This document shows positions 1 through 45,969 of a stretch of DNA of 45,969 nucleotides, piece after piece. Under the pieces are notes generated by a model, which worked only from the letters and a program-made list of their open reading frames with translations, did not search any database and was not told where the DNA came from. Origin of the DNA: an uncultured Bacteroidales bacterium (lineage in GTDB: Bacteria > Bacteroidota > Bacteroidia > Bacteroidales > F082); assembly GCA_900317155.1 (NCBI GenBank), contig ONFO01000026.1, positions 1 to 45,969 on the forward strand. The letters run 5' to 3'. A program made the position numbers and the translations under genes. Numbering within the stretch: position 1 is the stretch's first letter; every line of letters starts with the position of its first letter.

Positions 1-927
1 GAGAACAGCTACAACACCAACCCGATAACCGTCACGGTCTACCTGGGTGGAACGACAGCCCCTGGTACTGCATACAGCAACCAGACCTTCGCTCCTACGG
101 GCAACGAATTCCAAGAGGTCACTCTGGACACGCCTGTCGCAATCGACGGCACCCAGAACCTGTGGATTGTGATGGCCGAACAGGGTGAGCACCCGGCCAC
201 AGCCTGCGCCGACACGGGCGACCCGAACAACCGCTGGATCAGCCTCGACGGCAACGCATGGCAAGACCTTGCCAGCGCCGGTCTGCCTGGCTACGGCTGG
301 ATGATTCGCGGCTTCGTGACCAACCAGGCCAAGGGCACGGTTGAGAACATCGCCATCGAGCCTGCTCCTGCAATGCCTGTGACCGGCAACATGACGCTGA
401 GCCACACCGAGGTGGTGAGCAAGCCCGCCGACCTGAGCTTCATGAACCGTTCGGAGATTGTGAAGTACAACGTGTACCGTTCGGACGACAACGACACCTA
501 CGTCATGATTGGCGAGGTAGCCGCTGTTGCCGGCCAGACCTACTACGAGTACATCGACACGCCTGAGGCAGTTGGTACATACTACTACCAGGTGCGTGCC
601 GAGTATGAGGATGGCTGCGAGTCCGATCCTGCACTGTCGTTCGACGATCCTTCGGTCAACTACGTGACCGGCCACATGACGGGTATCGACGAGAACGGCG
701 CCACTGTCGCCCTCTACCCGAACCCGACTAAGGGCAACGTGACGATCGAGGCCAACGGCATGAGCCGCATCACTGTGGTGAGCGTCCTCGGCCAGGTGGT
801 CTTCGACACCGAGCTCAATGCCGACAGCTACATCCTGAACATGGCCCAGTTCAACGCTGGCATGTACATGGTGCGTGTCTACACTGAGAGCGGCGTGACC
901 GTCAAGCGCGTCACTGTCATGCAATAA
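1..927 (+). CDS. T9SS-exported surface protein, C-terminal part (5' end outside window)
   Basis: The frame is open from the first base, so this is the last 308 residues of a longer protein; the first internal ATG (169) is not a real start. The first ~110 residues are a beta-rich stretch (VTVYLGGTTAPG, then VTLDTPVAIDG) of the type found in gingipain/hemagglutinin-like adhesin regions. Residues ~135-222 resemble a fibronectin type III domain (VKYNVYRSDDN, YYYQVRAEYEDG). Residues ~232-308 are a T9SS type A sorting domain (LYPNPTKGNVTIEA, then VSVLGQVVF, ending VKRVTVMQ). It belongs to the same sorting-domain subtype as the two C25 proteases further right, so it may be the end of a third protease or adhesin of that kind. 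The protein would cross the outer membrane through T9SS and be anchored or released. A strong terminator follows. The identity of the missing N-terminal part is unknown. Confidence 0.85.
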   Translation, partial: ENSYNTNPITVTVYLGGTTAPGTAYSNQTFAPTGNEFQEVTLDTPVAIDGTQNLWIVMAEQGEHPATACADTGDPNNRWISLDGNAWQDLASAGLPGYGWMIRGFVTNQAKGTVENIAIEPAPAMPVTGNMTLSHTEVVSKPADLSFMNRSEIVKYNVYRSDDNDTYVMIGEVAAVAGQTYYEYIDTPEAVGTYYYQVRAEYEDGCESDPALSFDDPSVNYVTGHMTGIDENGATVALYPNPTKGNVTIEANGMSRITVVSVLGQVVFDTELNADSYILNMAQFNAGMYMVRVYTESGVTVKRVTVMQ

Positions 928-945
928 TTGACCATCGGTCAAAAA

Positions 946-977
946 ATTGAAAGGCAATCCGATTGAAAGGCAATCCG
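946..977. repeat. 16-bp perfect tandem duplication
   Basis: The unit attgaaaggcaatccg occurs at 946-961 and again at 962-977 with no spacer. The second copy supplies the 5' arm of the following terminator hairpin. It lies just after the stop codon of the partial T9SS gene and is non-coding. Confidence 0.9.
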
Positions 978-1000
978 AAAGGGTTGCCTTTCTTTTTTGT
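966..1000 (+). terminator. Rho-independent terminator after the partial T9SS gene
   Basis: Arms 966-976 and 981-991 (aaaggcaatcc / gggttgccttt) pair with one wobble around a GAAA loop. The T-rich run tcttttttgt follows at 991-1000. It ends transcription of the upstream gene and overlaps the promoter region of the Nudix gene. Confidence 0.85.
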
Positions 1001-1009
1001 ATTTTTCCG

Positions 1010-1017
1010 TATCTTTG
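1010..1017 (+). promoter_or_regulatory. Bacteroidota -7 promoter box (TATCTTTG) for the Nudix gene
   Basis: TATCTTTG matches TAnnTTTG and sits 24 nt before the ATG at 1042. No TTG lies at the usual 19-nt distance upstream; that region is occupied by the terminator's 3' arm and T-run. The box lies inside the longer open frame that begins at 997, which argues for the 1042 start. Confidence 0.65.
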
Positions 1018-1041
1018 CAGCACCTTTTTGATTGTAGTGTC

Positions 1042-1539
1042 ATGGAGATTCTGGATTTGTACGATAGTGAAATGAGGCTGACCGGACAGACCATCGAACG
1101 GGGGAAACGCATTCCTCCTGGTTTTATGATCCCCATTGTGGCAGTGTATGTCTATAACGACAAGGGCCAGTACCTGATTCAAAAAGTTTCGCCAAAGAAG
1201 GGTAATTATTATTCCACAACCGCTGGCCATGTGAAGAGCGGTGAGTATGACTTCGCTTTGGCTATGTTACGCGAGATGAAAGAGGAGATTGGCTTATCTG
1301 CGGCCAAGAGTGAACTCAAATTGGTGAAAATCAGACGTTACGAGTATAAGTTTACGTTTCTTTACATGTTAAAAAGCAATGTGCCTGCCGAAATACTACG
1401 CGTGCAAAAAGATGAGGTAGAGTCGGTGATGTGGATGAGCCACGAAGATATTGAGTTGCTTTGCAAGATGGGGCTTTTCAATAGAATCCATTACCAAATG
1501 CTACTTGATTGTGAAGAAAGAATGCAAAACAACCATTGA
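1042..1539 (+). CDS. Nudix hydrolase (IPP-isomerase-like subgroup)
   Basis: This 165-aa protein starts MEILDLYDSEMRLTGQTIERG, a typical opening for small Nudix proteins related to isopentenyl-diphosphate isomerase. I chose 1042 over the in-frame ATG at 997 because a -7 promoter box lies between them. The Nudix box is at residues ~62-85 (GHVKSGE, then REMKEEIGL), whose glutamates bind the metal that activates water for hydrolysis of a nucleoside-diphosphate-linked substrate. The spacing is odd: eight residues separate the first Glu from the RE pair, where the consensus has seven. The substrate cannot be told from sequence. The protein is cytoplasmic, with no signal peptide or membrane segment. 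The gene has its own promoter and the next gene has its own as well, so it is probably monocistronic. Confidence 0.88.
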   Translation: MEILDLYDSEMRLTGQTIERGKRIPPGFMIPIVAVYVYNDKGQYLIQKVSPKKGNYYSTTAGHVKSGEYDFALAMLREMKEEIGLSAAKSELKLVKIRRYEYKFTFLYMLKSNVPAEILRVQKDEVESVMWMSHEDIELLCKMGLFNRIHYQMLLDCEERMQNNH

Positions 1540-1542
1540 TTG

Positions 1543-1573
1543 TTTGTCCGTTTAACAAAATTGGCTAATTTTG
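1543..1573 (+). promoter_or_regulatory. Bacteroidota promoter for the acyl-CoA ligase gene
   Basis: TTTG at 1543-1546 and TAATTTTG at 1566-1573 are separated by exactly 19 nt, the standard Bacteroidota housekeeping arrangement. The predicted transcript start near 1580 leaves a leader of about 30 nt before ATG 1612. Confidence 0.8.
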
Positions 1574-1611
1574 CAGCAAATTATGTTTAAGCAACAAATA
1601 CCTTAAATAAT

Positions 1612-3672
1612 ATGATAGCAAAAGAATTATTAAATCCCCAAAGCATCGTAGTGTGCGGTGCATCGTCAGACATTCACAAACCCGGCGGAAAAGCCTTGAA
1701 AAACCTTCTTGAGAGTCCTTTCAGAGGCCCGGTTTATGCAGTGAACCCCAAAGAGACTGAAGTGCAAGGCGTGAAATGCTATGCCAAGGTCGATGACCTG
1801 CCACAGGTGGAATGCGCCATCATCTGCATTGCCGCCAAGTTCTGCGCGCAGACCGTCGACGTGCTGGCCAAAGAGAAAGGCTGCAAAGGCTTCATCATCA
1901 TCAGTGCTGGTTTCTCGGAAGAGAATGCTGAAGGCGCTGCTATCGAGAAGCATATCGTCGACACCATCAACAGCGTTGGTGGATCGCTCATTGGTCCTAA
2001 TTGCACGGGCTTCCTCAACGTGAACTATGCCGGCTGTTTCGATACGCCTATCCCAACCCTTGACCCTAAGGGCGTTGACTTCATTACTGGTTCAGGTGCC
2101 ACCGCCGTGTTCATCAAGGAATACGGCATGAGCAACGGTTTGAAATTCAATAGCGTGTGGGCAGTGGGCAACAGTGCACAGCTTGGCATCGAGGACGTGC
2201 TGGAACACTTGGACGAGACCTTCGACCCAGTGAGGTCGAGCCATGTCATCATGCTCTATATGGAGAAAATTGGCGACCCGCAGCGACTGCTTAAACATTC
2301 ACGCAGCCTCATTAACAAAGGATGCCATATTGCAGCCATTAAGTCGGGTGGCTCTGCAGCTGGTAGCCGCGCCGCCTCGTCGCATACGGGCGCTTTGGCG
2401 ACCAACGATGCCGTGGTTGATGCTTTGTTCCGCAAAGCGGGCATTGTGCGCTGCCAGAATCGTCAGGAGCTGACAACGGTGTGTGGTGTGTTCATGCATC
2501 CCGAAATCAAGGGCAAACGTTGCGCCGTTATTACCCATGCCGGTGGTCCTGCAGTGATGCTCACCGACGTGTTGTCAAATGGCGGCATGGAAGTGCCTTC
2601 ATTGAAGGAACATCCTGCCAGCCCTGCTTTGTTGGAGAAGCTCTTCGCTGGCTCCAGCGTGGGTAACCCCATCGATTTCCTTGCGACTGGTACAGCTGAG
2701 CAACTCGGGTATATCATCGACACCGTAGAAAACGAGTACACCGACATCGACTTCTCGGTGGTCATCTTCGGCTCGCCTGGATTGTTCAGCAACAAGGAGG
2801 TCTATGACCTGCTTGACCAGAAGATGAAGACGTGCAAAAAGCCTATCTTCCCAGTGCTGCCTTCCATCATCAACGTGAAGGGCGAAATCGAGGACTTTAT
2901 CGCCAAGGGCCGCATCAACTTCCCGGAAGAATGTGTGCTCGGTAATGCTATCTGCAAAGTCTATAACACCCCGAAGCCGCAGCCCGAGAACGTGGAGATG
3001 CCTAAGATTGATACCGCTCGCATCCGCAAGTGTATTGACAGCTGCGAAAACGGTTACATCGGTCCTGATAAGATATACGAATTGTTAGATGCTGCAGGCA
3101 TTGCGCAGAAGCAGATCCGCGTCGTCGACAAGAAACAACAAGCCTTGGACTTCGCGAACGAGGTGGGTTATCCGCTCGTGATGAAGGTCGTGGGTCCCGT
3201 CCACAAGTCGGATGTCGGTGGTGTGACCTTGAACGTGCGCGACATCGAGACCGTTGGCAAGGAGTTCGACCGCTTGATGGCCATCAAGGATACTTATGCA
3301 GTGGAAATGTATCCTATGCTTGATGGTACAGAAGTATATATCGGCGCTATTCGCGATGCCAAGTTCGGCCATCAGGTGTTCTTTGGTTTGGGCGGCATTT
3401 TCATCGAGGTGCTGAAAGACGTGCAGAGCTCATTGGTGCCCATCAGCGCACCCGAAGCGAAAGACATGCTCACCAAGCTCCGCGGTTACAAGATTCTGCA
3501 AGGCGTACGTGGTCAGCAACCCGTCAATGTTGATGTCTATGCCGAACAGATTGCGAGAGTGGCTGCTTTGGTGATGGCCGCTCCTGAGATTGCTGAGATG
3601 GACCTCAACCCGTTGCTTGGCAACCCGAAGAATGTCGTTGCTGTGGATGCACGTATCCGTATTGAAAAATAA
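1612..3672 (+). CDS. acd: ADP-forming acetate/acyl-CoA ligase (fused alpha-beta subunits)
   Basis: This 686-aa protein has the full fused architecture of ADP-forming acetyl-CoA synthetases. A CoA-binding Rossmann domain is at ~1-130 (SIVVCGASSDIHKPGGKAL). Two succinyl-CoA-ligase-like flavodoxin domains span ~150-440. A C-terminal ATP-grasp domain is at ~475-686 (YPLVMKVVGPVHKSDVGGV; MDLNPLL near the end). The expected phosphorylated histidine is in SSHTGALA, His258. The family converts acyl-CoA + ADP + phosphate to the acid + CoA + ATP in the cytoplasm. In anaerobic Bacteroidales this is a route for substrate-level ATP from acetyl-CoA or amino-acid-derived acyl-CoAs; which acyl group is preferred is not visible here. 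It has its own promoter and a palindromic segment after the stop. Confidence 0.9.
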   Translation: MIAKELLNPQSIVVCGASSDIHKPGGKALKNLLESPFRGPVYAVNPKETEVQGVKCYAKVDDLPQVECAIICIAAKFCAQTVDVLAKEKGCKGFIIISAGFSEENAEGAAIEKHIVDTINSVGGSLIGPNCTGFLNVNYAGCFDTPIPTLDPKGVDFITGSGATAVFIKEYGMSNGLKFNSVWAVGNSAQLGIEDVLEHLDETFDPVRSSHVIMLYMEKIGDPQRLLKHSRSLINKGCHIAAIKSGGSAAGSRAASSHTGALATNDAVVDALFRKAGIVRCQNRQELTTVCGVFMHPEIKGKRCAVITHAGGPAVMLTDVLSNGGMEVPSLKEHPASPALLEKLFAGSSVGNPIDFLATGTAEQLGYIIDTVENEYTDIDFSVVIFGSPGLFSNKEVYDLLDQKMKTCKKPIFPVLPSIINVKGEIEDFIAKGRINFPEECVLGNAICKVYNTPKPQPENVEMPKIDTARIRKCIDSCENGYIGPDKIYELLDAAGIAQKQIRVVDKKQQALDFANEVGYPLVMKVVGPVHKSDVGGVTLNVRDIETVGKEFDRLMAIKDTYAVEMYPMLDGTEVYIGAIRDAKFGHQVFFGLGGIFIEVLKDVQSSLVPISAPEAKDMLTKLRGYKILQGVRGQQPVNVDVYAEQIARVAALVMAAPEIAEMDLNPLLGNPKNVVAVDARIRIEK

Positions 3673-3741
3673 TTGACTATGACTTGTGACAATGACTATG
3701 ACCGCTTCACCTATCGTGGAATCGGTCATAGTCATAGTCAA
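3673..3741. repeat. Overlapping inverted repeats of a gactatgac unit
   Basis: Two competing hairpins can form. A perfect 13-bp arm pair joins 3692-3704 to 3723-3735 around an 18-nt loop. An 11-bp pair joins 3673-3683 to 3731-3741 and shares part of the 3' arm. No T-run follows, so a simple terminator is unlikely. It could be an mRNA-stabilising or attenuating element between the ligase and the small membrane-protein genes, or a small dispersed repeat. Confidence 0.7.
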
Positions 3742-3746
3742 CGGTC

Positions 3747-4058
3747 ATGGTAAAACAAAACAATATGATTACCGAAAAAGCAACCTATTACTTGGTCTAT
3801 GCAGCTTTAGTCGTCGTCACCTTTTTGCTCGATAACCTTTTGCTGAAGAAGACCGACAAGACCAACCGCACCATTGGCTATATCCTAAGCATCATTGTGG
3901 ATTTGGCCATCTTTGGTTATGGCATTTATCTGTACGTAGTCAAAGGCGAGGACCAGACGGGTTTTGTGCTTGGCGGCATCCTTTGCGGCCTGTGTTTGCT
4001 GTGCTTGTTAGGACGCTATTGGCAGAACAAGGAACTGGATAAAAGGAATAAGGAATGA
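3747..4058 (+). CDS. Small inner-membrane protein, three predicted helices
   Basis: The protein has 103 aa, or 97 if translation begins at the second Met (3765, MITEKATYYL); the sequence does not decide between them. Hydrophobic stretches at ~14-33, ~43-65 and ~72-92 predict three membrane helices with a charged tail (WQNKELDKRNKE). I recognise no domain and assign no function. Its stop overlaps the start of the next membrane-protein gene by ATGA, so the two are almost certainly translationally coupled and may act together. Confidence 0.7.
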   Translation: MVKQNNMITEKATYYLVYAALVVVTFLLDNLLLKKTDKTNRTIGYILSIIVDLAIFGYGIYLYVVKGEDQTGFVLGGILCGLCLLCLLGRYWQNKELDKRNKE

Positions 4059-4744
4059 AAAAGTCTGATGTCATCACGATCGTTATTTGGGCCGCTGTGA
4101 TTTGTGGCTTCGCTTTCATCCCAGGCGCATGGGATTGGTTCAACGATACCACCAAAAACCACGGCTTGTTGATGAGTTTCTTCAAGTTTGCTATTCTAGG
4201 TACTTTCGGAGAGATGTTGGCCCTTCGTATCCGTGAAGGCGTGTATTTGAAGCAAGGATTTGGCCTGTTGCCTAAAATGCTGGTTTGGGGTGTGTTGGGT
4301 GTGGTTATTGCCTCGGCTATGACCATCTTTAAGACGGGTACCGTAAAGCTTCTTGATGGTGGTTTCCATTTCAATGGAAAAGCCGCTGAATGGTTTGCTG
4401 GTGACCTCAGCTGGGGCAAATTCTTCGTTGCGCTTTGCGTCAGTGTGCTGATGAACACCCTGTTTGCCCCAGTGTTCATGACTTTCCATAAAGTCACAGA
4501 TATCCATATCGCCGAGACAGGTGGTACCTTGAAAGGTTTTTTCAGTAGTCCGTTGAATATCGGTGAGGCACTTTCGAAAAAAATCAACTGGGACATCCAG
4601 TATGGTTTTGTTTTTGCCAAGACGATTCCCTTGTTCTGGTATCCTGCGCACACCCTCACTTTCCTACTACCGCCTACTCTTCAGGTGCTATTTGCCGCTT
4701 TCCTCGGTGTGGCGTTGGGTGTGATATTGAGTATAAAGAAATAA
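4055..4744 (+). CDS. Polytopic inner-membrane protein, possibly Mpv17/PMP22-like
   Basis: The 229-aa protein has several hydrophobic segments, at about 8-25, 40-57, 74-92, 122-145 and 190-226. The start overlaps the previous stop (ATGA), giving translational coupling. The C-terminal stretch FWYPAHTLTFLLPP, then GVILS, loosely resembles the W-x-P...NF..P signature of the Mpv17/PMP22 family, but the match is weak and I would not assign a function from it. It is followed after 11 nt by a small lipoprotein gene, so three envelope genes probably form one transcript. Confidence 0.75.
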   Translation: MKKSDVITIVIWAAVICGFAFIPGAWDWFNDTTKNHGLLMSFFKFAILGTFGEMLALRIREGVYLKQGFGLLPKMLVWGVLGVVIASAMTIFKTGTVKLLDGGFHFNGKAAEWFAGDLSWGKFFVALCVSVLMNTLFAPVFMTFHKVTDIHIAETGGTLKGFFSSPLNIGEALSKKINWDIQYGFVFAKTIPLFWYPAHTLTFLLPPTLQVLFAAFLGVALGVILSIKK

Positions 4745-4755
4745 ATTATGTAGCT

Positions 4756-4983
4756 ATGAAAAATAATAAAGTGTTCAGATGGTTTTTGTCTGCTTTGGTA
4801 TTTGCATCAGTGATGTTTGCTATGCAGGCCTGCAGTGGATCTCCTTTTAGGTTGAAGGAAATGCAAGGAACGTCTTATGAAGAGGAAGAAAAAGAAGAGG
4901 ATCTAACGCCTTCGGAGGATTTGGAGTTTTGGGGTCTTAAAAATGAGGATTGGCAATCTGGCGATGATCCATATGTTCCATAA
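4756..4983 (+). CDS. Small acidic lipoprotein
   Basis: This 75-aa protein has a basic start (MKNNKVFRWF), a hydrophobic segment and a lipobox FAMQAC with the lipidated cysteine at residue 26. The mature part is only ~50 residues and very acidic (EEEEKEEDLTPSEDLEFW). No known domain is visible. It is last in the run of three envelope genes that starts at 3747, and no terminator hairpin is obvious after it. The export signal and lipobox make it a real gene despite its size. The function is unknown. Confidence 0.7.
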   Translation: MKNNKVFRWFLSALVFASVMFAMQACSGSPFRLKEMQGTSYEEEEKEEDLTPSEDLEFWGLKNEDWQSGDDPYVP

Positions 4984-5373
4984 TTTCTCTTTTTTAGGGG
5001 CGCATTTACCATCTATCGATCTGTCTTCTGAGTGAAACTCCTGTCCTTTCACGATTACCGATGAAGGGAAGTTGGCCAATATGCTGACAGAAAAGAGTGA
5101 TTATGAGCGGTAATGTTGCTAAAAGTGGTTGGTGATATGCAGGATAATCTTCTTATGCCTCAGAACCCCCAATAGCGTAATCTGTTGTAATACAAGCATT
5201 CTTTTTATCATTCTTGCTTGACAAAGATAAACAATTATCCTTTTGATGAAAGCGATTTCATCTAAAAGTCCGCATTTTATTTGTTTTCAGCAATTTATGC
5301 ATGGTTTTACCAACCATTTTTGTCTATTATACCGATTTTTTTTATTTTTCTCGAAAAAAAATCCACTTTTTTC
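4984..5373. other. Gene-poor intergenic stretch
   Basis: About 390 nt without a convincing gene. The only signal-like string is CAAAGATA at 5222-5229, a TAnnTTTG box read on the minus strand, without a partner TTG at 19 nt. A short minus-strand open stretch (about 5085 down to 4990) lacks a start codon. The right end holds the promoter of the ABC operon. Confidence 0.5.
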
Positions 5374-5403
5374 TTGACAGTAATGAAAATTGTTGTACTT
5401 TTG
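5374..5403 (+). promoter_or_regulatory. Bacteroidota promoter for the ABC-permease-GntR operon
   Basis: TTG at 5374-5376 and TACTTTTG at 5396-5403 are separated by 19 nt. The transcript should begin near 5410, leaving a leader of ~70 nt before ATG 5481. This rules out the in-frame ATG at 5301 as the start of the ATPase. The A-rich leader is a plausible site for control by the operon's own GntR protein. Confidence 0.8.
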
Positions 5404-5480
5404 CAGTGTTCTATTCAACTAATACACTATTAAACAAGAACAAATCAAAAGTTAAACAGTTCAATAATAAACAATTCAAC

Positions 5481-6305
5481 ATGATTACAATCAGCAACTT
5501 AGACTTCGGCTACAAGAGTCAGCCAGTCTTCAAAAACATCAGCCTCAGCTTCGAGAAGGGTAACATCTACGGGCTGTTGGGCGAAAATGGAGTGGGGAAG
5601 ACCTCCCTGCTGAAACTCATCAGTGGCTTGCAGAAGCCCACATACGGCGCTTGCGAGGTGGACGGCATCGCGCCCTTCAACCGCTTGCCCGAAACCCTCC
5701 AGAAGATTTTCTTCATCTCGGAAGACTTCGCCATCCCGGAGGGTACACCTATTAATAATGTAAGGGAGTTGGGCGTGTTCTATCCCAACTACGACGAGAA
5801 GCTTTTCTTCGAGCTTTGCAGGGAAATGGACGTGGATCCACAGCGAAAGTACGCTGAATTGTCGTTCGGCCAACAGAAGAAATGCCTCATCGCCACGGCT
5901 TTGGCCCTCAACACGGACTATCTGCTCCTCGATGAGCCTACCAATGGTCTTGACATCCCCTCGAAGACGCTTTTCCGTCAGGTCATCACCAAGCACGCCA
6001 CGGAAAACCGCACCATCATCATTTCCACCCACCAAGTGAAGGATGTGGAAAACCTCATCGACCCCATCATCATCCTCGACCATGATGAGGTACTGCTCAA
6101 GGCCTCGTTCCGCGACATCACCGACAAGCTCTATTTCGACTACGGCATGGAGAAGGACGACAGCGCGCTCTACAGCGAGATGATCCCTGGCGGCTACGTC
6201 AACGTGACCCGCAACCCCGAAGGCCTCGACAGCAAAATCAGCATCGAGGTGCTGTTCAACACCGTCATGAAAAACAAGGAAACTATCAAACAAATCTTTA
6301 GCTAA
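5481..6305 (+). CDS. ABC-2 type transporter ATP-binding protein
   Basis: This 274-aa cytoplasmic ATPase has Walker A GENGVGKT (34-41), signature LSFGQ (127-131), Walker B YLLLDEP (147-153), D-loop NGLD (155-158) and switch histidine H184 (ISTHQ). The usual Q-loop glutamine is not clear; FFISED at 77-82 puts Glu there, as often seen in this subfamily. The start at 5481 follows a promoter at 5374-5403; the frame extends upstream to 5301 but would include the promoter. A membrane protein and a GntR/YtrA-type regulator follow, the layout of small exporters that respond to cell-wall or membrane stress. The substrate is unknown. Confidence 0.9.
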   Translation: MITISNLDFGYKSQPVFKNISLSFEKGNIYGLLGENGVGKTSLLKLISGLQKPTYGACEVDGIAPFNRLPETLQKIFFISEDFAIPEGTPINNVRELGVFYPNYDEKLFFELCREMDVDPQRKYAELSFGQQKKCLIATALALNTDYLLLDEPTNGLDIPSKTLFRQVITKHATENRTIIISTHQVKDVENLIDPIIILDHDEVLLKASFRDITDKLYFDYGMEKDDSALYSEMIPGGYVNVTRNPEGLDSKISIEVLFNTVMKNKETIKQIFS

Positions 6306-6306
6306 T

Positions 6307-6313
6307 AGGAGGA
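6307..6313 (+). promoter_or_regulatory. Strong Shine-Dalgarno (AGGAGGA) before the permease gene
   Basis: AGGAGGA lies 7 nt before ATG 6321. Canonical Shine-Dalgarno sites are uncommon in Bacteroidota, whose genes mostly rely on A-rich leaders, so this one stands out and firmly fixes the permease start. It begins right after the ATPase stop. Confidence 0.75.
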
Positions 6314-6320
6314 ACAAGTC

Positions 6321-7157
6321 ATGAATAACACTTTTAGTTTAAATCGTTTCAAGAACCTCTTGCTGAAGGACGGCAAGATGTATATCCGCAACTTCGGTAC
6401 CTCGCTCATCGTGTGGTGCTGCCTGAACGCCATCTTTTGGATTTTCAACCTGCTTTTCGGTTCCGAAACCATGCCACCTGTCCGTTTCGGAATGTTATGC
6501 ACATGGACGGCGTTGGCCATGATGATGGTACCTTCCAAGGTTTATGGCAATGCCAACCTCTCGCGTGAGGGTGTAGGTTTCGCCATGATGCCCGCTTCCT
6601 CTTTGGAGAAGTTCGTTAGTATGTTCGTCTATTGCGCCATTGTGACACCCCTCATCGTGTTCTTTGGTGGTTATTTAGTTGACGCTTTCTTGTCGATTTT
6701 CCCCTTTGGAGGTTTTGAAGGCCGAATACGTATTTACACAATCGGTGAGATTGTACGTATGATTGATGATACAAGTGGCGTGGCGCAAACTGGTAAAGCA
6801 AGTGTATTATTCTCTGATATATTTCCCGTGGGTGTGATTCGCACTGCATTTTATACGGGCATTATCTCGTGGTCTGCTATCTTTATGTTGGGCAATATGC
6901 TCTTTAAGAAACACAAAGCTGGTAAAACCTTCGCCTGCTATCTCGGCATTTCTTATCTGATTTCTACAGTTCTTGGGCTTGTTGCGGTTTCAAGTGAACG
7001 AGTGAAATTGTGGCTTGAAAGATTTGACGAATTCAGCGATGCACAAATTGCAAATACATTAGTCAATTGTATGACCTGGAGTTTGGTCATTTCCATAATC
7101 ATCACCGTCCTGCTGCTCTTCTTCACTTATCGTAAAATCAAGACCCAAAAATACTAA
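6321..7157 (+). CDS. ABC transporter membrane subunit
   Basis: This 278-aa protein has about six hydrophobic segments, including VWCCLNAIFWIFNLLFG (~32-48), ~58-72, ~96-125, ~175-195, ~215-232 and a C-terminal helix ending in a basic tail (YRKIKTQKY). It lacks a signal peptide, as expected for an inner-membrane permease. It lies 15 nt after the ATPase stop behind a strong ribosome binding site and 3 nt before the regulator gene, so the three are one operon. It should form the transport channel with the 5481-6305 ATPase, probably as a dimer. No family-specific substrate signature was recognised. Confidence 0.85.
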   Translation: MNNTFSLNRFKNLLLKDGKMYIRNFGTSLIVWCCLNAIFWIFNLLFGSETMPPVRFGMLCTWTALAMMMVPSKVYGNANLSREGVGFAMMPASSLEKFVSMFVYCAIVTPLIVFFGGYLVDAFLSIFPFGGFEGRIRIYTIGEIVRMIDDTSGVAQTGKASVLFSDIFPVGVIRTAFYTGIISWSAIFMLGNMLFKKHKAGKTFACYLGISYLISTVLGLVAVSSERVKLWLERFDEFSDAQIANTLVNCMTWSLVISIIITVLLLFFTYRKIKTQKY

Positions 7158-7160
7158 ACC

Positions 7161-7499
7161 ATGGAATTCAACGCACACAAACCCATATACTTGCAGATTT
7201 GCTCGCAGCTCTATGAGCAAATCCTGCGCGGTGAGCTGAAAGCTGACGACCGTATCCTTTCGGTACGCGACTACGGCATCCAACTCGGCGTGAACCCCAA
7301 CACCATCATGCGTTCCTACGAGACCATGACCGCTGCGGGCATCATCTACAACAAACGCGGCATCGGCTATTTCATCTCCGCCGAGGCCAAGGACATCGTC
7401 CTCAAGCAGATGCGCGAGGAGTTTCTCGAAAAGGAACTGCCTGAAGTGATCAAGAAGATGAAATTGCTCGGCATTGGACTGGATGAGATAAAACTGTAG
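7161..7499 (+). CDS. GntR-family transcriptional regulator (YtrA type)
   Basis: This 112-aa protein is essentially a winged helix-turn-helix (residues ~10-75: YLQICSQLYEQILRGEL, then LSVRDYGIQLGVNPNTIMRSYE, then GIGYFI) plus a short C-terminal helical tail (REEFLEKELPEVIKKMKLLG). It has no large effector-binding domain, which is the hallmark of the YtrA subfamily. YtrA proteins repress the ABC transporter operon in which they lie. Here the gene is last in that operon, 3 nt after the permease stop, rather than first as in Bacillus. Autoregulation at the 5374-5403 promoter is inferred. Confidence 0.9.
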   Translation: MEFNAHKPIYLQICSQLYEQILRGELKADDRILSVRDYGIQLGVNPNTIMRSYETMTAAGIIYNKRGIGYFISAEAKDIVLKQMREEFLEKELPEVIKKMKLLGIGLDEIKL

Positions 7500-7502
7500 G
7501 AG

Positions 7503-7627
7503 ATTCCCTGCGGGAATGGAGTATACAGTAGTTGTTTCCTGCGGCGGCTTATAGAGCTTACGAGTCGTTAAAGTTACAAGCCGCCGTTTGATACCTAACA
7601 CAATACTCCATTCCCGCGAAGCGGGAA
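7503..7627. repeat. Nested palindromic element after the regulator gene
   Basis: The outer arms 7510-7524 and 7603-7617 (gcgggaatggagtat / atactccattcccgc) pair over 15 bp. An inner 9-bp pair joins 7542-7550 to 7578-7586 (cggcggctt / aagccgccg). Each outer end also folds locally: 7503-7517 (attccc-tgc-gggaat) and 7611-7627 (ttcccgc-gaa-gcgggaa). The ~125-nt unit is non-coding. It resembles a small palindromic mobile element or a structured RNA at the 3' end of the ABC operon. Confidence 0.75.
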
Positions 7628-7703
7628 CCTAAAAAATCAAACTTGACTGTAACTTTTTCACCTATTCTCCGTCTTACTACAAATCAATTAAAACAAACAT
7701 ACA

Positions 7704-8522
7704 ATGAAAAGAAACATCTTAATCATCGCAGCGGTCATCATCAGCATGACGCTCAATGCCTGTTCCCTCAATTTGGATGGGGAAACGATCGGCGGCAAAA
7801 CCATCGAAGGCGATGGCAACATCGTTACTCACACCTACGACGTGACCGCGTTCAATGAAATCTCGACTTCGCTGCCGGCAACGGTCAACTTCACGATTGC
7901 CGACAGTTACTCCTGCAACGTCAGTGTGGACGAAAACCTTTTCGACTACCTCGACATCAAAGTGAAAGACAATGAGTTGCTCATGGGCAAATGTAAGGAC
8001 GACAAAAACAAAAATTTGAAAGCCACGAAATTTGTTATCGAAGTAACGGCTCCGAGTTTGGAGGTTATCAACCTTGCTGGCAGTGGCACTTTCAACGCCA
8101 ATAGTCCGTTGGAAGCGGAGAAATTTGAGGCCAACGTGGCCGGTTCGGGCGACATCGTTTTCCATAAAACGGTCACTACTCAGAAAGTTGATTTGAATGT
8201 GGCTGGATCGGGCGATTTAGCTTGCAATGAACTGATTTCTGACGAGTTAGGCTGTTATATTGCTGGTTCGGGCGACTTGAAAGTCGTTAGTGGTCAGGTG
8301 CGCAAAGCCGAGGCTGGTGTGGCCGGATCGGGCGACATCGTCCTGACCTGCAACATTGAGAACCTTGATGCCAACATTGCCGGTTCAGGCGACATCAAGG
8401 CGCGGGTCAGCGCCAAGCTCAAGTACGCCATCATCGGCTCTGGCGATATTGGTTACTATGGTAATCCTGTCGTGGAAGGAGACAAAGCGGGTCGCGGTGG
8501 TTTGACACGCCTTGGCGACTGA
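7704..8522 (+). CDS. DUF2807-type lipoprotein with GSGD repeats (head GIN domain)
   Basis: This 272-aa protein has a lipoprotein signal with lipobox LNAC (Cys20). It then shows the usual family opening: YDVTAFNEISTSLPATVNF, then the turn EVINLAGSGT. Seven copies of an (A/I)GSG(D/T) motif follow at roughly 20-residue spacing from residue ~125 to ~250 (LAGSGT, VAGSGDI, VAGSGDL, IAGSGDL, VAGSGDI, IAGSGDI, IIGSGDI). Each marks a turn of a right-handed parallel beta solenoid. DUF2807 proteins are widespread Bacteroidota envelope proteins, often called putative auto-transporter adhesins, and their role is not established. The gene sits after the ABC/GntR operon and the palindromic element, and a clear terminator follows. 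Confidence 0.88.
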   Translation: MKRNILIIAAVIISMTLNACSLNLDGETIGGKTIEGDGNIVTHTYDVTAFNEISTSLPATVNFTIADSYSCNVSVDENLFDYLDIKVKDNELLMGKCKDDKNKNLKATKFVIEVTAPSLEVINLAGSGTFNANSPLEAEKFEANVAGSGDIVFHKTVTTQKVDLNVAGSGDLACNELISDELGCYIAGSGDLKVVSGQVRKAEAGVAGSGDIVLTCNIENLDANIAGSGDIKARVSAKLKYAIIGSGDIGYYGNPVVEGDKAGRGGLTRLGD

Positions 8523-8564
8523 CAACAGCGAAAGTAAATCTCTTTTTCATAACCTTGTAATGAG

Positions 8565-8600
8565 AAACGGCTGACCCATCGGGCCAGCCGTTTTCTTTCG
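8565..8600 (+). terminator. Rho-independent terminator after the DUF2807 gene
   Basis: Arms aaacggctg (8565-8573) and cagccgttt (8585-8593) pair. After one mismatch a 3-bp inner stem (ccc/ggg) closes an ATC loop. The T-rich run ttttctttcgtttt follows. On the opposite strand there is no T-run, so it serves mainly the plus-strand gene. Confidence 0.85.
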
Positions 8601-8604
8601 TTTT

Positions 8605-8675
8605 ACATGAATTGCCACGAATTATTCATGAATTTCATTAATGACAATTCGTGTTCAATTGATGATAATTCATGT
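8605..8675. repeat. AT-rich nested inverted repeats between convergent genes
   Basis: acatgaatt (8605-8613) pairs with aattcatgt (8667-8675), and cacgaatt (8616-8623) with aattcgtg (8646-8653). In between, attcatgaat is self-complementary. The segment separates the plus-strand DUF2807 terminator from the stop codon of the minus-strand C25 gene. It may act in transcript ending for the latter or be a dispersed repeat. Confidence 0.6.
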
Positions 8676-8681
8676 AGAAAA

Positions 8682-11600
8682 TCACCTGATTACGCTAACA
8701 CGCTTGACACCCACACCGTTTTCGGTATAGATGCGAATCATGAACACACCTGCACCAAACTGGCTCATGTTCAAGGTCTCCGTGTCGTTATTCACTTCGG
8801 CATCGTACACCACCTGGCCGAGCTCGTTCACCACAGTGAGGCGTTGCATGTCTTCAGCCACAATAGTGACATTGCCATCGGTCGGGTTGGGGTAGAGGCT
8901 GGCGTTGATGCTGTACTCGTTCACATCGGTGGAGTTCTTCACCTTGATATCGAAGGTGCCGTTGCCGTTGTTGCATTCCGAAATAGGTGTGGCAGTCAAG
9001 ATGACTTCACCCTTGTAAGTGTCGCTCCAAGTGACGAGGACCGACTTGCCGTCATTGGCAGGTGTCAGTGCTCCGGCTTCTTCAGGCTCGATGCTATAGC
9101 CGACTTCCACATCATTGGCAATCGTATAAGTGCTTGTAGGTGTGAGGCGCACATCCAATTCGGCATCGCCGCTGATTTCGGGCAGGGTGGCCACAGGATT
9201 CACAACAATATTGATGGGCAGTTCGAGGGCAGCCTCACAACCATGAGAATCGGTGATTTTGGTGAAGACGATGTTGACATCTTCCGTGGGGGTGAGGCTC
9301 AATGTGTAATAGTCAATAAAGCTAAAGCTTTCAATGCCTTCGCCTTCAACAGTATATTCCACACCGCTACCACCAATTACAGTTGTGCCAGACAAAGGAA
9401 TATTCACTTCTTCGCCTTCGCAAATGCTGGTTGGGACTTCACCAATTGAAAGCGTGGGCTTTTGGTAGCAAAGGACTACAAATCCCAAATCCCCTTCTTC
9501 GTATGTGATTTGGCATGTGCGATTGCTGATAGACATGATATTGTATACTGTTGTGCCAAGTTCCGGAATGCCAAGGTCAATAATGGTGTCGTTGGCATTA
9601 AGCTCATATTCAGTCCCATTGATGTCGACAACGAAATCTGGTTCCGTGGGATTTCCATTAGGTGTGAATCCGTCAAGAGAGATGCCCATAAAGGCGTGTT
9701 CACCTTCGCAAGCGACAAAACCAGTGTATTCCAGATCTATCGTAGGCATGGGGTTCATCTCAAAAGGATAATCGTAAGTGAAGGAACCACAGCCAGGAGA
9801 TACAGCAAAAGCAGTCAAAGTGACTCCGTTTGCAATATCCAGTAATCCAGGAGTATAAGTGGTTTCCAAAGCGGAGGCATCTTCAAAAGTGCCGTCGCCA
9901 TCGGTCAGCCATTGGAAGGATATATATTCGCCGGAAATACTCACCGAAATGGGTTGAGGCTCATCGATGGCGCAATAATGAACATCGATAAGCGCGTTTT
10001 CAATCACTACCTTTTCCGTGACAAACACTGTCATTTCATCAGTAAATGTTTCGCCGTCGCCGTTGATGGTAATGGTTAATGTGGCTTGGCCATTATCAAT
10101 GTCCTGTTGTCCAGGGGTATAAATCGGGGTGGAGATGGTAGCGTCATCGAAGGTGCCGTCGCCAGAGGTCGTCCATTGCAGGTTGTCGTAATAGATGGCG
10201 TAGCCCACGACTTGGGCTTCACTGCCTTCGCAAACAGTTACATCATAACCAGCAGTGCCTGCCATCACACGATCGGAGGGCAGGCCGACGAAGTCAATCC
10301 AAACGCAGTCGCTTCCACCAGTGGTGTATTGGTCTTTGGTGTAGGTCCACTTGTACGTGTGTCTTCCAGCGGTAACAGGATAAGAAGCTTTGGCCCAAGC
10401 TACTGTACCCGACCAATTGTTCTTTTCTTGGTTGTCGATGTAGAAATGCAGCTTGTCGTAGCCATTCTCCGTCGACACCTTATAATAGAAGGAGATGCTG
10501 TCGTTTGAGCCAGCCTCATGGGTTAAAGTCAACGTGGTAGTGGCGTTGTCACCGATGGCACCCGACTTGATGCAGTATTGGCCTTCATACGGATCTTCGG
10601 TAACGAAACGCCAGGGCTTATTGGCATCGTTGGTCCAGCCTGCGCTAAATTCACCGCTTTCGAAGTCTTCGATGATGAGACCAACCTTGGCGACATACTC
10701 ATTTTGGACATTGTAAAGGCCAGATGTCACGCTAAGGTCAAGTGGGCAAGTGTAGCCAATTGGTGTGTCCTCGCTAATAGTAATAGTGAAGACGGCAGTC
10801 TGCGTTTCACTGGCATTGACATTCTCAAACTCGACCGTGCTTTCTTCCAACATGATGTAGGGCGAAAGCATTTGCAACGTGGCTGTGGTTGTGGCAGCAT
10901 CAGCATGGCCGTTGTTGTTGATGGGGAAACTGATTTGGGCAGTTTCGCCGGCGTCCAAGCGTCCGTTGCCGTTGCCGTTCACTTCAGTGATGCTCATGCC
11001 ACCAAGCTCAAACACAGGCGCGTAGGCTTTCATGACGAGGTTGCTGACATACACATCGTCACCATTGGTCACAGTGATGGTGAAGCGATTGCTTGTGTTG
11101 TCGGGCACGTTGTCAGCCACCGTAAACGAGAAGGCGTTGGCCACTGACTGTAAAGCGTTGGGATCCATACTCTCGAATTGGGCGGTGCCGTTGGTGATGG
11201 TGATGTATTCCGATTCGGTCTCCAATACGGCTTCGAAAGCGTTCATGACATCGCTACCCACGTTTCTCAAAGTGATGTCAAGGTCGATGGCTTCACCAAA
11301 ATCGAGTTGCCCGTTTTCATTCTGGTCGTGGATGACCTTGTTGTCGAAGACAATGTAAGGTCCATCGGCTGGAATGACACCCATGACAGCTTCATAACGC
11401 AGGTAGTTCTGACCGGTTACGATGAGGTTGATTTCGGTCGGGGGCACTTGGGGCTCAAACGCGATGGTTTGCGGGTTGCCAGTAGCTTCAGCGACGGCGA
11501 GGATATCCCAACCGCCTTCAATGTTTTCCTTCACGAGGCTAATTATGCAGCCTTCAGGGGCAGTGATGCTGACTTCGCCCAAGCCAGCAAGTACCACTTC

Positions 11601-13568
11601 AGGATGAACTACTTCCATCTCTTGAGGCACTTGCGTGTAGATGCGAAGGAAAGCGTCGCAGTGGGCGGTGAACATGGTGTAAGTAATGTCTTTGTTTTGG
11701 GTGTTGTAGGGCCAGGCACTTTGAGCCAAGAAATACTTACCTGCCACATTGCCGAAAGCAGGCATCCAGTTGCCCGTGTTTTCGGCAAATGGACCATAGG
11801 TAGGCATGAAATCGCCGTCGAAGAGGTCGTAGACACCCCAAACGTATGCGTCATTGACGAAAGAGTAGGAGACATGAGTCGGGCTGAGCACACCTACAGC
11901 TCCCGCATTCTGACCGTTGAAGGTACGTCGCATCCATTTTTCCGTGAAGCAGTTGCCGTTTGATCCGGTATAGTCAAACATACCAGTTTGACAGTTGATA
12001 GACATCACAAAGGGCATCTTACCAACATTGTTCATCTGATCAATATGGCTGTTGCGTACTGCAGGTTCTCCCCAACCGGTCTCAAGACCATGGTCGCGAT
12101 GTTGCAGCCAGAAGGAGCCTTCATTGACGGCTTGAACCACCAGCTCAGGGGTGCCGTTGTTCCAATCACCCAATTCACTCGGGGAGGCGGGGATATATCC
12201 AACACCGTTGGGACCAAAGTAGTTGACCACCATTGAAGTGTTTTGGTTGCTCGACCAGATGCTGCCTGGCGTACCGTCATAGATGCAGTTGATACGATTG
12301 GTGTCGTAACCATGATTGCGCATGTAACCACCAAACACTTCAGAACACAGTTGGAACCAACGTTCAGTTTGCCAGCCCAATGCTGTGATGGGGCGGCTGT
12401 AGAAGTCCGGATCTGTATTGGGGTTGGTGTATTCGTATTCAATCTGCTTGCCGACAAAGATGGGAAGCTCGGAGGCGTTTTGTGCCACCAGACGCGAGAA
12501 GACCATGTCGGGAAGGTTGTCGTTGCCTTGGGCATCAGCATATTTATTGTCGGTGATGCAGTTACCATAGTAATCCGAGTGGTATACAACCTCGGCAGGG
12601 ATATACTGGCCCAAATCGTTACCGTGGTCACCGAGCAGACAGACCGCTACGGGGGGAATATCCCAAGTGTGGTAGGCGTCGTGGAACCAAGCCTTCAACT
12701 GGGAGGTGTTGTTGGCAGGCATCTCATCCAAACGATACACTTTGGTGATGATGCCTTGACGGGTGCGGTAGTCTTTCAGCTGGTTGGCATATTCGGCCCA
12801 GGCATCGTTGTTCGGCGTGATGATAAGGTACTCGGCACCGTTTTCATCGCCGCGAAGCCATTCTTGCATACGAGTGGAATAGTCAATGACGGGCAGTTGA
12901 TCGTAGTTCATCAACTCGGCTGCAAGGATAGGATCCCAGTAGGGAGAACGCAGACGGTCCTCACCAAAATGGTCTGTACCGCCTTCAAAATCAATGGCAA
13001 GCTCAATGTTGGTGTAGACAATCAAGTCTTTTGTGACAGGGTTGTACTGGAAAGGTGTGATGGATACCGTAACCGACTCAACGCCACGGATGTAGGAGCT
13101 GCCCATGGTGAAAGGCTCGACGGGATAGAAGGCGTCCTTGCCGTAAATGGCCATGTCTTTCACATAGTTCATGTCGGGTTCCTCAGTCTCCGCCTGAATA
13201 CGAAGTGCAGGGGCGATGTTGACATTGTGTAGGGTCTCTTTTTCAAAGCTGACCACGCGCAAGCTTGCTGTGGCACCTTGTGGGATAGCCATCATGCGGC
13301 TTTCGGTGGGAAGGTTGGGGCAGCCTGCGTTGTTAGGAAGGGCAATGGCAGAGATGGTAATCTCCGACATGTCTTCGCCACGATAGTTGAGTTGGCTCAA
13401 CGACATCTGCCCTAAGTTGTAGCTGATGTGAAGGCCACTGCGGGTCTTTTCTGTCAGGGCAAAGCCTTGCTTCCCCTTGACGGGATAGTTGAAGGTCTGC
13501 GCCAAAGCAATATTGCCGATAAAGGCAAATAGCGTAAAAGCTAGTGCAAAGGATAATGACTTTTTCAT
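8682..13568 (-). CDS. Gingipain-family (C25) cysteine protease, T9SS-exported, 1628 aa
   Basis: A signal peptide (1-23, ending ALA-Q) is followed by a gingipain-type propeptide (~30-220). The C25 caspase-like domain (~240-640) carries a catalytic pair His493 (QHRDHGLETGW) and Cys526 (SINCQTG). The 33-residue spacing is the same as in gingipain RgpB. Ig-like segments follow, then an adhesin-type jelly roll (~965-1095, DFESGEFSAGW to VWIDFVGLP) and two (W)xTxGDGTFxDA repeats (~1105-1290). A T9SS sorting domain (~1553-1628, LYPNPTDGNVTIVA, ending VKRVSVIR) ends the protein. It should be exported through T9SS, lose its sorting domain to the PorU-type sortase and act on the cell surface. Cleavage specificity cannot be read from the sequence. 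It is a paralog of the protease at 34740-39521. Confidence 0.93.
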   Translation of the reverse strand: MKKSLSFALAFTLFAFIGNIALAQTFNYPVKGKQGFALTEKTRSGLHISYNLGQMSLSQLNYRGEDMSEITISAIALPNNAGCPNLPTESRMMAIPQGATASLRVVSFEKETLHNVNIAPALRIQAETEEPDMNYVKDMAIYGKDAFYPVEPFTMGSSYIRGVESVTVSITPFQYNPVTKDLIVYTNIELAIDFEGGTDHFGEDRLRSPYWDPILAAELMNYDQLPVIDYSTRMQEWLRGDENGAEYLIITPNNDAWAEYANQLKDYRTRQGIITKVYRLDEMPANNTSQLKAWFHDAYHTWDIPPVAVCLLGDHGNDLGQYIPAEVVYHSDYYGNCITDNKYADAQGNDNLPDMVFSRLVAQNASELPIFVGKQIEYEYTNPNTDPDFYSRPITALGWQTERWFQLCSEVFGGYMRNHGYDTNRINCIYDGTPGSIWSSNQNTSMVVNYFGPNGVGYIPASPSELGDWNNGTPELVVQAVNEGSFWLQHRDHGLETGWGEPAVRNSHIDQMNNVGKMPFVMSINCQTGMFDYTGSNGNCFTEKWMRRTFNGQNAGAVGVLSPTHVSYSFVNDAYVWGVYDLFDGDFMPTYGPFAENTGNWMPAFGNVAGKYFLAQSAWPYNTQNKDITYTMFTAHCDAFLRIYTQVPQEMEVVHPEVVLAGLGEVSITAPEGCIISLVKENIEGGWDILAVAEATGNPQTIAFEPQVPPTEINLIVTGQNYLRYEAVMGVIPADGPYIVFDNKVIHDQNENGQLDFGEAIDLDITLRNVGSDVMNAFEAVLETESEYITITNGTAQFESMDPNALQSVANAFSFTVADNVPDNTSNRFTITVTNGDDVYVSNLVMKAYAPVFELGGMSITEVNGNGNGRLDAGETAQISFPINNNGHADAATTTATLQMLSPYIMLEESTVEFENVNASETQTAVFTITISEDTPIGYTCPLDLSVTSGLYNVQNEYVAKVGLIIEDFESGEFSAGWTNDANKPWRFVTEDPYEGQYCIKSGAIGDNATTTLTLTHEAGSNDSISFYYKVSTENGYDKLHFYIDNQEKNNWSGTVAWAKASYPVTAGRHTYKWTYTKDQYTTGGSDCVWIDFVGLPSDRVMAGTAGYDVTVCEGSEAQVVGYAIYYDNLQWTTSGDGTFDDATISTPIYTPGQQDIDNGQATLTITINGDGETFTDEMTVFVTEKVVIENALIDVHYCAIDEPQPISVSISGEYISFQWLTDGDGTFEDASALETTYTPGLLDIANGVTLTAFAVSPGCGSFTYDYPFEMNPMPTIDLEYTGFVACEGEHAFMGISLDGFTPNGNPTEPDFVVDINGTEYELNANDTIIDLGIPELGTTVYNIMSISNRTCQITYEEGDLGFVVLCYQKPTLSIGEVPTSICEGEEVNIPLSGTTVIGGSGVEYTVEGEGIESFSFIDYYTLSLTPTEDVNIVFTKITDSHGCEAALELPINIVVNPVATLPEISGDAELDVRLTPTSTYTIANDVEVGYSIEPEEAGALTPANDGKSVLVTWSDTYKGEVILTATPISECNNGNGTFDIKVKNSTDVNEYSINASLYPNPTDGNVTIVAEDMQRLTVVNELGQVVYDAEVNNDTETLNMSQFGAGVFMIRIYTENGVGVKRVSVIR

Positions 13569-13622
13569 ATTGATTGTATTTTATATGTTGCTTGTTGTTT
13601 TTTTGTCCTCTATTTACGGAAA

Positions 13623-13665
13623 AGAGACGCAAGCTGACTCCAATGAATCATAGATTTGCGTCTCT
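13623..13665. repeat. 10-bp inverted repeat (agagacgcaa/ttgcgtctct)
   Basis: Arms 13623-13632 and 13656-13665 pair perfectly around a 23-nt loop. On the minus strand the hairpin is followed by ttttcc, so it could end transcription of the barrel/lipoprotein pair that stops at 13696. From memory, similar TTGCGTCTCT palindromes occur repeatedly in Bacteroidota genomes, which would make it a dispersed repeat. Confidence 0.6.
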
Positions 13666-13695
13666 AGTCTTAACTTCTAACTCTTAACAGGTAGC

Positions 13696-14631
13696 TCAGT
13701 CATACTCTCCCCATCTCATGCAAGCACCTTGTAATTGCTTCTTCAACGGGAATAGCAAGGTGATTTTGACGGTAGCATCCGTGTTGATTCTTGTACCCAA
13801 CAGATAGGGGTCGATGTAACCTGCGCCAATCACATTTTGCGATGTGCCGCTGGTTTCCTCATGAGTGAATGAGTTAAGTGCAGAGGCGTGTACATCAAAG
13901 GGGCTTGTGTTGACGAGAAAATATGCAAGAGAAGCGTGAGCGGAGACATCGGCTTTGAAGAGTAAGTAATAGTTGCCCACGTTGAGTTTGTACATCACGC
14001 CAGCTCCTCCCACTACACCAATATTCCATTGCCATGTGTTTTGTGCGCTCAACCCCACAGTGTCAATTGTTGCTGTGTTGCTCAGTTGTTGCTCAGGAGT
14101 ACCATAGTTCAGGATTTCTGTCTTTTTCCAAATCATTTTTCCTGCCATAGGGACGCTGACACGAGGACCGACGAAGACATACGGCCTGATGGCGCTATTG
14201 GAGAAATAGTAGGTGAACGGTGCTTGGACATTAATCTCAGTAAAGTCAACATCCAATTGGCGGTAATAGTTTTTGTTATGTTCGGGACCCATGCCCAAAC
14301 TTACTGGGAAGTTGTGTATCTCGTAGTTCAGCTGCAGGTTACGCATGGCATAATACCCTTCGAGGCTGATGGACATGCTTTTGTTGAGCATGCGTTCAAC
14401 AGAGAGGCCACCAACAATACCGAAGTTAAAAGGCTCGTTGTATTTGGTTTTTGTCCCGCCAAAGTGGAACCAATAAGTCGAGGTGACGCCGCCAATAAGA
14501 CCGACGTTGTATTTGGCTTCCGTTGAATTCACATTGCTGTTGGCAGATTGCAGGGGCTTTTTGAATTGTGCCTGCATGGTGTTGCAAAGAAGTGAAAAAA
14601 CCAGGAATAAAAGGAAGGTCGCTTTTTTCAT
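13696..14631 (-). CDS. Outer-membrane beta-barrel protein
   Basis: This 311-aa protein has a signal peptide (MKKATFLLFLVFSLLCNTMQA, cut before Q22) and alternating hydrophobic/polar beta strands with glycine turns: YNVGLIGGVTSTYW, FGIVGGLSVERMLN, MSISLEGYYAMRN, IRPYVFVGPRVS, WNIGVVGGAGVMYK. This resembles the outer membrane beta-barrel family (PorT-like, OMP_b-brl). The C-terminus is not a T9SS sorting domain. The gene lies 27 nt after a lipoprotein gene in the same direction, so the two probably form an operon driven from ~15590. The role is unknown; it lacks the typical opening of PorP/SprF T9SS components, so I do not call it one. Confidence 0.8.
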   Translation of the reverse strand: MKKATFLLFLVFSLLCNTMQAQFKKPLQSANSNVNSTEAKYNVGLIGGVTSTYWFHFGGTKTKYNEPFNFGIVGGLSVERMLNKSMSISLEGYYAMRNLQLNYEIHNFPVSLGMGPEHNKNYYRQLDVDFTEINVQAPFTYYFSNSAIRPYVFVGPRVSVPMAGKMIWKKTEILNYGTPEQQLSNTATIDTVGLSAQNTWQWNIGVVGGAGVMYKLNVGNYYLLFKADVSAHASLAYFLVNTSPFDVHASALNSFTHEETSGTSQNVIGAGYIDPYLLGTRINTDATVKITLLFPLKKQLQGACMRWGEYD

Positions 14632-14658
14632 TGCGTGTTGAGTTTGATGGTTATGTAC

Positions 14659-15510
14659 TTAATTAAACTCTCCGTAATGCAAATCACCAACACTTTTCAT
14701 AATCCAAACATTACCGGGAAGCGGTAATGAACCATTGTTGATAAGCGCATTATACAGGATGGAAGACTTGTTATAGTAATACATGGTTTGATAGCCGATT
14801 CTAAAGTCTTGTATGACAGGCATCTTTATCGTATCAGTAGTGTTGTGGACTGTGTCGGTCTGTACAACGATTTCTTCAGCCATTTTACCAGACATGATGA
14901 CGGCATGAAGTGGCTGCGTATTGGAACTGATGTTGCGTAATTCATAAAAATACGCTGTAAAATATGGATCGTTTCCCATGATGTATATAGTGTTGAAATC
15001 CATATATTTGGCGTTTTCATTTTTGAAATAAGAAGGAGCTATGGTGTCATTGACGAACGCGTCAAACCTGTCGTTAGCGCTAATAATGCTGACCGTACTG
15101 TCGTTGCTCGAATTCTCCAAAAACTGAAGGTGTCCCGTGTTGGCGTCAATATAGGGTCTTTGGAGGGTGTAGGTCGCGATGCCTTTATGTTGGTCGTAAA
15201 AATGGTAATACTCTTTGACGGGCAACAAACCGGTGCGGGGCTGCCAAAGCGTGTCTATTTTTACGGAAGACTCGAAGTAAAAACCATCGACAAGGTATTT
15301 CCCTTCTATTTTTGGAGGCTCATCACCAAAGTACAAATGATTCTGGCCAAACGCTTCCAACAGTCGCTGAGGCATGTATTCATTGATGTTCGGAATCTGC
15401 TGGTAGCCGTAATACACGGTCTTGTTGTTCGCTGGATCGTTTTTCATGCAGGAGCTGAAAAGCGCGAGCCCGCAAATGAAAACCAGTGATCTGAATAGGT
15501 GTTTCTTCAT
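14659..15510 (-). CDS. Hypothetical lipoprotein, 283 aa
   Basis: The signal sequence MKKHLFRSLVFICGLALFSSC has the lipidated cysteine at residue 21. The mature part is mostly beta-rich with many aromatic residues (YYGYQQIPNINEYMPQRLLEAFG, KEYYHFYDQHKG, YQTMYYYNKSS). No catalytic motif or known domain was recognised. A good minus-strand promoter sits ~50 nt upstream, and the beta-barrel gene follows after 27 nt. The pair may form an outer-membrane complex, which is inferred from position only. Confidence 0.75.
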   Translation of the reverse strand: MKKHLFRSLVFICGLALFSSCMKNDPANNKTVYYGYQQIPNINEYMPQRLLEAFGQNHLYFGDEPPKIEGKYLVDGFYFESSVKIDTLWQPRTGLLPVKEYYHFYDQHKGIATYTLQRPYIDANTGHLQFLENSSNDSTVSIISANDRFDAFVNDTIAPSYFKNENAKYMDFNTIYIMGNDPYFTAYFYELRNISSNTQPLHAVIMSGKMAEEIVVQTDTVHNTTDTIKMPVIQDFRIGYQTMYYYNKSSILYNALINNGSLPLPGNVWIMKSVGDLHYGEFN

Positions 15511-15561
15511 CGTATTAGAGCTATGGATGAGGTACTTTTATTTTGATAAAAAATAATCTGG

Positions 15562-15591
15562 CAAATGTAAGGATTTAGTCGTTACGTACAA
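15562..15591 (-). promoter_or_regulatory. Bacteroidota promoter for the lipoprotein/barrel operon
   Basis: Read on the minus strand, TTG (15591-15589) and TACATTTG (15569-15562) are separated by 19 nt. The start of transcription should lie near 15555, about 45 nt before the lipoprotein ATG at 15510. It separates this pair from the paralog array to the right. Confidence 0.75.
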
Positions 15592-15637
15592 CAAACCAAA
15601 CGAATTTTTTTTGCTGATTATTGTAAAACCTTGAATA

Positions 15638-18517
15638 TTATTTTGATATGATGAATTTCTTGGAGCTGGTGATTCCATGATGACTGAAGACCATGAGATA
15701 AATCCCATTCGGATAATTGCTTAACTTATAATAGTAAGGGTTGTTGGGCGTAGCTGAAAGTTGGAATTGATCAATAAGTAATCCTGTCATGTTGTAGATT
15801 TTGACATCTACCATTCCTGCCAAATCGTTGGTGTTGATGCGCATCTCGCCATTGTTGGGGTTGGGGATGATATCAAATGAACCAGTCGAAGTGCCGTCTT
15901 CCAGCCCATAAAATGTGCAGAGCAGCCAGAAGCGTCGTTCAATGTTGCCTTCTAAATCGCATGGACTGAATACCTTGGCCTTGAGCCAAACGGTGTCTTC
16001 CACTCGCTCGATTACGAAAACTCTGCAACAGGCATTTTTCTCACCAAAAGGATGTAATATCCAGTTGCATTTGGTTCCCAAACTCCAGGAAACAGAGTCC
16101 CATTCGTTGCCTACAATACTGTCGCTCAGCATGAAGTCATAGGAGTTAATGTTGAATTCGGTGGCTGTGATAACCAAGTGCGGGACAATATTATTGGTAT
16201 CCATAGGGAAAATAGGAGTGGGATGTGGCGATAAGCTCATGCTTAATTCGAGATGGACGATGCTGTCGCAACCCAAGGAGTTGGGGATGGTGTCGGTGTA
16301 AAAACCAGGCTGGTCATAGAAATGTCCATGCCAGAACAATCCTGTGCAACTGCCTGTCAAGGTGTCGGTGTCTCCTTCTACAATATTAGAGAGGGTCAGG
16401 TGAAGGGTGACAATACTGTCGCATCCGGAAGACGAGACGAAAGTTTGGTCATAGATTCCGTCTTCGGTATAGGTGATGTCGTTCCAGGTGTAGGATTCGG
16501 AGCACGTGATTTGCACTAGTGTGTCGGGGTTGAAAATGCGGTCGGAAACGACAAGGTGCAAATCGATAACGCTGTCGCAGCCTTGTGATGTCGGCTCACT
16601 GATTTGCTGGTCGTAAACGCCGGGGTGGTCATACACGAAACTGAAACCGTATTCATTGTAAGTCTCAGGCTCGCCTCTCCAGCATCGCGCATCGTTGTAT
16701 GAGGCATAGTACCCAGGCAGTGCGGTGACGTAAACCAACAGACTGTCTTTGCAGATGGGGTGGACAGGATTGTCAATCTCAGTTCCAAGGATGGTGTCGT
16801 TGGTGATGATAACATTGAGCCCATGGTCAGTATAAACAAAGCCTTTGCATACTTCAATCTCCTCAGTGACGAGTTTCTTTCGGGTGTCGACATAGTAGTG
16901 TGAGACGTCGTTTGCCATCGGGCCCTTGGCAGTGGCTGTGAGCACCACTTCATAGACGCGTTTTTCGGCGTATGTGTGGTTGACCGGATTCTGTGTGCTG
17001 GTTGTGCCATCACCAAAATCCCATACGATGGAGGCATTTTCCAAATTGACTTCTGCCTCGAAGGTGATGGTGGCGTCTGGACAGTATTCGTAGGTGCCCT
17101 GCTTGGGGACGAAAGTCTCGTTCATGTTGACTCTTGTGCTGAGGTCGATGGCTTTTGAGCCAACGAGATAGGCATATCCTTTGGCGATGCCGAACCCATA
17201 AACGTGGGCGTTGAAACCACCGAAGCATTCCAGATGGTGGACACCATGGGAGATGTTTTGGCGGGTGAAGCTGTAGCTATCAGTGCCGTTGACGTCTTCG
17301 AATTGGCTGGCAGGGATAAGGTTGCCGTCCAACAATACGGTGCCGACATCACTTTTGTTCACGATAATATTGACGTGGTGGGTGTCAATGTTGATGTTTT
17401 CGTTGTTGAACGTGGAGAAGGTGATTTCATCGATGCGCTGTTCGATGGGGGCAATCCAAACTACCGAAGGGTCTCCAATGGAATTGCCGCCACGGGTTGT
17501 GTTGTAAAGATACACAGCTGCAGGTCCTGAACATTCGATGAAACACGACTTTTCCGTGTTTTCCAGAGGGAAGATGTGTGATTCGTTGCTGCCAAGGGTA
17601 GCGATAAGCTCTCCATTCTTGCGTATTTCATTGTTGTCGAAGGCAGAGGTGATTTTCACGTAATCTTTTTCGCGCTCAAGAGAGCAGGTCACTACAAACT
17701 TTTTGCCCCACGACTGCAAGGGCATGGCCTGCTCGAAAATATGGTCGAAGCTGCTTCCGCTAGTGGGCACAGAAGTCAAAGTGTTGCCATTGAAGACTGC
17801 GAAGGGCTTGCTGTCGTGTGAAGTCACGCGTGAACCGCTAAGGTCGCGTTGATGGTTGTCTTGTGCATTGTCTGAACGAACTTGGTAGACTTGTCCTCTG
17901 TCCAAGTTGATGGTGAGGGTTTGGCCAGCCTGGTGACCTGAAAGGGTTTTTGCTGCTGGTGTGATGTCGATAGTGGTGCCGTCTTCGGTTGCCACAATCA
18001 GAAATGCACTGGTTTGGTTCACTTTCTGGTATTGGCTTCCTGGTGCATACGATTGGTCGTAGGTCTGGATAATGTAGTCGTCGGCTAGACTTTGTGTGGG
18101 CAACACATAAGAGGCATCGAAAGAGAGGTGGGCAATGTTGGTGCAGAAAACCGAGACTGTGTCATTGGTGACGACTTGCAATCCTCTGTTCAATACTTGT
18201 TCAGAGGTGGCATCTACATAAGCTTGGTCTTCGGGGATATTAACCGTTGTGATGTTGTTGGCTTGCACGTCGAAGGAGGTGGTCCAACCTGTATTTGGAT
18301 TGGTGATGGTGCCGTTGCAATCACGTTTCGCGCTAATGAGTAATTGGGTGAGAATCCAGTTGCCGTCATTGGGCGCTTGGGGATGGTACTTGTGGCCATT
18401 ACTCATGAAGGATACCCAAAACTCCGTACCTTGCGTGGATGCATCTTGAGCAAAGGAAGGAAAATATGTGGAAAAGAGAACCGTAAATATCAAAATGGTA
18501 AGCTTAAGCTGTTTCAT
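15638..18517 (-). CDS. IgGFc-binding-like T9SS surface protein, array member 6
   Basis: This 959-aa protein has a signal peptide 1-23 (PSFA-Q). Residues ~26-460 match the IgGFc-binding-protein N-terminal region found in bacterial surface proteins (STQGTEFWVSFMSNG, VSVFCTNIAHLSFDASYVLP, ending GFNAHVYGFGIAKGYAYLVGS). A PKD-type domain follows (~470-560, VWDFGDGTTSTQNPVNHTY), then four GCDS-type repeats (~575-760), the shared ~110-aa module (~763-876) and a T9SS sorting domain (IIPNPNNGEM, ending KKFIISK). In the shared module this copy is the most divergent: CHWDS is replaced by NEWDS. It is the last gene of the six-gene array, and no terminator hairpin is obvious after it. IgG binding is a family label, not shown for this protein. 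Confidence 0.88.
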   Translation of the reverse strand: MKQLKLTILIFTVLFSTYFPSFAQDASTQGTEFWVSFMSNGHKYHPQAPNDGNWILTQLLISAKRDCNGTITNPNTGWTTSFDVQANNITTVNIPEDQAYVDATSEQVLNRGLQVVTNDTVSVFCTNIAHLSFDASYVLPTQSLADDYIIQTYDQSYAPGSQYQKVNQTSAFLIVATEDGTTIDITPAAKTLSGHQAGQTLTINLDRGQVYQVRSDNAQDNHQRDLSGSRVTSHDSKPFAVFNGNTLTSVPTSGSSFDHIFEQAMPLQSWGKKFVVTCSLEREKDYVKITSAFDNNEIRKNGELIATLGSNESHIFPLENTEKSCFIECSGPAAVYLYNTTRGGNSIGDPSVVWIAPIEQRIDEITFSTFNNENINIDTHHVNIIVNKSDVGTVLLDGNLIPASQFEDVNGTDSYSFTRQNISHGVHHLECFGGFNAHVYGFGIAKGYAYLVGSKAIDLSTRVNMNETFVPKQGTYEYCPDATITFEAEVNLENASIVWDFGDGTTSTQNPVNHTYAEKRVYEVVLTATAKGPMANDVSHYYVDTRKKLVTEEIEVCKGFVYTDHGLNVIITNDTILGTEIDNPVHPICKDSLLVYVTALPGYYASYNDARCWRGEPETYNEYGFSFVYDHPGVYDQQISEPTSQGCDSVIDLHLVVSDRIFNPDTLVQITCSESYTWNDITYTEDGIYDQTFVSSSGCDSIVTLHLTLSNIVEGDTDTLTGSCTGLFWHGHFYDQPGFYTDTIPNSLGCDSIVHLELSMSLSPHPTPIFPMDTNNIVPHLVITATEFNINSYDFMLSDSIVGNEWDSVSWSLGTKCNWILHPFGEKNACCRVFVIERVEDTVWLKAKVFSPCDLEGNIERRFWLLCTFYGLEDGTSTGSFDIIPNPNNGEMRINTNDLAGMVDVKIYNMTGLLIDQFQLSATPNNPYYYKLSNYPNGIYLMVFSHHGITSSKKFIISK

Positions 18518-18584
18518 GGCATTAATGGTTTTAATCTATAATTATGCCGCTAAAATAAATAAAATCCATTTTCAACTTTATATT

Positions 18585-21359
18585 TTACCGAATAATTATT
18601 ACTTTTTTTGTCAAGATTGTGTTTTTGCATGAGGCAACGAACAGATAGGGCCCATCATTGGGCAATTTGCATTGGTAGGGCAGGGAATAAGTGTCAGTCT
18701 CACTGATGACCTGGAATTGGTCAATCAAACGGCCACGCATGTCGTAAACTTTGAGGTCGATTTCACCTATGAGGTTCTCAAAGTTCAGGTGCATTTGCCC
18801 ATGGTTGGGATTAGGGGTGACGGTGAAGGTTACAGAGTTTGTCGAAAGATTGTCCTCGTCCAAACCATAGAACGACGAAATGAGCCAGTAGCGTCGCTCA
18901 ACGCCTTGCAGAAAACAATTATTGAACACTTTGGCATTCAGCCAAACGGTGTCGTCCACATGGTTCAAGACATAAATCTTGCAATTCTTTCCAATGGGAT
19001 TGGTGGTCGAGTCGGGTTCAATTATCCATTGAACTTCAGGATTTTCGAAAGTCCACCTGATGGAATCCCAATGGCAAGAGCTGTTGTCGTCCCATAAGGT
19101 GAAGTCGTAGGAGCTGATGAAGAACTCGTTTGGTATTACAACCCAATGGGGAGCAGCGTTTTCTGGATCTTTAGGGTAGATTTCGGTGGGATTGGGCGTA
19201 TAGTCCAGCTCAAGGTTGAGATGGGTGATGGTGTAGCATCCTTCTTCGTTGGGAATGGTGTCGGTGTATTGCCCTGACTCGTAATAGGTCTTGCCGTGCC
19301 ATTCATAGGAATCACAATACCCACTTTCGTCTATCGGTTCCTCCTCGTTGAGGTCGCCTACTTCCAGAATAAGCTTGACCTGCCTGTCGCAACCATATTG
19401 GTTTGGACTAATGTAGAAGTCAGTGTAGTTTCCAGGTTGGTCATAATATAGGTTAAAGCCATGTTCCGTATAGGTGTCAGGACCCGTGAAGCATACATAG
19501 TCGGAGATGGTGCTGTCGCTGACAGGATAGCATGTGATGGCCACGTTGACTATGCTAATGCAGTCAGGGTTGGGGCCTGGTTGTTCGCGGCTCAAGATGG
19601 TGTCGTGCTCAATAAGGACATCGTTGAATCCGTGACCCGAATAGTGTTGTCCGGCGCAAATCTCGTCTGCGAAGTTCTGATCCTGCTCTTGCCGTGCATC
19701 AATGTAGAAGAGTGAGGCGTTGCTTGACGATGAGCCTCCGCAGGGGTTTTCTCCCGAGTTTACGGTCAGTGTGGCGGTGAAGAAATCGTTTGTCGCATAG
19801 GTGTGGACAACGGGGTTGTCGGTACTGGTGGTACCATCGCCGAAGTCCCAAAGCAAGTTGTAGTCGTTCAGGCTGATTTCGGCAGCGAAGGAGATAGGGT
19901 CAAGGGTGCAGTTGCTAATGGTGTCTTGAGGTTGGATGACGACATCGTCGATGATGAGCGTGGTGGAGAGGTCGGTAGCCTTCGATCCCACCAAATAGGC
20001 ATAACCTCTATCACTGCCAAAGCCATAAACATGAGCATTGAAGCCGTTTGGACAAGCGATATGGTGTACGTTGTGACTGATTCCCTTCCTGACGAAACTG
20101 TATTCCTCATTGCCGCTTACTCGCTCAAATTGGTTGGAAGGAATGGGAGTGTTGTCGAAGAGCACATTGTTGATGTCTTGAGTGGCGACTATGATATTGA
20201 CGTATTGGTTGTTGATGGAAGAATTATGCTCTGCGTCGCCTGAGAATGTGGTGAAGGTGACTTCGGTCATCCTTTGTTCAACGGGTGAAATCCACAGCAT
20301 GGAAGGGTCACCGTTGTGGGAAAATCCTGGGTCGTCTGAACTTGTGGTGTTAAAGAGATAAACGGCACTGGGTGCGGTGGCTTCAATATAGCATGACTTG
20401 TCGCTGGAACTGAGCTCGAAGCTGTACGATTCGTAGGCTTGCAGCGTGGCCACTTCCGTCCCGTTTTTTTTGATGGTGTTGTCGTTAGCCGAGGAGGTGA
20501 TTTTCACGAAATCGCGATGACGTGATGAGGATTGCGTTACCACGAACTTCTTTCCCCACGAACGTAACGGCATGGCCTGCTCAAAGATGTGGTCGTATCC
20601 GTTGTCAACGTCGGGAATGGTTGTGAGTGTGTTGCCGTTGAAGACGGCAATGGGCTTGCAGTCGCGTGAGGTGACGCGACTCCCGCTAAGGTCTCGCTGG
20701 TTGCCGTTTGTGGTTGAACGCACTTGGTACGACTCGCCTTTTTGCAATGTGACACTAAACTCTTCATTAGCAGGCTTTCCGCTTATCGTTTTTGCCGAAG
20801 GGGTGATATCAACGATAGTGTTATCCTCTGTAGCCACGATAAGGAAGGCACTACTAAGATAGTTTGAGATATTTTGCGCGAAATAAGAATCGTAGGAAGT
20901 GGACTGCTCATAGGTTTGTATGATATAGTCGTCAGCCAAAGCTTGGATAGGGAGGACATACGAGGCATCGAATGAGTTGGTCGCAATGTTAGTGCAATAC
21001 ACCGAGACCGTATCGGTGGTGATGATTTGTAGGCCTTTGTCGTTGGCAGTCTCGTATGCAAAGGTCTCATTATAGCCTTGAATCTCGGGGATGTCGATGG
21101 AAGTGATGTTGTTGGCCGTCACGTTGAAGTTATGACTCCAGCCGGTTTGGGGATTGCTGATGGTGCCAGAACAGTCGTGCTTCGAACTGATCATCAGTTG
21201 CGTGAGTAAATAATGCGTACTAGCATTGGTTTTGAATCCATTTCCCATGAAGGACACCCAAAACTCCTTGCCTTGGGTTGAGATTTCTTGGGCTTTACCG
21301 TTTATTGCAAAGAGGGTAAATAGGACGAAAAGTAGCGAATGTAGTTTGTTTCGTTTCAT
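18585..21359 (-). CDS. IgGFc-binding-like T9SS surface protein, array member 5
   Basis: This 924-aa protein has a signal peptide ending NGKA-Q and an IgGFc-binding-like region ~25-470 (STQGKEFWVSFMGNG, VSVYCTNIATNSFDASYVLP, CPNGFNAHVYGFGSDRGYAY). A PKD-type domain (LLWDFGDGTTSTDNPVVHTY) and three degenerate GCDS-type repeats follow. The shared module is at ~721-835 (NPTEIYPKDPENAAPHWVV to SFYGLDED), then a sorting domain (VTPNPNHGQM, ending KKVIIIR). The shared module is close at the DNA level to that of the next gene upstream (19018-19096 against 21843-21920). It lies 67 nt upstream of the 15638 gene and 61 nt downstream of the 21421 gene, so co-transcription is likely. It is presumably on the cell surface; the ligand is unknown. 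Confidence 0.88.
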   Translation of the reverse strand: MKRNKLHSLLFVLFTLFAINGKAQEISTQGKEFWVSFMGNGFKTNASTHYLLTQLMISSKHDCSGTISNPQTGWSHNFNVTANNITSIDIPEIQGYNETFAYETANDKGLQIITTDTVSVYCTNIATNSFDASYVLPIQALADDYIIQTYEQSTSYDSYFAQNISNYLSSAFLIVATEDNTIVDITPSAKTISGKPANEEFSVTLQKGESYQVRSTTNGNQRDLSGSRVTSRDCKPIAVFNGNTLTTIPDVDNGYDHIFEQAMPLRSWGKKFVVTQSSSRHRDFVKITSSANDNTIKKNGTEVATLQAYESYSFELSSSDKSCYIEATAPSAVYLFNTTSSDDPGFSHNGDPSMLWISPVEQRMTEVTFTTFSGDAEHNSSINNQYVNIIVATQDINNVLFDNTPIPSNQFERVSGNEEYSFVRKGISHNVHHIACPNGFNAHVYGFGSDRGYAYLVGSKATDLSTTLIIDDVVIQPQDTISNCTLDPISFAAEISLNDYNLLWDFGDGTTSTDNPVVHTYATNDFFTATLTVNSGENPCGGSSSSNASLFYIDARQEQDQNFADEICAGQHYSGHGFNDVLIEHDTILSREQPGPNPDCISIVNVAITCYPVSDSTISDYVCFTGPDTYTEHGFNLYYDQPGNYTDFYISPNQYGCDRQVKLILEVGDLNEEEPIDESGYCDSYEWHGKTYYESGQYTDTIPNEEGCYTITHLNLELDYTPNPTEIYPKDPENAAPHWVVIPNEFFISSYDFTLWDDNSSCHWDSIRWTFENPEVQWIIEPDSTTNPIGKNCKIYVLNHVDDTVWLNAKVFNNCFLQGVERRYWLISSFYGLDEDNLSTNSVTFTVTPNPNHGQMHLNFENLIGEIDLKVYDMRGRLIDQFQVISETDTYSLPYQCKLPNDGPYLFVASCKNTILTKKVIIIR

Positions 21360-21420
21360 GGCAGAAGGGTTTAGCTATTATTAATTAGGTGCAGCCCTCG
21401 ACTATGGAATAACAGACTTT

Positions 21421-24400
21421 TTAGTTTATGACGATTTTTTTGCTAATAGTGCCTCCTTTGCTAGTGACGATGAAACAATATATGCCTTTTACCGGGGTCT
21501 TGAACTGGTATGGCATCTCGGAATCAGTGGCTTGGAACTGGTCGATAAGTATGCCTCGCATGTCGTAAACCCTCACTTCGAGATGGTCTGTGAAGTTGTT
21601 AAATGACAAGAGCATTTGACCATTGTTGGGATTGGGTACGACATCGAAGTCCACGTCTCCAGGACCTATCGAAGGATTGTCCTCGTCCAAACCATAGAAC
21701 GAGCAGATGAACCAATAGCGGCGCTCAATGCCTTGCGGATGGCATTTGTTGTAGACTTTGGCACTCAGCCAAACGGTGTCGTCCACTTTGTTCAAGACAT
21801 AAATCTTGCAGTTTTTTCCAACAGGAATTGTGGTCGAGTCAGGTTCAATTATCCATTGAACCTCAGGGTTTTCGAAAGTCCACCTGATGGAATCCCAATG
21901 GCAAGAGCTGTTGTTGTCCCAGAAAGTGAAGTCATAGGAGTTGATTTGGAATTCAGTCGCCGTCACTACCCAATGGGGTGCAGTGTTTTCGGGATCTTTG
22001 GGGTAGATGTCGGTGGGGTTAGGTGTATATTCCAAGTCGAGGTCGAGGTAAATGGTACTGTCGCAGCCCAAGGCAGTCGACAGGGTCTTTTGATAGAAGC
22101 CCGAAGTGGTATAGTCTGTGTCAATCCAATGGTAGGAGTTACATTCTGATACATTGATGGTAGTGCCTTCCACATTGCCTGAGAGAGTCAGATGACAGTC
22201 AACGATGCTGTCGCAACCATCGTATGTGGTAAACTGCTGTTGATAGGTACCGGTCTGTGAATAGTCTTGTCCGTTCCAATGGAAAACTCCACAAGTGATG
22301 GTGTCGAAGCTGGTGTATTGCGGATGTCCCATGGTGAGATGCAAGGTGACGATGCTGTCGCAACCACCTTGCGAGGTGTAATAACGCTCATAATCACCCG
22401 AAGTGGAATAGGTTTGCCCGTCCCAGATATAGCCGTTACCGCATTCGTGGTGGTCGAATTCATAGGTGATTTGGTCGGCTACCGTTAGGTGCAGGTTGAT
22501 GATGCTGTCGCAGCCGTTGGCGGTCATCAGGCTAAGTTGCTGGTCGTAGGTGCCAGGATGGTCATATTGGAAACTGAAGCCATGGTCGTCATAGAACCCG
22601 GGTTGGCCTTGCCAGCAGCGGCTGTCGTTGATGGGAATGTGGTAGTTCTGGTGTGCGGTGATGTAAACGAGGAGCGAGTCTTTGCATTCGCTGTGGACTG
22701 GGTTGTCTTGCAAACGGGCCAAAATCGTGTCGTTGTTGATAAGTATGTTGCTGAAACCGTACCCTGAGTAAAGCTCGCCAGCGCAAGTTTGATCATTCTC
22801 GGTGACGTATTGTTGTCTGGTGTCCACGAAAAAGTGTGTGGTGTTGCTTGACGATCCTGAGCATCCGCCTTCAATATTGGTAATCACCAAGGAGACATTG
22901 TAGATGCGCCTTTCATTAAAGGTATGTGTCACCTGGTTGGAGTTGCTGGTGGTGCCGTCGTCAAAATCCCAAACGAGCTCATAGTCTGGTATATTGACTT
23001 CCACATTGAAGAGGATGGGTGAGTCGACGCAATAGAGGAAGGTCTCGTCAGGGAGCATCACTTCGTCATTAAGTGTCAGGCTGGTGCTCAAGTTGATGGC
23101 ATTGGAGCCGACTAGGTAGGCATATCCTTTGGCTTGGCCGAAACCATACACATGGGCGTTGAAGCCATTGGGGCAGGTGATGTGATGCACGCCATGGGAG
23201 ATGTCCATGCGTACGAAGCTGTAATCACTGTTGCCTTGAACACGGTTAAACAGCAGTGGCGAGATTTGGTTGCCATCAAAATACACCTGAGCGATATCTT
23301 CAGTGTTAACGATAATGTTGACACTGTGGATTTCAATGTTGATGTCGGGGTGGTCGAAAGTGGAGAAGGTCACGTCGCTGATTCGTTGCTCCACGGGTGC
23401 AATCCATACCATCGAAGGGTCGCCCAATCCACCTAGCCAGTTTTGGTCGTAGCTCGAGTTGTTGAACAGGTAGACGGCACAAGGTTGGGTGGCTTCAAGA
23501 AAACACGAGCCTTCCGTCTCAAGCATTGAGAAGGTGTACGACTGTCCTGCCCTCAAATTAACAAGAGGCTCTCCGTTCATGGTGATATCATTGTCATTGG
23601 CACTCGAAGTGATTTTGATGAAGTCGCGGTTGCGGTTACGCGAGCTGGTCACTACGAAGTTTTTGCCCCACGAGTGTAAAGGCATGGCTTGCTCGAACAC
23701 ATGGTCTAATCCATTGCCTTGGTTGGTAGGGATGCAGGTGAGGGTGTTGCCATTGAAGACGGCGATGCGCTTGCAGTCGCTTGACAGGATCTTTGTTCCA
23801 CTGAGGTCACGCAGGCTGCCCGTTCTCATCGACCTGACATGATAGGTCTCCCCGGCATTCATCGTGATGGTGAAGGTTTGTCCGGCTTCATGCCCGCCTA
23901 AAGTGGCGACGGAAGGGGTAATGTCAATTTCAGTATTGTCTTCTGTGGCTACGATGAGGAAAGCACTGGTCTCATTGTTGTAAGCATAGGGGTTGGAGTT
24001 GGGTGAAATGGACTGGTCGTAGGTTTGGATGATGTATTCGTCCCCCAAGCTCTCGGTAGGCAATACAAACGAGGCGTCGAAGGAAACATTGGCAATATTG
24101 GTACAATAGACCGAGATGGTGTCGTTGGCTTCCACCTTGATGCCTTTTTGCGTGATGGTTTCATAAGTGTATTGGTCGTGATAGCCTTGCTCCTCTGGGA
24201 TTTCCACAGTGGTAATGTTGTTGGCTCTGACGGTAAAGTCTCGTGACCATCCTGTCAAGGGGTTGGTGACGGTGCCGCTACAGTCACGTTTGGCGCTGAT
24301 GAGCACTTGGTTGATGATCCAACCGCCTTCAGGGTGATCTCTGAACCCATTGTGCATAAACGACAGCCAAAACTCCTTTCCTTGGGTGGATGTGTTCTGC

Positions 24401-24468
24401 GCCATCGTGTTAGGGGTGCAGAACACAACCAAAAAACAAATAACCAAAATCGTATTAAGGCGCTTCAT
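21421..24468 (-). CDS. IgGFc-binding-like T9SS surface protein, array member 4
   Basis: The protein has 1015 aa. I chose the Met at 24468 (MKRLNTILVICFLVVFC, signal peptide to TMA-Q) because the longer frame from 24504 adds 12 polar residues before the signal and overlaps the preceding gene. The IgGFc-binding-like region is ~25-465. A PKD-type domain (LVWDFDDGTTSNSNQVTHTF) is followed by five GCDS-type repeats, the most among the three IgGFc members (GCDSIINLHLTV, GCDSIVTLHLTM, GCDSIVDCHLTL, GCDSTIYLDLDL and an ECKDS form). The shared module is at ~814-929, then a sorting domain (VVPNPNNGQM, ending KKIVIN). It lies 19 nt after the stop of the 24488 gene, the tightest spacing in the array, and marks the junction between the two front-end types. 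Confidence 0.88.
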   Translation of the reverse strand: MKRLNTILVICFLVVFCTPNTMAQNTSTQGKEFWLSFMHNGFRDHPEGGWIINQVLISAKRDCSGTVTNPLTGWSRDFTVRANNITTVEIPEEQGYHDQYTYETITQKGIKVEANDTISVYCTNIANVSFDASFVLPTESLGDEYIIQTYDQSISPNSNPYAYNNETSAFLIVATEDNTEIDITPSVATLGGHEAGQTFTITMNAGETYHVRSMRTGSLRDLSGTKILSSDCKRIAVFNGNTLTCIPTNQGNGLDHVFEQAMPLHSWGKNFVVTSSRNRNRDFIKITSSANDNDITMNGEPLVNLRAGQSYTFSMLETEGSCFLEATQPCAVYLFNNSSYDQNWLGGLGDPSMVWIAPVEQRISDVTFSTFDHPDINIEIHSVNIIVNTEDIAQVYFDGNQISPLLFNRVQGNSDYSFVRMDISHGVHHITCPNGFNAHVYGFGQAKGYAYLVGSNAINLSTSLTLNDEVMLPDETFLYCVDSPILFNVEVNIPDYELVWDFDDGTTSNSNQVTHTFNERRIYNVSLVITNIEGGCSGSSSNTTHFFVDTRQQYVTENDQTCAGELYSGYGFSNILINNDTILARLQDNPVHSECKDSLLVYITAHQNYHIPINDSRCWQGQPGFYDDHGFSFQYDHPGTYDQQLSLMTANGCDSIINLHLTVADQITYEFDHHECGNGYIWDGQTYSTSGDYERYYTSQGGCDSIVTLHLTMGHPQYTSFDTITCGVFHWNGQDYSQTGTYQQQFTTYDGCDSIVDCHLTLSGNVEGTTINVSECNSYHWIDTDYTTSGFYQKTLSTALGCDSTIYLDLDLEYTPNPTDIYPKDPENTAPHWVVTATEFQINSYDFTFWDNNSSCHWDSIRWTFENPEVQWIIEPDSTTIPVGKNCKIYVLNKVDDTVWLSAKVYNKCHPQGIERRYWFICSFYGLDEDNPSIGPGDVDFDVVPNPNNGQMLLSFNNFTDHLEVRVYDMRGILIDQFQATDSEMPYQFKTPVKGIYCFIVTSKGGTISKKIVIN

Positions 24469-24487
24469 AATCGTTGTAGGATAGATG

Positions 24488-27391
24488 TTATCTTTCGATG
24501 ACAACCTTTTTAGCCAAGGTGCCTTCCTTGCATGTGACGACGAAGAGATAAATACCGCTCCTCGTGGTCTTCATGTCATAATTAAATAAGGTGTTGCCGT
24601 TATAGGTCTCGAAATTGTCGATAAGTGTGCCTTTCATGTCGTACACCTTGACGTCAACCTTGCCACTGATGCGGTCAAAAAGAAGTTGCATTTGCCCGTT
24701 GTTGGGATTTGGAATAACATCGAAGGTCGCTGAGTTTGTCGAAGCAACGTCTTCCTCGATTCCGTAGAAAGAACATACGAACCAATAACGCTGAATGATG
24801 CCTTGTGGTGCGCAACGGTTAAAAGCGTGGGCTTCTAACCAGACAGTGTCATCCACTTGGTCCATGACATACACCTTGCAACATGAGCTTCTATCGCCGA
24901 AAGGCTCGAGCAGCCAATCAATGGGCTCGGCAAAGTTCCACGTGACGGTGTCCCAATGACAGTAGGGATTGGTGTCCCAAAGATGGAAGTCGTAGGAGTT
25001 GATTTGGAACTCTGTTGCGGTGATTACCCAGTGCGGTGTAGTGTTGTCGGGATCCATCGGATAGATTTCGGTCGGTACTGGAGTGTATTCAAAATGGACA
25101 TTCATCGTGACTAAACTGTCGCAACCCAACTGGTTTTTGTAAGTCCGATGATAGCTGCCCGACTGGTTGTAAACAAGACTCTCGTGGTCGGTGTAAACAA
25201 TTTCATGTCCTTCGGGATCCCAATAGTATTCATCACAGTTCTCTTCGTCGCTAACGGTAAATTCATACTCGTTAAGTGGGTTGACTGAGAGGTGGAGGTA
25301 TATGACGCTGTCGCAGCCATGGATGGTCTGGAGGGTATGGTTGTACACGCCAGCTACGTTTAGGTTTTGACCGAAGAAGTTGTAGGATTCATTCTCGCAA
25401 ATCGACTCGTATAGACTTGACTCTTCTTTGGGATGCACGAGGATGGTCACGCTGACTTCCAGGTCTGTCATGCCGTCGCTCACGATGCAGGTGAAAGTGG
25501 TGGTTCCTAAAGGTGGCGTGGCCACTGGGTTCTGTATTGTGGCGTTGTTGAGCAGGTTGGCAGGCGACCAAATGTAGGTGTAGTTGCCAGTGCCAGCCAT
25601 AGGCAGGGCATGGAGTGTCGTTGAGCTGTTTTCGCAAATCTCATATTGGTCGGCAGTGGCGGTAGCGGTCAAGTCGGAGCCAGCCATGTTGACGGTCACT
25701 TGAATCGTGTTGCTGCAGCCACCCAATTCGTTGGTGACGGTCACGGTGAAAACCTGTGACGTTGTGAGGGGAACGGTTTGGGTTGTCTGACTGTTAGGGT
25801 TGGTCACCATGTTGGCTGGTTCCCAATGATAGCTGTAGTTGCCTGCTGGTACCGCATTGACGGTAAGTGTGGCCGTGCCGCCATAAATGACGGAGGAGGG
25901 ACTGGCGGAAATCGTCAGTTGTGGAATGGCATAGACGGATACAGTCTTAGTTATTTCATCAATGCAATGTCCATTGCCTGTATGCACTATGTGAGTCACT
26001 TGATAGTCACCTGGCGAGGCGTATGTGTGGGTCACGTTTGGCTCGTCAGCTGTTTCTCCGTCTCCAAAGTCCCAATGATAGCCGGTGATTTCCTGCCCTG
26101 AGGGGTCAGTGTCGGCTGTGCTGTTCAGTTGGGTAGCACTGCCTTCGCAAACATTGTTGAAGCTGAAGTCGGCAATGGGCTGGGCATATACGATGACTTC
26201 GGTGGAGCCAGTCGTGGTTTGGCCATCAACGGTGGTGACACAGGTGTAGATACCGCCCATCTCGAAGGTGCAGTTGGGGATAGTGGGGTTTTGCTCGTTC
26301 GAGGTGAAGTTGTCAGGTCCAGTCCAACTGTAGGTAGCACCTGCTTGGGTAGTGATCGATAGTTGGATGGTATCGCCAACGCAATAAGGGCCACTATTTG
26401 TAGCGATACCAGGAAGGATGCCGCAGTCTGTCGTGCCAGGACCAGAACCTTCTGTCTTGGTGAAGGTGATGATGCAGGGGTCACGCGAATAATTGGTAAT
26501 CAGTAGGATATAATATTCGCCTACTTCTGGTGTGTGCTCGATGATGCTACCATGTGAGGTGTTATGGTAGTGCTCACTTTCTGGATACCCCAAAAAAATG
26601 TTTTCCGTATAACTGGAGGAATAACAACAGTCAATGATTTTGTTGGAAGTCAATTCTTGGACGCATGGTGTGACAGGGTCGTCAAAAGGTCCCCAAATGA
26701 TAAAGTCGATGTCTCTTTCAATGCTTGGGTCGATGGGGTCGACGCCTTCCATGTGGATGATGAACTGTCCACCCGTATTGATTCTCATGTGATACCAAGA
26801 AGGGTTGTAGGAATTGCCGATGCAACCGATGTCAGGGATGCCGGCTTCTGCTTGTTGGGTGCTGTGTGAGGCCTCAAACTGGATGATGTCAGAAGTGCAG
26901 AAAGGATCGGAATTCACACAAAAGTCGTTGTCAGTGATGGCTCTGTTGAGGGCTATATCCATAGTGATTGAGGCGAAATACCTTGGAGTGACGCTCGCTT
27001 TCCATTGGGACTCCAAATCAAAAATGTCTTTTTTCTCAATTAATCTGAAGTTGATGGAGGTCTCGTTGTAGAACGACTCAAAACTGTCAAAGAAGCCGTT
27101 TTCCATGTAATCTTCAGTTGGGTTGACGATGAACAATCCATATTCGTCTTCCGCATTTATCGAGAACCTATCGTCTTTGCTGAGATTATACAGAAGGTAT
27201 AACCTGAAGTCGATGTTGTCAATCTCGAAAAAATTGAGGATTATGCCATCTTCGGCATATTGTCTGTACGGCGTTTGTTCATGCCCCGATGGAATGGATA
27301 CCTTGACAGGTTGCGATGGTTGTGCTTGGAGCATGAATGGCAATAACAGGAAAAAGAAGCCTGAAACGATTAGTTTTAGTTGGTTATTCAT
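24488..27391 (-). CDS. Ig/PKD-repeat T9SS surface protein, array member 3
   Basis: This 967-aa protein has a signal peptide ending MLQA-Q. A poorly conserved N-terminal region (~25-170) is followed by the Cys-rich front domain that begins VNSDPFCTSD and includes DIGCIGNSYNPSWYHMRI, DIDFIIWGPFDDP and GEYYILLITNYS (~175-345). An Ig-like domain (GPYCVGDTIQLS, YSWTGPDNF), one PKD domain (YHWDFGDGETADEPNVTHTY) and two further Ig-like repeats follow. Only two GCDS-type repeats are present, then the shared module (~770-879; here with DRSSCCKVYVMD) and a sorting domain (VIPNPNNGQM, ending KKVVIER). It is the shortest of the three Ig/PKD members. It lies 36 nt after the 27428 gene and 19 nt before member 4, and is presumed to be co-transcribed with both. 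The function is unknown; the architecture fits an extracellular binding protein. Confidence 0.87.
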   Translation of the reverse strand: MNNQLKLIVSGFFFLLLPFMLQAQPSQPVKVSIPSGHEQTPYRQYAEDGIILNFFEIDNIDFRLYLLYNLSKDDRFSINAEDEYGLFIVNPTEDYMENGFFDSFESFYNETSINFRLIEKKDIFDLESQWKASVTPRYFASITMDIALNRAITDNDFCVNSDPFCTSDIIQFEASHSTQQAEAGIPDIGCIGNSYNPSWYHMRINTGGQFIIHMEGVDPIDPSIERDIDFIIWGPFDDPVTPCVQELTSNKIIDCCYSSSYTENIFLGYPESEHYHNTSHGSIIEHTPEVGEYYILLITNYSRDPCIITFTKTEGSGPGTTDCGILPGIATNSGPYCVGDTIQLSITTQAGATYSWTGPDNFTSNEQNPTIPNCTFEMGGIYTCVTTVDGQTTTGSTEVIVYAQPIADFSFNNVCEGSATQLNSTADTDPSGQEITGYHWDFGDGETADEPNVTHTYASPGDYQVTHIVHTGNGHCIDEITKTVSVYAIPQLTISASPSSVIYGGTATLTVNAVPAGNYSYHWEPANMVTNPNSQTTQTVPLTTSQVFTVTVTNELGGCSNTIQVTVNMAGSDLTATATADQYEICENSSTTLHALPMAGTGNYTYIWSPANLLNNATIQNPVATPPLGTTTFTCIVSDGMTDLEVSVTILVHPKEESSLYESICENESYNFFGQNLNVAGVYNHTLQTIHGCDSVIYLHLSVNPLNEYEFTVSDEENCDEYYWDPEGHEIVYTDHESLVYNQSGSYHRTYKNQLGCDSLVTMNVHFEYTPVPTEIYPMDPDNTTPHWVITATEFQINSYDFHLWDTNPYCHWDTVTWNFAEPIDWLLEPFGDRSSCCKVYVMDQVDDTVWLEAHAFNRCAPQGIIQRYWFVCSFYGIEEDVASTNSATFDVIPNPNNGQMQLLFDRISGKVDVKVYDMKGTLIDNFETYNGNTLFNYDMKTTRSGIYLFVVTCKEGTLAKKVVIER

Positions 27392-27427
27392 AGTTATAAA
27401 AATTGTAAAAATGTAAGTTTTGTTGCG

Positions 27428-30400
27428 CTATCTTTGTATGACGACCTTCTTCGCTATGGTGCCTTCCTTGCTGGTGGCAACGAAGAAATAGATACCGTCT
27501 GTCTTGTTTTTCATGTGATAAAGGTATGTGTTGGGACCATTGCTACTGAACGTCTCAAACTGGTCGATGAGTGTACCCTTCATGTCGTACACTCTCACGT
27601 TGACTTTGCCAGTGAGGTACTCAAAGTTGAGTTGCATCTCTCCGTTATTGGGGTTGGGGATAATGTCGAAATCAATGGCCGTTGAGCTTGTTGAAGCATC
27701 ATTCTCGTCGATGCCGATAAATGAGCTGAGGAACCAGTAGCGCTGTGTGACGCCCTCTTGAGGTGCGCAACGGTTGAAGGCATGGGCTTCCAACCAAATG
27801 GTGTCTTCCACCCAGCTGAGTACATACATTTTGCAGCATTGGTTATTGGTGCCAAAAGGTTCAAGCAACCAATCCACAGGCCTGGTGAAGTTCCAAGTGA
27901 CGGAATCCCAATGGCAGTTCGGGTTGGTGTCCCACATGTTGAAGTCGTAGGAGTTGATTTGGAATTCAGTGGCCGTAATCACCCAGTGGGGAGCACCGAT
28001 AGTGGCATCCATGGGATAGATTTCGGTGGGATGAGGTGTATAGGCGAAATCCACGTTCATGGTCACCAGACTGTCGCAGTCGGATTGGTTCTTATAGGTG
28101 CGGTGATAGGTTCCTGACATGGTGTAAATTGGGTCTTCATGGTCAGTATAAAGAATCTCGTGGCCCTGAGGATCCCAGAAATACTCGTCGCAGTTCTCTT
28201 CATCGCTGACGGTGAAAACATACTCGTCATGGTCGTTGATGGTCAGATAGAGTGTGGCTTCGCTGTCGCAGCCATAACTGTTGATATAGTGATGTGTATA
28301 GACCGTGTTTTCGTTGAAGGTCATGTCAACATTATAAGCGTCGTTTTTCCAGCGATAGGCATCGCAGCTGGTGACAACGACATCATTTTGGAAGCTCGGT
28401 CTCAGTTCAAGGTATAAAACGAGCGTGCTGTCGCAAGAGTTGGGATAAGACAAGGTGTCATAATAGGTTCCTGATTCATAATAGGTTATGCCGTTTGAAG
28501 CCCAAGTATATTCTTCAGCGCAGAGGGAGACACTGTAACTCTTCGAGTTGTATTCGGCTTCCTCAATATGAAGGTTTACGATGCTGTCGCAGCCCAAAGC
28601 GGATTCAAACACATAAACGTATGGATAGGGACTAGGTTGCAGATAATCACCGTTGTAATAATAGCCTTGACCACCTTCACAAGTAGATTCGTAGAAGTTG
28701 AACTCATAAATGGGGTCTTGGATGAGGTTGAGTCTGATGATGCTGTCACAACCGTGAACCGATTGCAAAGTGTGGTAATAGGTGCCCGCAGCGTCAAGGG
28801 CTTGGTCGAAGAACATGTAATGTTCGCCTTCGCAGAAACGGTCGGTGATGGGGGTCTCGTAAGTCTGCCAGTTGCTCAGATGCAGGTGGATGACGCTGTC
28901 GCAACCGTATTGTGTCTCAATAGTGTGGTCATATACACCGGGGGTCTGTAGCATTTCTCCAAAGAAGCTGTAAGTGCTGTTTTCGCAGATGGTTTCGTAC
29001 ACATCGGCTTCTTCGTTAGGATGCACCACGATGGTGACACTGACATCTTGGGCACTGAGACCATCACTGACATGACATGAATATGTCGTCGTTCCTACAG
29101 GTGGTGTGGCCACTGGGCTTTGAATGTTGGCGTTGTTAAGTGTGTTGGCGGGCGTCCAACTGTAGGTGTAGTTGCCAGTGCCGCCTGAAGGTTGGGCATG
29201 CAACGTGGTTGACTCGCCTTCGCAAAGCGAGGTCTGGTCGGCGGTGGCCATGGCCACCATGTTGGAGCCTTCGATGCTCACCGTTACTTGTGCTGAGGCG
29301 GTGCAGTCGCCTTGAGGATTGGTGACGGTGACGGTGTATGTCTGTGTGGCTTGGAGCGAAACGGTTTGTGTGGTCTGTGAATTGGGGCTGACCACCATAT
29401 TGGCGGGCTCCCAATGGAAGTTGAAGGAGCCCGTGGCTCCAGCATTGGCGGTAAGGGTGGAAGTGCCGCCGTAAATGACGGTACTGGGTTGCGCCGTGGC
29501 AGAGGGAACGGGAGAGGCATATACGGGCACGGTTTGGGTGATTTGCCCATTGCAGTCACCACCACCGACACCCACAGTGTGGGTCACTTGATAGTCGCCA
29601 GCTTGTGCATAGGTGTGGCTCACGGTCTGCCCTGAACCGGTTTGTCCGTCACCGAAATTCCATTGGTAACTGGTGATCTGTTGTCCGTTGGGTGCTGTGG
29701 CTGTGCTTGTGAATTGGGTTGGGTTGCCTTTGCAGACCGAGGTGTAGGTGAAGTTCGAGGTGGGCTGGCCATAAACGGTAACGGTCTTGGTGATTTGGTC
29801 GGTGCAGTGCCCGTTGCCGTTCGAGACGGTAAGCGTAACTTGGTAGGTGCCGGGTTGCGCATAGGTGTGGCTTACGTTTTGTCCTGTCCCAGTTTGTCCA
29901 TCGCCAAAATTCCATTGGTAGCTTTCGATTTGCTGTCCACTAGGGTTAGTGGTGGAGGTGCTGGTGAATTGGGTAGGGTTGCCTTGGCAAACTGTCGTGA
30001 AATTGAAATCGGCAGTGGGGTCAGGATAGATGATGACTTCGGTAGAGGCAGTAACGGATTGATTACCCACGGTTGTTGTGCAGGTATAAGTGCCAGCCAT
30101 GTTTAAGGTGCAGTTGGGGCGGGTTGGGTTCTGTTGATTGGAGGTGAAGCCAGCAGGTCCTGTCCAAGAGTATGTTGCACCATCTTGCGCGTTGACGTCC
30201 AAATAAATAGTCTCTCCAACACAATAGGGACCGGTATTACTGGCAACGCCAGGTAAAATGCCGCAGTCAGTCTCGCCGGGACCGCTACCTGGAACTTTAG
30301 AGAAAGTGATATTGGTGGATCCAGAAGAATACTTTGTAATCACCATAATATAATACTGACCTACTTGTGAGTTGGATGGAATAGTGCATTCTTGAACTGA

Positions 30401-31123
30401 ATTGTACGGTGAGTCGCAGTCAATGATTTTGTCTGAAGTGAGTTGGTAAGGGCATGGGGTGACAGGGTCATTAAAAGGGCCCCATGCACAAAAATCCAAG
30501 TCATTGTTGTTGCTGTTGGTGATCTGGATCGTGAAAGTCCCGGCAACGGCAATTTTCATGTGAAACCAAAAAGGTGGTCTCTGTGTAAAGGAAGACATGC
30601 AACCGTAGTTGGGACCAGGTTCACAAACAGACGGGTTGTCTTCAACGTGGAAGGTGACGATGTCGGTGGTGCAGAATGGGTCTGATTCGGCGCAGGTCTG
30701 GTTTCCATCCCTGCTGTTTGGGTTCTCGATAAGCAACTGCCTGAAAAGCAACACAAAAAGTTCTTGTGACAGGCTTTCTTTCCAATAGGTGAAAGTGGCT
30801 CCTTGTGTCTCTTTGTCTGCGTTAGTATAAGCGTTAAAGCTTTCAGTGGCCGTAGCTCTCAATTCATTGAAATAGGCTTGGAATTGTTGGTCATCAAAAT
30901 TAGCCGTTGATGACAATAATAACGAACTCTCTTCTTCATTGATGACGTACGAAATGTTTTCGTCATTAGCGATATAGGAAATCAAACAGTAACGAAAGTC
31001 GGGATTGCTGATGGTAGACAGCTCAATCTCAATGGTGTGGTTTCTTACGGTTTGTCCAAATTGTCGTATGGGCATGGCTATCAGCATCAATGCAATCCAT
31101 AATAGTTTGATTTTCTTATTCAT
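27428..31123 (-). CDS. Ig/PKD-repeat T9SS surface protein, array member 2
   Basis: This 1231-aa protein has a start MNKKIKLLWIALMLIAMP with signal cleavage near FGQ. The front domain has CAESDPFCTTD, PNYGCMSSFTQ, DLDFCAWGPFNDP and GQYYIMVITKYS. An Ig-like domain (YSWTGPAGF), two PKD domains (YQWNFGDGQTGTGQNVSHTY and YQWNFGDGQTGSGQTVSHTY) and two further Ig-like repeats follow. Six GCDS-type repeats lead into the shared module (~1029-1139) and a sorting domain (IIPNPNNGEM, ending KKVVIQR). The second PKD domain is an extra copy that its neighbour lacks, a sign of internal duplication. A 60-bp run in the shared module is identical to one in the 31177 gene, so the two are recent duplicates or undergo conversion. 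Confidence 0.88.
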   Translation of the reverse strand: MNKKIKLLWIALMLIAMPIRQFGQTVRNHTIEIELSTISNPDFRYCLISYIANDENISYVINEEESSLLLSSTANFDDQQFQAYFNELRATATESFNAYTNADKETQGATFTYWKESLSQELFVLLFRQLLIENPNSRDGNQTCAESDPFCTTDIVTFHVEDNPSVCEPGPNYGCMSSFTQRPPFWFHMKIAVAGTFTIQITNSNNNDLDFCAWGPFNDPVTPCPYQLTSDKIIDCDSPYNSVQECTIPSNSQVGQYYIMVITKYSSGSTNITFSKVPGSGPGETDCGILPGVASNTGPYCVGETIYLDVNAQDGATYSWTGPAGFTSNQQNPTRPNCTLNMAGTYTCTTTVGNQSVTASTEVIIYPDPTADFNFTTVCQGNPTQFTSTSTTNPSGQQIESYQWNFGDGQTGTGQNVSHTYAQPGTYQVTLTVSNGNGHCTDQITKTVTVYGQPTSNFTYTSVCKGNPTQFTSTATAPNGQQITSYQWNFGDGQTGSGQTVSHTYAQAGDYQVTHTVGVGGGDCNGQITQTVPVYASPVPSATAQPSTVIYGGTSTLTANAGATGSFNFHWEPANMVVSPNSQTTQTVSLQATQTYTVTVTNPQGDCTASAQVTVSIEGSNMVAMATADQTSLCEGESTTLHAQPSGGTGNYTYSWTPANTLNNANIQSPVATPPVGTTTYSCHVSDGLSAQDVSVTIVVHPNEEADVYETICENSTYSFFGEMLQTPGVYDHTIETQYGCDSVIHLHLSNWQTYETPITDRFCEGEHYMFFDQALDAAGTYYHTLQSVHGCDSIIRLNLIQDPIYEFNFYESTCEGGQGYYYNGDYLQPSPYPYVYVFESALGCDSIVNLHIEEAEYNSKSYSVSLCAEEYTWASNGITYYESGTYYDTLSYPNSCDSTLVLYLELRPSFQNDVVVTSCDAYRWKNDAYNVDMTFNENTVYTHHYINSYGCDSEATLYLTINDHDEYVFTVSDEENCDEYFWDPQGHEILYTDHEDPIYTMSGTYHRTYKNQSDCDSLVTMNVDFAYTPHPTEIYPMDATIGAPHWVITATEFQINSYDFNMWDTNPNCHWDSVTWNFTRPVDWLLEPFGTNNQCCKMYVLSWVEDTIWLEAHAFNRCAPQEGVTQRYWFLSSFIGIDENDASTSSTAIDFDIIPNPNNGEMQLNFEYLTGKVNVRVYDMKGTLIDQFETFSSNGPNTYLYHMKNKTDGIYFFVATSKEGTIAKKVVIQR
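27822..27881. repeat. 60-bp segment identical to 31568-31627
   Basis: The 60 bases here and at 31568-31627 are the same, inside the shared module of neighbouring array genes. Flanking sequence over roughly 200 bp is also nearly identical with scattered differences, many at third codon positions. This points to recent duplication or gene conversion. Confidence 0.85.
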
Positions 31124-31176
31124 ATTGGATCTGTATTAAGGTGTTTGTTATGTTATTATGTCTTAGTACGTTTGAT

Positions 31177-34100
31177 TTATTTTTGTATGACGACCTTCTT
31201 CGCGATAGTGCCTTCCTTGTTAGTGGCGACGAAGAAATAAATACCATCTGACTTGGCCTTCATATTGTAGTCAAATGTTCCTGAACCGTTGTTGTAGGTC
31301 TCAAACTGGTCGATGAGTGTGCCTCTCATGTCGTACACCTTGATGTCGACTTTTCCGGTGAGGCGCTCAAGGTTGAGTTGCATCTTGCCATTGTTGGGGT
31401 TGGGGATGACATCGAAATCAATGGCCGTTGAACCTGCTGGAGTATCATTCTCGTCGATGCCGATAAATGAGCTGAGGAACCAATAGCGCTGTGTGACGCC
31501 CTCTTGTGGTGCGCAACGGTTGAAGGCATGGGCTTCCAACCAGATGGTGTCTTCTACCCAGCTGAGCACATACATTTTGCAGCATTGGTTATTGGTGCCA
31601 AAAGGTTCAAGCAACCAATCCACAGGCTTGGTAAAGTTCCAAGTGACGGAATCCCAATGGCAGTTCGGGTTGTCGTCCCAAAGGTTGAAGTCGTAGGAGT
31701 TGATTTGGAACTCAGTGGCCGTGATCACCCAATGTGGAGCGTAGTTGGTGGCGTCCATGGGGAAGATTTCGGTGGGATGTGGCGTGTACTCGAATTGCAC
31801 ATTCATGGTCACCAAACTGTCGCAGTCATGGCTATTTTTGTATGTGCGATGGTAGGTGCCTGACATGTTATACTCCAAGTCTTCGTGGTCGGTGTAGAGT
31901 ATCTCATGCCCTTGTGGGTCCCAATAGTAGCTGTCGCAGTTCTCCTCATTGCTGACGGTGAAAACATACTCATCGTGGTCGTTGATGGTCAGATAAAGCG
32001 TGGCTTCGCTGTCGCAACCATAGTCATTGACATAATGATGCGTATAGACTGTGCTTTCGTCGAAGGTCATGTCCACATTGTAGATGTCGTTCTTCCAACG
32101 GTAACTGTCGCAACTGGTTTCATGCACTTCAATGTCATAACTTGGTCTGAGCTCAAGGTTGAGGACGAGGGTGCTGTCGCATGCGTTGGGAAAGGAAAGT
32201 GTGTCGTAAAAGGTACCCGTTTCGTAATAGGTCCTGCCGTTTGAGGGCCATGTGTATTCTGTGGCACATAAGGAAACATTGTAGGTCTTGGAGTTGTATT
32301 CCGCTTCCTCAACGGTGAGGTAGACGACGCTGTCGCAGCCCTGAACGGTTTCAAAGACGAATGCGTTGGGGTAGGGGCTGGGCGGAAGATAGATGTCCAA
32401 TGGGGCGAAGTAGTAGCCAGGCCCGCCTTGGCAAGTCGATTCCCACAATTCAACCTCATAGGCGGGGTCTTGAATCAGGTTGAGTTTGATGACGCTGTCG
32501 CAGCCATGTGCCGATTCTAAGGTATGGTAATAGATGCCAGATGTGCTGATGGCTTGGTCATAGAACATGTAGTGCTCACCTTGGCAGAAATGGTCGGTGA
32601 TGGGGGTCTCATAGGTGTCCCAGTTGTAAAGGTGCAAACGGATGAGCTTGTCGCAGCCAAACTCGGTTTGTGTGTGGTGTTCATAAACGCCTGGGGTCTG
32701 GACGTTTTCTCCATAGAAGTCATAAATGTCATTTTCACAGATGGTATGCTCCACTTCTTCCACTTCATTGGGATGCACCATGATGGTCACGCTGACGTTT
32801 TGGTTGGTGATGCCGTCGCTGACCGCGCAGGTGTAGGTGGTTTCGCCAACGGGCGGTGTGGCCACAGGATTCTGGATAGTGGCGTTGCTCAAGGTGTTGG
32901 CGGGAGTCCAGTTGAAAGTGTAGTTGCCTGTTCCGCCTGAGGGTTGTGCATGCAGTGTGGTCGACTCGCCTTCGCAGAGCTCATACTGGTCGGCGGAAGC
33001 CATGGCGGTCATGTTGGAGCCTTCCATGCTCACAGTGACTTGTGCCGTGCTGCTGCAGCCACCTTGTGGGTTGGTGACAGTGACGGTATAAGTCTGAGTG
33101 GCTTGTAACGGCACGGTCTGAGTGGTCTGTGCATTGGCATTGACTACCATGTTGGCGGGTTCCCAATGGAAGTTGAAGGTTCCAGTGGCACCAGCGTTGG
33201 CCGTAAGTGTGGCGGTGCCGCCATAGATGACGGTGCTGGGTTGGGCAGTGGCTGAGGCCACTGGTGCTGCATAGACGGGCACGGTCTGGGTCTTTGAGCT
33301 GGTGCAGTGACCGTTACCTGTGGTCACATTGAGCGTCACCTGATAGTTGCCCGCTTGGGCGTAGGTGTGTGTGACGTTTTGCCCCGTTCCAGTCTGTCCG
33401 TCACCAAAAGTCCATTGGTAGCTTTGAATTTGCTGGCCGCTGGGGTTGGTGGTTGAGGTGCTAGTGAATTGCGTAGGCGTCCCTTTACAAACCGAGGTGT
33501 AGTTGAAGTTGGCCGTGGGTTGGGGATAGATGACCACTTCAGTGGTGGCGCTGTTCGATGCGGTGCCAACAGTGATGGTGCAAGTATAGGTGCCAGCCAT
33601 GGCCATGGTGCAGTTCGGGCGGGTTGGGTTTTGCTGGTTTGAGGAGAAGTTGCCAGGACCAGTCCAACTATAGGTGGCTCCTGCTTGGCCTTGAGCCGAC
33701 AGATGAATGGTCTCGCCCACGCAATAAGGGCCTTCGTTGTTGACCAAAGGAGGCAGGATGCCACAGTCGGTCTCGCCATCACCAGCGTATTTTTGGAAAG
33801 TGATGTTGCCGCTGCCTCCGTTATAGTTGGTGATAAGGAGAATATAGTATTGTCCTACTTGTCCATTAACCACGTGAGCATATTCGTAGGCTTGTGCACT
33901 GAAACTACAGTCATGAAGGTTACCTGATGGATAGAAATTGGGGTTTGAGGTGTTGTTAGGACAACTGGTGCAATTCGAAGTCAGCAAACCTGTTTGACCT
34001 GCTGCTGTCGGACAAGGAGTGGTCTGATCGGTAAAAGGCCCCCAAAGCGCAAAGTCAATGTCGAAGGGCGCTTCCATCTTGATGGTGATGTTACCGGCAA

Positions 34101-34701
34101 CACCAATTCTCATATAGTACCAGAAGGAATGTTTGTTTGTAGGGGAGGAACCTAAGCATCCGTAGTCGGGTCCCGACCATGAATAACCGCTGTTGGTTGA
34201 GGGGAAAGTATAGACATCCGAGGTGCAGAATGGATCTGCATCCATGCAGTGGTTGGCACGGTCGAGGTAGTCGGAAATCAAGAAGTTGTAGTAGTCGTCA
34301 CTGATATTTTGTGCCCATGAGTTGAAGATTTCACCAAATTCCTCTTTCGGCAACAAGGATACTTCTTCGTATTCTTCTCTCAGTGTCGTCCTAAGATATT
34401 CAAATTCGGCATAAATCGGGATGTCGGCATTGTAACTGTTGGGCCTGATGAACAATTCACCAGGGTTCTCAGTCGGGTTGCAAAGCCAGATGTCGCTTGT
34501 GGCGAGTGCCGACGCTAACTGAACACGTTCCTCCACATTTTCAATTTCAAATACGTTGAAAAGGAATCCGTTTTCATAATCCCTGACATGGGACTCGATA
34601 TTCGTTTGTGCATGATTTGACATGTAATCCTGAGCCCATATCCTTGCAGGGATTACCGACAATATTAGGGCAAACATAATTGTCTTAGCGAATCTTTTCA
34701 T
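31177..34701 (-). CDS. Ig/PKD-repeat T9SS surface protein, array member 1
   Basis: This 1174-aa protein has a signal peptide to IWA-Q. Residues ~25-175 are variable. The front domain has CMDADPFCTSD, PDYGCLGSSPTN, DIDFALWGPFTDQ and GQYYILLITNYNGG (~180-340). An Ig-like domain, one PKD domain (YQWTFGDGQTGTGQNVTHTY), two Ig-like repeats and six GCDS-type repeats (GCDKLIRLHL, GCDSVIKLNL, GCDSVVYLTV, ACDSTLVLNL, GCDSEATLYL, DCDSLVTMNV) follow. The shared module is at ~973-1084, then a sorting domain (VIPNPNNGKM, ending KKVVIQK). It is first of the six array genes and begins 38 nt after the C25 protease gene, with no terminator between them. The protease and the array may therefore share a transcript. 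Confidence 0.88.
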   Translation of the reverse strand: MKRFAKTIMFALILSVIPARIWAQDYMSNHAQTNIESHVRDYENGFLFNVFEIENVEERVQLASALATSDIWLCNPTENPGELFIRPNSYNADIPIYAEFEYLRTTLREEYEEVSLLPKEEFGEIFNSWAQNISDDYYNFLISDYLDRANHCMDADPFCTSDVYTFPSTNSGYSWSGPDYGCLGSSPTNKHSFWYYMRIGVAGNITIKMEAPFDIDFALWGPFTDQTTPCPTAAGQTGLLTSNCTSCPNNTSNPNFYPSGNLHDCSFSAQAYEYAHVVNGQVGQYYILLITNYNGGSGNITFQKYAGDGETDCGILPPLVNNEGPYCVGETIHLSAQGQAGATYSWTGPGNFSSNQQNPTRPNCTMAMAGTYTCTITVGTASNSATTEVVIYPQPTANFNYTSVCKGTPTQFTSTSTTNPSGQQIQSYQWTFGDGQTGTGQNVTHTYAQAGNYQVTLNVTTGNGHCTSSKTQTVPVYAAPVASATAQPSTVIYGGTATLTANAGATGTFNFHWEPANMVVNANAQTTQTVPLQATQTYTVTVTNPQGGCSSTAQVTVSMEGSNMTAMASADQYELCEGESTTLHAQPSGGTGNYTFNWTPANTLSNATIQNPVATPPVGETTYTCAVSDGITNQNVSVTIMVHPNEVEEVEHTICENDIYDFYGENVQTPGVYEHHTQTEFGCDKLIRLHLYNWDTYETPITDHFCQGEHYMFYDQAISTSGIYYHTLESAHGCDSVIKLNLIQDPAYEVELWESTCQGGPGYYFAPLDIYLPPSPYPNAFVFETVQGCDSVVYLTVEEAEYNSKTYNVSLCATEYTWPSNGRTYYETGTFYDTLSFPNACDSTLVLNLELRPSYDIEVHETSCDSYRWKNDIYNVDMTFDESTVYTHHYVNDYGCDSEATLYLTINDHDEYVFTVSNEENCDSYYWDPQGHEILYTDHEDLEYNMSGTYHRTYKNSHDCDSLVTMNVQFEYTPHPTEIFPMDATNYAPHWVITATEFQINSYDFNLWDDNPNCHWDSVTWNFTKPVDWLLEPFGTNNQCCKMYVLSWVEDTIWLEAHAFNRCAPQEGVTQRYWFLSSFIGIDENDTPAGSTAIDFDVIPNPNNGKMQLNLERLTGKVDIKVYDMRGTLIDQFETYNNGSGTFDYNMKAKSDGIYFFVATNKEGTIAKKVVIQK

Positions 34702-34739
34702 GGTATGTAGGTTTTTATCTTGTTCTTGTTTTCAATTGT

Positions 34740-37700
34740 TTATCGTATCACATTGACGCGTTTCATCGCCACGCCGTTTCCGGTCTGGATGCGGATGAGG
34801 TAGGTGCCCGTGCCGAACTGGCTCATCTCGATTTGGGCATAATCACCTTCCGTTTCATGGTCGTACATGATCTGTCCGAGGACATTCACTACAGTCAGGC
34901 GTTGCAGGCTTTCAGCCTCGATGGTGACAATACCGTTGGTCGGATTCGGGTAGATCTTGGCTTTGAAACCATATTCGTCCACATCGGTGGAATTCTTCAC
35001 ATTGATGGTCATGCTGCTTTCGTCTTGACCGCAGTATCCAAGCGCCCACACATGGAGGAGGACTTCGCCTTTGAAGGTCTCGCTCCAAGTGATGGTGGCT
35101 ATGCCTTCTTCAACGACTACAGTGCCTGCTTCCTCTGGATCAAGGCTCCAGAAGGTGCCTCCATTGGGTGCGGTCGAGTAGACACTCGTTGGCATGAGCC
35201 GCACGTCAACCTCTGTTTCACCGTTGATGGTCTCAATTACAGGAGCCGTCATGACACCCAAGTCGATCACGACAGTTGAGTCGCAACCATGGATGTCGGT
35301 ATAGATGTGTTCATATATGCCAGTTTCGGTGTAAACAATGCCATCCCACTCGAAACTGTCGCAGGCATCAACGGCCAGCGTTATTTCTGCTGACGGATTA
35401 TACGATTCATAAACGGTCAGGTTCATCGTCACGATTGAGTCGCAGCCGTATTGGGAGGTAAAGGTATGCTCATATACACCGCTTTCAGTGAAAACCTCGT
35501 CGTTCCATACATAACTGTCGCAGGCCGTAGCCTCGGTTTCAACATTGTAGCTGTCGATGAAGCTGAGGTGCATCACCACGGTTGAGTCACATCCGTAAAT
35601 GCTTTGCAGGGTCTGCTCGTAGTCGCCGGCTTCGTTGTATACGATGCCGTTCCAAGCGTAGGCACTGCACGAAACCATGTCAAACTCTGTGTTTTGTAGC
35701 GGATGAATGGTCAGCACCAAATCGTGGACAGCGTCACCACAGCCGTAAGGTGAGTTGGCGTTGAGCGTCAACGTGACGCTGCCATTGGCTTTGTCTTGCT
35801 CGCCAGGAGTGTAGTTGGCGTTGACGTTATCGGGGCGGTCGAAAGTGCCGTCACCGTCGGTGGTCCAGTTGACGCTGCCCGTCTCGCTCACCAGGGCGTC
35901 GACTTCGAAGATGTCGCCTTCACAAATCTCACCAGTTTCGTCCATCTCGATGCTCGCGGCTTCATGGAAGTTGACGACCACGTTGTCGTTTAATGTCTCT
36001 CCCGCTTCATTGGTTGCGGTGAGGCTCAGGGTGACGACCTTGTTCACAAGGTCTTGTTCTCCTGGGGTATAGACGGGGTTAAGGATGTCGTCTTGATTGA
36101 AGTTGCCGTCACCGTCAGTCGTCCAGAGGAGACTTGCATATCCGAAGACAACGGCATCCAACTGGGCGGGCACTTGGCAGATGTCTTGGTCGGCGCCAGC
36201 GTTGCAGGCGAAGTCGATGTGGCGGACGGGGAAGAGGATCTCGTCAATCCAGGCATGGTCGTCGCAGTTGCTGCCCGAGGCGTTTTTCTCGTAAGCCCAA
36301 GTGAAGGTGTGCTCGCCTTGCGTGACGGGGAATTCGACCTCACGCCAACTGATGGTTCCTGTCCATTCTTGTTGTAATGTGTTGTCAATATAGAAACGCA
36401 GGTAGTCCCCGTTCATTTCGCAATCGGTCTTCCTGAAGAAACGGATTTCGTCGGTGCTGTTCTCCACGTTGAATTGGATGCTCAAAGTGGAAGTTTGGTT
36501 GTGACCTATTGTGCCCGATTGCAAACAATAGCTGCCCGAATGGGGGTTGGTGCCGACGATGGTCCAAGGATGCTCAGCGTCGTTCTCCCATTCAAAGTCG
36601 TCAAGACCGTTTTCGAAGCTGGCTATCTCAAGGCCGACACGGTGTGAGTAGTTGTTCGTGTGGGAATAGGAGCCGGAAGCAACAGTAAGGGTAAACTCGG
36701 CTGCTTCGCCCAAAGGCATGTTAGCAGCGACATTGACATAATAGGACACTTCAACGGACTGGCTTGCATTCACCGTCGGTGTCGTAACAGTGGGGTCACT
36801 GATGGTAATGTATTGTTGCGTTGCAGTGCTCAAGGTGGCGTTCACGTCATTGGCTGTTGAACCGCCTTCGTTTTCATACGTGAAGGTGATGGATGCGGTC
36901 TCGCCTGGGTCGAGGCGACCGTTGCCATTGCCTTTATAGGTACCTTCGTCATGGATGGTTATTCCATCGGAAATCTTGAAGACAGGGGCGTAAGCTGTGA
37001 GACTGAAATTATGTCTCCAGTTATGGTTGCCACTGACCATGGTGAGGTTAAATTGCAGTTGCGTGCCGTTCGGAACGTTATTGGCCACGGTAATATCGAA
37101 CACATTTTCCAGGCTGGTGGTTTGGTTGGGACTCAGTGCAGGAATGCTTGCCGTGCTCTGGTTGATGGTGACGTATTGGGGCGTGTCTGTGGTAAGGGTG
37201 GCCGTAGCCTGCGACGAGGCTTGGTCGCCGGTGTTCTTGATGGTGAAGTTGAAGCTTGACTGTTCACTATAGTCAAGTTGGTTGTTTCCGTTGGCGTCAT
37301 TGAGGCTCATCTCGGTGACGTTCAGTGAGGGTTCGCTGATGACGTGGATGGTACCCACATAGCGGAGCTTGTCTTGCTTGGTGGCCACGATGGTGATGTT
37401 GGAGTTGGAAGGCTGGGCAGGGAAGGTGATGATTTGACTGCTGCCTGTTGCGGTGGCCACGGCCAGGATGTTGTTGTTGCGCGTCAAAGCAATGACGGCA
37501 CCTTGCGGGGCGCTGACATTGACGCTGGTGGTGGATGCGGAGATCTGCGAAGGATGGCTGACATTCATCGCAGTGGGCACTACGGTGTAGAGTGTCAGGA
37601 AGGCATCGCAGTGTGCCGTGAACATCTTATGGGTGATGGCCTTGTTGTTGACATTGTAGGGCCATGAGCTCTGTTGTAGGAAATATTTTCCGGCCACGTT

Positions 37701-39521
37701 GCCGAAAGCGGGTCTCCAGTTGCCTTCATAGTTGGCGTATGGGCCATAGTCGGGCATGAATTGGGGGTCGTATTGGTCGTACATGCCCCAGGCATAAGCG
37801 TCGTTGACGAAGGAATAGGAGGTCTGGGTGGGTCCGATGCAACCCACGGCACCTGCGTTCTGCCCGCCACTGGTGCGGCGCATAAAGGCCTCGATGAGGC
37901 ATTCGGGGGTGTGGTCGAAAGTGCCGGTCTGGCAGTTGATGGTGTTGACGAAGGTCATCTTGCCTACATTGGTCATCTGAGCCACATGGCTATTGCTGAA
38001 GTCGGGCTCGCCCCAACCTTGGTAGTAGCCATGGTCACGGTGCTGGAGCAGCATGCAGCCGCTGTTGACAGCATTCACGACCTGTGCAGCTGTACCGCCT
38101 GTCCAACCGCCGAGTTCCGATGGCGTGGCAGGAATGTAGCCCAATCCGTTGGGACCAAAATAGTTGACCACCATATAGGTGTTTTGGTTACTCGACCATT
38201 GGTTACCGGGATAACCGCTATAGATGGCATTGATACGCACGGGATCCTTGCCTTGGTTGCGCCAATAGCCGCCTACCACTTCAGAGCAAATCTGGAACCA
38301 GCGTTCGGTCTGCCAGCCTAAGGCGGTGATGGGGTGTTCGTAAGAGGACGCATCCAGGTTGGGGTTGGTGTATTCGTATTCCAATTGTTTGCTCACCATC
38401 ATCTGGGCTTCGTTGACGTTGGCAGCCACGAGGCGCGAGAAGGCCATCTCAGGCAGTAGGTCACCCGTGACGTCGGCATAGCCATTGTCGGTGATGCAGT
38501 TGCCATAGTTCTGTGAGTGATAGGTGTATTCGGCTGGGATGCCCACGCTCATGTTGGTGTTATGGTCACCCAAAAGCAACACGGCCACAGGTGGAATGTC
38601 CCAGGTGTTGTAAGCATTGTGGAAATAGCTCTTCATCTCATTGGTGGTGGTGCAACCCATGTCGCTGAGGCTCTTCACTTCGGTGAGGATGCCTTGCTGA
38701 ATGCGGAAGTCGCGCAGTTGTTCGGCATATTGGCGGAAGCCTTCGTTGTTGGGGATGACGATGAGGTATTCGCAGCCGGTGGGACGGTTGTTCACCCATT
38801 CCTGCATACGGGCTTCGTAGTCGATGCTGGGCAGTTGGTTGTAGTTGGCCAGGTTCTGCATCAGGATAGGGTCCCAATAGGGCGAGCGGAGGCGGGTGTC
38901 GCCAAACTCGCCGTTGCCGCCATCGAAGCGCACGTCGAACTGCATGTCGTCATAGACGCGCAGCTCTTTCGTGACGGGGTTGTATTGGTAGGGTGCCACG
39001 GTGATGGCCACGGTCTGCACGCCACGCAGGCTGAAGGGCTCGCTGATGGTGACAGGCTGTTCAGGGAAGAAGGCATTCTTGTTGTAGATGCTGAGGTTCT
39101 TCTCGTAGGTGTTCGGGCTGTCGTCGGTGTCGAACTTGATGGGGGCGGCGGGCAGCAGGTCGACGTTTGCTATGGTGGTCATGCTGCGGTAGCCCATCTC
39201 GATATGTGCGTTGGCACCATTGGGGATAGCCACGAAGCGGCTGAAGCTTGGCAGGTTGGGCTCGCCTTCGTTGGCAGGCAGGCTGATGCCCGTGCCGCCT
39301 TGGATGACATCGCCCGTATAACCGTTGTCGGTGATGTTGAGGATATGCAACTGCTTCAGTGAGTGGCGCATGGAGAGACCGGAACGGGTGCTTTGTTCAA
39401 CGCTAAGGCCTTCTCTCTGGGCATTGTTGCTGAAGGTGAAGTCGCGCGTCTGCGCGGTGAGTGCCATGGCCGCGAACAGCAGGATGGCAATGGGAAGGGT
39501 GCGTAGAATGTGTTTCATCAT
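34740..39521 (-). CDS. Gingipain-family (C25) cysteine protease, T9SS-exported, 1593 aa
   Basis: A signal peptide (1-23, ALTA-Q), a propeptide with SGLSMRHSLKQLHI, and a C25 domain with His497 (QHRDHGYYQGW) and Cys530 (TINCQTG) are visible. The 33-residue spacing is the same as in gingipains and in its paralog at 8682-13568. Ig-like stretches are followed by an adhesin-type jelly roll (~967-1095, ASFENGLDDFEWENDAEHPW) and two WTTDGDGxF repeats. Three GCDS-type repeats (~1277-1420: GCDSTVVMHL, GCDSIVTMNL, GCDSTVVIDL) link this protein to the array; the other protease lacks them. The C-terminal sorting domain (~1518-1593, IYPNPTNGIVTIEA, ending MKRVNVIR) is of the protease subtype. It lies immediately upstream of the array genes in the direction of transcription. 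A surface protease that may mature or act beside the array proteins is an inference. Confidence 0.93.
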   Translation of the reverse strand: MMKHILRTLPIAILLFAAMALTAQTRDFTFSNNAQREGLSVEQSTRSGLSMRHSLKQLHILNITDNGYTGDVIQGGTGISLPANEGEPNLPSFSRFVAIPNGANAHIEMGYRSMTTIANVDLLPAAPIKFDTDDSPNTYEKNLSIYNKNAFFPEQPVTISEPFSLRGVQTVAITVAPYQYNPVTKELRVYDDMQFDVRFDGGNGEFGDTRLRSPYWDPILMQNLANYNQLPSIDYEARMQEWVNNRPTGCEYLIVIPNNEGFRQYAEQLRDFRIQQGILTEVKSLSDMGCTTTNEMKSYFHNAYNTWDIPPVAVLLLGDHNTNMSVGIPAEYTYHSQNYGNCITDNGYADVTGDLLPEMAFSRLVAANVNEAQMMVSKQLEYEYTNPNLDASSYEHPITALGWQTERWFQICSEVVGGYWRNQGKDPVRINAIYSGYPGNQWSSNQNTYMVVNYFGPNGLGYIPATPSELGGWTGGTAAQVVNAVNSGCMLLQHRDHGYYQGWGEPDFSNSHVAQMTNVGKMTFVNTINCQTGTFDHTPECLIEAFMRRTSGGQNAGAVGCIGPTQTSYSFVNDAYAWGMYDQYDPQFMPDYGPYANYEGNWRPAFGNVAGKYFLQQSSWPYNVNNKAITHKMFTAHCDAFLTLYTVVPTAMNVSHPSQISASTTSVNVSAPQGAVIALTRNNNILAVATATGSSQIITFPAQPSNSNITIVATKQDKLRYVGTIHVISEPSLNVTEMSLNDANGNNQLDYSEQSSFNFTIKNTGDQASSQATATLTTDTPQYVTINQSTASIPALSPNQTTSLENVFDITVANNVPNGTQLQFNLTMVSGNHNWRHNFSLTAYAPVFKISDGITIHDEGTYKGNGNGRLDPGETASITFTYENEGGSTANDVNATLSTATQQYITISDPTVTTPTVNASQSVEVSYYVNVAANMPLGEAAEFTLTVASGSYSHTNNYSHRVGLEIASFENGLDDFEWENDAEHPWTIVGTNPHSGSYCLQSGTIGHNQTSTLSIQFNVENSTDEIRFFRKTDCEMNGDYLRFYIDNTLQQEWTGTISWREVEFPVTQGEHTFTWAYEKNASGSNCDDHAWIDEILFPVRHIDFACNAGADQDICQVPAQLDAVVFGYASLLWTTDGDGNFNQDDILNPVYTPGEQDLVNKVVTLSLTATNEAGETLNDNVVVNFHEAASIEMDETGEICEGDIFEVDALVSETGSVNWTTDGDGTFDRPDNVNANYTPGEQDKANGSVTLTLNANSPYGCGDAVHDLVLTIHPLQNTEFDMVSCSAYAWNGIVYNEAGDYEQTLQSIYGCDSTVVMHLSFIDSYNVETEATACDSYVWNDEVFTESGVYEHTFTSQYGCDSIVTMNLTVYESYNPSAEITLAVDACDSFEWDGIVYTETGIYEHIYTDIHGCDSTVVIDLGVMTAPVIETINGETEVDVRLMPTSVYSTAPNGGTFWSLDPEEAGTVVVEEGIATITWSETFKGEVLLHVWALGYCGQDESSMTINVKNSTDVDEYGFKAKIYPNPTNGIVTIEAESLQRLTVVNVLGQIMYDHETEGDYAQIEMSQFGTGTYLIRIQTGNGVAMKRVNVIR

Positions 39522-39621
39522 GTATGGATTTTATTTGTTTGACTACCTACTTTAATATAAAAAAACGCGTAAAAATACGCACTTTTTTGGAATAATGATG
39601 CATTTTTCTTCTAAAAAGCAA

Positions 39622-39651
39622 AAAAAGAGCTACCAAACGGCAACTCTTTTT
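39622..39651 (-). terminator. Rho-independent terminator of the M43 operon
   Basis: On the minus strand, the 13-nt arms aaaaagagttgcc and ggtagctcttttt pair (two G-T wobbles) around a GTTT loop. The T-run continues beyond the stem. It lies ~185 nt after the M43 gene stop at 39836 and ends that operon. The A/T-rich flanks would also let it work on the plus strand. Confidence 0.85.
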
Positions 39652-39745
39652 GTTCATTCCGGTCTTGCGCTGAGGTTTTGCAAAAAAAACCAACCTTCCG
39701 CAAACCCCATATCTCCCCGCAGGATAGGGTATATCTTACAGCTGG

Positions 39746-39802
39746 GAGATATGGGTGTCGTATGTATGAGATATGGGTGTCGTGGGGAAATGATATGGGT
39801 GG
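39746..39802. repeat. Three direct repeats at 22-bp period
   Basis: gagatatgggtgtcgt occurs at 39746-39761 and 39768-39783. A third, shortened copy (gatatgggtg) begins at 39792. The spacing is exactly 22 bp each time, about two helical turns. The first copy also forms a 12-bp inverted repeat with 39706-39717 (cccatatctccc/gggagatatggg). Confidence 0.8.
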
Positions 39803-39835
39803 TTTCGGAGGTGTTAACCGTTCATCGGGAAATTC

Positions 39836-42800
39836 TCATTTCGTAACGACCAATTTTCCGGTGTGGATCAACTCCCCGCAACAGACAGTGTACACATAAA
39901 CGCCGTCAGCCAAGCCGCGCAGGTCAAGCACCTTCTGCCCCTGGCTGCCGTCCAGCTCGGTCGACACCACCGAAACGCCGAGGGTGTTGGCAATGGTGAC
40001 TGTGGCTTTGGACGTCTTGGCAGGCAAAGTATAATCCACCGTTGTCCATGTGGTGGCGGGATTGGGACTTAGGCTGACAGTGAAGCCCATGGCTTCGTTC
40101 ATGGAAGCGTTCGTGGCATTGCCTATGCCCCTGTCTCCACCGTCACCATCATCGGGCATTGTCGGGCAAGAGTAGGTCGTCACGTAGTCGTCCGAGATTT
40201 CAGACAATATGGCTTCCGCCATTGCCCTGGATGTGCCGGTTCCGTATGTGGCAATGCTGTCCACCATCAAAGCCTCGGCCTCCGTCAGCCCTAACACGTT
40301 TCGGTTCTCCCTGTTGAGGGTCTGGTGGAGGGTGATCAGACGCATGTAGTCAGCATGGTCGGCAAGGGCGTTGCCTTGCAGCCCGTAGAGTGCGGGCAGC
40401 ATGTTGGCCAGGGCGAAGGCATGGACGGAGTCGCCTTCCTGAAGGTAGGAAGCGACAATCATCCTGTCGGAGGCGATGTCGCCCATGTTGCCGAGCCATG
40501 TGCGGAGCTCCGTTGGATTGGCAATGCTGTCGTCGAGGTTGCTGCGCACGATGTCGCCAGCCGCGAGGCTGTAGTCGTGTTGGTATTGGGCCATCTGTGC
40601 CTGAAGGGCGGTGCGTGCGGTGAAGCCCGAGGCAATCTGCCTGAGCAGGTCAACCATGTAGTCGGGAAGCGGGTTGTCCTTGTTCTCGAGATAGCTGATG
40701 AGGGTGTCTTTCTTCAGTTCGTCGGGGTTGGCGGCGAGAATCTCGAACAGCACGGGGTCGGTGAACACGTCGTCGCGGTCGGCGGCGGTGGTCAGCACCT
40801 CGCCCGATACGTAAGGAGAAAGGCCAAGCAGTTGTGCGCGCAGCCTCCACATGTCAGAGGAGGTGGCGTTGTTGATGTCGGCCACCTGCGCGGGAGTGCT
40901 TCCGCCGTCGATGCGGCTCTCATAGAGCTGCAGGAGGCTGGAGTAGGTCGCGTGTGCCGATAGGTAGTCCGACTCCAATGCGGCCTTCTCGGAAGCTGAC
41001 TTCACCACGGAACCGCCGTTCCCGTAATGCGTCAGGCACCTGTTGGAGTTTCGGGTGTCAAAGGCATCCACACGGTGAAGCAAGGACGTGGCGGGCGTCT
41101 GGTCGGAGTCGTTGATGTCGTAGTAGTATGTGATCTTCTGGTTCCCGTCATTGTAGAAATGATAAAGGCTTCCGTCGAAGGTGTTGCCTGCGGGCATTGT
41201 TGCCGAGCCTTGCGAGGAAGCGACATCGCCGATGCTGCCGTCCTTCAGCACACAGAAGTCTATGGCATTGCCCGAGTTCGTGTTGCAGGTGTAAGTGAGG
41301 CCAGAGGTGGAAGTCTTATTGTCGCCGACGGCCACATTGCCGCAGCGCAGGTTGGCGAACGAGTTGCGGTAGATGTCGTTGGTTCCCTGGGAGTTGACAA
41401 TTACAATGCCATAGGGCGAGCCGGTATTGGTCGCTCTCGGATGAAAGGTGTTCTCCTCGATGCAGAACGCCGACAGTCCGTCGGCATAGATGCCGAAGTC
41501 GCAATCAGAGCCACAGCCGACGGTGAAGTCGTTGTCCACGATTGTGGCGTAATCTGTGTTGAGTGCGTAGATGCCGCAAGTGTTGTTGTCGAACAGGGAG
41601 TTCCTGACGGTGAACATGCGAGCCGCGCTGCCGTCGTTGGAGGCATGTATGCCACGGTGGAAGCCATAGAAGGAGGAAGGTATGAGGTACTCGTCAGGGC
41701 AGGGAAGGACGTTGCTGTTTTCGCAATATGAATTCACAGTGAAGCCTGCCTCATAGGCGCCGATGCCCATGCACCACAGGGAAACGCCTGGAACGTTTCT
41801 GTTGACCGAGAAGTCACAACCCAAGAAGCTGATGCCTTTGACGTGTTTCATGTCAACATGTTTGAAGAACGTGGTTGTTCCGAGGTAATTGGCATCGATT
41901 GAGAAAGAGCAGTTGTGGAAGAAGGAATTATAGGGCATTTCCTGCTCGTCATTTATGTAGGAATAGTTGGTGTACCAAAGAGCATGTACAGACTTGGCGT
42001 TGTTTCGGAAAGTGGCGTCGGTGGCATGGATGATGCCGCCGGTGGTGTTGTAATGTTCTGGCCTCCATAGTTCCACAGCGCATATCGCATTTTCGATGGT
42101 GGCACCGTTACGCATCTCCAGATAACCTTGTCCATAGCTGCCGTTGGCCTCGTACTGGTGGGTGCCACTATTGCCCCAGACTTCTATGCCTTGCCACATA
42201 AGACCACATCGGTTTGTGATGGTTGCTCCATCTAAGAATAATGATCCTCCTGGTTTTACAATAATACTAGCTCCACTCGGAACATATAGTGTACAATCTT
42301 TAAGAGTGAGTCGGGCGCCATTTTCAATAACAAGATTGTTTTTCAAAATTCTGTCATTCTGCCAGGTGAGGACTTGGCCAGCTCCCAACATATATTCAGG
42401 CTCGTTTAAGTTTAAACTACAATAATCATCATAAATATAGGATATCATGTCATGCATTAGAGTATAGTGTATTCTTCCTAATTGTTCTGGGGTTACAGAT
42501 TGCTCTCCTGAATAATCCATGATGTTATTGGATTTTGTCGGAATGTTTTGTCCCCAGTGTGGACATGGATCTGGTTGACCGGATGCTATTATCTCATTTA
42601 GAGTAGGAGTGTCCATGCAACCATCATCACAATTATTACTAATTGTACAGCATGTACCATCGGGTAAATGCATAGTATGATGAAGCCCTAAATTATGACC
42701 AGTTTCGTGAACCAATGCCCATGCATCTCCCCAAAATCCATCATTTCCACAACCATGAATATATTTTTGCCAAGCTGCTTTTATTCTTACAAATCTATTA

Positions 42801-43378
42801 CCAGACATATATGCATTTCCACCACCGACATACCCATTTTCCTCGTAGACAAAAAACACGTTGATTTCTTCGGTTGGATTAACACTATAGTATTCTATTT
42901 CACTATCCGATAAATAACCTGATGAATTTTTGTTGTACGTATAAGCGTTGTCATTGTAATGGAAATAAATACCTTGGAGACGCAACCTGTATTTTCGGTC
43001 TAGTTGAGGAGTACTATTCCCTAAAGGCAAATGCATTTTTGGATTATCAGACAGCATATGATTAGCATAAAAAATAAGGGTTTCAGAATAATCATAAGCT
43101 GTAAATCCACAATTCCCATTTCCATCATCATGAGGCGTAAAATTCAATGTACTGTCTGATTTCATCATGAAATGAAAATTTACTTTTACGAATTTCATGG
43201 AAGTATACTCATCCGGAATATACCTGTCTGTTAATTCACTGCGAAGGAAATCCTCTTCATATTCAATTTCGCATGTGTATTGGGCATGTAAGTATAAACA
43301 ATGAAATAGGAAAAACCAAATAGATATAGTTTGAAAGATTGTTTTTACATTAGTTCTCATAGTCGATAGTTTTATCAT
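39836..43378 (-). CDS. M43 (pappalysin-like) metalloprotease with beta-helix, T9SS-exported
   Basis: The protein has 1180 aa, or 1174 if it starts at the second Met (43360, MRTNVKTIFQ). The 43378 start overlaps the previous stop by ATGA, which favours coupling. A signal peptide to LHA-Q is present. The zinc site HETGHNLGLHH (His224, Glu225, His228, His234) with the Met-turn NNIMDYSG and the CMDTP element fits the M43 family. A parallel beta-helix region follows (~365-720, with the GLMWQGIEVWGN linker). A long mostly helical region (~780-1080) and a T9SS sorting domain (LSPNPATTWTTVDY, ending GKLVVTK) complete it. Base composition changes sharply within the gene: the protease half is AT-rich and the helix half is GC-rich, as if two parts were joined. 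Substrate unknown. Confidence 0.9.
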   Translation of the reverse strand: MIKLSTMRTNVKTIFQTISIWFFLFHCLYLHAQYTCEIEYEEDFLRSELTDRYIPDEYTSMKFVKVNFHFMMKSDSTLNFTPHDDGNGNCGFTAYDYSETLIFYANHMLSDNPKMHLPLGNSTPQLDRKYRLRLQGIYFHYNDNAYTYNKNSSGYLSDSEIEYYSVNPTEEINVFFVYEENGYVGGGNAYMSGNRFVRIKAAWQKYIHGCGNDGFWGDAWALVHETGHNLGLHHTMHLPDGTCCTISNNCDDGCMDTPTLNEIIASGQPDPCPHWGQNIPTKSNNIMDYSGEQSVTPEQLGRIHYTLMHDMISYIYDDYCSLNLNEPEYMLGAGQVLTWQNDRILKNNLVIENGARLTLKDCTLYVPSGASIIVKPGGSLFLDGATITNRCGLMWQGIEVWGNSGTHQYEANGSYGQGYLEMRNGATIENAICAVELWRPEHYNTTGGIIHATDATFRNNAKSVHALWYTNYSYINDEQEMPYNSFFHNCSFSIDANYLGTTTFFKHVDMKHVKGISFLGCDFSVNRNVPGVSLWCMGIGAYEAGFTVNSYCENSNVLPCPDEYLIPSSFYGFHRGIHASNDGSAARMFTVRNSLFDNNTCGIYALNTDYATIVDNDFTVGCGSDCDFGIYADGLSAFCIEENTFHPRATNTGSPYGIVIVNSQGTNDIYRNSFANLRCGNVAVGDNKTSTSGLTYTCNTNSGNAIDFCVLKDGSIGDVASSQGSATMPAGNTFDGSLYHFYNDGNQKITYYYDINDSDQTPATSLLHRVDAFDTRNSNRCLTHYGNGGSVVKSASEKAALESDYLSAHATYSSLLQLYESRIDGGSTPAQVADINNATSSDMWRLRAQLLGLSPYVSGEVLTTAADRDDVFTDPVLFEILAANPDELKKDTLISYLENKDNPLPDYMVDLLRQIASGFTARTALQAQMAQYQHDYSLAAGDIVRSNLDDSIANPTELRTWLGNMGDIASDRMIVASYLQEGDSVHAFALANMLPALYGLQGNALADHADYMRLITLHQTLNRENRNVLGLTEAEALMVDSIATYGTGTSRAMAEAILSEISDDYVTTYSCPTMPDDGDGGDRGIGNATNASMNEAMGFTVSLSPNPATTWTTVDYTLPAKTSKATVTIANTLGVSVVSTELDGSQGQKVLDLRGLADGVYVYTVCCGELIHTGKLVVTK

Positions 43379-44397
43379 GATTGTTCTTTAATTATTCTTG
43401 TCGATAATATAGTTGTTCCAAGATTGCAGGTTAGATAGTATAATCCTGCAGGAACATCGTCTAAATCAATGGTAATAGAAGTGGAAGATTTTTCATCAAA
43501 CGAGCGAATTTTTCTACCCATACTATCATACAATTCTAAGATAAATGGTGTGCCAACAGGAACAAAAACATTGACATCACCTTTTGTAGGATTAGGAAAC
43601 ACACTCCACATGGTATTGTCAGGGTTTTCAGCTGTATCAACATAGTCTTCACAAATATAATCACAATTCACATTCGGCCAGGAATAGTTAACGTTGATCA
43701 AATCATCCGAATAACATCTTAAGATTCCATAATTGTTGTTGTCGAAATGGCATTTTTGCCTCGGAAAAAGACTACTACTCACAGGCCCGATTCGCTCCAA
43801 AACTTTTATAGTATCAGAAGGCTCCCCCACCATTCCATTTGCAAATCCCCAAAACGAGTTCAAGTCGTCTGCAAGAAGTATGTATCTCAATTCAACCCCA
43901 TTGACTAATTCACTTCCTTTACCTACAATCGATACTCTTCCCTCTTCTTCTTCACATGATGAATCACCTGGTACAATCCAAGATGCCCCAATTTCCGCAC
44001 CAAAATCAAAAAGCTTGTAAAACCTCCCTTTTCGATAAATCATGATGGAATCTTGGTATTGCATGACATACTCTTTCCCAATCTCAAAATGAAATAGCTG
44101 TTCGGAAAAAAAGTCGTAACAATATTCCTCTATGTCAAGGACGGTACATTTGTAATTATCAATGATTGTGTCATTTGTAACTCTGATTTTTACATATCCT
44201 TGCGTGAACATTTCTTGTTTTGCGTTGTGCCATTCTGCCCCTATTGGAGCGAATTCCTGAATTTGTGAATACCCCTCTGATACTATCATAAGTAGCAGGA
44301 GAAGTAGGCCTTTGTTTTTTGAATTGTATAATGAATTCATTTTGTATCAGTTTTTAATGTTTTTGTTTCAGAATAATTGTGGTTGCAATACCCTCCG
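42190..44397. other. AT-rich island covering the protease half of the M43 gene and the 321-aa gene
   Basis: From about 42190 to 44397 the sequence is visibly richer in A/T (I estimate 35-43% G+C in lines checked by eye) than both sides (about 55%). The left edge falls inside the M43 gene near residue 396, at the GLMWQGIEVWGN linker. The right edge falls between the 321-aa and 523-aa genes. It suggests a transferred or recombined segment. Confidence 0.65.
43375..44340 (-). CDS. Secreted T9SS protein of unknown function, 321 aa
   Basis: A signal peptide (MNSLYNSKNKGLLLLLLMIV, cleaved near GYS-Q26) is followed by a mature region of ~210 residues with strand-rich segments (EWHNAKQEMFTQGYVKIRV, ELRYILLADDLNSFWGFANG) and several cysteines. 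No recognised catalytic motif is visible. A sorting domain (~240-321, VFPNPTKGDVNVFVP, then YYLTCNLGT, ending RIIKEQS) marks export through T9SS. The gene is AT-rich compared with the genes around it except the adjoining half of the M43 gene, and its stop overlaps that gene's start by ATGA. The two probably arrived together and are translated together, so a partner or accessory role for the protease is possible but unproven. Confidence 0.8.
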   Translation of the reverse strand: MNSLYNSKNKGLLLLLLMIVSEGYSQIQEFAPIGAEWHNAKQEMFTQGYVKIRVTNDTIIDNYKCTVLDIEEYCYDFFSEQLFHFEIGKEYVMQYQDSIMIYRKGRFYKLFDFGAEIGASWIVPGDSSCEEEEGRVSIVGKGSELVNGVELRYILLADDLNSFWGFANGMVGEPSDTIKVLERIGPVSSSLFPRQKCHFDNNNYGILRCYSDDLINVNYSWPNVNCDYICEDYVDTAENPDNTMWSVFPNPTKGDVNVFVPVGTPFILELYDSMGRKIRSFDEKSSTSITIDLDDVPAGLYYLTCNLGTTILSTRIIKEQS

Positions 44398-45969
44398 TCA
44401 TTCCTTCACCACCTTGTCCGAATAAGTCTTCCCGTCCTCCAAGGTGACCTTCATCAGGTATTGCCCTGGCGCGAGGCCTTGCAGGTTGATGCTTTCCAGG
44501 CCATCGCTTTGCGTGCGCACCAAGCGCCCTTGCATGTCGTAGAGTTCGACTTTGGCGGGCTTCACGTCGGGCGAGTATTGCAGGTGGAGCCGGTCTTGGG
44601 CGGGGTTGGGATAGAAGAGGTAGGGGCGGATTTCTATTTCTCCTTCTTCTACCTGATCCAAACCTTCATCGGTTAGGAAGAAAAAGAAAATGCCGCTATG
44701 GGGTTCCAGTTGGTTGTGACTATATCCTGCAACGTATACCCCTTTCTCATTCCCGTTCTCGTCTTTTAGCAAATCAGAATAGCAACTCCATTGAGGATCC
44801 ACCTTAAGTGAATGGGGCTCATAGCAGTAACGTTTCCAAATAACATTCAGGTTACGATCCATCTTCACAGCGGTCATGGTGGGGTTAGACTCCACGTCAG
44901 GTTCCCTGTAGACAAGATAAACGTTGCCATCAGAAGATATCTGGAAACACATGATGCGCACATTGGTTGTGGGGCCGGGTTGGTCGTTGAAATGTACCAA
45001 GGCTTTCCTCTGCATGGTGCGCATTTCATAGCATGCCACTGAGGCGCCGCATTCACGGAAGTCATAATACCAGGCCGAATCACGAATAACAGGTGCGGCC
45101 ATATACACATCTTCACCATCGGGAACGACAAACGTGGTATTGGCGGAGCCAAACTGAAACTCTTTCACCACTTGGATGCTGATTGTATCATTAATTTCAT
45201 ATATGGTATCCTGCAGCAATTTGTTGATTACATGATAGTTTTTCACTTGGAAAGTGGAATCTATAACATAGATGAAAAGATTTCCTCCAGAGCTTTCTTT
45301 CCATTGGTAATATTGTTTCGGTGTCGACTTAAACTCATTCATCGTACGGATGTAATTATGGCTTTCGGGCAGCACGGCCTCATGCTTCAGCGTTCCATCG
45401 ACACCGCAACGAGCTATGTGGCAAACATCCCCTCCATTGGCTCTTTCGGTATAATATTTCAAAATCAAATCACCTTGGCTGTCAATCATATAGCTATCGA
45501 TATAATCGAAGGCGATTGTGTCGCAAAGGTGAGCCACCACGTCATCGTCAGGGTTGGTGTTGAGATCATCGTCAGAGAAGTGCGAGATTCGCAATGCGGT
45601 GCCACCGTTGCCGTCTGGTTCGATGTTGACACGAAGGTTGCCCTCACCACGTGGGTCTTGAGCGAACAGGTACCATGCCGGAGGAGTGGTGTCGGCCACA
45701 AACAAAGAATCGGTGATTTGCAAAGAGGTGGGAGACACCTTATAAAAACAAAGACCTGCAATAATTGGGGGAATGTTGTTGTCTCCACTGGGACTCATCA
45801 TCAATACATTGGCAACAAGGTCACCGTTGCGTTGCTGCAAAAGCTTGTTTTCAAACTGAGGAATATCGTAGCCTGAGTAATGGAACGGGATGAAATCCAT
45901 CTGGACTTCCTGAGCATGGGCAAGAATGGCCACAAGGGCAAAAGCCATGGATAAAAGTATTTTTTTCAT
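44398..45969 (-). CDS. Secreted beta-rich T9SS protein, 523 aa
   Basis: The start codon is the last three bases of the window. The signal peptide that follows at once (MKKILLSMAFALVAILAHA-Q) supports this as the true start, although upstream sequence is not visible. The mature part consists of repeated strand patterns reminiscent of a beta-propeller (IDSQGDLILKYY, QISSDGNVYLVYRE, DENGNEKGVYVAGYS). I cannot name the family. It ends in a T9SS sorting domain (~448-523, FYPNPAQDRLHLQYSP, then LYDMQGRLVRTQS, ending YSDKVVKE). It is the first visible gene of the operon that runs through 43375 and 39836 to the terminator at 39622. Its base composition is GC-rich, unlike the next gene. Role unknown; it is probably a cell-surface or released protein. 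Confidence 0.82.
   Translation of the reverse strand: MKKILLSMAFALVAILAHAQEVQMDFIPFHYSGYDIPQFENKLLQQRNGDLVANVLMMSPSGDNNIPPIIAGLCFYKVSPTSLQITDSLFVADTTPPAWYLFAQDPRGEGNLRVNIEPDGNGGTALRISHFSDDDLNTNPDDDVVAHLCDTIAFDYIDSYMIDSQGDLILKYYTERANGGDVCHIARCGVDGTLKHEAVLPESHNYIRTMNEFKSTPKQYYQWKESSGGNLFIYVIDSTFQVKNYHVINKLLQDTIYEINDTISIQVVKEFQFGSANTTFVVPDGEDVYMAAPVIRDSAWYYDFRECGASVACYEMRTMQRKALVHFNDQPGPTTNVRIMCFQISSDGNVYLVYREPDVESNPTMTAVKMDRNLNVIWKRYCYEPHSLKVDPQWSCYSDLLKDENGNEKGVYVAGYSHNQLEPHSGIFFFFLTDEGLDQVEEGEIEIRPYLFYPNPAQDRLHLQYSPDVKPAKVELYDMQGRLVRTQSDGLESINLQGLAPGQYLMKVTLEDGKTYSDKVVKE

What the first reader, a model, noticed from the sequence alone, without database searches (positions are those of the whole stretch)
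15890..31781. A shared ~110-aa module of unknown family defines six tandem surface proteins
Just before the sorting domain all six array proteins carry the same module: PTxIxPMD/PKD, then PHWVITATEFQINSYDF, then (CH)WDSVxWxF, then WxxEPxG, (C)CKxYV, DTVWLxAxxFNxC, RYWFxxSFYG(I/L)(D/E). Approximate DNA positions are 15890-16228, 18853-19197, 21680-22025, 24755-25082, 27705-28035 and 31450-31781. I do not recognise it as a known domain. It appears behind two unrelated front ends, so it probably has a general job such as anchoring, stabilising, dimerising or docking to a common partner. Its conserved Cys and Trp pattern suggests a compact disulfide-stabilised domain.
Basis: partly seen in the sequence, partly recalled or inferred. 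Interest (0 to 1): 0.72.

Follow-up and report, generated by a model that had tools for sequence, protein, structure and literature searches.

The report
Shared docking domain of secreted proteins
Six neighbouring surface proteins of an uncultured gut bacterium share the same small immunoglobulin-like domain just before their export signal, and in related bacteria proteins with it usually sit next to a lipoprotein gene and an outer-membrane barrel gene, so it may be the plug by which many different proteins dock on the cell surface.

Summary
In detail: six tandem ORFs carry a ~110-aa module (71% mean column identity) directly before a T9SS type A sorting domain (CTD), within 6 bases of the given coordinates. 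It is a separate domain, but hardly a new fold: the AlphaFold model (pLDDT 91) matches Ig-like domains, and profiles tie it to PKD_6 pre-CTD domains (91.5%; 40 shuffles at most 11.6%). Pfam matches no window copy.

Following the copies led further. I collected 168 from 37 genomes, behind seven front-end classes. In 57 of 74 gene clusters a lipoprotein and an outer-membrane barrel gene stand with them; in 0 of 20 module-free CTD loci. Three main module types are 25-43% alike, yet 22 of 23 genomes use one type across front ends and loci. Type does not follow gyrB, follows PorU weakly, and follows the front end in one of two classes tested. At 13 loci with one cargo class, the lipoprotein, and weakly the barrel, changes with module type; front end and CTD do not.

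Best reading: a membrane-proximal docking domain matched to the lipoprotein/barrel pair. Fold model and neighbourhood are computed results; docking is inferred. A known kind of domain, in an apparently new variant and setting.

The parts
15896..16231 (-). module copy 1 (in P0001, 959 aa)
18855..19199 (-). module copy 2 (in P0002, 924 aa)
21682..22026 (-). module copy 3 (in P0003)
24752..25084 (-). module copy 4 (in P0004, 967 aa); the copy whose structure was predicted
27704..28039 (-). module copy 5 (in P0005, 1231 aa)
31450..31785 (-). module copy 6 (in P0006, 1174 aa)
15638..18517 (-). cargo P0001: IgGFc_binding front end, PKD, module, type A CTD
18585..21359 (-). cargo P0002: IgGFc_binding front end, PKD, module, CTD
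21421..24468 (-). cargo P0003: IgGFc_binding front end, PKD, module, CTD (first ATG at 24468; the listed TTG start is 24504)
24488..27391 (-). cargo P0004: front end not named by Pfam (class 1), Ig_2/PKD_4, module, CTD
27428..31123 (-). cargo P0005: class 1 front end, PKD_4, repeat stalk, module, CTD
31177..34701 (-). cargo P0006: class 1 front end, PKD_4, repeat stalk, module, CTD
14659..15510 (-). lipoprotein P0013, candidate partner (lipobox-like Cys followed by M-K-N-D)
13696..14631 (-). outer-membrane beta-barrel P0012 (PF13568, E 1.3e-9), candidate partner

Best explanation
The module is an Ig-like domain, a divergent branch of the PKD_6-like pre-CTD domains, that ends the mature part of a family of T9SS type A cargo. 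It folds on its own before a flexible linker. The T9SS exports the cargo by the CTD; if the CTD is cut off at the linker, as in P. gingivalis, the module becomes the C-terminal, membrane-proximal domain. I propose that it then docks on a dedicated outer-membrane acceptor made of the lipoprotein (P0013 family) and the beta-barrel (P0012 family) encoded beside the cargo, so that different front ends can be displayed on one kind of base. A genome keeps one module type because cargo from all loci, including those without a local pair, must fit its acceptors. Computed here: fold model, position, neighbourhood, one type per genome, co-variation of module and lipoprotein. Inferred: cleavage, docking, and that fit keeps the type uniform.
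Confidence: 0.45

Rival explanations
1. It is only the usual Ig-like domain before the CTD, a folding stabiliser and spacer during T9SS export, as in gingipains, with no specific partner. Type differences are drift; the lipoprotein and barrel are neighbours with another job.
For: [quoted passage not shown] The RgpB IgSF may act as spacer or insulator (PMC4804311, passages). Changing RgpB A719, which contacts the upstream domain, stopped export (PMC11285876, section 2.1). Model and place fit.
Against: Does not explain the lipoprotein-barrel linkage (57 of 74 against 0 of 20), one type per genome across front ends and loci, or that the lipoprotein co-varies with the module while CTD and front end do not.
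Confidence: 0.35
2. One type per genome comes from concerted evolution: recombination copies the C-terminal half among paralogs, with no need to fit a partner.
For: Cross-type homologs are alike in the front and decay through the stalk into the module. In the window P0005/P0006 share 34 of 41 fourfold sites in the module against 16 of 36 in the front and 25 of 56 in the stalk, but 19 of 27 in the CTD; P0002/P0003 22 of 35 against 28 of 77, 4 of 15 and 5 of 12. Within a type, paralogs with different front ends are slightly closer inside a genome than between genomes (H 0.606 against 0.582, F 0.556 against 0.502; 0 of 1000 permutations each).
Against: Fourfold sites of paralogous modules are only 43-47% alike overall, so most homogenisation would be old, while type differs in 15 of 21 genome pairs with gyrB at least 99% alike. 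It does not predict co-variation of the lipoprotein across a CTD that does not co-vary.
Confidence: 0.3
3. Misbinned or chimeric MAGs make the types look independent of the species tree.
For: The named relatives are MAGs; the one mixed genome is listed at 6% contamination.
Against: Misbinning would mix types inside bins, yet 22 of 23 are uniform; types are interleaved on both the gyrB and the PorU1 tree; in G021 and G016 the array's downstream flank is 93-95% identical DNA beside unlike modules (the upstream flank is 75.8%).
Confidence: 0.1

Closest known systems
PKD_6 (PF19408) PKD-like domain
   Same: Of 32 PKD_6 matches examined (29 in this genus, 3 in other genera of the order) 23 end within 110 aa of the C-terminus, where a CTD follows; profile kinship 91.5%
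   Different: No window module reaches the model; of 77 members one matches at E 5.7e-4; own motifs; only 2 of 22 PKD_6 pre-CTD loci (about 1.2 kb seen behind each) have the lipoprotein/barrel pair
IgSF domain before the CTD in gingipains (RgpB, Kgp) and PPAD
   Same: Ig-like domain, unstructured linker, then Ig-like CTD (PMC4804311, passages)
   Different: No sequence match found; here it stands behind several unlike front ends and with a lipoprotein and barrel gene
PorE-PorP-PG1035 and SprF-SprB (type B cargo)
   Same: Secreted surface protein with an outer-membrane barrel and, for PorP, a lipoprotein; sprF lies beside sprB (PMC9143113, passages)
   Different: Cargo here has a type A CTD; the barrel is PF13568, with no PorP/SprF match; the lipoprotein has a surface-export-like start and no Pfam match shared by the family; binding unshown

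Membership tests
T9SS type A cargo | C-terminal Por_Secre_tail (PF18962/TIGR04183) | tested here: met
   All six over the TIGR04183 cut-off; five of six over the PF18962 cut-off, P0002 at 23.1 of 27 bits
T9SS type A cargo | 7-strand CTD sandwich | tested here: met
T9SS type A cargo | signal peptide and cleavage by PorU | not testable with these tools
   Hydrophobic N-termini seen in the translations; two PorU-like matches in each of 21 genomes; cleavage untested
Immunoglobulin-like fold | beta-sandwich of about 7 strands matching Ig domains | tested here: met
PKD_6 (PF19408) | score over the curated cut-off | tested here: not met
   No match in the six window proteins; 1 of 77 module members at E 5.7e-4
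PKD_6 (PF19408) | profile-level kinship | tested here: met
   hhalign 91.5/86.2%; module-side controls at most 1.4%, shuffles at most 11.6%. The PKD_6 profile itself gave 45% to the CTD profile, whose first residues it includes, and 21% to internal PKD_6
Gingipain IgSF domain | close structural match to the RgpB IgSF | tested here: inconclusive
   Same place and fold class; no gingipain chain among the rows shown
PorP/SprF type B system | type B CTD on the cargo | tested here: not met
   CTDs match type A models
PorP/SprF type B system | barrel of the PorP/SprF family | tested here: not met
   12 of 13 barrels match PF13568; NCBIfam gives TDE1717 barrels for 4 and PorT/SprT for 1 (E 1.2e-4), no PorP/SprF among the families listed at E <= 0.1

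The most novel reading that the evidence does not exclude
The module is a typed docking plug: each genome runs one compatibility class (H, F or Y), all its module cargo wears that class whatever its front end or locus, and the class is read by a cognate surface lipoprotein and barrel, so front ends can spread between species but are displayed only on the resident plug. This would be a modular, protein-based surface display system for T9SS type A cargo.
Probability: 0.3. Interest if true: 0.82.

Novelty: new variant of a known kind. Interest (0 to 1): 0.62.

Why it matters
In P. gingivalis, type A T9SS cargo is held at the surface by a covalent link to A-LPS. A dedicated lipoprotein/barrel acceptor that reads the domain before the CTD would be another way and would give these gut Bacteroidales a plug-and-socket surface in which binding heads change and the base stays. 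One module type per genome, switching between close relatives, is a testable puzzle whatever the mechanism.

Tried and rejected
Novel fold: not supported. Extension of the CTD: rejected. Pfam or NCBIfam domain at the module: none over cut-off in the window proteins or, for Pfam, among 77 members (the best were PKD_6 5.7e-4 and aBig_2 0.0019). PDB by sequence: none. Viral contigs: none. Type following the species tree: not so with gyrB (8 changes against shuffled 8.9). PorU1 as the type-matching partner: types interleave, though slightly clustered (6 changes against 8.6, as low in 5 of 200). Front end and type: unrelated in class 1 (12 changes against 12.1), but clustered in class 0 (6 against 15.4; H 5 against 12.9, F 4 against 6.6). 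Recent gene conversion as the general cause: only two window pairs look so. Mantel tests: not specific to the module. The first cluster count split arrays because copies had been deduplicated across loci; it was redone. There, of 74 clusters, L183 overlaps L043, and L049, L065 and L183 had under 1.5 kb of room; 14 module-only clusters had at least that. The 93 of 93 comparison follows in part from how types were defined. Types were first set by motif (reading its table, 14 of 15 genomes were uniform, G032 not), later by clustering. G000's own class-2 cargo is not in the class-2 test because another cargo stands between it and the lipoprotein. Weak hits that I took for chance: those above E 0.001; two lipoproteins match Flg_new_2 (best 3.9e-6), which I did not pursue.

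Papers: passages of PMC11969387, PMC4804311, PMC7712824, PMC10202324, PMC10994853, PMC12618676, PMC9143113, PMC5080379; section 2.1 and passages of PMC11285876. Sato 2018 (10.1111/mmi.14083), on Ig-like domains and cargo stability, was seen only as a reference. No paper on this module or operon turned up in the listings of searches; that is no proof of absence.

Full report
The observation. Six minus-strand ORFs between 15638 and 34701 each carry one copy of the described module; exact coordinates are in parts. Mean column identity is 71%. Behind each lies a T9SS type A sorting domain. Three proteins have an IgGFc_binding front end; the other three share an N-terminal part in which Pfam finds nothing over cut-off (grouped). 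The profile finds 13 matches in the window's genome and hits 22 of 60 genomes, the own one included: 21 of 36 in the genus and 1 of 24 outside. In a wider draw 4 of 295 genomes of the order match at E <= 1e-5, in the window's genus and one other family. The named loci of the GTDB scan are Bacteroidales or Bacteroidia MAGs, one titled Prevotella, and where the title tells they come from the gut of herbivores.

Front ends. 133 full-length proteins fall into seven classes by BLAST clustering of their first 320 residues, two of them singletons, among them IgGFc_binding and choice_anch_L, the latter from one member scanned. Hits with a complete C-terminus lie next to the CTD (the few others are told in the observation check).

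Neighbourhood. Behind P0001 lie a lipoprotein gene (P0013) and an outer-membrane barrel gene (P0012, PF13568). The order module cargo - lipoprotein - barrel recurs: of 74 clusters, 57 have both genes, 14 have only cargo though at least 1.5 kb was in hand, and 3 had less room; some arrays have further cargo behind the pair or more than one pair. Twenty CTD loci without the module, high-scoring matches from the listing in genomes of the genus, have neither gene. Of 22 PKD_6 pre-CTD loci, two have the pair. The lipoproteins carry a lipobox-like Cys (58 of 59), Lys at +3 (54 of 59) and at least one (50 of 59) or two (32 of 59) acid residues at +4 to +6, resembling the known surface-export signal. 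No Pfam family is shared by the 13 scanned; two match Flg_new_2. The translocon protein SprA is in the window's genome.

Types. By clustering, 125 of 168 modules belong to three types, H (75), F (43) and Y (7). Cross-type proteins with alike front ends have modules 25-43% identical, for instance fronts of 83-92% with modules of 31-38% (profiles). Yet 22 of 23 genomes with at least two main-type modules use one type. Type does not follow gyrB: of 21 genome pairs at least 99% alike, 6 share a type. On the PorU1 tree supported branches force at least five changes for H and four for F, with weak clustering left. On front-end trees the type is unrelated in class 1 (12 changes, shuffled mean 12.1) but clustered in class 0 (6 against 15.4).

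Co-variation. Over 59 triples module distance correlates with lipoprotein (0.63) and barrel (0.58), but so does the front end (0.60, 0.67), so this is not specific. Loci with class-2 cargo beside the lipoprotein are more telling, since front end, CTD, gyrB and PorU1 there do not differ by type: the lipoprotein does (+14.5 points; 1 of 6435 relabelings as high), the barrel slightly (+5.2, p 0.006), front (p 0.94) and CTD (p 0.22) not. The CTD lies between module and lipoprotein, so one exchanged tract would not easily give this pattern. The test was chosen after seeing the data and rests on 13 operons.

Reading. Known cargo has an Ig-like domain before the CTD, believed to stabilise the protein (PMC7712824), with a disordered linker to the CTD (PMC4804311). 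For type B cargo, anchoring by PorP/SprF barrels, with PorE in P. gingivalis, is known (PMC9143113). The account that covers most of these results is that this module adds to the ordinary role that of a docking domain for its own lipoprotein and barrel. The partner choice, and fit as the reason for one type per genome, are inference. Rivals are the plain spacer and concerted evolution; the latter seems at work at least in part.

Verdict. The domain is a new variant of a known kind; the operon and the typing are what deserve follow-up.

Noticed in passing
window 34740-39521 and 8682-13568 (-): Two large C25 (gingipain-like) peptidases with propeptide and CTD flank the array; the region before their CTD matches the PKD_6 pre-CTD profile at 96.8%.
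   Followed up: partly
G000:C44:101896-108674 (-) and 20 other genomes: Each of 21 genomes searched has two PorU-like (NF033707) matches; in 20 they are adjacent genes, in G016 they lie on two contig ends: a tandem sortase pair.
   Followed up: no
window 27704-28039 with 31450-31785; 18855-19199 with 21682-22026: Local peaks of identity at the module in both pairs, at fourfold sites too, suggest gene conversion.
   Followed up: partly
window 24488-34701, N-terminal ~330 aa of P0004-P0006: A front-end family (class 1, 43 full-length members) in which Pfam finds nothing over cut-off in these three.
   Followed up: no
L045 (G000:C27:100000-116000): A second kind of array with divergent modules and its own lipoprotein/barrel pairs, gene order M-M-l-B-M-l-B.
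   Followed up: partly
G347 (L282): The only genome of 23 with mixed main types (4 H, 1 F); its listed contamination is 6%.
   Followed up: no
L052 (G021) against L055 (G016): The array's downstream flank is 93-95% identical DNA, while the upstream flank and front-end matches are 71-80% and the stalk-module parts give no match: the array looks like an exchanged locus.
   Followed up: partly
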